From positions 30,827,599-30,891,598 of the forward strand of contig CM055097.1 of NCBI GenBank assembly GCA_029204225.1: DNA of 64,000 bases. Direction: 5' to 3'. A program made the translations under genes and the position numbers. Origin of the DNA: Diphasiastrum complanatum. Taxonomy: Eukaryota; Streptophyta; Lycopodiopsida; Lycopodiales; Lycopodiaceae. Shown here piece after piece: positions 1 to 64,000 of the stretch; position 1 is the stretch's first letter; each line of letters starts with the position of its first letter. The notes beneath the pieces were generated by a model, which made no database searches, was not told where the DNA came from, and worked only from the letters and a program-made list of their open reading frames with translations.

Positions 1-1502
1 GCAACTTTCGTATGATGGAAATGATCAACTTCCTCTATTACCCAGAAGATCTTCAAGAGCAAGCAAACCACCTAACCGGTATATCGACAAGTCTGCAGCC
101 TACCTTGTTCAGGAACTGACGTCTGTCCAAGAGGCACTGAGTCAGCCTGATTCAGATCTTGGAAAGAAGCTATGGATAAAGAGTATTCATCTCGTATCAA
201 GAACCAGACATGGACAATTGTCGAATTACCTGCTAGCAAAAACATAGTTGATTGCAAATGGATTTTCAAAGTCAAGTACAATGCAGATGGAAGCATCAAC
301 AGGAGAAAGACATGACTTGTCGCCAGAGGATTTTCTCAGGTATACAACGTCGATTACACTGAGACCTTCAGTCCAGTAGTCAAGCATTCTTCTATTCGAC
401 TTTTGCTATCATTTGGCGCTGCAGCAGATTTGGAAATACATCAAATGGATGTACAAACAACATATCTCAATGGAGTTATCGAAGAAGATATTTACATGGT
501 GCAACCCGAAGGTTATATTATCGAGGGTAAACACAATCATGTGTGTAAACTCCATAAGGCACTTTATGGCTTGAAGCAATCTGCTCGAGCATGGTTTCAA
601 AGGATCAATACTTTCCTTATTGATCACGGCTACACACCTAGCTCTTCAGATTCAAATGTTTACTTCAAAGCAGTGCAGCAGTCTTTTATCATTATCACTT
701 TATATGTGGATGATACATTGCTTTTCAGCAATAATACTGATAAAAAAGGCCAAGACAATGCCATCTTCCGAATTCGACATGACCGATCTGGGCGAAGCTC
801 ATTTCTGCCTTGGTATACAAATCCACAGAGACAGGAAACTTGGTCTACATTACACAACAGAGGTACATCTACAACATGTTAGTCAGATATAATCTGATTA
901 ATTGCAAGTTAGCTCTCTCACTGATGGAACCAGGTCTCAAATTGTCAAAGGACCAGTGTCCCCAAACAATTCATGAGAAGCAGCAAATGCGTGAGTATCC
1001 TTACCATTCTATTATAGGATCTCTTATGTACGCCATGATCTGTACTAGGCCACACATAGCTTTTGCAGTCAGCTCTCTCAATTAGTTTGTGACTAATCCT
1101 GGTGTAACACATTGGAAAGCTCTTATCAGAGTCATGAGATATCTTCGAGCTACTATGGACTTTTGCATTTGTTATGGAGCAGTCGGCAACGACAAACTCA
1201 ATTTACTCAGTGGTTACACAGATGCAAGTTGGGCAGGAGACGTAGACACTCGTAAATCCACTTCAGGATTTACATTTTTCCTCAACAGTTGTCCAATTTC
1301 CTGGAACAGTCGCAAGCAATTTTCAATAGCTCTATCTTCCACTGAATCAGAGTATATCGCAGCCTCTCAAGCTACAAAGGAAGCAATTTGGTTGAGGAAC
1401 TTACTCTCAGATATCGGTCTGAATCAATATGCTTCGACGACATTATTTTGTGATAATCAAAGTGCCATTGTTTTATCAGCCAACCCCGCATCAACACTGT
1501 GA
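1..1502 (+). mobile_element. Ty1/copia relic, RT and RNase H end (enters from left edge)
   Basis: This is the 3' coding part of a Ty1/copia retrotransposon. It shows the copia reverse transcriptase stretch around DVQTTYLNGVIEEDIYM and YGLKQSARAW, a YVDDT-type active-site region near 705-716, and an RNase H part with TDASWAGD, STSGF, ALSSTESEY and DNQSAIV. It is broken, with about three breaks in this piece. It is the same family as the relic at 56.2-57.2 kb. The element begins outside the window, so no LTR pair is available for dating. Confidence 0.9.
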
Positions 1503-1506
1503 ATTG

Positions 1507-2045
1507 TGAAGGAGTTGAGTGTTATTACACGACGCTTCCTGCGCTCTTATCAAGCAGATCATTCATAATCAGAAAGTATTGTTGTTAGCTCTCTATCAAG
1601 CTTTCAAGCTTGAACTCTCTTGAGTATTCTAACTCAGTCTTTTAGAGATTTATTTTAGAGTTGCTATAGCGCTACTGCTATTCAGTAGAGCTGCTTATTA
1701 TCAGACTTATTCTCAGTTACTCAGAGACAGCTTAGAGTGCGCGGTTTCTATCCGCTATTGTTTTGCGCTCATTAGCATCTGATTTTGTTTTTCTGAATCG
1801 ATACTATCTTCTTATTGCGTTCAGTATATGTCAGAATGCATGCATCTCTGTATTGCTTTTGTAACTGATAGAAATTGTCTGAGAATTCAATACTTTATGT
1901 TTGGCTACATAATCACTTAGTATCTAGCGATTTCAAAGTTAGTTGCTAAAGATTGACTGTGATTTTTATCACTACTGCTTTTTGTTCAATTTTTGATAGG
2001 CGTAGTCATGCATTGGAAGTAGGAAGTTTCCGCATTACATTATCT
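1507..2045 (+). repeat. Probable copia 3' LTR of the left-edge relic
   Basis: This non-coding stretch directly follows the RNase H relic. It shares ordered blocks with the LTR-like region at about 14.87-15.42 kb: a hairpin-like block around 1740-1770 (cggttt...ccgctattgt), then a TGTTTGGCTAC-like block near 1899, then ATAGGCGTAGTCATGC near 1998. The order and spacing are those of homologous LTRs. The outer ends are not sharply visible, so the limits are approximate. Confidence 0.55.
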
Positions 2046-2559
2046 ATCCTATTTCCGATAGTCCCTATAACCTTATAAGGTGAATTGATATAAAAAGAAG
2101 CCCCCCATGGGTGTACAACATTGGTAGGGTCTAAGTTTTAACATGAAACTTGACATTAGACCATAGAAACTTGACATAAAGGTGCGGGTTTCTGACACCT
2201 ACACCAAAATAATCCATGACGATAAACAAAAGCAGAGATAAAGATTCATGATACGTCGTCACCTTGCTTATGAAAGAAACTTGCTTCTATGATGACCAGT
2301 TTGTGCATGAACCAAACTCCTTCTTGGAGTTAAAGTTGCTTTTTGAACTGAACTTCCTACATAGCTTGTTACAACTGCCACCTGTAACATTGAACTTATC
2401 GTTTGCCACCACATATAGTTCTTTGCTTGCACTCTTGGTACTTTCCCTATATAATTGACACCCTCTTGAAAGTTCCATAACTTTCACGTTGTGAAGTATT
2501 ACTTGTATCATCCACTTGAGTATGCTTCAAGTGTAAGTAGTCATTTGAAAATATACATT
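2046..2559. other. Intergenic, nothing recognised
   Basis: No convincing coding frame, RNA gene or repeat boundary was seen here. Short open frames on both strands lack recognisable domains. Confidence 0.4.
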
Positions 2560-2775
2560 GACTCGAAAATTACAATGACTCGAAAAATTATGGATTTTCC
2601 GAGTCGATTCTGTATCGAAAATTTTAGATTTTTGGGTCTCGAAAATATTACGGATTTTTCAAGTTGATACGGTATCAAAAAATTCTAACTTTTGGATATC
2701 AAAAAATTCCGAGTTTTTTGAGTTGATGTAGTTTTGAAAAATTATAGAAACTGGGAGTCGAATTTCTGCTATAAA
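2560..2775. repeat. Degenerate tandem repeat, TCGAAAATT/GAGTCGAT type
   Basis: A roughly 36-bp unit recurs about five to six times with drift: TCGAAAAATTAtgg, atttttcGAGTcGAT, then acgGTATC. Copies differ by several bases each, so this is an old minisatellite-like array. Confidence 0.6.
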
Positions 2776-2936
2776 ATTTTTTGAGCTTTTTTTTTGTGTT
2801 TTTTCAAGGATAGGTATAAACAAGATTTTTCAGGATGCTCATTACCTAATGGAATTGGGCTTGAGCATGCAAATGTCAAAACATAATTTAGTAGAAGATC
2901 TAATTTTTATTAGCAAATAAATCTCCAACCAAGTGC

Positions 2937-3574
2937 AGCCAGTAACATGCATTCCTACATGCAGCTCTAACTAGGTTTACCTTTTGCATTTAGGTCTTCG
3001 TAGAGATATTAATCAATAATCTCAGCCAACAACATGTATATCTACATGCAAACCCAAATAGGTTTACTCAACATTTTGGTTCGTCTCCACACCTTGACTG
3101 GAAATTAACTTTATTTGTCGTCCTCATCCTCGGAGCAATGATCTTGTTTGCCTTCATTGTCAAGCATTTCTATGTGAATTGAAAGAGGACAGGTACGGAG
3201 CTCGCATCTTCACTTGACTTACATATTATGTGTATCTTAGTGTAATTCTCACCTTAAAGGACGTGCGCTTGCGTAGTCTGAATTGTATCCAACTGAAAAC
3301 ATAGGCAAGATACCTTTCAATTGTTCTTGTAAAAGTCCCACTTTCATCTTGTGAAATTTCCAAGAGACCCAAAGGTCAAAAGTCTTCTAAAGCACCACTA
3401 TCTCAATGAAGGCATGTTATGTTTTCTAAGAAAACTAAATGTATTTAGTGTTATATCTTGATCACATATATGACACTTCCACCATATTGCTTAGGTTACT
3501 CTTGAAACATCTCTATGTGAATTGAAAGAGGACCAGTATGGAGCTCGCATCTTTGCTTGACTTACTATATCTTA
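2937..3574. repeat. Two dispersed direct-repeat pairs
   Basis: Pair one: about 2937-2984 and 3023-3066 share agccaacaacatg, ctacatgca and aggttta blocks. Pair two: 3169-3237 and 3512-3574 share tctatgtgaattgaaagagg, gagctcgcatct and cttgacttac, about 343 bp apart. Each pair is diverged by a few percent or more. No coding potential was seen around them. Confidence 0.6.
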
Positions 3575-4855
3575 TTGGGATTATGGATAGCCATTGGAAG
3601 TGTATTTTCACTGGATTGTAGAGTGAAAACCTGGTAGACAGCTTGCATCTTTTCTCAGCTTTTAATGTTGAGCATCTTCAGTGGGGTCTTCATCCTTAAC
3701 ATAGCTAGCTTATAGAACCTTATCAAAAGCTTTTTGGAAGTCTTAAGAGCAACAAGAGAGGTTTTGGTGCTTTTTTTGGTTCTGATGTATATTTGATATA
3801 AGGTTTCATGGGAGTTCATATTGGGCAGTTTAGAACCAGATGAGTTCGAGGTTCGGCTGATTTGTGTTGGGCCCTCTTTAAAAAGAATCATCCTAAATAA
3901 TAAAAATGTCAACGTATTATGCATATATTGGTAGAAAACTAGAAAATAGTGATTTCTTTGGGCATCTGCACAACTGACACACTAGAGACTAGTCACTTTA
4001 GTGGCAAGTGCCAACTCTTGAGTGCACACAATATTTGATTCAGGTCCAGATTCCAGACTTGCAATCTACAAGTTAATGTAGTCAAGCCCAAATACTAAAT
4101 ATATCATTTCACAAATGTTATCAATATTGGCACATTTATGTATTAACGCTCTCCTCCTCAGACTCCTTGTCCTCATCCAAGTCCGTAGGAGTGCTGTTGG
4201 CTTGGCGTTGATATTGCCCTCGTGATTAGGCTCGAGTGAAATATTCGGCATGCAAGGATTTGGAACTATGAGTGTCATGTGCGATCACCAATGTTTAAGA
4301 CAATAAATTGTCGACTTCAAGATATTAGATTCTAGAAACTGAGCATCAAGGAAAGTACAAACTTGACATAGTTTTATATCACTACGATCGTTGTTCTATA
4401 GAAGCTCACCTGCCCATGCTAGTGGCTCACGGTGCAGAAATGCATGAAGGATGATGTGCGGAGCCTGGGCAACATCATTCTCTGGTGGTGCATTGGACAA
4501 GGTGGGATCTTGTTGCCACACACATTCAAGAGGTGTGCTACCATACATATGTGGGTGCTTGCCTAGCTCGTCTTGCAATAGTTACATTTCTACCTCTTAG
4601 TGCTGGAGATTCCATATGCAGAGCAAACGAGTACATAATCCCAAGCATGATCTCGACCTAAGCATGGTGAATTTGACAAGTGACTTAGTAGGTCGGCTAA
4701 CTAGTTCTTGAAAGTTTGAACAAATACAAATAGAGAGAAAAATAAAGTTGGCCTAAGGCTAGTAACTATATACTATATAGTTGCCCAGAAACGCGTTTCT
4801 GGCCAAAAACGTTCTCAGAAATGCATTTTTGGGAGCACCAAAAAAAAACGAAGAT
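3575..4855. other. Intergenic upstream of PAT1, no gene recognised
   Basis: Only short frames without recognisable domains. A perfect 14-bp palindrome AGAAACGCGTTTCT lies at about 4788-4801, followed by a weaker related one near 4817. Confidence 0.4.
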
Positions 4856-4864
4856 TATATATAT
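4856..4864 (+). promoter_or_regulatory. Candidate TATA box of the PAT1 gene
   Basis: A TATATATAT run about 250 bases upstream of the PAT1 ATG, ahead of a GA-rich leader. TATA-like runs are common in AT-rich DNA, so the call rests on position only. Confidence 0.3.
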
Positions 4865-5017
4865 TTCTCCTCCTAGTATTCTACCTAGTTCAAAACAAAA
4901 TGCACAAAAAAGACTGGGGCCTGTGGGGTCAATAGAAAAGCAAACTGATCCTTGGCGATTTGAATGAAGCTGTTCTCTTACGTGTGTTATTGGCTGGGCT
5001 TCATTATGTACACTTAT

Positions 5018-5020
<3 letters not shown>

Positions 5021-5067
<47 letters not shown>
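5021..5067. repeat. (GA)n microsatellite in PAT1 leader
   Basis: About 47 bp of GA dinucleotide repeat ending about 50 bases before the ATG. GA/CT runs in 5' leaders are frequent in plant genes. Confidence 0.95.
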
Positions 5068-5070
<3 letters not shown>

Positions 5071-5117
5071 GAGTGATAGCTGCTGTGTTTGCTTGTGTGG
5101 TTCTTTAGGTGAACACA

Positions 5118-7452
5118 ATGGCTGGTGACCCTGGGAATTTTCGTGGTCATTTGAATGCAGAACTAAGTCCAGATGGTAAGTACTGTTACTATTTTAGGAT
5201 GGTTTTAAACATTTATGATCTATTTTTCACTAGACATTAATGGTTTTGAACATATATGGTACATGTATGCAGGGAAATATTTCAGCCGCCACTGCCGCTG
5301 CATTGAAATTTCTTAACCATCTCTGCTACTGTGTATTGCAGCTGGTGATGTGCCATTCAATTCAGTATCACTCAATTGGCCTGAGCGACATGTGGATGAA
5401 AATCAGTATGATCTGGGAGGAAGGACATCTGGGCAGCGTCAAAAGCAACATATGCTGCCTAGGGCAGATGTAGAAGGTCTCTTCAGGCCAGCTCCTCCAT
5501 ATCAACAACAGCAGAGGTGGGCACCAGAGCCAAACCAATTGAATTTACTTGGAACATATCCAATAGACAAACCCCAAACTTGGCATGGACAACCAGATTT
5601 TTCCACAGTTCATGCTTCAGGACCATATATTACTCCTAGCCAGTACAGACCATCATTTTCTGGTCCACAACATCAATATAGTGGAGTTCTACCATCCTTG
5701 ATGCAATATGGTGGACCTCCTAATTTTGTCTCCCAAGGTTTGCCGATTCCTCCTCAACTTCAGTCAGGGAAGTGGATGGCACAATCAAATCTAGCTCACG
5801 GAGGCCTAGTTAGCGGATCTGTATCTGGCATGATGCGACATCCCATGCATCAGCGTAGTCCACTCATGCCGCCACAAGTTTTGCTGCAATACCAGCGGCC
5901 ACAGTCCTTCCCGTCTTCGGTAGCACCACCATATGCACAGGGGCATCATCAACAAGTTTTTGGCTCTAAACCACTTTCACCACAAGGGATGCGGAAGCCT
6001 GCTGAAACCGGTGTGGCTGGAGACTTTAAAGAGCAGCGACATGATCGAGGAAGGCCTACGCCACGATATCAACAACCTTCAGTTGAGTCCAATAATTACA
6101 CAGGAAGGAGGAGCAATGATGGGTTGCCCCAAATGAAATCCAAGTACATGACTGTTGAAGAAGTTGAAAATATTGTTCGGATACAGTGGGCTGCAACTCA
6201 TAGTAGTGATCCCTACATAGATGATTACTATCATCAGGCAGTGCAAGCAAAACTGTCAGGAGCTACTCCTCATGGGAGACGTCACTTTGCACCATCCCAT
6301 CTTCGTGATCTTCCGTCTCATACTCGAGCAGCAGCTGAACCTCACGCATTCTTGCAGGTGGATGCATTGGGTAGGATCCCATTTTCATCCATTCGAAGAC
6401 CTCGGCCTCTATTGGAAATGGATACATCATCAGGGATGAGTGGAGAAATGGGCACTGCATCTAGTGATAAGTCTTTAGACATAGTAGCATCTCAAAGGCG
6501 TTTAGAACAGGAGCCCATGCTGGCAGCTAGGATTGCTATTGAAGATGGCTTGTGCCTTCTGCTTGATGTCGATGATATAGATCGACTCCTTAGCCTTCCA
6601 CAAGCATCAGATAGTGGAACGCAGTTACAACGTCGGCGACAGATATTGCTGGAGGGATTGGCTGCATCCCTCCACCTGGCAGATCCCCTAGCTTCGAACG
6701 TTATTAGCAATGGGGAGGCAGGTAGTGGATGTTTTGGACTTGCTGGCAAGGATGACCTGATATTTTTACGGCTTGTATCCCTTCCCAAGGGCCGGAAGTT
6801 GGTAGCTAGGTATCTTCGTCTTATTGTCCCAGGCAGTGAACTAAGCCGGATAGTGGCTATGGCTGTTTTCCGCCACTTACGTTTTTTATTTGGAGGTCCA
6901 CAAATAGATCCAAGTGCCACAGTTTCATCAAAGAATCTGGCTAATGCGGTAGCTTGCTCGGTTTTGAGTATGGATCTTCCTTCTCTTAGTGCTTGTATTG
7001 CTGCTGTAGTTTTGGCACCTGAGTCACCACCTTTACGCCCGATTGGTAATGCTGGGGGTGATGGAGCTACAGTGATACTGCAGGCAGTTCTTGAACGTGC
7101 TACAAGTCTCTTGAAAGATAAGAATTCACAGTATCCCAGACAAAATAGGGCTATCTGGCAAGCATCTTTTGATGCTTTCTTTGTCCTTTTGTCAAAATAC
7201 TGTACCAACAAGTATGAAAGTATATTACATTCATTGATGATGGCTTCGCCAGGAAATGCAGCAGCTGTCAATGCATCTGCAGCTTCTGCCATGGCCAGAG
7301 AAATGCCAATTGAACTCCTTCGAGCTAGCATTCCTCACACAAATGAGCAACAGAAGAAGCAACTTCTGGACTTTGCTCAAAGATCCATTGCCGTTGGTGG
7401 AACAAGTTCTTATACAGATAGTCGTACTAATGTTGGAGTAGTGCGAAGTTGA
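5118..7452 (+). CDS. PAT1: PAT1 homologue, mRNA decapping activator
   Basis: PAT1 proteins bridge deadenylated mRNA, the LSM1-7 ring and the DCP2 decapping enzyme in cytoplasmic P-bodies. I read two exons, 5118-5175 and 5342-7452, joined by a GT-AG intron (G|GTAAGT to TTGCAG), giving about 722 aa. A Pro/Gln-rich stretch (about residues 45-210) precedes a conserved block near residue 288 (MTVEEVENIVRIQWAATH, then DPYIDDYYHQA). The alpha-helical C-terminal domain (about 405-705) carries EDGLCLLLDVDDIDRLL, SLPKGRKLVARYL, FRHLRFLFGG and REMPIELLRASIPHT. These match plant PAT1 closely. The start is the ATG at 5118, because the spliced frame runs straight into the large exon. The acidic N-terminus with the FFG motif that I expect in plant PAT1 is not visible, so a shorter isoform or an unseen 5' exon is possible. 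Confidence 0.93.
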
Positions 7453-9177
7453 AAGTGTGAATAGGTTTACTTTTTGGGAGAATAAATTGGAATTCAACTA
7501 TATTCATTCAGGGGGCCAAGATCGTGATATACTGTTGGCCACAGGTTGTAATATTTCTGATAAAGGTTGTGCCAATAGAGGTTGGCACTTATTTAACAGA
7601 TGCAACTCAACCTACATGACTGTTGAATGTTCTCAAAGCATGGAAGACAAAACAGAAACATCAAGAAACTAGTATAATCAGTTCCACCTTTTACTGCCCT
7701 GTAATCGGTTTGCTACATTGCTATTTTCTTTGGCTTATAGCTGTTGCATTTTCAGCTTGTATTTCAAAAAGGATCAGCTTGCTGTCTATCTTTTGATATG
7801 ATCAAAAGTTGAGGTTTATAGTCATGATGACATTATAAGAGGGCTTAACGTGTCCTGCTTATGAACTCAATTTGAAACGTTTTACACTCTTGGGGACATT
7901 CACTCAGTGCATATCAAGAGTTCTTTAACTAAGGTTTGTGGCATAAAAGGTGACATTAATCACCTGTTGCATAGCATTTTTCATGAAAGTCTGTTCGATC
8001 TTTATCCAAACTTACAAATGGTATGTCTGATTGTGACTAAAATTGGTCAAGTGTGGCTTCTTTCTGTTTAATAATTGTTGCACAGGATGGCTATTTTGGT
8101 GTACATTCTTTTCTACCATGGCGTGTACGAGAGAGGCGTGAGGTGGCAATTGCATACTGTAATACTGGCTCTCTTTAGATTTGGAATGTGCATACCTCGA
8201 GTATTATGTTTGTAGGCATCTATTTGGGCTTTTCTAGTCCTTGGAAGAAATGAGGATTGCTATCAAGAAAAATTCCTAGTTCTTCGTAAACCCCATTCTA
8301 GAAGGAGAAAGTAGTTATGCAGTCTAAGTGAAGGCCTGTGGGGTGTGCTAGAGACTTTGGATGCAGGATGGAAGGAAATTACATAGCATGCTGTCTCAGA
8401 AAAGTATTGATGTTCTAATTTGTCGCTTATCAAGGTGTACAAGATATAAAACTTGAACTTTACAATACTTGCCATGAACATATATGGAACAAATTGGTTG
8501 CTTATATGGAGCCTTGCAAGACTGTAAGAGGCACCACATTTTGAAGTGATTGATTTCATATTTGACTAAGAGGCTAAGCCATTATTCTTTAGAAGGAGAC
8601 TCTTTACAACCAACTTGTCGATGAAAAATTGGAAAGCTGGTACAATTAAGCAGTTAATCCGAATGTTGAAGAGATTGCCCTGTGGATGCAAATCGAAAGG
8701 ACCGGCATAAAAACTTCATATCAGTTCTGAGGGCTTACAACATCACCTTCAAGAATAGTTCAGGAATATATATTAAATTTTCTGGTTGGTGGTTAGTAGT
8801 CATTTCTGCAGCTGTTTATGAAGTATGCAACTTTGACTAATGCGAGTGAGTCTTACAAATCTCACTGAATTCAATTAGTTGGTAGTTGGCTACTGGAGCA
8901 TTACTCAACTACAAGATTGAGAGTTTGTCAAGGAGTACTTATCTAGTTCTTACTTCATATATTGTCAGCCCAATGGGGTTGCCCGATTGGCCATACTTGA
9001 AACAAATGCATTTTGATGACAATCATCACCTTAAAGAAACGTGGGTGAAGATGTAGGCTTTAATCTCTATGAAGCCAAGATCTCAGAATAAAATAAACAT
9101 CAATCAAGCTAAACAAAGTTGTAGAGCTAGTAAAGATTTAAATGAAGGAGAAAGTAGAGATGCAGACTTGTTTTAGA
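7453..9177. other. PAT1 3' flank and intergenic DNA
   Basis: An AATAAA hexamer at 7481-7486 lies only 29 bases past the PAT1 stop; it could be one poly(A) signal, but a longer 3' UTR is as likely. Beyond it no domain-bearing frame, tRNA or element terminus was recognised. Confidence 0.4.
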
Positions 9178-9610
9178 ATCTATAAAAATAAAAAATCTTG
9201 ATTTTAATTTCCTCTCCTATGTTGAGCATGATACACTTCATATGTTGAGCATGGTTACACTTAAATTAAAAGAATACAAACTGAAAATGAACTTACTAGA
9301 GTAATCAAAGCTTCCTACTGGAATTGATTTAGCAAGGCCATTTTTCTTAGCTAGTAAATCCACCATAATTTCTATCCTATGTTGAGCATGGTACACTTAA
9401 ATTGAAAGGATACAAATTGAAAATAAATTTACTAGAGTAATCGAAGCTTCCTAATGGAATTGATTTAGCAGTACGGGATGAAAGGACAAGGCCCCTCGTA
9501 CCTAGTAACTCCACCCTAACATTGTTTGCACCATAGCATTGTTTCAAACTCTGTAAAAAGTAAAACCTTAATTTTCAATTTCTATCCTATGTTGAGCATG
9601 GTACACTTCA
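9178..9610. repeat. Tandem-like copies of a CCTATGTTGAGCATGG unit
   Basis: Two full copies (about 9241-9335 and 9377-9470) share the start motif, then acttactagagtaatc and gaattgatttagca. Two partial copies at 9178-9240 and 9549-9610 share the flank attttaattt...cctatgttgagcatg. This looks like an old unequal-crossover array. Confidence 0.7.
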
Positions 9611-9823
9611 AACGTATGCCACATTACTAAGTAGCATATCTACATCTAATAGGAATCGATATTCTCTTGGACTAAAACATCCTCTCCTTTGTTGTTGGAA
9701 TAAGAACTCCGCATAAGCTTCTATGAACCACAAAATGGAGCAGCGAGACACCTCATCACTGAAACAAAATAGCTCCATCAGGTCTCGCACAAAGGTCCTG
9801 TGATTTATGTAGATCTTCAACAT
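9608..9823 (-). pseudogene. Unidentified exon-like coding piece beside the Helitron
   Basis: On the minus strand a pyrimidine tract and splice-acceptor-like TTGTTGCAG precede an open frame beginning MLKIYINHRTFVRDLMELF and running about 70 residues. The composition looks like real protein (Phe/Leu-rich amphipathic stretches), but I recognise no family. It lies downstream of the Rep/helicase relic in the same orientation, where Helitrons often carry captured host exons, so capture is one explanation. A plain chance frame is the other. Confidence 0.3.
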
Positions 9824-10228
9824 CTGCAACAACAACAAGAATGTCAAAAAAAAAATGTACATACAACAATACATAATCTTAACAACATATGATAACTCTG
9901 CTTTCGACCATTGCAAACCATGTAAAGTCATATATTTGATATAACAAACAACTCATCAGAAACAACATTACTAATATAACCAATTGCATGAACCTGGTAC
10001 CATTGCATAGCTTGCATTATGTCTTCCACGTCACATAGAGCTTTATCTATGACAACTTGACTAACATTTTCATCGCTTCCACTACACTCCAAAACCTCGA
10101 ATTGGTGAACGTAATCCTCAACCAAAAGATGCTCAACGGCCTTCCATAACGGCCTTCCATAACTATATCCAAGAATCTCCTTCTACACAAACTTCTCCGT
10201 GTACAAAATTTGACAAATTTTTCTCTCC

Positions 10229-10353
10229 AAATCTAACTCTAACAATACCCTACATCCCAAATGCTAAGTCTAACTCCAAATCTAACTCCAACTCTAAGTC
10301 TAACTCTACCCTACATCCCAAATGCTAAGTCTAACACCAATTCTAACTCTAAT
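10229..10353. repeat. Short tandem repeat, about 62-bp period
   Basis: Two long units share TCTAACTC, then CCCTACATCCCAAATGCTAAG, embedded in a TCTAACTC-rich run. It separates the two Helitron pieces. Confidence 0.7.
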
Positions 10354-10543
10354 AACTATACATTGCATCTCAAAACCATAAACCATAGACATCATTTCAA
10401 ACTTACTACTACAGCACTTCTGAATACACAATGTTCTGAGTGTACCTCGCCACTCCATCCACATCCGTAAATCGATTGTCCTTGTAAGTAATCAACACAC
10501 AAGGACTTGCTGCATTTCACACTCTCAAAAGTGCGACATACAG

Positions 10544-12290
10544 CTACCCATGACTAAACATAGGCCGAGGCAAATACAATCCAATTGTGTCCATACTCTG
10601 CCCTTGTGCTTTGTTTATTGTCATGGCAAATGCTGCTATGATAGGAAACTGGACCCTCTGCAATTCAAACGGTATGTTCGAATCGCTTGGCACTATAGGG
10701 ATACGTGGAATAAGGACTCTACTCCCTATATTCTTCCCGGTCATTATCTCTGCCTCTATGACTTGTCTACCCAGTCTACGAATGATGAGTCTCATACCAT
10801 TGCACAATCCTTTGTGCGACGCGATTGACCGCAACAACATCACTATCATGCCAACCTTCAACATCAATCTATGGGGAGGACATCCACTCGGTTGCAAGTT
10901 GTTAAACAACTCTACTAGGAACACATCAGAGTCATCATGCTTAACCATGCTATCAACACTATAAAATGTGCAAGCATCACCAGGAAGTTGCTCAACAACT
11001 TTCAAATTGATCTCATCCACGTTTTCTTTAACGGAGTCAATATTGCACGGCTTCTTAAAAAATCAACATCCATGTAACGTCGTGCAATATTGGGGAAAAT
11101 GAACGAAATCAATTCACACACATTTCACGTCCTTAGACACATACACTCTGGCACAGCTTGTGCACCTCGATATATTTCCACAAACGCGAACACTTCAGTG
11201 AAGCGCTCACAATCTATGCACGACTGTCCCATCGCACCACCGGGAGCACCTGACAGAAATCACCACCAAAAACAATTGGAATCTCTCCAAATGGAGTATC
11301 AATACCCAATATGTCCCGTAGAGATCAATCCACACACTCAATGGCATACTTATATACCATGAGAACCTTGTCCCAAATAATAAGTCGACATGCCATCAAA
11401 AGCTTACCTAACGAAGACTGTTTGGAGATGTTACAGGTCGAGCTTTCATTCAATTCCGTCGGAGGAATCCTAAATCTAGAGTGCGAGGTCCTACCACCTT
11501 TCATTAACAATGCAACAATCCCCGATGACGCAGCTGCCAGTGCTATCCAACCTTGTGCACGCATGTATGACAACATAACACTATAGAGAAACGTCTTACC
11601 TGTACCACCCGGACCATCTACAAAGAACACTCCACCCAATCTTCGTACCACATGCTCACGTACTACATGATCAAAAATCATGCATTGATCTACATTCAAT
11701 CTCTCGATGTCAGCCTCTACCTCTAGAAGGGTCTCATCAAGAAATATCTCCTCACAAAATACTGGAGAAAACTCGACATTGCTTTCGGGAAGTGCGAAGA
11801 CAAAATTTGTCAACGACTTTTCCGATGCCTGCATGTGCGTCTCCACATCTAGAAGAGCCCTATCAACCAAAATTTGACTCAGAATAACAATCTTGCACAT
11901 TACTGGCTGTCCTAACTCCTCTACGTAATCCTCTACTAAATGGGACTCTATACTCTTCCAAAGATCTAATGGGTCGGAAGGGGCACATGTCAAAAGAAGT
12001 ACAATGAACATGAGCCGAAGTTGCGATGGAGTCCCCCATGACACCGCCTCCTGCAGGCAGTTACTCCATTCCATCTCGTCATTGATAAGAAGTCTATGCC
12101 TGCAAGCATCTCTGAATGACGAAAACAAGTCATCGTCAACTGTGCGCAAGTCATTGAAACTTGTTGCACCTCTTACATGAGCCAAAAGAACTCGCAAATA
12201 AAATCGCTCTCCTTCGGACGGATGGACTTTCCATCCTTCATGCATGGTGCATTTGGAAAAGATGTTCCGCATGGGCCGTGCATCATACAT
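10544..12290 (-). pseudogene. Helitron PIF1-like helicase, broken
   Basis: The minus strand encodes a superfamily 1B DNA helicase typical of Helitrons, which unwinds donor DNA during rolling-circle transposition. Walker A is clear (FVDGPGGTGKTFLY, about 11,600). The C-terminal part (10544-11020) has the PIF1 ending with LMLKVGMIVMLLRS, KGLCNGMRLII and FAMTINKAQGQS, which are late helicase motifs. The two frames are separated by about 300 bases without an open continuation, so motifs between them are lost or scrambled. The upstream linker carries the duplicated VEDYVEE segment. Confidence 0.82.
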
Positions 12291-12840
12291 GTCCTCACTA
12301 TCTTGTACAACTCTGGATCATCCTCCCTCACAAGAATCTCTGCGCATACAATACGATCATAATCTCCAACAATGATGGGTTTGCTCCGCTCCTCCAATAT
12401 AATCAATAGGTGGCCATGGGGCAATCCTCTCTTCTGAAACTCCACAACATGAAGCCTTCCTATAATGCACCCAAATATCCCATCCTTCTTCAACAAATCA
12501 ATCAAGTGTTGAAGCTTCATGCTAAAAACCCTCAACACCAAATCAGGCCTATCTGCAGGTGTTTGTTGAAATCTCAACTCCCTCCTCACTTCTGACCAAT
12601 TTGGGTTCGCTGTCATTGTGATAAACAAATCGGGAGAACCCAACTCCCTAATGACGGCCATAGCATCCTAGTATTGCTGATACATATGACGCGATGAACC
12701 GATATAAGATGATGAAAGGACTATTTGCTGTCCTATGTTGCTGGTAGAATGAGCTCCAAGGGCATCAACGATGACACTGCGAATTTCTCTATGAAATCTA
12801 TCTCGATTGTTATAGATGTAGTTCATGTTGTTTTGTTGGA
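12173..12840 (-). pseudogene. Helitron Rep (HUH nuclease) part, broken
   Basis: Minus-strand frame with SPDLFITMTANPNW, FQKRGLPHGHLLI (the HUH metal-binding pair) and CMMHGPCG, all typical of the Helitron Rep nuclease that nicks and joins the ends. Just upstream, to about 12,840, translation gives the Helitron N block (IVLSSSYIGSSRHMYQQY, then a stop, then DAMAV). The interrupting stop and the frame change into the helicase show it is dead. The tyrosine motif region was not identified with certainty. Confidence 0.82.
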
Positions 12841-12973
12841 TTTATTTCCTCCACTCTCCTAAATCCCATTTTAATCTGCCTCCATTCATGCTGCATTTTT
12901 ACTCATGTTGTCGCACAATTTGCATATTTACATGTAAAATAAGATAGATGAATAAAACGCGACTGTCTACATA

Positions 12974-14344
12974 CATTAGGGGAACTCTTGAATCCAAATG
13001 GGCCTTTTGTAAAGATGCTTTTTTTTACTTTTCAAAGGTTTTATGTCCACATGGCCCAATGGTGTGTTTCCATGTGTGTTAGACCGTAATGGTGGCAGCC
13101 CAACTTCAATTTCGGGTAGCCACTTCTGAGATAAACCAATGACACTAAAATTCAAAATGAAGTGGGTGGGAAACCCGAGGCCGTTTCCTCGCACATATGT
13201 CGTCGCGTCGCGTCGTGCCTCACCACATGTGGAAGGTAGGTAGAGTGAGCACATGTGGAGGAGGAAAATAGATTGCCTATAGTAAAAGAAGTGTAGCATC
13301 TCTTTACACCATTACGTAGATCATGAAAAACTGCACACTTTTATTTTTTTGGATCACTTCAATCTGACGCATGGTTAAAAAGTTATGGCAGTTTGAAGAT
13401 TCATACCCTACTTGATATCGGAGCCAAGTGACCAATGACCTGTTCAAACTAAAAATAATGCTCTGGTCGTGTGGCTGAGATATTGTAGCATCTGTTTACA
13501 CCATTGTGTAGATAATGAAAAATTGCACACTTTTTCTTTTTGGATCACTTCAATCTGACACACGGTTAAAAAGTAATGGCCATCTGAAGATTCATACCCT
13601 CCTTGATATCGGAGCCGAGCGACCCATGGCCTCTTCTCACTGAACATAATGCTCTGATCGCGCAGCTCCAATATCGCAGCCACACGACCAGAGCATTATG
13701 TTTAGTGAGAAAAGGCCATGGGTCACTTGGCTCCGATATCTCAGCCGCGCGACCAAAGTTTTATATTCAATGAGAATAGATCATGGTCGCTCGGCTCCGA
13801 TATCAGGTAGGGTATGAATCTTCAAAGTATCATAACTTTTTAATCATGCATCGGATTGAAGTGATCCAAAAAGCAAAAGTGTGAATTTTTTTATTATCTA
13901 TGCAATTATGTAAATAGATGCTACAATATCTCAGCCACGCGACCAGAGCATTATGTTCAGTGTGAACAGGTCATTGGTTGCTCGGCTCCGATATCAGGTA
14001 GGGTATGAATCTTCAAATCGCCATAACTTTTTAACCGTGTGTCGGATTGAAGTGATCCAAAAAGAAAAAGTGTGCAATTTTTCATGATCTACGTATTGGT
14101 GTAAAGAGATGCTACACTTCTTTTACTAGAGACAATCTATTTTCCTCCTCCACATGTGGCGAGGCATGACGCGATGACATACGCGAGAGGACACGGCCTC
14201 GGGTTTCCCACCCACTTCATTTTGAATTTTAGAGTCATTGGTTTATCTCAGAAGTGGCTGCCCGAAATTGAAGTTGGGCAGTCTAATGATGTTCTCTCTC
14301 TACATTCTGAAAGGGCCCATATTGAGGCCGAAGTTCCCCTAATG
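12974..14344. mobile_element. Giant foldback (long inverted-repeat) element
   Basis: Almost the whole 1371 bp folds back on itself: the left arm 12974-13667 matches the reverse complement of 13678-14344, with only about 10 bp at the centre. Tips read CATTAGGGGAACT on both sides. Each arm holds two degenerate copies of a roughly 194-bp unit (TAGCATCT, TTTACACC, GGATCACTTCAATCTGA, GATATCGGAGCC). There is no coding capacity. It resembles a Foldback-type or very long MITE-like non-autonomous transposon. A clear target duplication was not found. Transcription would give a long double-stranded RNA. Confidence 0.85.
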
Positions 14345-14367
14345 AATACAAGGAAATTCTCACAGGC

Positions 14368-14530
14368 GAAAGAAAGGCGAAAAATGCGACACTGTGTTTT
14401 TACACATGTTTTGTGACAGGTAGAAAAGGTGACACTGCCTTACAAAATGCCAAAGGTGCCCTAGGAAAAGCGAAGGCACCTTGTAAATCAAATCCTAAGG
14501 CATTTTGTCAAAGTGACACATTTTTCGCAT
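14368..14530. repeat. Imperfect hairpin, small MITE-like
   Basis: The arms GCGAAAAATGCGACACTG and GTGACACATTTTTCGC pair imperfectly, and inner blocks ACAAAATGCC/GGCATTTTGT and AAGGTGCC/GGCACCTT pair as well, so most of the 160 bp can form one stem. Function is unknown. Confidence 0.5.
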
Positions 14531-14865
14531 CTTCACCAACGTTCATTTCAGCAAAGGCTGACGTCACGGCCTTTTCACGCTCATCCCATGCAATTGTGCT
14601 AACAGACTTGACAACAACAACAGCCACCCACGATCTCCTATAGACAACACATCCACTTTGTACTTTCTTCATCTGCACACCTGTAACATTGTGTATATAT
14701 ATTGAATACCACTTGCGTATTCAAATAACATGAACAAGTGTGTGTGTAAAATAATAGCATTAGAAGCTTATCAAAGATAGACAAAGTAGATGCCTTGCAC
14801 ATTGATTCTTTATTGTCAATAATAGGTTCATTCCTTTTACAAATTGAATTAGCTTTGTAGAGCAC

Positions 14866-16722
14866 ACGGTTTTGCCCGCTATTGTCTTGTGCTCTACCAC
14901 ATTATTGACATTTATATTTTGCTATACTTAATCTCTTTTGTTCTATGTTCAGATTTGTGTCGATATTGCTATGCTTTTCTTCATTTTGTCTGACTTTCTT
15001 GTTGTTCAATCTGGTAATTTATTATTAGCGAGCTATTATTAGTCTAGTTGTTGATGACTAATATTTAGTCTTGCCTTTCGCGAATCATTCACGATTGATT
15101 ATCAGTCAAGCTCAGTCTAGCTCTTCGCGAATCATTCGCGACTAATAATTTGTCTAGCTGATCGCGACAAATTATTCTTCTGATGTTTTGTTAATGTTTG
15201 GCTACGTAATCAAATCAACCATGATTTCTATCACTAACGTTCTGTTTGTTTTTTATAGGCGTAGTCATGCTTAGGGAAAGAGTGATATAGCTCATTCCGC
15301 TGCGCACGAACACTTTCTGTTCGAGTTCGTTTCTCGTTCGAGTTTCGAGTTCGTGTCTTTTTCATGTTCGTTTTATTTTAGAGCTATTTTTGTTTTTCAC
15401 GCACGACACACCCTCTTTCTCCAATATGGTATCAGAGCTATTTTTGTAGCCTGATAAGCTTTCACAGTACAAGACTCTACTAGCCGATAGAGTAATTGTT
15501 TTCTTGTTCTGTAACTTAGTGCCAGATTTTCATACTTAAGTCACTGATAGTTTTTCCTATCACTTAGACTAATCTTCCACATGGATTCCCAAGGGAAATC
15601 CAGTCCCATCATGGACAAGCTTGATGGAGCCAATTACCATCTATGGAAATTTAAGATGAAAATTGTACTAATGGCTAAAGAATTGTATGACGTTGTTACA
15701 GTGCAGAAGGGAAATCCAAAGTAGATGACGCAGCAATCGCCAGATGGAAGCTGAAGGATGGAAAGGCTTTTGCACTGATCATCCTCAACATTATAGATAC
15801 CCAGATCGGCCATGTATCCGAGGCCCAGACATCGAAAGAAGTCTGGGACATCTTGAGCACACTATACGAAGTGCAAGATATAGCCTCCAAGTTATATCTT
15901 AGGAGGAAATTTTACTCCCTCAAGATGGCGAATGGTAATTCCCTGCAGAATCACATCAATCAGTTCAAGAACCTGCTAAGGCAAATGGCCGCTATCGGAT
16001 CTGTCATAGATGATCAAGATACACTGATGCAACTGCTTACAAGCTTGCCAAGCTCATACGACAGCTGGGTGATGATCATCACGACACATCTAGAACTGAC
16101 TCTTTCGAGAGTCATTACTATGTTGTTGTAGGAAGACACGCGAAGGAACGAAGCCTCAAGTTCCTCAGTTGATTCTCACGCTTTATACACCAACAAGAGC
16201 ACGACTAAGCAGCAGAAGAAGAAAGGCCCGAAGCAATCAAGGCCAGACCAGAAACCACCACAGCACAAAGAATAGTCGAATCCGCAGACGAAGAAGAAGT
16301 TGTTCTGCAGATACTGCAAGCGAAACAACCACAAAATTCAAGATTGCCGGATACTGCATGCAAAGAACAACAACAAGGGGCAGTCGAATCAAGTGGCAAA
16401 TGCAGCTGCGGAAGTTCCACAGCCTATTCAAGAAGTGGATCATGATGCCTTCATGACCAACCATCAAGGAGCATCCAACGACAGTTCTTGGTTCCTGGAT
16501 TCCGGAGCCACTCAGCACATGACCATTTTGAGTCCTATACACCTTACAGTACCAAGAAATATGTTCACCTTGGTGACAATAGCACACAAGCTATTAAAGG
16601 TGAAGGTACTATAAGATTAAGCTTTGCAAATGATCAGTCTAAGCTACTTTCTAAAGTCCTGTATGTACCAAATTTGTCTACGAATCTACTCTCTGTAAGC
16701 AGAATTACAGATCTAGGACATA
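14866..16722 (+). mobile_element. Ty1/copia 5' part: LTR, Gag, protease
   Basis: An LTR-like region ends near 15,424. A primer-binding site matching initiator tRNA-Met (TGGTATCAGAGC) lies at 15427-15438. The Gag frame begins at 15581 (LDGANYHLWKFKMK), with a CCHC knuckle (CRYCKRNNHKIQDC, about 16,303) and the protease motif FLDSGATQHM (about 16,490). Copia sequence then stops and DNA transposon B sequence begins near 16,722; integrase and RT are absent. It is broken, with about four or more breaks. The LTR start is approximate and the second LTR is missing, so it cannot be dated. Confidence 0.85.
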
Positions 16723-17474
16723 GACATGTGGATATCCCTATTGATTTGGCACCTTTGCAGAGAAGAGGAGGCAAAGGAATTCAAATATCTGCTGAGGATC
16801 GTTCTCGTTACAGGGCAGAAGGAAAAAAAAACTTGGATTTATGGATAGATGGAACATTATATCCACAAGATTCAAGCACTTTGACACATCCCACATTCTC
16901 TTCAATAACTCATTTAGTTACATGGATATGCAATGTGCATAGTGGATTACTAGGATATTGTGAAAGATTGCAGAACCATGGAAAACAACTTTATATGAAT
17001 AAAGTTCACTTTTTAGAAGGTGAGTTAATTCAGATCCTCTTATTGTCAGAATAGAGATTGTCATCTCCAAAAGATGTTAGAAGAAAATGAACAACTTAAA
17101 AAAAATAATGAATCATTACAGAAGATAACAATCAATATCAAATCAGAACTAGAGCAAATGCAATCAGTCTTACAGTCTATTCGTATTAAAAACTTACAAT
17201 TATTGAAGGATGTGGATTTGGCAAAGAAGAGGGCTGAAAGTAAGAAGCGAAAGTGACAAAGTTGCAAGGATATTCAAACGCTTTCAAAAGGAGGTTATCG
17301 AAATAGAAGGATCCGTGCATTCAAGTAAGCATATTTTGAATTTTGTAAGTTTTTCAATGACATTTGGATTTAATTTCAGCTATGGTAATATTCTGTTAAC
17401 TATCTGTTTTTTTTGCAAATCTGCATTAGTAGCTCCTCAGAATATTAAAGACAATGCTTCACTAGGAATGTCCA
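16723..17474 (+). pseudogene. Element B transposase, N-terminal piece
   Basis: Translation matches the N-terminal third of the element A transposase (23289-26019, -): EGKKNLDLWIDGTLYP here against DGKKHIDLWVRGDLYP there, and SGLLGYC against NGLLGYC, followed by a coiled-coil stretch (LEENEQLKKNNESLQKI) at the place where A also has one. An open frame runs without interruption from the copia protease side across the junction into this piece. The rest of the gene continues at 32549, beyond element A and a copia insertion. Its start is lost at the copia junction, so this is a relic. Confidence 0.75.
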
Positions 17475-17477
17475 TTA

Positions 17478-17509
17478 GGGCCCTTTTTGGACTCAAAAAG
17501 GGCCTCTTC
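17478..17509 (+). repeat. Element A left terminal inverted repeat
   Basis: Starts GGGCCCTTTTTGGACTC and returns as AAAAAGGGCC, so the tip is a near-palindrome of about 27 bp that can form a hairpin. Sequence inside the match diverges from the right end, with only scattered similarity (aattataatta and related). Confidence 0.85.
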
Positions 17510-17811
17510 ACTAATTATAATTAGTGTTAATGACGACACGTGTCCCAATAAAATATTGACAATTGAGAGGGAATGGTCCGTATGACATGGCAAATTCAAT
17601 GGTGCAGATTAAATCAAGTGTGGGCCCACAAAGTACACCTCTAACATTAACCCTAGATAAAGCAATAACTATGCCTACAAGTAAACATCAACTAGCATGT
17701 CTATCTACTAGCAGCCTTATCCTAAGTGAGCCTAGTCCTTATTTCAAATTTTGAATGTTCACAAGCTTGTATCTCTCATCTCTCTCTCATTTTGTAGTCT
17801 CTCTCTAAACG

Positions 17812-17968
<157 letters not shown>

Positions 17969-18074
17969 TCTGTATACTCCACAGATATTCTATTTTTTTT
18001 TTTATTTTGGTTCACCTTATCTGAAGATCTACACACTGTTTCGCATATCCTACATTATCATTACATCATCCATT

Positions 18075-19434
18075 ATGGCCTCTACTCAATCAAGGAAGCC
18101 CAAGAATCAACTAGCTTCCATTGTTGCACACATCAAAGATTCCAATGAGCATTGGGTGCCCCATACATTTTCAACTTTTGACTAGGTTTACATGCAACCA
18201 TCGGGCAAAGGAACTCACAAGGTTGCAAAGAGGAAGCGAAACAACCAAGACTACCATTGGAAAGGAAGGATCCACGAATTCAAGATTGACCAAAACGGCG
18301 AATACCTTGCAAATGTGCAACACGTATACATGCGTCGAGATATTTTATTGGATGTGGCTATTGCTGATAGAACCATACAGTCACATTGTAGGTCTCACCT
18401 CTTTTATTCTTGTGTTAACTATTATGTTTGAATTATTATTATGTCATTGTAATGGATAATAATGTTGCATTAATGCCTAGTGCAGATGTCTTTCCTTCAA
18501 ATAGCTTCGACTGGCAAAACGTGAAGTCCTTCACTGGAAAATTCTCCGCCATACACGCCAAATATGGAGAACTAATATATGGTGGGTTGGCATCCTCTGC
18601 CCTGATCAAAATGGGCATTTTCTTTTACGATCACATGTACGAAGTTCCAAAAAAAAACTTTGGTCAAGGCAAATTAGCACCAACTTCTGAGCCTGCGATC
18701 AATTCTCACGAGTGGCCATATGTTGACCAACTGACTATTGAATTAACAAAGAGGCAATTTCTCAAAGAGATTATTGGTAATATGAAGCCAACATTCGGAT
18801 CCAAACGAGTCTACACTAGCATCTCTGTGCCGATCACCGTATTTGTTGCCATATTTAAGGCGGTCCCCTTTAGGAAAACAAACACGATGTGGGCATGGAA
18901 AGCAATAGAATCATCACTGTTGGACAACATATTTGTCGCATGGGATTCAAAGGAAATGGAGCATAAAGGATATTTAATAAGGTGTAAGCTCTCTTGTGAA
19001 ACAATGACCATAAGGTATCATATTTCACGTCAAACATGCTTCTTAAGTTTCATTTATAGGTGATATAAGTTTGGTCATGGCCGATGGGACCCTCTGGACG
19101 CGGAGACGAATCAGCAAGAAGTGGAGATATCCATACATTTGCCCCATGATGAAATACGAGAAATTCATATAAATAAGGAGTGCAGCCTAGAAGATCTTTG
19201 GCATATGCTTGGATTGACTTTTGTTGATGTGCCAGTAGACTTTGTCTTCACTCGTAATGGACAAAATGTGAGTACCTAATTTCCATCAGATTTCTGAATT
19301 TTAAATAGTAATGTTGAATAAATATAGGATTATTAACTTCGTGTCTGGTTTTGCAGATACAGAGACGAGCCGAAAAAGATCATGAATGTGTTTCATTTTT
19401 ACAAACAGGGACATTAGGAGTCCAATGGGAATAA
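18075..19434 (+). pseudogene. Element A gene 1: BAH-like protein, nearly intact
   Basis: Three exons, 18075-18387, 18486-19267 and 19357-19434, all GT-AG, about 390 codons. Exon 1 encodes a basic stretch and a BAH-like strand pattern (HWKGRIHEFK, VQHVYMRRDI). Exon 3 ends FLQTGTLGVQWE. The C-terminal part of exon 2 (VEISIHLP to FVFTRNGQN) has a ubiquitin-like beta-grasp flavour, which is speculative. The homologue in element B (34863-36193, -) has introns at the same two positions, and exon 2 is exactly 782 nt in both. Copy A carries two in-frame stops, a TAG at 18183 and a TGA at about 19061, so it is recorded as a pseudogene unless these are sequence errors. BAH domains in host proteins bind nucleosomes or modified histone tails; a chromatin role here is inferred. 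Confidence 0.6.
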
Positions 19435-19760
19435 AGGATTTAATCTAATGGAAAATAGAAAACACAATTAGTTGGTTGTGTTTTGACTCTATTCTAATAT
19501 ATTTGGTTACGTTTTGACGTTACTTTTGCGTTGTCACATTTTATATGTCTGTTACTACATTTGTGGATGTCCAAGGTTGAAACTTGTTAGGGTTTAAATC
19601 ATTTAGTGATATGCATTTTAATACTATTACTGGTTTTCTTCGAAGGTTTCTGCTAACTGGCAATTAGGATTTTTACTCATGGGCCTAGACAAGAACATAC
19701 TATATTTGGAAAAGAGCCCAAAATTTTTATAGAAGCACTTACTAAAAATAAAACCCTTAC

Positions 19761-19768
19761 TATATAAG
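19761..19768 (+). promoter_or_regulatory. TATA box of the histone H3-like gene
   Basis: TATATAAG lies 115 bases upstream of the ATG at 19883 in the gap between gene 1 and gene 2 of element A. The core matches the plant TATA consensus well and leaves room for a leader of about 85 bases. Confidence 0.5.
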
Positions 19769-19882
19769 GGTGCTTGGGTCCTCATTTCTCCACTTCATCC
19801 CTTGAGTGTCAGAGTGTCAATTTTTTTAAATTCTCTGTTTTTCATCTCTCGTGTTCTCTGATACGTTTTCAAAGGCTAACCA

Positions 19883-21091
19883 ATGTCAAAGGAAATGGCA
19901 CAGATGAAACAAACGACTAGAGATCCCAGAGTGACTGCATTGCTCCATAGGAATGCACTAGCCACCCTCGATGAGAGAGAGAGATGGGAGAGCAGAAGCA
20001 GGAGTAGGAGTTGCAGCCCTATAGCATCTCAGGAAGATCCGGCCACTCAGCGTGAAGCTGAGGAGGACATGGCCCATACAGCAGCTGCACAGGAGGACCA
20101 GACTGAGCAGCAGCAACAAGAAGACCAGCAGCAGCAGGAGGACCACCAACAACAGCAGCCAACACGAGAAAAAAGCCCTTCCCCGACAGCAACTGAGCGG
20201 GAGGAAACAATGAAGTTCCTAGATGAGGAGCTTGCGACATCGGGTGAGTTGCCGGTTCTGAATGATTATTTCTTCGACCCATTTCCACCAGCAATGGGCA
20301 TGGACACATCAAATTTAGGCATATCGGGGGACACCACACCCACCGTGTCACCTCCAAGTCACGACCCGGTGATGGGTCCGATGATGTCGTTGCTGGTGGG
20401 TGGTTCTGATGAGGGCACCCCGATGTCGAACACAACAAGGATGAAGCAGAAGGCGACCCATAGATGGTCAGAGAGAGGAGCACACGAGCAAAAAAGAAAG
20501 AATCCTCGAAGGCAGGGTCTACATCAAAGCGACGGAACCCTGCAGCTCAACAGCCATCACCACTGCCCACACCGCCAACATCGCCTCCACCACCTCCACC
20601 TCCACCGCCTCCGCCCCCATCGCCTCCACCACCACCTCCACCACCACCACCAACACCACCACCTCCACTGCCTCCAAGTTCTGCCGCAGCTGGCCCAAAT
20701 AGGACCGTAGAGCGTGGCAGGGGTAGGCCGGCCCCTTGTGCAGCACCATGGCCTGGAAAGGAGCTCCGTAGAATGCAGCCACCACCTCCTCGACTGCGTA
20801 GAAAGCGCATGATCGCAAAGTGGCTCCAGGATATACGGAGCTATCAGAAGTCCGTAAAATTTTTGATCCCTAGGGCCCCTTTTTGTGAGGCTTGTAAAAG
20901 AAATAGTCGATGAATTTTCCTTGGGGAACAGAGTTACGGCAGATGCGGTGTCCGCAATACAAGAGTCTGCGAAAATGTACCTAACGCAGCTCTTTGAGGA
21001 CTCATTTTTGTGTGCAATGCACGGGAAGAGAGTCACAATACTCCCGAAGGATCTCCACCTAGCTAGAAGGCTAAGGAGAGAGCGCAATTAA
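19883..21091 (+). pseudogene. Element A gene 2: histone H3-like protein with long tail
   Basis: The last 95 or so residues are an unmistakable H3 histone fold: alpha-N region LQDIRSYQKSVKFLI (H3: ALREIRKYQKSTELLI), then RLVKEIVDEFS, AVSAIQESAKMYLTQLFED and LCAMHGKRVTILPKDLHLAR, ending LRRERN. Ahead lies about 300 residues not found in H3: Ser/Arg and Gln/Glu-rich stretches, an acidic part (FLDEELATSGELPVLNDYFF), a Lys/Arg patch and a polyproline run (about 20,580-20,680). The usual H3 tail with K4, K9 and K27 is absent. The frame shifts twice, near the A6 run at about 20,490 and in the T5 run at about 20,880; both are homopolymers, so sequence error is possible. One base in the second joins PF directly to RLVKEI. 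Loop 1 has canonical H3 length, against CENP-A. Host capture is the likely origin. Confidence 0.85.
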
Positions 21092-21339
21092 AAATATCAT
21101 GTACATGATTTTATTTATAATATACTGGAGATTTGGTGTCAAGTATTTTCAATAATTTCAGGCTATGTGAATGCAAATTGTTGTGATTGAGTTTGATATC
21201 TGATTTCAGTACTGTTTATGTGAATGCAGTCATTTGAAAATTTTAGTATCATCTATGTGAATGCAGTGATTTAAAATTTTCAGTACTATGGGAATGGTAG
21301 TTTCTTTAACCATGTTGTAGCTAAGATAGGTTTCCATGT

Positions 21340-21432
21340 CATGGCATGGAAATCATGCAAGGCGCGACCAGGGGATGTTTGACCAGGTCAAACGGGCCCT
21401 GGTCGCTCCTTGGCGTGAAAATCACGCCACGT
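21340..21432. repeat. Hairpin between convergent genes of element A
   Basis: A stem of about 35 bp pairs catgGAAATCATGCaaGGCGCGACCAGG-like sequence with its inverted copy (CCTGGTCGCTCCTTGGCGTG), closing on an inner palindrome GTTTGACCAGGTCAAAC. It sits about 250 bases past the H3-like stop and about 120 before the end of gene 3. It could act in 3' end formation, or be a small insertion. Confidence 0.7.
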
Positions 21433-21552
21433 AAAAAAAGAAGGAAAAATCTTTATCAGAAAAAAAAATTAAAAATTCAATGAATAAGCACATCATATAA
21501 TGACAACAGAGAATTAGGAGAGTCCACAAGAAAAAAATGACAAAATCTTTAT

Positions 21553-23023
21553 TCACATTTGATCCATTTCCTTCAGAGAGGACTTCAGCTTCTCTGATCG
21601 CTTCTCTGATGACAGTACTGGTTTTAACATTTCTAATGCTAATTTAGGAGCATCTCCCTCATCCTCATAAGGGACAATTAAACCCGAGAAAATGAGCCGG
21701 GTCTCAAATCCAGGGCAGAAATCATTCAAAACGGCTTTTCGGAGGACACAGTAAGCCTTTGGCGTTGATAGTGACAAGTCCAGCTCACCAATGTGCTTGG
21801 AGAGTGCGCTGCATTTAAGAAGTTCTGTCTGTCCATCTGGGCTGTACTTGTTGCTGAAGCAGAAAATAAAGTTGTTGGGCAAGTTCCCAATGTAGTGGGC
21901 CATAGACCTGTCCATAGTTCCTGCTTCAACTTTCTCCCAAGAGCCACCCCTTCGCATTGCAAATGCATCAAGCTCCACTGCATTCTGCATTTGGTTCAAA
22001 TTATTGCAAAATGAGTATAATGAAGACAAACAAACATAACAAACACACGCAAGTTGAATTGTTGGGTCAGACTTGCCTCGGTGCCTTCATCAATGTCTTC
22101 GGTTTGCGCAAGGTCAATTCCTTTGCCTTTGTACTTTACGTCAGCAGTTTTTCCTTCGAGTACCTCAAATGGCCTCGTTTAAACTGGTGGTGGTTGAAGC
22201 GTTTTCAATTGGCAAAGCACCCTTTCCAGTGCTTGTTCGGTGGTGTCCGTGTCATGCCCGATCAACTTCTCATACGTGTAGTCGGGCTGGGTGTGGTCGA
22301 AAGTGGAACTGCCATTCTGCAAATTTACCAAAGCTACCAGCATCTCATCTTCTCACAAGCCGAGAATATGTTGCAAGTCATGCATAGACACATACTCCTG
22401 CCCATCAATGATGATTGGAGCAAGGCCATGGATTCGAAGCACGACATCATCGGACTCATCTATATCTTCTGGCTTCGCTAATGTGGATGCACATGTTGCC
22501 TCTTGCGCAGCCAATACTGCTTCGTGCTCAGCAGATAAATCTTCCTCTCACCCGGGTCGTTCATCTCGTTCACCTGCTCACTAGGATTGTGTTTGTTGCT
22601 GGCCACAATCGCTGGAAACTCATTAAGCAAAAAAATAACAGTAATCTCACCAGATAGAAACTTCTTTCCTACACTTTCAAGATCAAAAGTTTTCAGCTGA
22701 TCCTTGGTCAGCTCCAAGTAATGATCGTTACCCAAGTGACTAATAAATCTATTGAGATGAGCGATAAAGGGTCTATCTCTTTTCCATATATAACTAAGCA
22801 AGTTATATGGAATCCACATGATAGTTGAGCCAGGAATTTGTATGGCATAAGGCTTCAAAGTTTCATCAATATACTCACTCACGTACGTGAATGCATCCGT
22901 ATTAGCCCGTAGAGTGGCAAGCGTGTCTATTTTATCGGTAAACATACAATAAATACGATCTAACTGATCTAAAAACTCTGTGGGGGCTAGCAGATTGGCC
23001 AACTCTATTTTAGGGGACGACAT
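21553..23023 (-). pseudogene. Element A gene 3: unknown conserved protein
   Basis: Minus-strand gene of about 450 residues starting MSSPKIELANLLAPTEFLDQL at 23023. Later parts read EDIDESDDVVLRIHGLAPII, DGQEYVSMHDLQHILGL, an acidic linker, then after an intron AVELDAFAMRRGGSW and LPNNFIFCFSNKYSPDGQ to the stop at 21553. The intron (21985-22075) has a GC donor in a perfect AG|GCAAGT context and an AG acceptor, and joins the frames exactly. The first exon is interrupted by at least two frame breaks or stops (around 22,300-22,480 and 22,180). Element B has a homologue (34027 to about 34,710) with the intron at the equivalent place. I recognise no family. It is conserved across two diverged elements, so it is probably needed by the element, for example as a transposase partner. 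Confidence 0.6.
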
Positions 23024-23288
23024 TGTTATGCAACTAAGAACACTAATTGACTAGCAAACTAGTAGTCTAATTGAACAAGTCAAGCTAAATTATGAGGAAA
23101 CAAATTTCAACAAAGCAAGAAGTGACAACAAAATGAAAACCCCCACTCTTATATAGAGGGATGTGTATCCAAAAATAGATATTATTATAAAACCAAATAA
23201 AATAATTTTTGTTTATAGCAACAATCAAATTTGGCAGTAATATTTATCACAAAGGAATATTCGAATTACAATTCAACATAAATTGTTT

Positions 23289-26019
23289 CTATTCCATCTC
23301 ATCAGTTTCCGTAGTTTCTCTAGCGCTGTCCAAAACATTGGATGTTGGTGTCCTCGGCATCCATCTCTTTCCAACTCGGACTCTAGACATCCTCCATTCT
23401 TGATGCCTTGTTTTAGCATTAGAGGACTGCCATGCTGTCTTTCTGACTGAATTTGAATTGGAGATCATTGAACACAACTCTTCAGTTCTTGTGTTTTGAA
23501 AGTGTCCTCGGCCCAAAACTCCTCTGTAAAACCATTGGAATATCTCAACCAATGCATTGCTAAGACCCTTTCCTCCGCCATGTCGTGAATTTTTGAAATA
23601 CGCAGCCTTTGCCTTGTAATGACTCTTTTCCATGCCTTGCGTATTCCAAATAGCTAATGATCCATAGGTTTTCATAAACCAAAGTCCATGAGCATAGAAG
23701 ATGTGCTGTTCATAGAAAATTTGTATTAGTTTAAATCTTTACAAATACATAAATACGAAAGTAAAAAATATGAGGCACACATACCATATAGTGAGTTATG
23801 TGTGTTTCTCCCCATGCATCGATCATCAATTCAGTAAATGTTTTGACTTCTCTTGCGTATCTATCCAAATCTTCATCTCTCACAATCTTTTTGTTGATAG
23901 TTTGTGACAAGGCATCAAATGCTTGCCAAACCTTAGCACATGTACTTGCCATGCGAGGATCTGAGCCAATATTTGTTGTGCATTGACATATTTTCCTCCA
24001 ATACTTCCATTCAACACTGCTTTCACGTGCAGTATGATTTGACAATAGGTTTCTCGCTTTCGCACCACCCATTGAAACTTTTGCTGGAACATCTTGCATT
24101 TTTCCACTCATCTCAACGTCTTTAGTAAGACTCACGTGGCCCCCGTGCAATCCCATATCGGATAAAATTATCTCTACATTTCTAATGCTAACATCTGCTC
24201 TTGATTTGGGCTGCATGTTCCATGCGTAACAACAATGCAAAAATAATAATTTGTCTAGTATTCGTAATTCACCATGCATTGTGCAAAAATGGACTCTTTC
24301 GAGAGGAATGTTCAACACAGGACTCCAAGCTTTGTCTAGATTTTGCCTATTTGGTGCAAGACGTTGGTTGCAATTCAAAATACTTTTGTTCCACCCAGAT
24401 TCAAACATACAATATATACAAAAATTCTTTGCATTTGCACCGAGACCACAACCGTACATGTATTTCAAAATCTTCAAATCAGCAGCTAGGTGCCATTCTA
24501 CAGCAAAGCTTTCTCCTTCAACATTGAGCAATTTGCCTTCATTTTGTGCATGTATTATCTTAGATATACTACATTTTTCAAATAGCCACTCTAGTACGTC
24601 GTGAGACTCCTTAGGAACTTCAAATGCAGCTATCCACCATATGTGATTTTCGGATTGCACGCTAAATTCTTTATAATAACTTCCGCCAAACTGTTGCAAT
24701 TCACGATTCATCAAGGTGATTGTGACATGTTCAAGTTTACGTCCTTTTACGATTTCTGTTTCGTCCAACTTAATAACAAATATAACTTTACAATCGCAAT
24801 CTGTAAAACAGAAATTTCATTACTAAAACATATTAGTTGAAGAAAAGCATACAATTGAAAACCGAAATCCACAATAAATGTTCTTACCATTTGTTCTAAC
24901 TTCGTAATGTCGGATCATCATCGCTTGGACCTTTTCCAGATCTAAGAACATATTATTGCCTTGATGATAACAAAAACATGTCGGAGGTCCTTTCTTCTTA
25001 TTGGTTACTGTAAAAGAATCCTCAATATGTTGAAACTCCCCTAATTCAGAGAGCAATATTGAATCTCATTCTCGTTTGGCGGATTCAACAAGTTTATAAG
25101 TAGGTATTATTTGATGGTGTTTTAACCCATTTTTCACAGAGCGTTTCATATACTTCTTCAAAGCTCTATACCCCTTGCGACTCACACCTCCTTGGTCACA
25201 TGCGTACACCATCTCTTTAACATTTGGATTTGGCTTGAACTTGTCGACTAGCTTTTTTGCAATTCTCAAGCGAATTGAATCACTTGTTTCATCTTCCACA
25301 ATCTTAATCAAATCTTTACCCTTCAAAAAATGTTTCATATATTTTTCGGCAATAAAATCTTTTCCAACCGTCTTTTTCAAGAACTCTTTTGTGTCCCTCA
25401 TACGTCTTTTACTGGCACCACCACCTGGTGCCAAAGCTTCTAGTTTCTGTCTCTTAGTGTTTTCATTTTCTGCTTGCTGATCCATCGAGACTCTACACTT
25501 TCGTTGTAAGCCATATATTGTCCTCTGAAATATATTGATTGAAAATTGCAATTCTTCAATTTTTGCGATAGAACTGGCAAGCTCTATTTTCAAACCATTT
25601 ATCTCATGCTCCAATTTCATATTTATTCCATGCAATGACTTTAAATTGTCATTCATACTCAATATATGAATGTTTGCCGGATTTTCCAATGTCTCAGCTT
25701 GAATTCTTCGAGAATCCATTGCTTGACAATAGCCAAGCAGTCCATTCCGACCATCCCCAACGAACCTTAACAAACTATGTACATCAAAAAATTTAGGAGG
25801 AGCATCTACTAGTGGATTATGAGGGTATAAATCACCTCTTACCCATAGGTCAATATGTTTTTTTCCATCTAATCTCCAACAATGCATGTCATACGGATTT
25901 AAGTTAACACCCCATGCAGCTTTGGTGGTAGCATAATCCTTCTCTAACTTCACATGTAAGTGATACTTGGTTGTCATCTTGAAGATGTCGAATTTCCCAA
26001 AAGAATCTATGTAGAACAT
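23289..26019 (-). CDS. Element A gene 4: RNase H-like transposase
   Basis: Three exons on the minus strand, 26019-24888, 24800-23785 and 23705-23289, with clean GT-AG introns of 87 and 79 bp, about 854 codons. In order: an N-terminal domain (KKHIDLWVRGDLYP), a coiled coil (about residues 135-190), a basic helical part (VSRKGYRALKKYMK), and the catalytic-like core. Core motifs are VIKLDETE (D390), WHLAADLKILKYM (D485), a CIYC zinc-type pair (505-508) and VHFCTMHGELRILD (H553, E555). The acids and the CxxC pair are kept in element B. The C-terminus has YGSLAIWNTQGMEKSHY. From memory this layout resembles transposase-like proteins abundant in cnidarian genomes. One in-frame TGA lies at about 25,066; otherwise it is open. 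Residue roles are inferred. Confidence 0.72.
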
Positions 26020-26353
26020 TACAATATACCTTAATCAAACGGTGTCAAAGTTCAATGTGAACTGACCATGATATAAGATTTATTAGGCATATACTAGTTT
26101 CCATCCCTAGGGTCCTATTGTAGTTAGGACAATGAAAGGTCGTCCTATACTAACCGTACTCTAGTTGTAATTTGTAACTTACCTATTAGTTGCCTATTAT
26201 AGTCTATGCAAATAACCTACAATAGTCTATGAAAATGAGACCTACATTTAGGCCTTAACTCTTGCTCACCTTGTATGGTAACCCAAGGTAAAGGTGCCAC
26301 GTAGGATTAATTAGCACTAAATTAATTATGATTAGAAAACTTGTTTAGGCAAG

Positions 26354-26384
26354 GAAGAGGCCCTTTTTGAGTCCAAAAAGGGCC
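26354..26384 (-). repeat. Element A right terminal inverted repeat
   Basis: Inverted copy of the left end, read inward as GGCCCTTTTTGGACTCAAAA followed by AGGGCCTCTTC. The adjacent TTA at 26385-26387 repeats the TTA left of the element. The next bases, AATGA from 26387, are also the target duplication of the neighbouring copia. Confidence 0.85.
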
Positions 26385-27125
26385 TTAATGATGTAAAAAT
26401 TACAGCAAATAAGGATCCTAAAACACTTGAAATGATGAGGGAAACAATAGATTATGATTTCATAAGATTAGCACAAGTTGAACCATCAAAATCCATCAAA
26501 AATCTATGCTTGAACCTCACTAAATGGCCCAAATCTTTGAAGAAGGCTTCACACGTGTGAAAGTACGGCCCCCCACAGTCTGAGTACTGTACACTAGACC
26601 TACATTCAATCCTATAATCATTAGTAATCACAAGTACTCAAACAATTATGAACATAGAGAGCAATTGCACCATTATGAGAGAAAAACATGAAATTGCTTG
26701 ATTTATTTTGGTGAGATATCATCACCTATATATACATGATCCATCACGGTTTTGGGCAGGTATGAGTAGCCCTAAACCTATCCCTAATGCTAATTTTGGT
26801 GGATCTTTCATCCCTACCAAGTTAGGGTTGGAATCTTGGAGATCCCTCAACAATGCAAAAATTACCAAAAATAGCTCCTATTTTTTCTCCCTTGTATCTA
26901 AGCATAATTTGGACTCATTCCAAAGGTTCTAACACTTAGGTCTACTTGAGAACATCCTTATGAATGGAATCCTATGCTATTTGGCACGTGTGACAAGCCA
27001 CATCATGACCATCTAACTATTTACAAGTCATATGACCAAAACTAGTCAAGCTAGAATTGTGAATTTTTAACACTCCTCCTCACTATCTAGCTTGGTTCAA
27101 TCATTGCTTTACTAATCACTCCAAG

Positions 27126-30100
27126 TTATGATCTGAACTTCATAAAAGGTGTCTTTTGAAGTGGTTTAGTAAGTAGATCAGCTACACATTCATTGCTTGG
27201 AACATGCTCCAAAGCAATCTCCTTGGCTTGCACCATTTCTCTCACAAAGTGATGGCATATCTCAATGTGCTTAGATCTTGCATGGAAGATTAGGTTAGAT
27301 GCAAGGTGTTGGGCTGATATATTGTCATTGTAGATGATTGGTGCCTCCTCTGAATCCATGATCTTTAGTTCCACCAATAATCTCTTGATCCAAAGTACCT
27401 CCTTTGTAGTGGTTGTCAAAGCTTTGTACTCGGCCTCGGTTGAAGATAGAGATATAGTTTCTTGCTTTTTTGAAAGCCATGAAACCACACCTTCTCCTAT
27501 GAAAGTTGAATAGGCACTTGTTGATTTCCTATCCCTCTTGTCCCCTGCAAAATCTGAATCACTAAATGCATGAAGGTTAATCACATCTCCTCTATATAGA
27601 ATCCCAAAATCCAATGTACCCGAGATGTATCTTAGAATCCTCTTAGTCTTTTTCCTATGGATATTCAATGGATTTTGCATGGATTGGCTCAACCTACATA
27701 CACTAAAGCTAAGATCTGGTTTAGTTAAAGTGATCCACATTAAGGAACCTATAAGTTGCCTAAACAAAGTGATGTCCATGAAGGATCTTTCATCATCTTC
27801 ATTTGGCACTTTTACATCTTGCTCCATTGGTGTGTCAACACTTTTGCATACTTCCATCTTAAACTTCTTCAAAAGACTTTGAGCATAGTTTACTTGACTT
27901 ATAAAGATAAAATCAGACCCTCTAAGTACTTCTATGCCTAAGATGAAGTGAAGACACCCTAGATCTACCATCTTGAACTCTAAGGATAGATCTATCTTGA
28001 TTTTTTCAATACCATCAACACTATTTCCACTAATGATGATGTCATCTACATAAATGAGTAAAAGTACAATACCAACATCATCAAACTTAATGTAAAGAGT
28101 GGGATCATATTCACTTTGAACAAAAGAAAGTGAAATAAGATAGCAATGTAGTCTTGAATTCCAAGATCTCGAGGCTTGCTTCAAGCCATAGATGCTTCTT
28201 TGGAGATGGCATACTTTGTTCTCCATTCCATGCTTGATGAACCCTTGTGGCTGCTCCATATAGATATCCTCTTCCAAAAAACCATTCAAGAAAGCATTAG
28301 AGACATCCATTTGACATAGAATCCATCCAAAATGTGATGCAAGTGCAATGATTAGTCTTATTGTGACCATCTTGGCCACGGGTGCAAAAGTTTCCTCATA
28401 GTCTATCCCTCTCTCTTGAGCATAACCTTTTGCAACTAATCTTGCTTTATGTTTGTTAACACTCCCATTTGCATTCAACTTAAGCTTGAAGACCCACTTG
28501 CATCCTATTACATTCCTTTGAGGTCTCTCAACAAGCAACCAAGTTTCATTCTCAATCAAGGCATCATACTCATCCAACATAGCTTTATACCATTCTTTGG
28601 AGTTCAATGCATCTTCAACATTAGACGGTTCTTCAAAACTAGATAAAGCATAAGAAGTGGATGATATACCCTCAACTTGCTGTCCTTTGCCTTGATATGT
28701 GAGCCTTGATGGCTCCACTTTTGCCCTTGAAGATCTCCTTGGTGTGATAGGTGGGTTTGGTGCTTGCTCCTCCATGAGCTCCTCCTCAAAACCAAGATCT
28801 TGCTCCTCGGCCATCTTCTTCTTGATTGTTGGAGCACTTGAGCCTTCTTCAAGCATATGCATATGATGTTCATCAAAGATGACATCCCTTGAAACAACAA
28901 ATTTGTTCAAGGATGGGAGATAGACTTTGTAGCCCTTGCTTGAGCTTGCATATCCAAGCATGATCCCTCTTGTGGAAGATGGATCCTCCTTGGTTCTTGT
29001 TTCCAATGGCACATGCACATAACATATACACCCAAAAACTTTCAAGTGATTAAGATTGGGTTTCTTTCCATACAACATCTCATATGGAGTTTTGCCTTCA
29101 ATTGCTTTGCAAGACACCCTATTCATCAAGTAGTTTGCACATACAAGAGACTCACCCCAAAAGGATTTGGGCAAACAAGCATCTAATCTTAAAGCCTTAG
29201 AACATTCACATAATGTTCTATTCCTTCTTTCAGCAACTCCATTTTGTTGAGGAGTGTAAGGACAAGAAGTCTCTTTATTGATCCCTTCCTCCTCACAAAA
29301 GGCCTTGAACTCATTGGAGATGAATTCTCCACCATTGTCACTTCTAAGAATCTTGATGCTATGATTATGATGCTTTTCCACAAACAACTTGAACTTTACA
29401 AAAGTATCAAATACTTGAGACTTGAAGGAAAGTAAGAACACCCAACAATATCTTGAGTAGTCATCAATGAAGGTTAAAAACATGGATGAACCTCCATTAG
29501 ATTTGGTGCTAGCAATGTGCACATCCGAGTGTATGAGTTCAAGAGGATGAGATGACTTTGTGATGGATTTAGGAAACACCTTCTTATGTGCCTTGGATAA
29601 GGCACAAGCTTCACAAACCTTGTCTTCCTTCCCAATAGACCTTGGTAGGCCTAAAGCATACTCCTCCTTGATCATAGCCTCCATGGAACCCGAGTTGACA
29701 TGTCCAAGTCTTTTGTGCCATAAAGTAAAGGTAGATATCTTGCTCTTCTCGGCCAACATGACAACATTAGTATCCACAAATGCATCCAGCTTATAAAGTT
29801 TGCCAAGTCTAGTGCCCTTAGCCACTATCTTACCCTTCTTCTTGATGAAACATTCATTTGAAGCAAAGTCAACATTGAAACCATTGTCTACCATTTGGCC
29901 AACACTTAGTAGATTCTTTGTTATTGTAGGAATGTACAAAACACCTTCTATGTTGATCTTTTTGGAAGATCCTAAGCAAAGGGGAATGCTACCAACTCCT
30001 TCAATCTTACAAGCTTCATCATTTGCTGTATAGATAGACTTTATAGGTCCATCATAAGATAAGAGAGAAGAGAAAAACTCCCTTTTACTAGTCATGTGTG

Positions 30101-31055
30101 AACTAGCACCCGAGTCAATCCACCAAGGATCTTCTCCTTTGAAGCTTGTTGAAGAAAATATGGACATCATGAGAGAGTCCTCATGTGAACTCTCCTCCTC
30201 CTCCTCTTTGCTCATGTTGGCTTGGCTTTGATCTTGCTTCCTCTTGAAGCATTCCGAGGCATAATGCCCCATCTTGCTACAATAGTAGCACTTCACCTTT
30301 GATTTGTCCTTCTTGACTTTGGTGGTTGATGGAGATGCCTTTGGGGGTCCTTCTTGATCCTCAAGCTTTGTAGACTTCTTGAATGTTGATCCTTTGCCTT
30401 TGGACTTGCCTTTGCCTTTGGTGAAGAGAGCTTGGTCATATCCACCTTGGATGGAAAGCCTATCCATCCTCTCTTGCATTTGGCTCCTTCTTGATTCCTC
30501 GGCCATGAGTGTGCCTTGGAGTTCTTCAAGTATGGGTAGCTTACCCATAATTGCATATCCCTGAACCAAATTGTCAAATTCAAAGCTTAGTCCATTCAAT
30601 ATGAGTTGAACAAGCTCTTCATCCTTGATAGGGTCACCTATAAAGGCTAGCTCTTTGTTCAATTCCTTCACTCTTAGGACAAAAGTATGTGCACTCTCTC
30701 CTTTCTTTTGATAGCTTCTATAGATTTGATTCTTCAAAGCTAACATTCTAGTTTGGTTCTTGGATTCATAGACCTTTTGCAAAGTCTCCCAAGCATCTTG
30801 AGCTGAAGTGCAATCTCCTACCTCTCTTAAGAGTTCATTTGCAACATTCATTTTTATGCAATGTAGTGCAACATTGCACCTCTTGATGTATTTGGCTTTT
30901 TCTTGAGGATGAATAGGTTCACCCTCCTTACCATTTACAATTTCCATCAGATCTTGCATGATCATAATAGATTCCATTCTAACTTTCCATATGGAATAGT
31001 TATTTTTGTTGAGCCTTTCATTAGTATCCAAAAGATATGCATTTATAGATGCCAT
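27126..31055 (-). CDS. Gag-Pol polyprotein of the young copia
   Basis: A single open frame of 1309 residues with domains in copia order. Gag has NNYSIWKVRMESIM near residue 20 and a CCHC knuckle CYYCSKMGHYASEC near 256. Protease has WWIDSGASSHMT near 312. Integrase has the WHKRLGHVN zinc region and a DDE core with FIDDYSRYCWVF and SDNGGEF. RT has VSNAFLNGFLEEDIYMEQP, YGLKQASRSW and YVDDIIIS. RNase H has SDSDFAGD and LSSTEAEY. Length and order are those of an autonomous Ty1/copia element. Confidence 0.95.
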   Translation of the reverse strand: MASINAYLLDTNERLNKNNYSIWKVRMESIMIMQDLMEIVNGKEGEPIHPQEKAKYIKRCNVALHCIKMNVANELLREVGDCTSAQDAWETLQKVYESKNQTRMLALKNQIYRSYQKKGESAHTFVLRVKELNKELAFIGDPIKDEELVQLILNGLSFEFDNLVQGYAIMGKLPILEELQGTLMAEESRRSQMQERMDRLSIQGGYDQALFTKGKGKSKGKGSTFKKSTKLEDQEGPPKASPSTTKVKKDKSKVKCYYCSKMGHYASECFKRKQDQSQANMSKEEEEESSHEDSLMMSIFSSTSFKGEDPWWIDSGASSHMTSKREFFSSLLSYDGPIKSIYTANDEACKIEGVGSIPLCLGSSKKINIEGVLYIPTITKNLLSVGQMVDNGFNVDFASNECFIKKKGKIVAKGTRLGKLYKLDAFVDTNVVMLAEKSKISTFTLWHKRLGHVNSGSMEAMIKEEYALGLPRSIGKEDKVCEACALSKAHKKVFPKSITKSSHPLELIHSDVHIASTKSNGGSSMFLTFIDDYSRYCWVFLLSFKSQVFDTFVKFKLFVEKHHNHSIKILRSDNGGEFISNEFKAFCEEEGINKETSCPYTPQQNGVAERRNRTLCECSKALRLDACLPKSFWGESLVCANYLMNRVSCKAIEGKTPYEMLYGKKPNLNHLKVFGCICYVHVPLETRTKEDPSSTRGIMLGYASSSKGYKVYLPSLNKFVVSRDVIFDEHHMHMLEEGSSAPTIKKKMAEEQDLGFEEELMEEQAPNPPITPRRSSRAKVEPSRLTYQGKGQQVEGISSTSYALSSFEEPSNVEDALNSKEWYKAMLDEYDALIENETWLLVERPQRNVIGCKWVFKLKLNANGSVNKHKARLVAKGYAQERGIDYEETFAPVAKMVTIRLIIALASHFGWILCQMDVSNAFLNGFLEEDIYMEQPQGFIKHGMENKVCHLQRSIYGLKQASRSWNSRLHCYLISLSFVQSEYDPTLYIKFDDVGIVLLLIYVDDIIISGNSVDGIEKIKIDLSLEFKMVDLGCLHFILGIEVLRGSDFIFISQVNYAQSLLKKFKMEVCKSVDTPMEQDVKVPNEDDERSFMDITLFRQLIGSLMWITLTKPDLSFSVCRLSQSMQNPLNIHRKKTKRILRYISGTLDFGILYRGDVINLHAFSDSDFAGDKRDRKSTSAYSTFIGEGVVSWLSKKQETISLSSTEAEYKALTTTTKEVLWIKRLLVELKIMDSEEAPIIYNDNISAQHLASNLIFHARSKHIEICHHFVREMVQAKEIALEHVPSNECVADLLTKPLQKTPFMKFRS

Positions 31056-31853
31056 CTAGTCTCCTAATCAAGGACTTGACACAAATGAAGGTTACTTCTA
31101 TTGATTTGATTGAAGGTCTACCTTATCCCACTTCTTAGGGACCTGAAAAGATCAGTAATAGACTTCCTATAAAGATCTAAGAATGATCTCTAACAAAATC
31201 AAATCATAGAATACTAGAGACAATGCACTTGCTTGATTGAAGTAGACAATACTAGTAGAATTGCCCCTCTTTCTATAAAGAGCATTAAAGCTTCCAAATG
31301 ATCTGATCAAGAGTGAATTTCAGCAACCTAATATACTTCCAAAATCACTTGTAAAAGATCTAAATGGAACTTAATGAGGATGCAACACAATCTACTATCC
31401 AATCACAAGCAAAAAATGATCAAAATTGATGAAAAATTGATCTAATTTGGTGCATAAGTCAAGCAATGGTTGGACTGAACCTAAATCACTTTAGGAGGTG
31501 CCTACTACACCTTAGAACAGCCTTGAAGAGTCCCCAAAACTCTGATCTTCCCTCTCCTTGAATGCTAGAAAGCCTCCTCTATGAAATCACCTCCAAAACT
31601 CGCTTAGAAATCAATGCTTGGAGCAAGCAAAACTTGCTATCTTGGTAATGTGAATTGAATTCAACTTTGCCTCTGGTTTTAGACACCTAAACACCTGCAA
31701 ATGAAGTCACACAACACCAATCTCCAATGTATTTGACTCACTTTGAGTTCTAGAATCAATACTAGATGCTAAGATCCAATCTACACAAGATTTAGATCAA
31801 AAATTGTGATCAAATTGAATGAAAACCAAGGATTTAGCTCATTTCAGCCTTTA

Positions 31854-31866
31854 GGCTCTGATACCA
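31854..31866 (-). promoter_or_regulatory. Primer-binding site (tRNA-iMet) of the young copia
   Basis: TGGTATCAGAGCC directly abuts the 5' LTR on the minus strand, complementary to the 3' end of plant initiator methionine tRNA. Confidence 0.9.
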
Positions 31867-32553
31867 TGTAAAAATTACAGCAAATAAGGATCCTAAAACA
31901 CTTGAAATGATGAGGGAAACAATAGATTATGATTTCATAAGATTAGCACAAGTTGAACCATCAAAATCCATCAAAAATCTATGCTTGAACCTCACTAAAT
32001 GGCCCAAATCCTTGAAGAAGGCTTCACACGTGTGAAAGTACGGCCTCCCACAGTCTGAGTACTGTACACCAGACCTACATTCAATCCTATAATCATTAGT
32101 AATCACAAGTACTCAAACAATTATGAACATAGAGAGCAATTGCACCATTATGAGAGAAAAAACATGAAATTGCTTGATTTATTTTGGTGAGATATCATCA
32201 CCTATATATACATGATCCATCACGGTTTTGGGCAGGTATGAGTAGCCCTAAACCTATCCCTAATGCTAATTTTGGTGGATCTTTCATCCCTACCAAGTTA
32301 GGGTTGGAATCTTGGAGATCCCTCAACAATGCAAAAATTACCAAAAATAGCTCCTGTTTTTTCTCCCTTGTATCTAAGCATAATTTGGACTCATTCCAAA
32401 GGTTCTAACACTTAGGTCTACTTGAGAACATCCTTATGAATGGAATCCTATGCTATTTGGCACGTGTGACAAGCCACATCATGACCATCTAACTATTTAC
32501 AAGTCATATGACCAAAACTAGTCAAGCTAGAATTGTGAATTTTTAACAAATGA

Positions 32554-33978
32554 TTGGGCACAATATTGACTTGCAAATCCACTGAGCGTATCATGATGAA
32601 CAATAGGAATTCAAATGTAAAATGTAAAATAACAGAGTCTTTGATGGTGGACATTCAAATTTTTTTAGATAAGACTATAGTTCAGGGTGCTTGTGATTTT
32701 GCAGGTATTAGCAGGGAAGCATATGCAACAATATTTAAAATAATTAGAGAAGCTTTTAAGCAAGTTCAAATTAGAAAAGTCCCAATCCCTAGGACATATC
32801 ACTTGAAGAAAGAGAGAGATACATTAAACATAGGTATGCATAAGGTCACTGGAACTCCATTTCATATTGAGGAGGTGTATGAAACTGATGGAAGATCGAT
32901 ATTCTATAATTCATCAAACAATTTATTTGTTGATCTAAATTGCGTGCTAAGATACATCATCACATTCTATGATATAACCTATGAAAAGGTGAATGGCAAG
33001 ATAATCATAGTACTTAAGTTAGATGAGTCAGAAATTGTGAAAGGGCAGAAGATGGAGAGGGTTAGAATAACTCTCATGAATGGTGCTCTATCACAAACAG
33101 AGAACCAAGAAGATTTCAGATTCAGTATCCAGTCAGAAAATGATATATGGTGGTTGGCAGCGTTTCAGGTAACTAGCCTCATTATTACATTACATTCATT
33201 GAATAGTATTAATACATTGTAAACTAAGTCTGATTAATTCTTTGGACAGGTGCTGAAAGAGGATCATGATATATTATCATGGATATTCTCAAGGACATCT
33301 TATCCTAGGATCATCAAGGACCATATGGATGGAGGACTTCTCAATGTTCTAGGAGTTGGAGACTTCAATGTTGAATGGTACTTAATAGGTGATTTGAAAA
33401 CATTGAAATGTATGTATAATGTCTCTCACGGTGCTACATCAAAACACCCTTGTTTGTACTGCATGAAAATGACAAAAGATGTAACTAGGAGTACATGAAT
33501 TACTAGAGAATATGCAGATCCAAACTGGAAGCCTGTGTCGTCTATCCCCTTAAAAAATGTGCATGTTTGCACTCTTCATGTAGAAGTTAGATTAATAGAA
33601 AAGATCATTTATCTTCATATAGTTATTGCTTGGAATACTAAGCCAGCATCATTAGCAAAGGAAGCTATCTCTTGATTAGAAGATGTTTTATCAAAAGCAG
33701 GACTCCATAAAGGACATGTCAAAATTCAAAAAGATGAAAAGCTTTCAAGAAAGAATGGGAATATGCCAACTAAGCCAAGCATAGGAGGAGCAAAAGCATG
33801 TCGTTTTCTATCAAATCATACTGGTAAGGCTTCTAATATTCAACACTCAGTCTGGACGATTATTATTACTGCCACTCAGGACTTCGAGAAAGACGGCAAA
33901 ACCAGAGTACTAAAAGTTGATGTATGGAAAAAGCTTGATAGTATGATTGCTATTTTAAGAAAACAAATTCATTGAACA
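32554..33978 (+). pseudogene. Element B transposase, C-terminal piece
   Basis: Homologous to residues about 310-700 of the element A transposase. Shared motifs include ISREAYATIFKIIREAFK, PFHIEEVYETDG, VLKLDESEIVKGQKMERV, WYLIGDLKTLKCMY, the CLYC pair, VHVCTLHVEVRLIEK and GGAKACRFLSNHTGKASN. A GT-AG intron (33169-33249) splits AAFQ|VLKED at a place where A has no intron, while A's 87-bp intron is absent here. There are two in-frame stops after the CLYC region (about 33,496 and 33,673). The frame ends at 33,978 without the YGSLAIW C-terminus. It is dead, but it keeps both candidate catalytic Asp residues and the HxE motif. Confidence 0.75.
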
Positions 33979-34026
33979 CCCAATGTAAATGTATTGATTG
34001 TATCATACCAAAATACAAAGTATCAA

Positions 34027-34710
34027 CTATTCATCATCAGATCTTGTATCAGATTCTATGGCAGTATTGTCATGAAGAAATTCTCTGCTAGCGTATGCAT
34101 CTAATAGATGTGCATTATCCTTATTTCCACTAAGCTCAATATAAGTGGAATACAATGAATAATGGGAGCTCCTTAAAGGAACATTCCCATCAGTAAAGCC
34201 TAAAATGTTCAAAACATAAGATCTTTTGACAAAAATGATCTTATTTGTCTTAACAAATTTATGTCCTCCTAGGTAAAATGATAAAGCTTTAACTGCCATT
34301 ATAAGACTCTCCCCGACTGGGCTTAGCTTGGAATGAACAATACAAATCTCATTCTTCAGGAAATGCCTAAGATAGTGGCCCAGTCCACTGTCCCTCTGGA
34401 ACGAGGATGTGTGTTGTCTGAAACCACTTCGTCTCGCAGCAAAATTATCTATTATGAGAGCATCCTGCAATAGAAAATATGTTAGCAAAAACACATTCAG
34501 TGATTGAAAACATTCCAATGCAAGAAAGATTAAACACTTACACATTCTTCATCATCAGCAACAACCAGATCAAGATGATCAATATAATGACCACGTACTG
34601 AAGTCGAATCATTAGTAAAATGCATTAATGATGGACGAGGGAAGCCCATCTGGGATTGAAATGCTGTGAATTCTTCATTGGATGGTCTGCCTCGCCCATC
34701 GTCAAATGCT
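34027..34710 (-). pseudogene. Element B gene 3 homologue, partial
   Basis: Two exons on the minus strand: about 34,710-34,542 (FDDGRGRPSNEEFTAF, YIDHLDLVVADDEEC) and 34464-34027 (ALIIDNFAARRSGF to SDTRSDDE), joined by a GT-AG intron (34465-34541). The last exon is 438 nt here and 432 nt in element A, and both begin with an (A)xxxDxFAxRR block after the intron. The N-terminal half present in A is not seen. The function is unknown. It ends about 50 bases from the end of the transposase frame, facing it. Confidence 0.6.
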
Positions 34711-34862
34711 GCTCCAGTTTATAAATTTGGGAGCACAAAATACATGTATAGATGCCCAACTTGGGCTTTCATTTATTGAATGAAAGAGTGTATACACAGA
34801 TTTTTACTAAAGTTTAATTGAAATTGTTCTCCCACAATGGTGATTGTTGTAGGTAGATCTTT

Positions 34863-36193
34863 CTAGCACGTTATCAGCTCCTGTCTTTTTCGCATCTATG
34901 ACATGGCAAATATTAGTGAATGTGCAATTGTAAATGATGACATTTTCTATTATTTTGTTCTATTTTGAAATGGCAATAAACATAAAGTACTTACGCGTCT
35001 TCCGTTGATGATAAATCTGAAGTATGTTGGTAGATTGGTTTGTAATAGCATGAGCTCTGTTACGATAAAATCAAGCTTCCAATGCTCTTCCACCTCAACC
35101 ATAGTCAAATATTCCTCATTGTAGATAATGCTTATCTCCATTCGGTTTGTGTGACCATTTAGTTCAAAGTCTTGATCCAGTGGTAGCCATGTACCTTCAA
35201 TTTTCTTGTATCTCTGGTAGCTAAATGTGAGACTGAGCATTTGCTTTTCGATATGATAACGAAAGATCATTGAGGACTTTTTAATCTTGCATTCTATGTC
35301 ATTATTTGTTTTACTATCCCAGCCTTGATCCATGAGATCTGACAAAGTCTCATCTGATAAATCCTTGCAAACAAATAAAGTTGGTGTCCTATGAATACTA
35401 GCACTCGAGAAAAAATCAACAAATATATGCAATGAGATAAACCAACTTAGGTGAACAATTTTCGAGCCTGTACTTATCTTCATAGCATTTCTAATATCAA
35501 TGAGTAGCTTGCATCTCAAGGATTCAGAAACAATGCTGTCAGGAGTAGGCCACTCATCCCTTTGAAAACTAGGCAATGGAATTGCTTCGAGCTTGCCAAA
35601 ACCTCCATCTATTTGTGGCGTATATAAAGATTCATAAAAATAGATACCACAATCTGCAAGTTCCTTTGGACTTCTTTCTCTGTATTGCAGCTTTCCAACA
35701 TCAGAGTGAATCACGTCTAATATTCCTGCAAGTGATTTTGCGGATTCCCATTCACTTATGCATGATGGATATAAATCTGAAAGAAAAAAACAATGTTGAA
35801 GCATTTACATCATAATCTGAAAAGCATCAATAAAGGAAATCACCTATGATTGCTGTAGAGTGCATATGTTTTGATATACTTACAATTACATTTTTGATGA
35901 TCATGAGGATTGATATCATGTACTTTGATTTCTGAATGCATATATACATGTTGCACTAAGACTTCTGATATTGATTGACCTCCCGGGGTAGTCTTAAACT
36001 CCAAGATTTTTGCTTTCCAATAAGATTTGTAAGTTATTTTTGCTCTTTTCTTTTGTCGAAAATTGCCCTTTGATGATGGATGCAGCAATACCCAGGAGTT
36101 CTTCATATATTTTGTTGGCTTCCAGTTATCAGCTTCATCTTTCTCATTGTAAAGAATCACAGAATTGATTGTAGATCTGGGTCTCCTTGCCAT
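34863..36193 (-). CDS. Element B gene 1: BAH-like protein, fully open
   Basis: Exons 36193-35884, 35776-34995 and 34895-34863, all GT-AG, give 374 residues with no interruption. Exon 1 has the BAH-like pattern SYWKAKILEFK and VLVQHVYMHSEI. Exon 2 has LADCGIYFYESLYTPQIDGG, MIFRYHIEKQMLSLTFSY and the C-terminal MEISIIYNEEYL to FRFIINGRR. The element A counterpart (18075-19434) matches along its length, has introns at the same two sites and the same exon 2 size (782 nt). An open frame in a copy whose transposase is dead suggests either late loss of B or some selection on this gene. The partner is unknown; chromatin binding is inferred from the BAH-like fold and from the H3-like gene carried by A. 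Confidence 0.65.
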
Positions 36194-36403
36194 TGCTATT
36201 TTCAAAGCTTGGGCGCCAAAAATCTCTTTGATATGATACTTAATTTCAAGTTTTCGTATCACATTTAATCTAATGTGAATGCCAACATAGTCACATTTTA
36301 TGTAACTGTACATACTATATTTCTATAACTGTAACTAGTATAGTTAGAAAATTTCATTATACTAACCAGCATAGTCAAGTAAATTTAACTTGAGGTATTG
36401 ACG

Positions 36404-36470
36404 TCGGGCAGATTAGCACATGTCGGGCAGGAAGAAGAAACCAATGGGATACGTCCATGCTGCCCGAACA
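36404..36470. repeat. GTCGGGCAG repeats with inverted copy
   Basis: Two direct copies of GTCGGGCAG (about 36,412 and 36,423) face an inverted CTGCCCGA near 36,460. This could be a decayed transposon end or a small stem; I could not pair it with another site in the window. Confidence 0.35.
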
Positions 36471-36700
36471 CAAATTTCAAAGTTTTCTATATTGCATTTT
36501 TATTTTTTAGTTAATTTGAACTACATTACGTAGATTTCAAATCTGTGCATTTTGATTGGGCCTGGTGACGGTCGAAACTAAAGAAAAAAAAATAAAAGTA
36601 TCTTTACAAAGGGTCTTTTTGATATTGAGAACTCCTCTAATGTATTCTACACCTCTTCTCGAAGAATCGACATGTGTGATGGACTCTGTTTTGAATGTAC

Positions 36701-37080
36701 TCAACATGGCATCCTCATTAAACCCAATCCCCCTACTGACATACCAACATCTAGCACAGTATGTGTGTCATCGACAACTCTTTCAAATGTGGCGGAATCA
36801 ATTCCATCCCTTTTAACAACATCATGCACTTGCTCCAACTCATGAGGAAGAAGCCTCTTCTTTGTTCTTCTCATTCCCTCTAGTCTATTCTTCCTCTCCG
36901 ATCTAGACTCTAACTCTGGCGTCCTGTCACATCCTCAATAACACGGATGATAGATGCAGATGATAATGCCCTTCGCACAACGTTGCGTTTTCTATTCAAC
37001 CTCCTCCTCCTTGCGGACCGGCTCTCACCCTCTGGAGTAATGTACGAAAGATTGTTCCTCACATACTCAGGGGTGTCCAT
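36701..37080 (-). pseudogene. Small basic protein frame, unidentified
   Basis: From the ATG at 37080 the minus strand reads MDTPEYVRNNLSYITPEGE, then an Arg-rich run (RSARRRRLNRKRNVVRR) and IIRVIEDV, reaching a TAG after about 54 codons. An adjacent frame continues with RSERKNRLEGMRRTKKRLL and ELEQVHDVVKRDG to a stop at 36701. The two parts join in character (basic, helical), so one frameshift in a single small gene is likely. I do not recognise it. It could be a further gene of element B or a host relic. It is not an H3 tail that I can recognise. Confidence 0.4.
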
Positions 37081-37470
37081 GCTCTATTCTACATAAAATT
37101 TTCTCTTCTTCAGAAACAAATACCTGTGGAATTGAAACACAAATTATTAGATATGTTGTAAATTTTTTTGAAAATAACAAAACAATTGTTGATTGCAGCC
37201 GAAAAACAGAAAAACATATAATTAAAAAAAGTTTGAACATACACACTACTTGATTAAGGGTGATAATCTAATTTGATACTCTAAGGGTGATACTCTTCAT
37301 GGATGATACTCTAATTTGAACTTGATATTAATTATAATTACAATGTTTAGACCACCCCTTCAGCTCTCATTGTTGTAGGACTGTAGGGAACGGGTCGGCG
37401 TAGCCCTTTTTGGTACTTGCGACTATGCGGGAGGGCATTTTGATTGGCCAAAAAACCTCTGCTAACATCT

Positions 37471-37582
37471 TGCGGCTTTTGTGGAGGGATTCACCCTCCT
37501 GGGCTGGTTAAAAATATTCTACATACAAACTTCTAATTGTGCCTCTTGTGGGAGGATTCACCCTCCTAGGCTGGTTAAAAAT
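37471..37582. repeat. Tandem duplication, about 70 bp
   Basis: Two copies of a block with GGATTCACCCTCCT and GGCTGGTTAAAAAT, at about 37471-37515 and 37541-37582, differing at a few positions. Confidence 0.75.
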
Positions 37583-37829
37583 CCCCTCCACCAACACCTT
37601 GGGCAAGAGTGGGTTGGGGCACATTTATTTAATTTTTTGTTTTGTACAAAGCAAAGTAGGTAATAGTGTCTCTTTTTAGTGGATATTGTTTTATTATTAT
37701 TTTCCTTTTAAAAAATGGCTCGGGCCCAAGCTCTTGCTCAGGTTTGAGATAATCATGTTCGCGCTCGGGCCTCTGGCATGAGCTTACCTTATCTTCGCGT
37801 CGTTGCCGACCCTTCTGATACGCTCTTCC

Positions 37830-37990
<161 letters not shown>

Positions 37991-38399
37991 TTTCTAGTAG
38001 GTTTGGGAGGGAGAGGTGCAAAGAAGAGTGCGCCCCCTACCTAACATGTCAATCACATCATAGGACTTGTAATCAGAATATATTACCTTTCACATTTGAA
38101 GGGTACATTTTTAATTCACACTTCTTTGACATTTAAATGGGCCCTTGACTGCATTGCAGCTTTTAAATACCAAGGACCCATGCATCCTCCTACCCCAAGC
38201 ATAGGTGGCCGATATAGGCGACGACCGATGATTTGGAAACTGAGTATCTCGTTGACGGGCGATGATTTTTCGATGATTTGCAAATTTAGTATGTCCTCGT
38301 TGATGGGTGGAAGATATATGTGTGTACGTGGCCGAAGTGTGCCAGCCGACATGTCACATTGTTCGGGAGGGGGATGCATTTTTTGGAAGAGTGTCGAAT

Positions 38400-39190
38400 T
38401 TTTCTGGGGGGGGAATGTCGCGAAAATTTCCATGAAGGTTTCGTGAAAATTTTTGGAGACTCGAAAATTTCACGAAAATTTTCTTGAAGGTTTTGCGAAA
38501 ATCATTGTAGCCTTTGCGAAAATATCTCAAAATTTTTCCCTGAAGCCAATGTCGTATTTTGCGAGGTATTTTCGTGTTTTGAGTTATTTTAGTGAAGGCA
38601 TCGAAATTTTCGCAAAGCCTTCAGGGATTTTTGTGAATGGACTTCAAGGAAATTTTGCAAAATTTTTGCGACACCTGACCCTCGAAAAAGAGGCGACACT
38701 TAAGCGGGAGGGCCAATGCCACAGAAATTTTGCGAAATTTTCCTGAAGGTTTTGCGTAAATTTCGCAAAAATCACTGAAGGCTTCATCAAAATTTAGTGA
38801 AAATCCCGATGCCCTCGCGAAGATACCTCAAAATGCGAAAATACCTCAAAAAGGCCTCAAAAATATCACGAAAATCGGTGAATACTTGCAAAGAGGTGTT
38901 TTCGCGAGGGCATCGAGATTTTTGCAAAGCCTTCGCAAAAGTTTTTCGTGGGCATTGATTTTACGAAGGCTTTTTTCCAATGCCCTCGCATTTTCTAGAG
39001 GAGGGGGGGAGAATGTTGCAAAAAATTTCATGAAGGTTTCGCGGAAATTTTTGGAGACTCAAAAATTTCGCGAAAATTTACCTAAAAGTTTCACGAAAAT
39101 CTCACAAAAAATCACTGAAGCCTTCGCGAAAATATCTCAAAAAATTTCCCTGAAGCCAGTGTCGCATTTTTCGAGGTATTTTCTCGTTTT
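38400..39190. repeat. TCGCGAAAATTT-rich complex repeat field
   Basis: About 790 bp built from short palindrome-like words (TTCGCGAAAATTT, GGTTTCGCGAAAAT, CTTCGCGAAAATATCTCAAA). Blocks 38415-38585 and 39010-39190 are direct copies of roughly 175 bp: tttttggagactc, atatctcaaaa, ttccctgaagcca, gaggtatttt. The middle holds partial and inverted copies. No coding potential. It may be a degraded satellite. Confidence 0.7.
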
Positions 39191-40406
39191 GAGTGTTCTT
39201 GTGATTTCTTTACCTCTTCTTTAGTTACGATTCTTTATGGTTCTTCTTCTTATTAGAACAGTTACAAAGCAGAAGCGTTCCTCAGATTTCAACATGTATT
39301 TCCCAGCCTGTCAGTGAGAGACACAGTTCCGATGCTCAGCTACATGCAGAAACCGACCATGTAACCATCTTTAGCTCAAGAGGATCAACGTTTTGGAACA
39401 GGGAGCAGACCTACCACTATCTATTGAATCAAAAATCAATCAAGAACAAGATTAACTACTGAACAAGAAACAAGAAACTAGATTCCTAACAACATTTGAT
39501 AGTCCAAGAATAAAAAAACACTCATTTTTTTATGCTTAGAATGCCCAAGAACAATCAAGTACTGGAAAGTAAGAGAGTATGCAAGATCTACACCACTATT
39601 CCAGCCTATTTAGTTTATTTGAATGCTAATTTCTACCTTATTTCATAAACAAGAAGCGAATTCTAATCCACAAGAAACTAGAAAACAAGAAACTAGTTAA
39701 TCCACAATGCAAGGAATTCAAACATGCTCATAGAAATTTCACTCAAGAACATTGCCATAAACAAGGAGCTTAGCAATCATCAAGAACTCGTGGAGGATCC
39801 TCTTTATTTGCTCAAGAGAACTTGACAATACATTTAAAGCTCCCTCACAAGAGAGGGGGGCCCTTAAATAAGCAAGAAGGCTGTCCATGTGGAGCCTAAG
39901 TGGCAATTTCACCAAATTAGAAATTACATGTGGAATTTGCCCTTCCACTAAAGGTCACCATCAAAAGGTGGCTCACTCTAACTAATTTAAGGAGGGGTCT
40001 ACATTTATTTACAAAACCTAGGAAATATGACTAGCTCCTACATGGTCGTTCCTTCTCTGGGATAAACCATGTAGGCTCACATAGGTATTTCACTGTCATC
40101 CTAGCTAGTAATTTCTCGGCTCTCATGCTCAGCATCTGGGAATTCTCTGAAATCTACTAACATTATCCACCCCTAATCTGTTGCAGGACCCACTGCAACA
40201 CCGGTGATGTCTTTCGCTTGGCACTTGGAGAAGTGTGGATCTTCATTCGCTTCCGTAAAACTAGGTGTTTATTATCCGCAAAACTTATTATTATTATTTT
40301 TTTTTCAAAATTGGAAGTCTCTCAATTGGCCGCTACATTCCGGCCTTCCTGAGAACTTCTTGCGAGTCTTGCTTGCCTCATCGTCGTGCCGTTTGCTTTC
40401 TCTCGC
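39191..40406. other. Intergenic, nothing recognised
   Basis: Low-complexity AT-rich DNA with many caagaaactag-like words around 39,460-39,700. No domain-bearing frame, RNA gene or element end was seen. Confidence 0.4.
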
Positions 40407-41230
40407 TCATCTTTCGCCCCAACGCTTCAAAAACTTGGAAGCGGAACTTACTTCTGAATTTGAGGGGCCCAGATATTCTCTTACCTTTTTCATGAAGCCC
40501 ATTTCCTGCCAGTCTTTCACCGTGGTCACATAGCGTGATGACATGAAGGCCGCTCTATAGTATAGCCTGGCCAACATCTCATGGTCTTCTTCCGACTGGA
40601 GGGCTACATTTGGATTGATTTTGATGGGCTCCAGGCCTCGATCCCAGAAACAATCTTGTTGCATCAGAAAGGCCATGGATCTGCAATACTCGACACTTTC
40701 TTGCACACAAAGATCGGCACTTATTTTGTATTTATGCCCGAAGTCGAGTAACTGCAGCCTCATATCATCCGGAGAGGTTCTCTCTGAAATTTCCGGAATG
40801 ACTGGCCAATTTACCAACTCTACTCGTGGCTTTTCCACCGGCCATGGATTTCTACATTTGAGTGCATGTAGAAAGGATCCACCCACTTCCATGCCGACAC
40901 CTTCAAATACTCCTGAAGTTGCCTGCTATCTTTCAGGACTTTATTTCACCCATCTGGTTGCGGTTGTAACGCGACAATGATCTCGGCCCTGGTGCTTTGA
41001 TCAATGTCTTATTTGCCTGCCCTCATGTTGGGAGGGTATTTCCTCTCAAATTTTTTTGACTCTCTTGTGTCAGCCAATTTGCCTCTGGGCCTGGTAGGGG
41101 AAGTTGTCCTACGCGGTTGGGATGGCCTCGCCAGATAATCATCTAGGGCCTTGGTGCCCGTGTCTTTTTCTTTGACTTTCTCACTTGTCGATGGCTCAAC
41201 TGCGCCTGTGTCTTGCCTGGGCGAGAACCT
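40407..41230 (-). pseudogene. Unidentified coding relic
   Basis: The minus strand has an open frame from 40892 to 40407, about 160 residues, with protein-like composition (PVEKPRVELVNWPVIPEISE, LQLLDFGHKYKISADLCVQE, YYRAAFMSSRYVTTVKDWQE). Upstream to about 41,230 a different frame reads like a linker (TKALDDYLARPSQPRRTTSP, then KFERKYPPNMRAGK), with stops in between. It looks like a decayed gene with shifted frames. I do not recognise the family; a host gene or an unclassified element are both possible. Confidence 0.4.
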
Positions 41231-41325
41231 TCTTATCTATGGTTGATCTGCCAGGAAGTCATTATGTTATACGCCGCACCGGGGGAGTGGAGTTGTTGGA
41301 GGAACTCATCCCATCGGGCTTTGTA

Positions 41326-42149
41326 TGTTGATTTCACACGTGTGGACTATCCACAACATGTACTTGTGATCTCCTAAGGTGTGTAGATGCACCAAGATCA
41401 AGACTAGATTGAGATTCAAGATCTATCTTTGATTCTATGGCAAAAACACACTACTACATGCATTCAATCACTTCCAACTCTAACTCACACGTGTGGGAAG
41501 TGTTCCAAAAGTAATCTAAGTAAAAACATGTTGCTCTCCTCAGGTAGAGAGAGAAAATCATCAGTAGCTCTCGGGTAGAGAGAGAAAACTAGAAAATCAC
41601 TTACACTCAAAATCCACTCAATCTCAAAATCAATTAGATCCAAATGAGGAGTACAATGATACTAGTAGATCCACGAGCTACCACTATGCTTAACTATGAT
41701 TGGACCACACTTTGCCACCTCTTAATCCTATTGGACCATTGATCCATGCACCTCTAAATTCTATTGGACCATTTTCAAGCAAACCTCAAATTCTATTGGA
41801 CCACTCATGGTTCCACCTCTAAATCCTATTGGACCTATTAAACTTCATCAAACAAAAGCATTACACTTGTCTACACTCTAATTGTCACGAGTTTGACCTC
41901 CTACTCTATTTTGGCTCAATAGTGGCATTACAAGTGGAAATGGATAATTTGCCATCTATGCCAAATTTGACCCTATCAACATCCTACACCTAAATGCTTG
42001 ACTATGAAATTCTATGAGACCCCTATATCAAACATTTTTTATCTACTTTACAATTCTCCACACGTGGGAACATCCTCCACACACGTGAGATTCACTTACA
42101 AACTTCTATCATAAAAAATACCAAGCTAGATTTTTGCCAATTTCTCACA
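41326..42149 (-). repeat. Outer LTR (left) of the tandem copia
   Basis: 824 bp, beginning TGTTGATTTCACACGTG in plus orientation and ending TTTCTCACA. Its inner side is followed by a purine-rich tract on the minus strand. Confidence 0.9.
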
Positions 42150-42272
42150 CTTCTCAAAAAATAGCTTAGAATGGTACTAGATCACTTGAGAAGTTTGTAA
42201 ATCTTTTTGAGTGGATCCTTTGGTATGCATAAGAAGTGAAGATCAACCAAGGGATCCATCATAGCAGCACCC

Positions 42273-44825
42273 TCACCATATCCATGATAAGATCTCTTTG
42301 GTAGAGATCTCTTGCCAATGCCTTTGAAGAGTGCTCCACCAATATGCCACTATGATCATGGGCTTCCTCCATGCTTGATGATGATCTTTCCTTTGAAAGT
42401 TCCACTTGCATGATGGATGCACCATAAATAGAGAAATATGAGGCTTCCAAGCCTCATAAGGATCATGGAGATCAAGATCATAAGATGTGAAACAATGATG
42501 ATTATCAAGATTATGCTTTCTAGCTTGACTAGTCCACGTGCAATGAACTATATCCATGATGGATCTAATCTTGATATCAAAGACTACCTTGATATTTTCT
42601 AGGCTAGTTACTCTCTCAAGGATGTAAGTGTCCACTTTGGATGCTTCACTTAATCTCAAGAGGAGTTTACAATTTGCCTCAAAACATGTGAAAACATGAT
42701 TTTCAAAAAAGTGAGTACCAAGCTCAATCTTGTTCTTACTAGAACCAAGAGCATACTTTTGACAATACAATATCTTGCTTTCAAAAAGTATTGGAAACAT
42801 ATCTAAGTCTATAATGACAAGAAACATGTCCATACCATAAGCATCATACAAAACTAGTAGAGCTTTTCTTGAACTTTGAGTTCCAAAAAATTCAATGAAG
42901 CAAGATAGCATTTCAAGCAAAGGAAGAGAAGCATATATGAATGTGTTGTAGTAGATACAACATGAAAGATGCCCCTCTTTGCCATGTAAGGTGAGACATA
43001 AAGACTCGGCCATGCATCTTGAAGATCTTCTTGAAATCATATGAAGAAGAAACTCCTCCTCACACCTTGGCCCCATCATAACTTGAATACCTTCAAAAAA
43101 GATAACTTGTGATGCTTCTTGAGAAGCCTTGATCTCGGCCACTTCCAAGATTGAATCTTCATACAACATGACATCCCTATTCACAATCACTTTTGAAATA
43201 GAGACTGTAAAGACACTAAAGGCCTCCTTGATGGATGAGTATCCAATCATGATCCATGAGCTTGGATCATCCTTCCTCCTTGTTTCCAAGGGAATATGTG
43301 CAAAGCAAGCACTACCAAGTTCACTAAGGTGATCAACCTTAGGCTTCATCTTGAATAAAACTTCATATGGTGCTATTCCTTCAAGAGCTCCAATACTTCT
43401 CAAAGCTTTGATCTTCAATGAGAATTTCTTCTCAACATATGCTTTGAATAATAAGGAATAATCATACACCATAATACTTGAAGAGAGAAGATATGTGCAT
43501 CTTGTGCGATCATCCTTCTTTGAAATATTGGACATATAAGAAACATCAAGAGAGTTTGCACTCTCACGTGGATCCAATTTGTAGATGCCTTCAAATCTTG
43601 ATCCATATGCAAGGATCTGACCATCCTTCTTGATCACACAATTGTCAATATTGAAATTGACATCAAAGCCACTATCGAGAAGTTGGCCAACACTTAAGAT
43701 GTCCTTTGTAAGCTTTGGGACAAAAAGAACATTCTTGAGAAAGAGATCTTTGGAAGATGCAAACTTCAAGGGAATAATCCCTACTCCTTCAATGTTGCAC
43801 TCATGCTTACTTGCAATGTATATGGCCTTCTTGACTCTATCATAAGGCATAATAGATGAAAAAGAGTGCTTGGAGCCACACATATGTGAGGATGCTCCAC
43901 TATCAATATACCATGAGTCATCCTTGTTGAAGGTGGAAGAGGAGAAGCTTGATGCCATAAGAGAGCCTTCTCCATCACTTGTAATATAGTCTTCTTTCTC
44001 ATTGGTGATGTTGGCTTGATTGAGTTGATTCTTCTTCTTGAAGCAACTGGTGGCATAATGGCCTTTCTTGCCACAATAAAAGCACTTGATCTTCTTCTTC
44101 TTGAGATTTGAAGTAGAAGCATGTGAGGTATCCTCCTCCTCCTCATCTTGGTCTTTAGCTTTGTCATTAGAGAAGTGATGGTGTTGCATTTTACTCCTCT
44201 CTTTGTGCTTAGCAAATAGAACTTTGCCATCATCATGATTGAGTGATAGCTTGTCCATCCTCAAGAGTTTATACTCTTGTCTTGATTCTTCAGAAATAAG
44301 CACACTTTGAAGGGCCTCCATACTTGGTAGCTCCTCCTTAATGGCATAGGATTGAACAAGGTTGTCATATTCATCTCTCAAGCCATTGAGAATGACTTGG
44401 ACTAGCTCACTTTGATTGATTGAGTCACCAATACATGCAAGCTGCCTATGAATATCCTTGACTCTCAAAACATAATTAGATGCACTCTCATCACTCTTTT
44501 GACTACTTTGAAAGATTTGATTTTTAAGAGTGAGGAGCCTAGAGGTGTTCTTAGCCTCATAGATGAACTTGAGACAATCCCAAGCTTCCTTGGATGTAGA
44601 ACAATCACCAATCTCCCTCAATATCTCATTAGAGACATTCATCCTAGATCTCTTCTTGTATTTTTGTACTTCTTGAAGGACTTGAGGCTCCTCCTCAATC
44701 TCAAGTACAATGTCCATCACATCTTGGAGTATCAAGATGGACTCCATCCTCAACTTCCATATTGAATAATTGGAAGTAGACAATCTCTCACTTGGTTGCA
44801 ACAAGTATGAACTCATTGAAGTCAT
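42273..44825 (-). CDS. 850-residue frame of RT-less copia, body 1
   Basis: One open frame starts MTSMSSYLLQPSERLSTSNY and covers Gag, the zinc knuckle CFYCGKKGHYATSC, the protease, then a shortened integrase-derived stretch (GIAPYEVLFKMKPKVDHLSE). It then runs about 330 residues into sequence that I cannot assign to any retrotransposon domain (for example VLYDAYGMDMFLVIIDLDMF). The same extension, still largely open, is present in body 2. Confidence 0.7.
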   Translation of the reverse strand: MTSMSSYLLQPSERLSTSNYSIWKLRMESILILQDVMDIVLEIEEEPQVLQEVQKYKKRSRMNVSNEILREIGDCSTSKEAWDCLKFIYEAKNTSRLLTLKNQIFQSSQKSDESASNYVLRVKDIHRQLACIGDSINQSELVQVILNGLRDEYDNLVQSYAIKEELPSMEALQSVLISEESRQEYKLLRMDKLSLNHDDGKVLFAKHKERSKMQHHHFSNDKAKDQDEEEEDTSHASTSNLKKKKIKCFYCGKKGHYATSCFKKKNQLNQANITNEKEDYITSDGEGSLMASSFSSSTFNKDDSWYIDSGASSHMCGSKHSFSSIMPYDRVKKAIYIASKHECNIEGVGIIPLKFASSKDLFLKNVLFVPKLTKDILSVGQLLDSGFDVNFNIDNCVIKKDGQILAYGSRFEGIYKLDPRESANSLDVSYMSNISKKDDRTRCTYLLSSSIMVYDYSLLFKAYVEKKFSLKIKALRSIGALEGIAPYEVLFKMKPKVDHLSELGSACFAHIPLETRRKDDPSSWIMIGYSSIKEAFSVFTVSISKVIVNRDVMLYEDSILEVAEIKASQEASQVIFFEGIQVMMGPRCEEEFLLHMISRRSSRCMAESLCLTLHGKEGHLSCCIYYNTFIYASLPLLEMLSCFIEFFGTQSSRKALLVLYDAYGMDMFLVIIDLDMFPILFESKILYCQKYALGSSKNKIELGTHFFENHVFTCFEANCKLLLRLSEASKVDTYILERVTSLENIKVVFDIKIRSIMDIVHCTWTSQARKHNLDNHHCFTSYDLDLHDPYEAWKPHISLFMVHPSCKWNFQRKDHHQAWRKPMIIVAYWWSTLQRHWQEISTKEILSWIW

Positions 44826-45572
44826 GTAAAGTGAAGATAAATAAAAGTGATGAACAAAAAATGTTGCTTCTCTCTCACTATAGGATCCAATAATGGTGTG
44901 CTACCATGTCCTATGCAAGATCTTGCAACAAACTGTGAGATGATTCTCACTAGCTATCTCAATCTCTCCAAAACTAGATCTACTTCACATCAAATGATGG
45001 AGTATGGGCAAAGTTAGGATCAAACGCTCTTAGCACGTGTGAAATACACTAAGAAATCAAATCTGACTCAAATACAATGATATTGCATGAAACAAAATGG
45101 CTAAGATCTCAAAACAGTGCCTAGATCACATATAGATGAGATTGGTAAGCATTCAACTGTGATTTTGTATCAAACAAGCAATCTCTTGACCAAACCAAAT
45201 GTGTCCACCCAGGTCTAGGTGCCTACCTAACCCTCTTCAAAAGCTTATAACTTTTGATTGGCTCAACCAAATGGAATGAAACTGATTGCATAAAAAACTA
45301 GACAAAAATAGCCTCAAAACAAGCTATCAAGCAAATAAATGGATCAAGCATGAGAGAGAACTTCCAAACTGAAATTGGATGTTCCTCACATGTGTCTGAT
45401 TTTGTACAGTACCAGGTCAGACCCAATCAATGTCCTTTTGATCTCTTTTGATCCAAAATTGGACAAGATAGCTAGGAAAATGGATCTTGACAATTTCTAG
45501 CTCAAGATTGATGAATAGTTTTCACTTAAATGGATCAAAATGCATGGTAACCTTAGGTAGGCTCTGATACCA

Positions 45573-46158
45573 TGTTGATTTCACATGTGTGGACTGTCCA
45601 CAACATGTACTTGTGATCTCCTAAGGTGTGTAGATGCACCAAGATCAAGACTAGATTGAGATTCAAGATCTATCTTTGATTCTATGGCAAAAACACACTA
45701 CTGCATGCATTCAATCACTTCCAACTCTAACTCACACGTGTGGGAAGTGTTCCAAAAGTAATCTAAGTAAAATCAAGCTGCTCTCCTTGAGTAGAGAGAG
45801 AAAATCATCAATAGCTCTTGAGTAGAGAGAGAAAGCTAGAAAATCACTTACACTCAAAATCCACTCAATCTCAAAATCAATTAGATCCAATGGAGGAGTA
45901 CAATGATACTAGTAGATCCACGAGCTACCACTATGCTTAACTATGATTGGACCACACTTTGCCACCTCTTAATCCTATTGGACCATTGATCCATGCACCT
46001 CTAAATTCTATTGGAGCATTTTCAAGCAAACCTCAAATTCTATTGGACCACTCATGGTTCTACCTCTAAATCCTATTGGACCTCTTAAACTTCATCAAAC
46101 AAAAGCATTACACTTGTCTACGCTGTAATTGGCACGAGTTTGGCCTCCTACTCTATTT
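45573..46158 (-). repeat. Shared middle LTR of the tandem copia, short
   Basis: 586 bp matching the corresponding part of the outer LTRs. It serves as the 5' LTR of body 1 and lies at the 3' side of body 2. Confidence 0.9.
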
Positions 46159-46159
46159 A

Positions 46160-48401
46160 GGGTAGTTACTCTCTCAAGGATGTAAGTGTCCACTTTGGAT
46201 GCTTCACTTAATCTCAAGAGGAGTTTACAATTTGCCTCAAAACATGTGAAAACATGATTTTCAAAAAAGTGAGTACCAAGCTCAATCTTGTTCTTACTAG
46301 AACCAAGAGCATACTTTTGACAATACAATATCTTGCTTTCAAAAAGTATTGGAAACACATCTAAGTCAATAATGACAAGAAACATGTCCATAACATAAGC
46401 ATCATACAAAACTAGTATAGCTTTTCTTGAACTTTGAGATCCAAAAAATTCAATGAAGCAAGATAGCATTTCAAGCAAAGGAAGAGAAGCATATATGAAT
46501 GTGTTGTAGTAGATACAACATGAAAGATGCCCCTCTTTACCATGTAAGGTGAGCCATAAAGACTTGGCCATGCATCTTGAAGACCTTCTTGAAATCATAT
46601 GAAGAAGAAAATCCTCCTCACACATTGGCCCCATCATAACTTGAATACCTTTAAAAAAGATAACTTGTGATGCTTCTTGAGAAGCCTTGATCTCGGCCAC
46701 TTCCAAGATTGAATCTTCATGCAATGTGACATCTCTATTCACAATCACTTTTAAAATAGAGAGTGTAAAGACACTAAAGGCCTCCTGGATGGATGAGTAT
46801 CCAATCATGATCCATGAGCTTGGATCATCCTTCCTCCTTGTTTCCAAGGGAATATGTGCAAAGCAAGCACTACCAAGTTCACTAAGGTGATCAACCTTAG
46901 GCTTCATCTTGAATAAAACTTCATATGGTGCTATTCCTTCAAGAGCTCCCATAATACTTGAAGAGAGAAGATATGTGCATCTTGTGTGATCATCCTCCTT
47001 TGAAATATTGGACATATAAGAAACATCAAGAGAGTTTGCACTCTCACTTGGATCCAATTTGTAGATGCCTTCAAATCTTGATCCATATGCAAGGATCTCA
47101 CCATCCTTCTTGATCACACAATTGTCAATATTGAAATTGACATCAAAGCCACTATCAAGAAGTTGGCCAACACTTAAGATGTTCTTTGTAAGCTTTGGGA
47201 CAAAAAGAACATTCTTGAGAAAGAGATCTTTAGAAGATGCAAGCTTCAAGGGAATAATCCCTACTCCTTCAATATTTCACTCATGCTTACTTGCAAAGTA
47301 TATGGTCTTCTTGACTCCATCATAAGGCAAAATAGATGAAAAAAAGTGCTTGGAGCCACACATATGTGAAGATGCTCCACTATCAATATACCATGAGTCA
47401 TCCTTGTTGAAGGTGGAAGAGGAGAAGCTTGATGCCATAAGAGAGCCTTCTCCATCACTTGCAATATAGTCTTCTTTCTCATTGGTGATGTTGGCTTGAT
47501 TGAGTTGATTCTTCTTCTTGAAACAATTGGTGGCATAATGGCCTTTCTTGCCACAATAAAAGCACTTGATCTTCTTCTTCTTGAGATTTGAAGTAGACGC
47601 ATGAGAGGTATCCTCCTCCTCCTCTTCATCTTGGTCTTTAGCTTTGTCATTAGAGAAGTGATGGTGTTGCTTCTTACTCCTCTCTTTGTGCTTGGCAAAT
47701 AGAACTTTGCCATCATCATGATTGAGTGATAGCTTGTCCATTCTCAAGAGTTTGTACTCTTGTCTTGATTCTTCAGAAATAAGCACACTTTGAAGGGCCT
47801 CCAAACTTGGTAGCTCCTCCTTAATGGCATAGGATTGAACAAGGTTGTCATATTCATCTCTCAAGCCATTGAGAATGACTTGGACTAGCTCACTTTGATT
47901 GATTGAGTCACCAATACATGCAAGCTCCCTATGAATATCCTTGACTCTCAAAACATAACTAGATGCACTCTTATCACTCTTTTGACTACTTTGGAAAATT
48001 TGATTTCTAAGAGTGAGGAGCCTAGAGGTGTTCTTAGCCTCATAGATGGACTTGAGACAATCCCAAGCTTCCTTGGATGTAGAACAATCACCAATCTCCC
48101 TCAATATCTCATTAGAGACATTCATCCTAGCTCTCTTCTTGTATTTTTGTACTTCTTGAAGGACTTGAGGCTCCTTCTCAATCCCAAGTACAATGTCCAT
48201 CACATCTTGGAGTATCAAGATGGACTCCATCCTCAACTTCCATATTGAATAATTGGAAGTAGACAATCTCTCACTTGGTTGCAACAAGTATGAACTCATG
48301 GAAGTCATGTAAAGTGGAGATAAATAAAAGTGATAAACAAAAAATGTTGCTTCTCTCTCACTATAGGATCCAATAATGGTGTGTTGCCATGTCCTATACA
48401 A
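46160..48401 (-). pseudogene. RT-less copia, body 2 coding parts
   Basis: Two frames, 48401-47277 (Gag, knuckle CFYCGKKGHYATNC, protease) and 47249-46095 (shortened integrase-derived stretch plus the unassigned extension). They are very similar to body 1. It is broken, with about three breaks. Confidence 0.8.
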
Positions 48402-49063
48402 GATCTTGCAACAAACTGTGAGATGATTCTCACTAGCTATCTCAATCTCTCCAAAACTAGATCTACTTCACATCAAATGATGGAGTATGGGCAAAGTTAG
48501 GATCAAACACTCTTAGCACGTGTGAAATACACTAAGAAACCAAATTTGACTCAAATACAATGATATTGCATGAAACAAAATGGCTAAGATATCAAAACAG
48601 TGCCTAGATCACATATAGATGAGATTGGTAAGCATTAACTGTGATTTTGGATCAAACAAGCAATCTCTTGACCAAACCAAATGTGTCCACCCAGGTCTAG
48701 GTGCCCTACCTAACCCTCTTCAAAATCTTATAACTTTTGATTGGCAACCAAATGGAATGAAACTGATTGCATTAGAAACTAGACAAAAATAGCTTCAAAA
48801 CAAGCTATCTAGCAAGATTTTTAGATCAAACATGAAAGAGAACTCCCAAACTGAAATTGGATGTTCCTCACATGTGTCTGAGCACCTGATTCCATACAGT
48901 ACCAGGTCAGACCCAATCAATGTCCTTTTGATCTCTTTTGATCCAAGATTGAACAAGATAGCTAGGAAAATGGGCCTTGACAACTTCTAGCTCAAGATCG
49001 ATGAAAAATTTTTCACTTAGATGGATCAAAATGCATGGTAACCTTAGGTAGGCTCTGATACCA

Positions 49064-49888
49064 TGTTGAATTGCACACGTGTGGACTGTCCACTACATGT
49101 ACTTGTGACCTTCTAAGGTGTGTAGATGCACCAAGATCAAGACTAGATTGAGATTCAAGATCAATCTTAGATCCTATGGCAAAAACACACTACTACATGC
49201 ATTAAATCACTTCCAACTCTCACTCACATGTGTGGGAAGTGTTCCAAAAGTATTCTAAGTAAAAACAAGCTGTTCTCCTCGGGTAGAGAGAGAAAAACCA
49301 TCATGAGCTCTCGGGTAGAGAGAGAAAGCTAGAAATTCAATGACACTCAAAATCCACTCAATCTCAAAATCAATTAGATCCAAATGAGGAGTGCAATGAT
49401 ACTAGTAGATTCATGAGCTACCACTATGCTTAACTATGATTGGATCACACTTTGCCACCTCTTAATCCTATTGGACCATTGATCCATGCACCTCTAAATT
49501 CTATTGGACTATATTCAAGCACACCTCAAATTCCTATTGGACCACACATGGTTCCACCTCTAAATCCTATTGGACCTCTAAACTTCATCAAACAAAAGCA
49601 TTACACTTGTCTACATTCTAATTGGCACAAGTTTGGCCTCCTACTCTATTTTGGCTCAATAGTGGCATTACAAGTGGAAATGGATAATTTGCCATCTATG
49701 CCAAATTTGACCCTATCAACATCCTACACCTAAATGCTTGACTATGAAATTCTATGAGACCCCTATATCAAACATTTTGATTTACTTTACAATTCTCCAC
49801 ACGTGGGAACATCCTCCACACATGTGAGATTCACTTACAAACTTCTATCATAAAAAATACCAAGCTAGATTTTTGCCAATTTCTCACA
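49064..49888 (-). repeat. Outer LTR (right, 5') of the tandem copia
   Basis: 825 bp, TG...CA, highly similar to the left outer LTR. The next bases (AAAAT) do not repeat those before the left LTR. Confidence 0.9.
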
Positions 49889-50441
49889 AAAATGAGACAA
49901 GACTAGAATTTTCTCGCTCTTTGTAGGATGCCTATTGTGCATGGTCTCTCACCCCCTAGGTGTCCATGAAACTACTCTACCCATGCATAGGTACATCAGA
50001 TGTCCTAGTCCCAACTTCATGACCCCATAGGGTCTAGTAAGTCAAGTATAACCAATACTAATTATTGAAACCGTGTATAAACCACATGAACTTCCCTTCC
50101 ATTACTAAGGCTTCCCTAGCCCATGACGTCTAATTAGGTCCATAACCAAGGACATGCCACATACCCAAACATTTCATGTGAAGACATTTATGATAAGATC
50201 AATGGTGAGGAGTTTTTCTCTAATGTTTTAAATAGTGAAGAGAGGATCTTGAACCTATTTTTAGACTGGAAGAGTGATCTCACAGCTCTTGCTCAAGGCT
50301 TCTTAGACTAGTGGGAACAACCCTTTCTATTGTTCCTTTTGTAAGCTTTGAAAGTAGTTGGAGTAGAAGAAGTGTAACTAAACCAGAGCAACTACAACTA
50401 CAAATATAACTGAAAAGAGTGCACTTAGGAGCTAATTGCCA

Positions 50442-52266
<1,825 letters not shown>

Positions 52267-53838
52267 TCAAGAACTTGAATTTCCTGGCCCATGAAAAAGT
52301 TGTCCTGGAGCATCAAGAGATTCTGAAAAACTTCTCTTAAAAAATGTAGTATTTTCTTGTCTTAGTTCCATAGTCCTCTTTATAGAATCTGCACATTTCA
52401 CTGCAAGTATTTCTGAATCGCAGTCTGTGGCTGCTGAGAGAAGCTTTATCCAATTCTCTAGGCAAAAGGAACAGAATAACACAATTAGACAAAACAGATG
52501 GAATACTAAACCTGCTTCCAGAAGATTCATATGAGCTTTACAAGTGAAATGCAAATCTGAGCTTATTTCTAAACCAAGAAATTGTCACTAGAACTACCTT
52601 GTGTAGCAACAATTTCTGCTTCACATAGAGCTTTCAAGGACTCAACTCCGTACTGCATTACAATGAGGTTTTATTGGTCAGTACTTGCGAGAACACCAGA
52701 AAACCAAGAATAAGTTTATTTGATAGCAGAAACAATGGTGGTTTGCAATGAAACATTACTGGAGCATTGAAAATAGAAGAGAAGTCTCCAACCTTGTGAG
52801 AAGCCAAAAAGATATCTATTCCCCTCTGAACCATCAGCTGAGGTTCTACCTTGCCAATGTAAATAAACCTAACCATTATTTTCACAATATTGAAAGATGC
52901 ATCTTTGAGTTCTATTCGGGATGAAAGCGAAGTAGCCGCATTTTCAGCTTCAATATTCAGCTTCAAAATCTGTGGGATAGAATCAAAGCGAGTTCATGCA
53001 GGGATGTCAATTACCAGAGTAGGCCTATCAAGGGAGCAGATTTTGTATTTCAGACAAGAGAATTTAGAGCATTCACCATCCAAACCATAAAAGCAAAATA
53101 TGCATGAAATTCTAGAAGCTAACACATGATTGATTTCATGAACATTGCAGGACCATTCTGTAAGTTGCCGAAAATACATCCCACTTGCAGCTAGACAAAA
53201 ACAGCAAGTAGGAGTTGGAAGAACCTTGGATGCACTGGTCAAAAGCAGCTTGAGAGCCACTAGGTGCTTTCCTTCTGCCCAAATTTCTACAAGCTCGTGT
53301 TTCTCACTGTGGAAAACACTCTCCCAACCTTCCTGCACATCTACAAAAACATCCCTTGCAACTGTTGTTGCTCTAACTCCCTTATTGGTGTAATACTTCA
53401 GAGATGCATCTGCCAAGAGCAAAAGCATTGCATCCCAATGCCGATACTCCCATCCTGTAAACGTGACCATATTACACCGAAAGAAAAAAGAACTTTAAGC
53501 TACCAAAATTCAAGTAATAATCACACAAGATTTCCGCCAAACACAAAATTTACATACCTCTTTGAGAAACAGTACAGACCTTTCAAATATAGTGAAGACT
53601 TCAGCTCCAATGCTATCAAAAGCGGGGGTTTCTGATCAAAATCAACTTTCTTTGTTGCCAGCAGCGTGTCAGAGTGTAGTTTCTTTGAATCATGCCGAAC
53701 AAAGGCAACTTTGTGTGTGGATCGTGTAGCTGCTGCCTTCAAGCAGACATTTGCCCCATGCTTAATCAAGGTCTCAGCAATTTCCAAGTTCCGGCGTTGT
53801 TCGTACTCATATACAGCCAGATGGAGTGCTGTGACACC
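52267..53838 (-). CDS. Ankyrin-repeat/BTB domain protein, 3' exons
   Basis: Five exons on the minus strand: 53838-53580, 53454-53225, 52969-52793, 52652-52598 and 52457-52267. All introns are GT-AG and the phases agree, giving 303 residues to the stop. Exon one holds an ankyrin repeat (GVTALHLAVYEYEQRRNLEI, ETLIKHGANVCLKA). The exon pair 2-3 encodes a BTB/POZ fold: VEIWAEGKHLVALKLLLTSA, then LKDASFNIVKIMVRFIYIG, FLASHK, and after splicing YGVESLKALCEAEIV. The C-terminus (ENWIKLLSAATDCDSEI) is a BACK-like helical tail. BTB proteins often recruit substrates to CUL3 ubiquitin ligases; ankyrin repeats bind partners. The first exon begins with an acceptor and no start codon, so upstream exons are lost or lie beyond the copia relics from 54.2 kb. 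Confidence 0.82.
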
Positions 53839-54199
53839 CTGCAACAATTTCACTATCAATGATATTCTTGTCGAAGCATCTCATTCTTCTTCAAGAGATT
53901 GACATATATATGGATGTCATTTGGTTATCTCAAGTAGCAGCCTGGATCTTTCTGTTCTGTAAAAAAAGGGTGCATGCCAATCTGAAGGTGACCTTTCCTT
54001 GCAAAGATACCACATAAAAATTTCATGTCCTGATATAATCCCAGAACTTTGAGACCATGAATTATTATAAAGCACAGAAGTTCGCTTAAATGGATATTCA
54101 GCACGAGCATTGCAAGTTAGGATGTGATTTTGATGTGGATCACTCACCTCGTGTGGAAGAGCATGTGAAGATGAGCACAAGTGAATTCATTCCAATCAT

Positions 54200-55850
54200 T
54201 GGTTCCAATTATGAAGACCCAAGTCTAGCTTTGACAGAGCCTCGAGAGGATAGTCATGTGCCACAACACGATCCCGTGCATGCATGAGGATGAGACAAAG
54301 GAGGCTATAAGAAGGACGAACATGGAAGTTTCATGGGATACATGGTCACCATCTTCATCACCTCCCCCTTTAAAGAGTCTACCAAGGTGGTAGCAAATAG
54401 TGAGAGGGGAGATGATAGAAGAAGGTGAGTGTACCAACCAAGGTGCGAGGTCTTACATAAAACCTATGCAATGTGAGAGGTAGGAGACAAACTTTGCAAT
54501 TATGACTACTATCTTGGATTCGCACAAGCTCGTCCAGTCGTTGAGGTAGCAAAGGAGAAGGTGTGGCATCAAGCCATGCAATAAGAGTATGACTCCATTC
54601 TAAAGAATGATATGTGGAATCTTATGGAATTGCCAAGAGGAAAGCGCCCATTGGGTGTAAATGGGTCTATAGGAGCAATTATTAAGCGGATGGAAGCACT
54701 GATAAGCATAAGGCAAGGCTGGTTGTAAAAGCTTATGCGTAGCAGGAAGGGCTGGATAATGGTGAGACTTTCGCACCTATGGCAAAGATGACATCCATCA
54801 AGATGGTGGTGGTCTTGGCATTGGCTGCATTTCTTGATTGGGAGGTCCATCAAATGGATGTGAAAAGCACATTTCGAAAGGGGTAATTGGTAGAGGTGGT
54901 CTACATGGACTAGCCACATAACTTTGAGGTAAAAGGTAAGGAATATCTAGTTTAAAAGCTTAGGAAGGCATTGTACGGGCACCAAGGGCATGATATAATT
55001 GTATTGATGATTATGTTGCAAAATGTGAAGTTTTGAAGAGTAAGTTAGATGGCAGTTTCTATGTCGAGTAGGATGGGAATATAGTCAGTTATTGTTTTCT
55101 ATATAGAGGATCTTGTCATCACAGGTACCACTAGGAAGCTGATTGCAAGGTTGAAAGTTCATTTTTCTATTGAGTATAATTTGAAAGATTGCATTTAATT
55201 CATTATTGCCTAGGGTTAGAAATGTGGAGGAAGAATTTTCATTCTCCAGGGGGGCGAAGTCTTTAATAGGTTCGACATGCAAGGTTACAAACCCATCCAT
55301 CTCTACTCCCATTGATTCCAATTGGAAGCCTTTCAAGGTGGATGGCACTCCTTTTGTGGATGAAACTCTTTATAGATAGCTTGTGGGAAGCCTATTATCT
55401 GACCACTACTAGGCTAGATATAGCCTTTGCAACCCAATTAAAGATCATTGGAAATTGATGAAGAGGGTGTTGAGGTATGTCAAATGGACAACCATTTATG
55501 GGATTGCATACCCAAATGCAGGTGAGCTTTAGCTTGAAGGCTACAGCAATTTAGATCTAGGTGATAGAGAAAAGAGAAGACCACAAGGCTAGTTCAAGTT
55601 TTTATTAGCCTTTGTTTAGGGGCAATTTCTTGGTGTAGCAAGAAGCAGCCCACCATAGCTCTATTATAAACAAAAGCTGAGTGTAGGGCAAATACGAAGG
55701 CTACTTGCAAAGCCATTTAGCTTAGAAGGCTACATGGTGATGTGCAAATCAATCAAGGATATTACATTGCAATAGCCACACTGTATTCAGTTAGCCAAGA
55801 ATCCGGATTCTTTCAAAACCAATGCTTGGCTGAGATTTTTTGTTTATTGA
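54200..55850 (+). mobile_element. Old Ty1/copia relic (RT to RNase H)
   Basis: Interrupted translations show copia order: linker, start of RT (LMELPRGKRPLG), LRKALYG, IEDLVITGTTRKLI, TPID, VGSLL, LRYVKWTTIYGI and an RNase H tail. It is heavily broken, with more than ten breaks. It is far older than the other copies, and no LTR was found. Confidence 0.75.
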
Positions 55851-56244
55851 ATTCTATATTATCGTTTTGATATAGATCCTTTGACTTTTTTGGTTAAATG
55901 TATATTATTTCTAAGCATTACCTTATGACATCATTGACTTTTCAATCCAAATTTGTGAAATTGGATATATTTTTCACAAATAGATACATAAGAATCATGT
56001 GTATCATACTCATACGAAACATATAGAGATAAATCAAGACTTCATATGAGAGAAAGTGCAAGAGTGGTGAAATTCAGCTGGTTTATTGTGACACTAACTG
56101 TTGGATTTCTATTCTTTCTCTCCCTAATCCTACAGCTAATCCAGATCCTTTCATTTGTTGTATGTAAATACTTCTATTGTCGCACAGTTTGCAGAAATAC
56201 ATGTGTTTCAAATAGTCCACATACACAACACATTCGATAACTCC

Positions 56245-57245
56245 ATTAAGGAATGTTGTTTGTACATCTAATTGATGTACCTCAAGGTCATTTGTAGCAG
56301 CATACAATATTAGTAGTCGAATAGAAAAGTGCTTGACCACTGGGCTGAAGAGGACATCTATATGATCCAGCCAGAAGGCTATGTCCTCAACGATAAAGAA
56401 GACCAAGTCTGTAAACTCCATAAAACATTGTATGGCCTGAAGCAATCATCGAGAGCATGGTTTCATCAATCAACACCTTCCTTATCGAACAAGGATTCGA
56501 ACCAAGCTCTGCAGACTGTAATGTATACTTCAAAGCCATTCGACAATCCTTTATCATCATCACACTTTACGTGGATAACACATTGTTGTGCAGCAGCAAC
56601 ATCGAATTGATAAAGGAAACTATCTCAAGAATTCGAAATGACAGACTTGGGAGAAGCTCATTATTGTCTCGAGATTCAAATCCACAGAGACAAACAATAA
56701 GCTACTCTATATTACCCAATAGAGGTACATCTCCAATTTGCTTTCTAAATTCGATTTTATGAATTGCAAGCTTGTACATTCTCCTATGGATCCAGGACTT
56801 AAGTTATCTAAAGAGCAATGCCATCAATCTAAAGAGGGGAAGGACGAAATGAAAGGGGTATACATATCAATCAATTATCGGATCCCTTATGTATTCAATG
56901 ATCTCCACCAGGCCCAATCTTGCATACGTTGTCAGCAATTTAAGCCAATACATGGCGAATCCTAGAATGATCCATAGGAAGGCTCTATTAAGAGTCATCA
57001 GATATGTTCGAGCTACTATCGACCTTTGCATCTACTATGGACAGACTGATCCATCCAACATCCATATATTACATGTATTTACATATGCGAACTGGGCAGG
57101 CGATGTTGACACAAAAAAATCCACCTCTGGATTTGTCTACCTGCTCAATAATGTCGAATATGGTTTTTTCGTTGCTTATGTCGTTTCAACCATACAAATG
57201 GAAGATGTGAAATTGTATGCTCATTACTTGTTTGAGGGTTCTTAG
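56245..57245 (+). mobile_element. Ty1/copia relic, same family as the left-edge copy
   Basis: Shows EDIYMIQPEGYVLNDKEDQV, YGLKQSSRAWF, then ISTRPNLAYVVSNLSQYMAN and an RNase H piece (WAGDVDTKKSTSGF). Closely related to 1-1502. It is broken, with about five or more breaks. LTRs were not identified. Confidence 0.8.
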
Positions 57246-58080
57246 ATAAAATGGGGTACTTAATACTTTTGAGGTCTAATGGCTGATCATGGGTTGATAA
57301 GTTGTGACTGCATTCCTATTCGCCTTTGACATTTGTTAACGATCAAGCATTCAGTTGATTAGTGATGTTGCTTGTTGATTATGGTTTAAAAGCTCCATGA
57401 CATCGTTTTTGTTGTCTCAGTAACTCGTAATAATATGTGCACTCAAAGAATTGCTAACTGATATTGGACAAATGCATAGGTCTAATAATCAATGATGTTG
57501 CATATCTTTTTGAGCTGCGTGATTGTCTCTGATGTTGTCAATATAAGTCATCGTCGATCCTCTTGAAACATAGAGCCCGCTTTTATACTCGGTGAGGGTG
57601 AAATACACCTCCCGAGTTAGGAAAAAAAAACTTTGTTGCTCTGTCACTACATCACCTAGAGCAAGCACCCGGACACCTAACAAACAAGGTGCACCGGTCC
57701 CCTGAGCAAAACCGTTGAGGACTTAATGCGTTATCAAGCAAAACTTGAATCTCGGATGCTCGGAAACCCACTCGTCATAAACCGCCATGTATTACTAAAA
57801 ATTCTGAGCCACATGACCTTAAGTTTAGGGATGTACCCATGATTCTTGGCCCCAACAAGATTAACAAACTCTGTGCATCACCAAACTAAGGGCCATACTC
57901 GATAAAGTACCTTATGAAACGAAAGGCACCCCTACAACTTAAGGGAACTTCCTTTGAAAAACAATTTGGATTAGTATGCATTGACCTTCATAAGCAATGA
58001 GTCTTATGCGACATACAAGAGCAACTCTCAAGACATGATTTCCATGTGCATTCCATGATGAAATGTTAGTACAACTTTTT
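57246..58080. other. Intergenic, nothing recognised
   Basis: No supported coding frame, RNA gene or repeat end. Confidence 0.35.
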
Positions 58081-58378
58081 GAGATAAGCCGAACCAGTTA
58101 CAAGGGAAATCTCAAAAAAGGGTAGGGCCTACAGAGGGTAGAAAAGAATTCCCTAAGTAAACAATATAGGTTATCGACCTGACATCCATTATGTCTGAAA
58201 GTGGGATAGCAAAGAACTATCGAGACACATTCTGAGATAAGCCGAACCAGTTACAAGGGAAATCTCAACAAAGGGTAGGGTAGGGCCTACAGAGGGTAGA
58301 AAAGAATTCCCTAAGTAAACAATATAGGTTATCGACTTGACATCCATTATGTCTGAAAGTGGGATAGCAAAGAACTAT
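58081..58378. repeat. Tandem duplication, about 153-bp unit
   Basis: Copies at 58081-58220 and 58234-58378 (GAGATAAGCCGAACCAG to GGGATAGCAAAGAACTAT) are nearly identical; the second has a 5-bp AGGGT expansion. Recent by identity. Confidence 0.9.
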
Positions 58379-58628
58379 TGAGCGTTATAGAACCCAGTCA
58401 GACTAGGAGACAATATTACCTTGAAAGGAAGAAATCATGTGTATTAGGATGTTTAGTGTGCCAAGGGTGGATTAGACCTCAACCCACAAACCAAATAGAA
58501 GCTCTTGGAATTAATCTTATGTGAGATCAGAAACTCTGGAAAATGCCTTTGGTAATGAGAATATTCTTCCAGATTACTTTAAAGATGTTAACAATGACTT
58601 TAATGTAGAAGGAATCTTTAAGAGGTTC

Positions 58629-61600
58629 TGTAGGAAATAGAAGCCTAAGGATCCAGGGATCTTAACTATTCAATCACACAAAGCATTCTCAAAAGAAAGA
58701 AAGAGATGGCTAGAAACCCTCTTGTAGAAACTCGTGGACAGCCAAGGAGAATAGTCAGTATTGCTTAAAAAAGTGTTTGATACAAAGGAGATGCACACAT
58801 ATATATAGTCTTCCAAAATAACTATCTAACTTCTCCCTTCATGACTATCCAACTTCATGACTATTGACTATCCAACTTCATACCATTGACTATCCAATAT
58901 CTATGACTATCTAACTTTCTATAGGTTACATGGAAAGAATAAGGTACCTCCACATGTCAAGTTGGGGTACATAATCTCACAATTAGGCCTAGTGGACCCA
59001 CGAGTCCCTACCAAGTTCAATTCATACTAACTTAGCTAACTCTAAGTTTAGTAGGCCTAATATAATAAATGAACCATGGTTACACAACTCTCGACCTTTT
59101 GGATCAAAGTAACCTATGGTAATGTAAGCAATTCCATTTACATTCCAACACCCTCCTTAAATGGAAATGCATAACATAACGTGAAGTAACTTCTCGAAAG
59201 AGAAAATTGCAACTTGTTGTCCGCACTTCATGTCTCCAAATAAACTACGCACCGAAGTAGCCAAAATCTCATTCCCAATCGTGTCCAACATATAAAAGGA
59301 AAAGAATGCATAATAATGAAGCATCAAGTCGAAGGGTGAGGATTTGCATGCTCCATCCGAAGTAGGAAACCAACCTAAACTCGGCAATAAGTCGAAACAT
59401 GGACTTGTAATCCATCATAGTCTCCCACATCATTCGAAAAAACTTCAAGGACAAAAAAAAAGAGTACCAAACTCTTTTGGCATCACATCCTCCGAAACCT
59501 TACCATCAATGACTTGCTCACATAGAATAGGCAATGTACCAACATCATGATGAAGAGTAAGTGGAGAACCAAAAAATCAGCAAGAGGTACTGATTTTAAA
59601 GAGGCATGTGCCTTCCCTTCGATTGTAAGACATTTCTTTGTTGTCCTGCAAAGTCTCCAATAGTCGACAAGGAACTGTTATGGGCTATTCAACACTTTGT
59701 TGTCCAAAGTGTTCCCAACATGGACCATGTTGTCCATAATCTTCCGCAGGCCGTTCCTGAAGCATAATGATGGGCTGCTCATGATGTAAAATGGGTTGTA
59801 AATGACCAAAAGAAGATGAATGAACCTGTTGTCCAACGTCTTCATCATAAAAATTTGGCGAACTATCAAGAGATGCATCAACGATGGCGTCATCAAAGTT
59901 GTCCCTCAAAGAGGCAATGGATGACATAGAAGATTCTTCAAGTAATGAAAAATTCTCTCCAAACAAATGCTCGCTCTTAACACTTTGAAAAAAAGTACTA
60001 ATTGACACATGTTGACTCCCTCCTCGATTAGTACAAAACAGTTTCAAAGAGTGCTTGAATTTTTCGGCCTTTGCTAAAACATCAAATTGAAAAGGTTTCG
60101 CATGAAACTTCTCACTAATGCATCCATCGCATGCATCAACTTGCGGCTGCTTGAAAAAAGAAGATTGCTTCAACATCTGCTCACTGTATCGTTGTTGACA
60201 GATGAAGATTCCAGCCCCATGTGGAAGATCAACAAGAACCGGAATGTGGTTCTTCATGAGTGAGTCATACTCCTCTTGCATCGCATCCTCCCAACATTTT
60301 ACTCCTTTGGCCTGCTCATAAAAAACAGGTTCTATTGCACTATCCTCAATAGAAGCAAGAGCAAAATGAGAAAAATCAGCAAATTCTACTGATTTAGTAG
60401 AGGCACGAGTCTTCCCTTATAGAAATGATCCACTTTGTTGTCCTGCAAAGTCTGCAACAACCATTTAGGGACTGGTTTGGGCTATCCAAGAGCCTTACCT
60501 TTGTCAACACTTTGTTGTCCAAAGTGTTCCGAACTTGGACCTTGTTGTCCAGTGTCTTCAACAAGCTGCTCTTCACCATAAATAGGTTCTTCTTGATGAA
60601 CTATGGGCTTTAAAATTGAAGAAGTAGTGGGTTGTCCACTAGAAGTAGATGGCAGTTCCTCCTCTTCATGATTAGATGGCAAAACCAAATCAGGAAATAT
60701 TTCAACATATGCATCATGGGAAGTCCCCTTTCATGACATGAGTGGGCGCAACATCATAGGAGGTCTTTTCATCAAAATGAACATCACGACTCACTATGAT
60801 TTTATTAGTATCCATAATGAACAACCTATAGCCCTTGCTTTCACTACTATAGCCAACAAATATGCATTTAACTCCTTCATCAGCAAGCTTGGTTCTTAGC
60901 TTATCGGGAATGAAAGTATAAGCCGTGCAACCAAAGATGCGAAAGTGAGAAACGGTAGGCTTCTTACCATACCAAACTTCATAAGGCGTTAATACCTTCA
61001 AGGCCCTAGTAGGACACCAATTACTAATGTATGTCGTTGTTATAACCGCTTCAGCCCAAAACTTGTGAGGTAGGCCCTTTGCCTTGAGCATGCATCGAGT
61101 CATCTCCATGATAGTGCGATTCTTTCTTTCGGCAGCACCATTTTGTTGAGGTGTTTAAGGAGTTGTCATTTGATGATGGATACCTTTGCTTTGAAGATAA
61201 GTGTTGAACGTATTCTTTATATATTCCCCTCCTCGGTCGGTACGTAAGATCTAAAGAGTGCCCAAACTGATTTTCCATCCTTAAAGCGTTAAAAAACTTC
61301 AAATTTTGCCTTCATAGGATAAATCCATGTAAATCTTGAAAGGTCATCAATAAAAGTAACAAAGTACTTACACCTTCCAATGGATTCGGTCCTCATTGGA
61401 CCACATACATCACTATGAACCAAATCAAATTTGCCATCAACTCGAATAGTTCCATCAATTAAAAAAGTTTGCCTTTGAAATTTTCCAAGTATGCATCCTT
61501 CGCATACATGTCCTTCGGGATGCTCAATATTAGGAATGTCTTCAACCATATGAATCTCTTCAACATATTCAAGATGTCCAAACCTAGCATGCCATAATTC

Positions 61601-64000
61601 AGTCCAAAGAATGTGAACTTGATGCAACAAGACAAAAAGATGATGAAGCTCTTTGCTCATAGGTATCCATAAGGAACAATCCACCACGTAATGTTTCCGA
61701 AGCAATGATCATAAGGGATCTCTTTGGGTCTTTGATAAGACATTTGTCTTCTTTGAATTCCACAACCAATCCTTGGTTCATGATTGTAGAGACTGAAATG
61801 AGATTCTTTTTTATTTTTGGAACATGAAGCACATTACGAATGTACTTCTTCTCACCATTGGGTAAGATAATGGGGATCACTCCAATACCTTCAATAGGAT
61901 AAGAGGTGTTATCAACACCTTGAACTTTGCTTCCATCATGCACAAGCTTTGTGAAGACTTCTTTGTGATAAGTCATATGGCGTGTGGCACTGCTATCAAT
62001 CACCCAATCAATAGATGAAAAAACAACAACTTCTGAGGCTGAAGATGAGTTGTTTTCTGCTGAAACCCCAGCAAGATTTGAAGTGGTAGAAATCTCATCT
62101 TGAGGAGAGATGAGATTATTAGTGACAAAAGCATAATCATTATTGAAAAGATCATCCTTTTCTTCAAATTGTTGCTCCAAAGTAATGATTGTTGTACTTG
62201 TATCGTTACCTCTTTCTTTTTCCTTTGCAAGCCTCTTCCTAAATTCTCTGATGTGATGCCCAAACTTCTTACAATAGTGGGACTTACCCTTCTTCTTGGA
62301 GCCTTGAACTTGAACTTCCTTGGATTTTTATCACCTTTTGAAGTGTTGAAAGAAGGCTTCCCTTTCCACTTGCCTTTGCCTTTGCCTTTTGTAAAGAAAG
62401 CTTGATCTTCTTGTTCACCAAAGTTGATCCTTGTTTGCTCTTCTTGAAGAAGTAAGCCAACAAGTTTGTCGAAGGAGATTTGTTGTCCCCTAAGGGAAAT
62501 GCTCAATGATGACACAAATGGAAGGTAAGAATTAGGAAGAGAGTTGAGAGTATACAAATTGTGCGTTCTCAATCACTTCATCAATACTAACAAGCTCCTC
62601 TCGAAGATCCTTGATCTTCATCAAGTGGTTTGTAAGCAAATCACCTTCTTGCATCTTCAAGATAGAAAGTTGATTTCGGAGGTATAGCACTTTTGCCGCA
62701 TTCTTTACTTGAAACATCTTGGCAAGAGTCTCCCAAGCACTTTTGGAAGTCTTGCAAAATCTAATATGTGGAAGGATAGATCTCTTCACCGATAATGCAA
62801 CGACGGAATGTGCTTGTGCATCTCGTCGATCCCACTTTTTTTGCTCATTAGAAGACACAACCGTTGTTGATGAAGTAGTTGTTCTAGATGGGCGTAATAG
62901 GTGCCGAGGTAGGCGGCCTCTCTTCGTCACCATTAACTACTTCCCACAAACCTTTAGTAATTAGAAGGTTCTTTATCATGTAGCACCACAAGGAATGATT
63001 TGTGCCATCCAACCTATCTTCATCAAATAAAGAACCAATAGACTCCAATTCTTTAGCCATAACATAAAAATCAGCTTGTAATAGATAGGAAATAGTCTTT
63101 CCAAGACAAAATCTACTCAAAGGGCAGCAACCTCAAAGCTGAAATTATGAGCACAATAGATTGCAATTTGCTCAACAAGTAATGAAATAGGTGGCTGATT
63201 TCTGCACAAAAACAGAATGCTCACAAATAGGTAGACTTCTAATGAAGCCAAAACCAAAACCAGAAATTTGTGGCTAAAAGAATGCACACTATGTGCATAT
63301 AGAGCTGCTGGTAGCGCCCTACTCCAAGCTCACCAACAGGGAAATTTCAGCAAGAAATGTGTCCAAAACACATGTATTTTCATTTGTAGATGGACGCCCT
63401 CCTGCAAAGAAGTAAATCTGAAATTTTCAGCATGTAATTGAGTCAAAATCACATGCAATTGGTTTGAGCATGGGCGCCCTACCGCTAGCTCTCAAATAGG
63501 TGAAGGTGCCCTGCAATTTCCTGCAAAAATCAACATCTTGATGATTTTTTACTACCAAAAAGGGAAGAAGATAGCTTCCTATTGGGCGCCCTCCTGCAAG
63601 CAATTTGATCACCTAAAGGCTCTGATACAATGTAGGAAATAAAAGCCTAAGCATCCAAGGATCTTAACTATTCAATCACACAAAGCATTCTCAAAAGAAA
63701 GAGAGAGATGGCTAGAAACCCTCTTGTAGAAACTCGTGGACAGCTAAGGAGAATAGTTAGTATTGCTCACAAAAGTGTTTGATACAAAGGAGATGCACAC
63801 ATATATATAGTCTTCCAAAATAACTATCTAACTTTCCCTTCATGACTATTGACTATCCGACTTCATGACCACTGACTATTCAATTTCTATGACTATCTAA
63901 CTTTTCATAAGTTACATAGAAAGAATAAGGTACCTCTAGATGTCAAGTTCGGGTACATAATGTCACAATTAGGCCTAGTGGACCCACGAGTCCCCACCAA
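58629..64000 (-). mobile_element. Ty1/copia element, RT-poor, running off the right edge
   Basis: Minus orientation. The 3' LTR is 58629-59150 and the 5' LTR starts at 63631 and continues past the window. The two differ at roughly 7 percent over the visible part, which points to an age of a few million years. The primer-binding site near 63618-63630 is TTGTATCAGAGCC. Gag lies at about 63,120-62,000 (SLWCYMIKNLLI; IRFCKTSKSAWETLAKMF), protease near 62,000 (DWVIDSSATRHMT), and integrase between 61,700 and 60,700 (ELWHARFGHLEY, DDLSRFTWIYPMKAK). Only the edges of RT are seen (EEYDSLMKNHIP; FICQQRYSEQMLKQ). A segment with GQQGPSSEHFGQQSV occurs twice (about 60,510 and 59,710). It is broken, with about six or more breaks. 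Confidence 0.88.

What the first reader, a model, noticed from the sequence alone, without database searches (positions are those of the whole stretch)
19883..21091. Histone H3-like gene carried by a plant DNA transposon
Seen: a C-terminal H3 fold (IRSYQKSVKFLI, LFEDSFLCAMHGKRVTILPK, LARRLRRERN) encoded well inside a pair of matched inverted ends, between a BAH-like gene and an unknown gene, with its own TATA box. Known: H3 genes in plants are normally dispersed host genes, and I know of no plant DNA transposon family with H3 cargo. Inferred: the element captured an H3 gene and may use it to mark, displace or target nucleosomes at its own DNA or at the target.
Basis: partly seen in the sequence, partly recalled or inferred. 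Interest (0 to 1): 0.93.

Follow-up and report, generated by a model that had tools for sequence, protein, structure and literature searches.

The report
Clubmoss transposon encoding its own histone
A large family of jumping genes in a clubmoss, moved by an enzyme predicted to fold like the RAG1 recombinase of our immune system, carries its own altered histone H3 gene, which keeps the start of the normal histone tail but has lost the site that marks DNA for silencing.

The parts
17473..26390 (.). Element E1, whole (8918 bp)
   Evidence: Inverted ends; copy L011 aligns over 8829 of 8918 bp; empty site in L019
17473..17509 (+). Left terminal inverted repeat, itself nearly palindromic
26354..26390 (-). 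Right terminal inverted repeat
18075..19290 (+). Neighbour gene 'BAH-like' (two exons or more; in-frame stops at 18183-18185 and 19061-19063 in this copy; 3' end approximate)
   Evidence: Pfam and PDB sequences give no BAH match
19761..19767 (+). TATA box of the H3-like gene
   Evidence: same in 13 of 13 E1 copies printed, window included
19883..21091 (+). H3-like gene (this copy broken by frame shifts)
19898..19924 (+). Tail module matching H3 residues 1-9 (here AQMKQTTRD; ARTKQTARD in most E1 copies)
20821..21088 (+). Histone fold
21553..23050 (-). Gene(s) of unknown function (pieces unk2 21553-22086, unk1 22478-23050)
   Evidence: no Pfam family; conserved in other copies
23289..26034 (-). 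RAG1-fold transposase gene: first D 24763-24765, second D 24478-24480, CxxC 24418-24420/24409-24411, H 23703-23705 and 23688-23690, E 23628-23630
   Evidence: exon joins read by eye
26392..32548 (-). Later LTR retrotransposon (Copia type by reading its ORF, not searched) inserted at the right end of E1; duplication AATGA
   Evidence: LTRs 99.3% alike; boundary read
16695..17472 (+). Left part of the older related element E2, split by E1
32554..36223 (.). Right part of E2: transposase (+), unk2-like (-), BAH-like (-); no H3 found in it

Best explanation
Shown: 19883-21091 is a decayed copy of an H3-variant gene that is a standing, old part of a multigene DNA transposon family in Diphasiastrum complanatum. 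The element also encodes a transposase predicted to fold like RAG1, a BAH-like protein and one or two proteins of unknown function. Its H3 has an H3-type fold; the tail keeps an ARTKQTAR-like start, with K4 in 31 of 32 and K9 in 0 of 32 readable tails, and by reading the rest of the canonical tail does not follow it. Inferred, most likely mechanism: the protein pairs with host H4 and enters nucleosomes at element copies, or where and when the transposase works. Such nucleosomes could not receive H3K9 (nor K27 or K36) methylation, so the element stays readable and cuttable, while the kept residue-1-to-8 module can still meet K4 writers and readers. I put identity and integration at about 0.95, use for the element at about 0.7, and this anti-silencing mechanism at about 0.35.
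Against: No expression, protein or chromatin data. The window copy is broken, and of 15 E1-type copies with a readable tail only L010 runs unbroken from tail to fold. Five of 18 E2 copies share a TAG at one site in the fold, and the 7 stop-bearing E2 copies give pN/pS 0.27, hardly higher than the stop-free ones: a line with broken H3 has spread, so H3 is not needed in cis, and the ratios record ancestry more than present use. Transposase pieces tnpB and tnpC give about 1 in the same loci. Of 38 stretches beside transposases without a listed H3, 20 hold none. Low pN/pS in the H3-chosen samples is partly a result of choosing by histone score. K9 loss could be plain drift of all that follows residue 8; L048 has lost K4 too. 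In E1 the ARTKQTAR start comes after MSEE unless the second ATG is used, and E2 has D for A1, which would weaken K4 reading.
Confidence: 0.65

Rival explanations
1. Passenger cargo: a host H3 gene was caught long ago, amplified with the element and has no use for it, as proposed for some fungal hAT elements.
For: Fungal precedents of amplified, in one case inactivated, H3 (PMC6710886, abstract and passages); broken frames in the window copy, in 14 of 15 E1-type copies read (window included) and in a spread E2 line; 20 of 38 checked places without H3.
Against: H3 is still there in types whose transposases are 39-43% alike; fold pN/pS well below 1 with an E1 linker near 1; kept residues 1-8 and TATA box.
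Confidence: 0.23
2. Transposase cofactor or lure: the H3 tail and fold serve the cut-and-paste complex itself (binding the BAH-like partner, the transposase or histone chaperones), or soak up host chaperones or K4 readers, without making lasting nucleosomes.
For: RAG-type transposases work with a partner that reads histone tails (RAG2 PHD and H3K4me3: recalled, from no call); here a RAG1-fold enzyme sits with an H3 and a putative reader; K4 kept in 31 of 32 tails.
Against: No RAG2 relative was identified; the partner's BAH nature is unconfirmed; the whole histone fold is kept, more than a lure needs.
Confidence: 0.25
3. A centromere-type H3 (CenH3) taken over by the element, steering it to or away from centromeres.
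For: The tail start and the LIPRAPF stretch recall plant CenH3 (recalled); E2 has one extra residue in loop 1 (by reading).
Against: E1 loop 1 has the canonical length (by reading); the PDB rows shown for E1 and E2 queries are named ordinary H3 (best 60 rows each); the tree does not resolve it (59/67 support, 93 columns); E1-type matches are listed on contigs C1 to C24.
Confidence: 0.05

Closest known systems
hAT transposon with H3L in Pyrenophora tritici-repentis (PMC3538342; section 20 part 1 and passages read)
   Same: H3-like gene between inverted ends together with a transposase and an unknown gene; multicopy; tail with insertions; neither plain H3 nor CenH3
   Different: Fungus, hAT transposase, 26 nearly identical recent copies, ESTs seen; here a plant, a RAG1-fold enzyme, several old types, a kept ARTKQTAR-like start and loss of K9, no transcripts tested
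hAT transposon with H3-like sequence in Pseudocercospora fijiensis and relatives (PMC6710886; abstract, outline and passages read)
   Same: About 9.5-kb element, hundreds of H3-like copies
   Different: There all copies but the original are inactivated by RIP and an 8-bp TSD is left; here some open frames, pN/pS below 1 and no TSD at E1
RAG1 / ProtoRAG / Transib transposases (PMC4411706 and PMC4914335, passages read)
   Different: No sequence match in PDB up to E 10, no TSD, other inverted ends, plant host, H3 and other genes on board
Pack-MULE and other plant gene-capturing transposons (recalled; plant transduplication is mentioned in PMC3538342)
   Same: Plant DNA transposon carrying a host-derived gene
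   Different: Those carry mostly fragments without transposase; this is a standing gene of an element with its own transposase

Membership tests
Histone H3 family | H3-type histone fold | tested here: met
   PF00125 5.4e-20 over positions 58-122; canonical H3 1.3e-19; 50 of 89 fold residues of an E1-type copy as in the host H3
Histone H3 family | Canonical N-terminal tail with K9 | tested here: not met
   Only an ARTKQTAR-like start is kept; K at position 9 in 0 of 32 readable tails; host H3 has it in 8 of 8 loci
CenH3 | Tree position with CenH3 | tested here: inconclusive
   Two recalled CenH3 folds, support 59/67
CenH3 | Longer loop 1 | tested here: inconclusive
   E1 none, E2 one residue, by reading the sequences
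Transib / RAG-like transposons | RAG1-type core fold with DDE and C2H2 zinc residues | tested here: met
Transib / RAG-like transposons | 5-bp target-site duplication | tested here: not met
   E1 site in L019 is joined without any repeat; five further pairs of ends show no consistent repeat (L012 has 2 matching bases)
Transib / RAG-like transposons | Ends like the RSS heptamer CACNNTG (recalled) | tested here: not met
   Ends read CATTAGGGCCC
CACTA (CMC) transposons | CACTA ends and 2-3-bp duplication (recalled) | tested here: not met
hAT transposons (fungal H3 carriers) | 8-bp target-site duplication | tested here: not met
   the 8-bp figure is from PMC6710886
hAT transposons (fungal H3 carriers) | hAT transposase | tested here: inconclusive
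BAH-domain proteins | BAH domain in the neighbour gene | tested here: inconclusive
   No match in Pfam or PDB by sequence; no structure was predicted

The most novel reading that the evidence does not exclude
A lineage of RAG1-type transposons in land plants has evolved its own H3 variant, kept for long times, which builds K9-less but K4-bearing nucleosomes and so makes element chromatin immune to H3K9 silencing and open to its transposase.
Probability: 0.32. Interest if true: 0.96.

Novelty: new variant of a known kind. Interest (0 to 1): 0.88.

Why it matters
Host silencing of transposons in plants rests on marks on H3. An element that brings its own H3, without the silenced lysine, would be a counter-move at the level of the nucleosome itself, and would give a natural K9-less H3 to test. 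With the fungal hAT cases it suggests that DNA transposons took up H3 more than once, in different kingdoms with different transposases, which asks for a common cause. A RAG1-fold transposase in a clubmoss, with a histone and no known RAG2, also bears on how RAG-type enzymes came to depend on histone tails.

Tried and rejected
Rejected: late separate insertion of H3 (alignment runs on through H3; the one gap against L011, 89 bp at 19577-19665, lies upstream of H3 and is found in the window copy, L015, L020, L024 and L028 but not in the other E1 copies); chance likeness; a host H3 gene that merely lies beside the element (same place in many copies).

Led nowhere: the first protein search gave only general H3s; viral contigs gave no transposase relative; a PDB profile search with the transposase gave 0 matches up to E 10; Pfam gave no credible family for transposase, BAH-like or unknown genes. 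The 83 transposase relatives come from contigs without organism names, so I cannot say which organisms have the family or whether they carry H3. A 36.5-37.1 kb (-) coding-looking stretch beyond E2 was not explained. Paper searches, listings seen: for H3 carried by transposons; for RAG1-like or Transib elements in plants; for the genome paper; for RAG1 residues. The listings showed the two fungal cases and no plant case; only open-licence papers are held.

Corrections made on checking: my notebook (entry 3) says 14 of 20 E1-type loci; it is 13 of 20, plus the window. I had taken E2-type proteins to be about 145 residues; the frame runs on (closed frames 140 to 294 residues). I had taken the 89-bp stretch to be the window's alone; it is not. 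New count: only 1 of 15 E1-type copies is unbroken from tail to fold; for this I lowered use for the element from 0.75 to 0.7, the mechanism from 0.4 to 0.35, overall confidence from 0.7 to 0.65 and the novel case from 0.35 to 0.32, and raised the passenger rival from 0.2 to 0.23.

Full report
WHERE WE ARE. The window is G000:C6:30827599-30891598 of a 1.745-Gb genome. Its contig C7 has 75135216 bases, the very length of the contig that holds P0090, named Diphasiastrum complanatum O6H91_07G108800; the contigs of P0088 and P0089 are within about 0.01% of C5 and C13 but not equal. So the host is this clubmoss (taxonomy), perhaps in another assembly version.

THE OBSERVATION. The C-terminal piece 20870-21088 (+) matches PF00125 at 5.4e-20 and solved H3 at 1.3e-19. 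The helix before it (IRSYQKSVKFLIPRAPF) is in another frame; one extra T in a T run near 20879-20883 parts them. In the 13 E1-type loci the fold is one match in one frame (L024 over residues 1-122 only; L009 with a stop near its end), so none of these 13 has that break; they were chosen by histone score. A neighbour gene has an in-frame TGA at 18183 where L011 and L017 have W. The window element is a dead copy.

THE ELEMENT. E1 spans 17473-26390 with 37-bp inverted ends. Order: BAH-like (+), H3 (+), unknown (-), transposase (-). An LTR retrotransposon (LTRs 99.3% alike) was later inserted at its right end with AATGA repeated. E1 itself sits in an older relative, E2 (transposase part 16695-17472 and 32554 onward). 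Joining the two flanks of E1 gives a stretch that lies unbroken in the E2-type copy L019 (568 of 601): E1 went in without any target-site duplication. Five other pairs of ends show no consistent repeat (L012 has two matching bases). The window E2 seems to have lost its H3: unk2 and BAH-like lie 0.4 kb apart, against 3.6 kb in L026 and 4.1 kb in L025, where H3 lies between them; a profile from four general H3s finds no second H3 in the window.

NOT A LATE INSERTION, NOT A SINGLE CASE. One search counts 153 histone matches (150 of 6325 candidates scored), 13 of them near-canonical. I fetched 20 of the first 25 divergent places, 10 kb each. 13 of 20 are E1-type, 6 E2-type, 1 a third type (L013); unk2 was found in 13 of 13 E1-type, BAH-like in 10 of 13 (in L024 on the other strand), transposase in 10 of 13; of E2-type, transposase 5 of 6, BAH-like 4 of 6, unk2 3 of 6; L013 shows unk1 and unk2 but no transposase or BAH-like match. 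Twenty more places, every fourth of 79 that I had copied from the list, 1.75 kb each, gave 13 E2-like (L048 only 52%), 5 E1-like (L038 61%) and 2 of the L013 type; of the last, L031 has the end of a transposase just upstream. L011 aligns with E1 over 8829 of 8918 bp at 94-95% straight through H3. Searching by the transposase instead, 51 of 113 matches have a listed H3 within 8 kb facing them, 48 of 51 at 2.2-3.1 kb; five shifts of the list give 0. Of the 62 without a listed H3 I dropped the window itself and asked for the expected place beside the first 40 of 61; 2 were off the contig; of 38 read, 18 hold a whole, partial or decayed H3 match and 20 none. Copy number: 150 E1-type matches (74-93% alike) and 150 E2-type (87-100%), both lists capped. 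Some are near-identical pairs, for instance L015/L020 with one on a small contig, so counts are not all independent.

THE PROTEIN. L010, E1-type, reads MSEEMARTKQTARDPRVT..., a long SR/Q/E/poly-P linker, then the fold, 416 residues from the first Met. It is the only one of 15 E1-type copies with a readable tail that is unbroken to the fold; L012, L015 and L028 are in the same frame with one stop, L021 with two, which speaks for one long frame rather than an intron. E2-type copies read MDRRKQTRRD...; 10 of 15 are unbroken from there through the fold and run on behind it. L013 reads MARTKQTARE..., L033 MARTKQTTKV... (both broken before the fold), L048 MARTESTARA..., a second H3 in L013 ARAKQTTRAD. 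The host H3 is MARTKQTARKSTGG... in 8 of 8 loci. I scanned 41 loci (40 fetched, and the window) with a pattern that fixes neither position 4 nor 9 (it asks for Met, A/S/D/T/V/I at 1, R/Q/K/S at 2, Q/S at 5, T at 6, R/K at 8): 32 tails matched; K at 4 in 31, K at 9 in 0 (E1: 13 D, 2 G; E2: 14 D; L013 E; L033 V; L048 A). The nine without a match are cut off, decayed, replaced or outside the pattern (L025 reads DRRKQTRTD, L043 IDRRRQTRRD). A plain reading is that only residues 1-8 are held and the rest drifted; a bolder one is that K9 was lost by selection.

CONSTRAINT. Pooled pN/pS, no correction for multiple hits: E1 fold 0.34, linker 0.97 (12 copies); E2 fold 0.25, tail 0.45 (11 stop-free copies), fold 0.27 in 7 stop-bearing copies; chosen through the transposase, fold 0.54 (bootstrap 0.40-0.80), linker 1.20 (0.89-1.64), 8 copies. 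In the E1 loci BAH-like gives 0.30 (8 loci), unknown genes 0.49 and 0.50 (12 and 9), transposase pieces 0.66, 1.03 and 1.07 (6, 7 and 8). The first samples are biased by choice on histone score, the one towards decay. Against need in cis: 5 of 18 E2 copies share a TAG at one place in the fold. So many copies are dead; the constraint is a record of past lines.

WHAT IS KNOWN. hAT elements with H3-like genes are described in Pyrenophora (PMC3538342, section 20 part 1 read) and Pseudocercospora (PMC6710886, abstract, outline and passages). The listings of the searches named in Tried and rejected showed no plant case and no RAG1-type transposon of lycophytes; the library is partial. The kind is therefore known; the host kingdom, transposase, age, gene company and tail are new as far as I could see.

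MECHANISM. Shown: an old, standing H3 variant gene with a conserved TATA box and traces of past constraint. Inferred: nucleosomes with this H3 cannot carry K9, K27 or K36 marks; K4 can remain in most types. I think most likely that it shields element chromatin from H3K9 silencing or prepares it for the transposase. Rivals are cofactor or lure, and passenger. All need expression and chromatin data, which I could not get.

Noticed in passing
L019:7723-8897 and L022:149-1238 (oriented so that H3 is +): Short 1.1-1.2 kb elements with E1 ends and subterminal stretches, MITE-like derivatives of the family.
   Followed up: partly
E2-type copies L029, L030, L032, L039, L043: The same TAG stop at one site of the H3 fold in 5 of 18 copies: a line with broken H3 that still spread.
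   Followed up: partly
E2-type copies, behind the fold (L025, L026, L027, L034, L037, L045-L047): The frame runs on with a basic stretch such as KRPRKQTAPKRAPKKVKP, which recalls the PRKQ...KKP part of the canonical H3 tail; may be chance.
   Followed up: no
L013:6094-6335: A second, diverged H3-like gene in the same third-type locus, with tail ARAKQTTRAD.
   Followed up: partly
window 36529-37083 (-): Coding-looking stretch upstream of the E2 BAH-like gene, with no match to E1.
   Followed up: no
window 41325-49888: Large direct duplications (for example 43469-46158 and 46949-49651, 95%).
   Followed up: no
window 13098-14279: A 1-kb fold-back of inverted repeats, about 84% alike.
   Followed up: no
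window 19577-19665: 89-bp stretch upstream of H3 present in the window copy, L015, L020, L024 and L028 and missing in the other E1 copies aligned there.
   Followed up: partly
E1 versus L026 gene order: Relative to transposase and BAH-like gene, unk2 and H3 stand in the opposite direction in E2-type L026; in L025 the transposase pieces face the other way again.
   Followed up: partly
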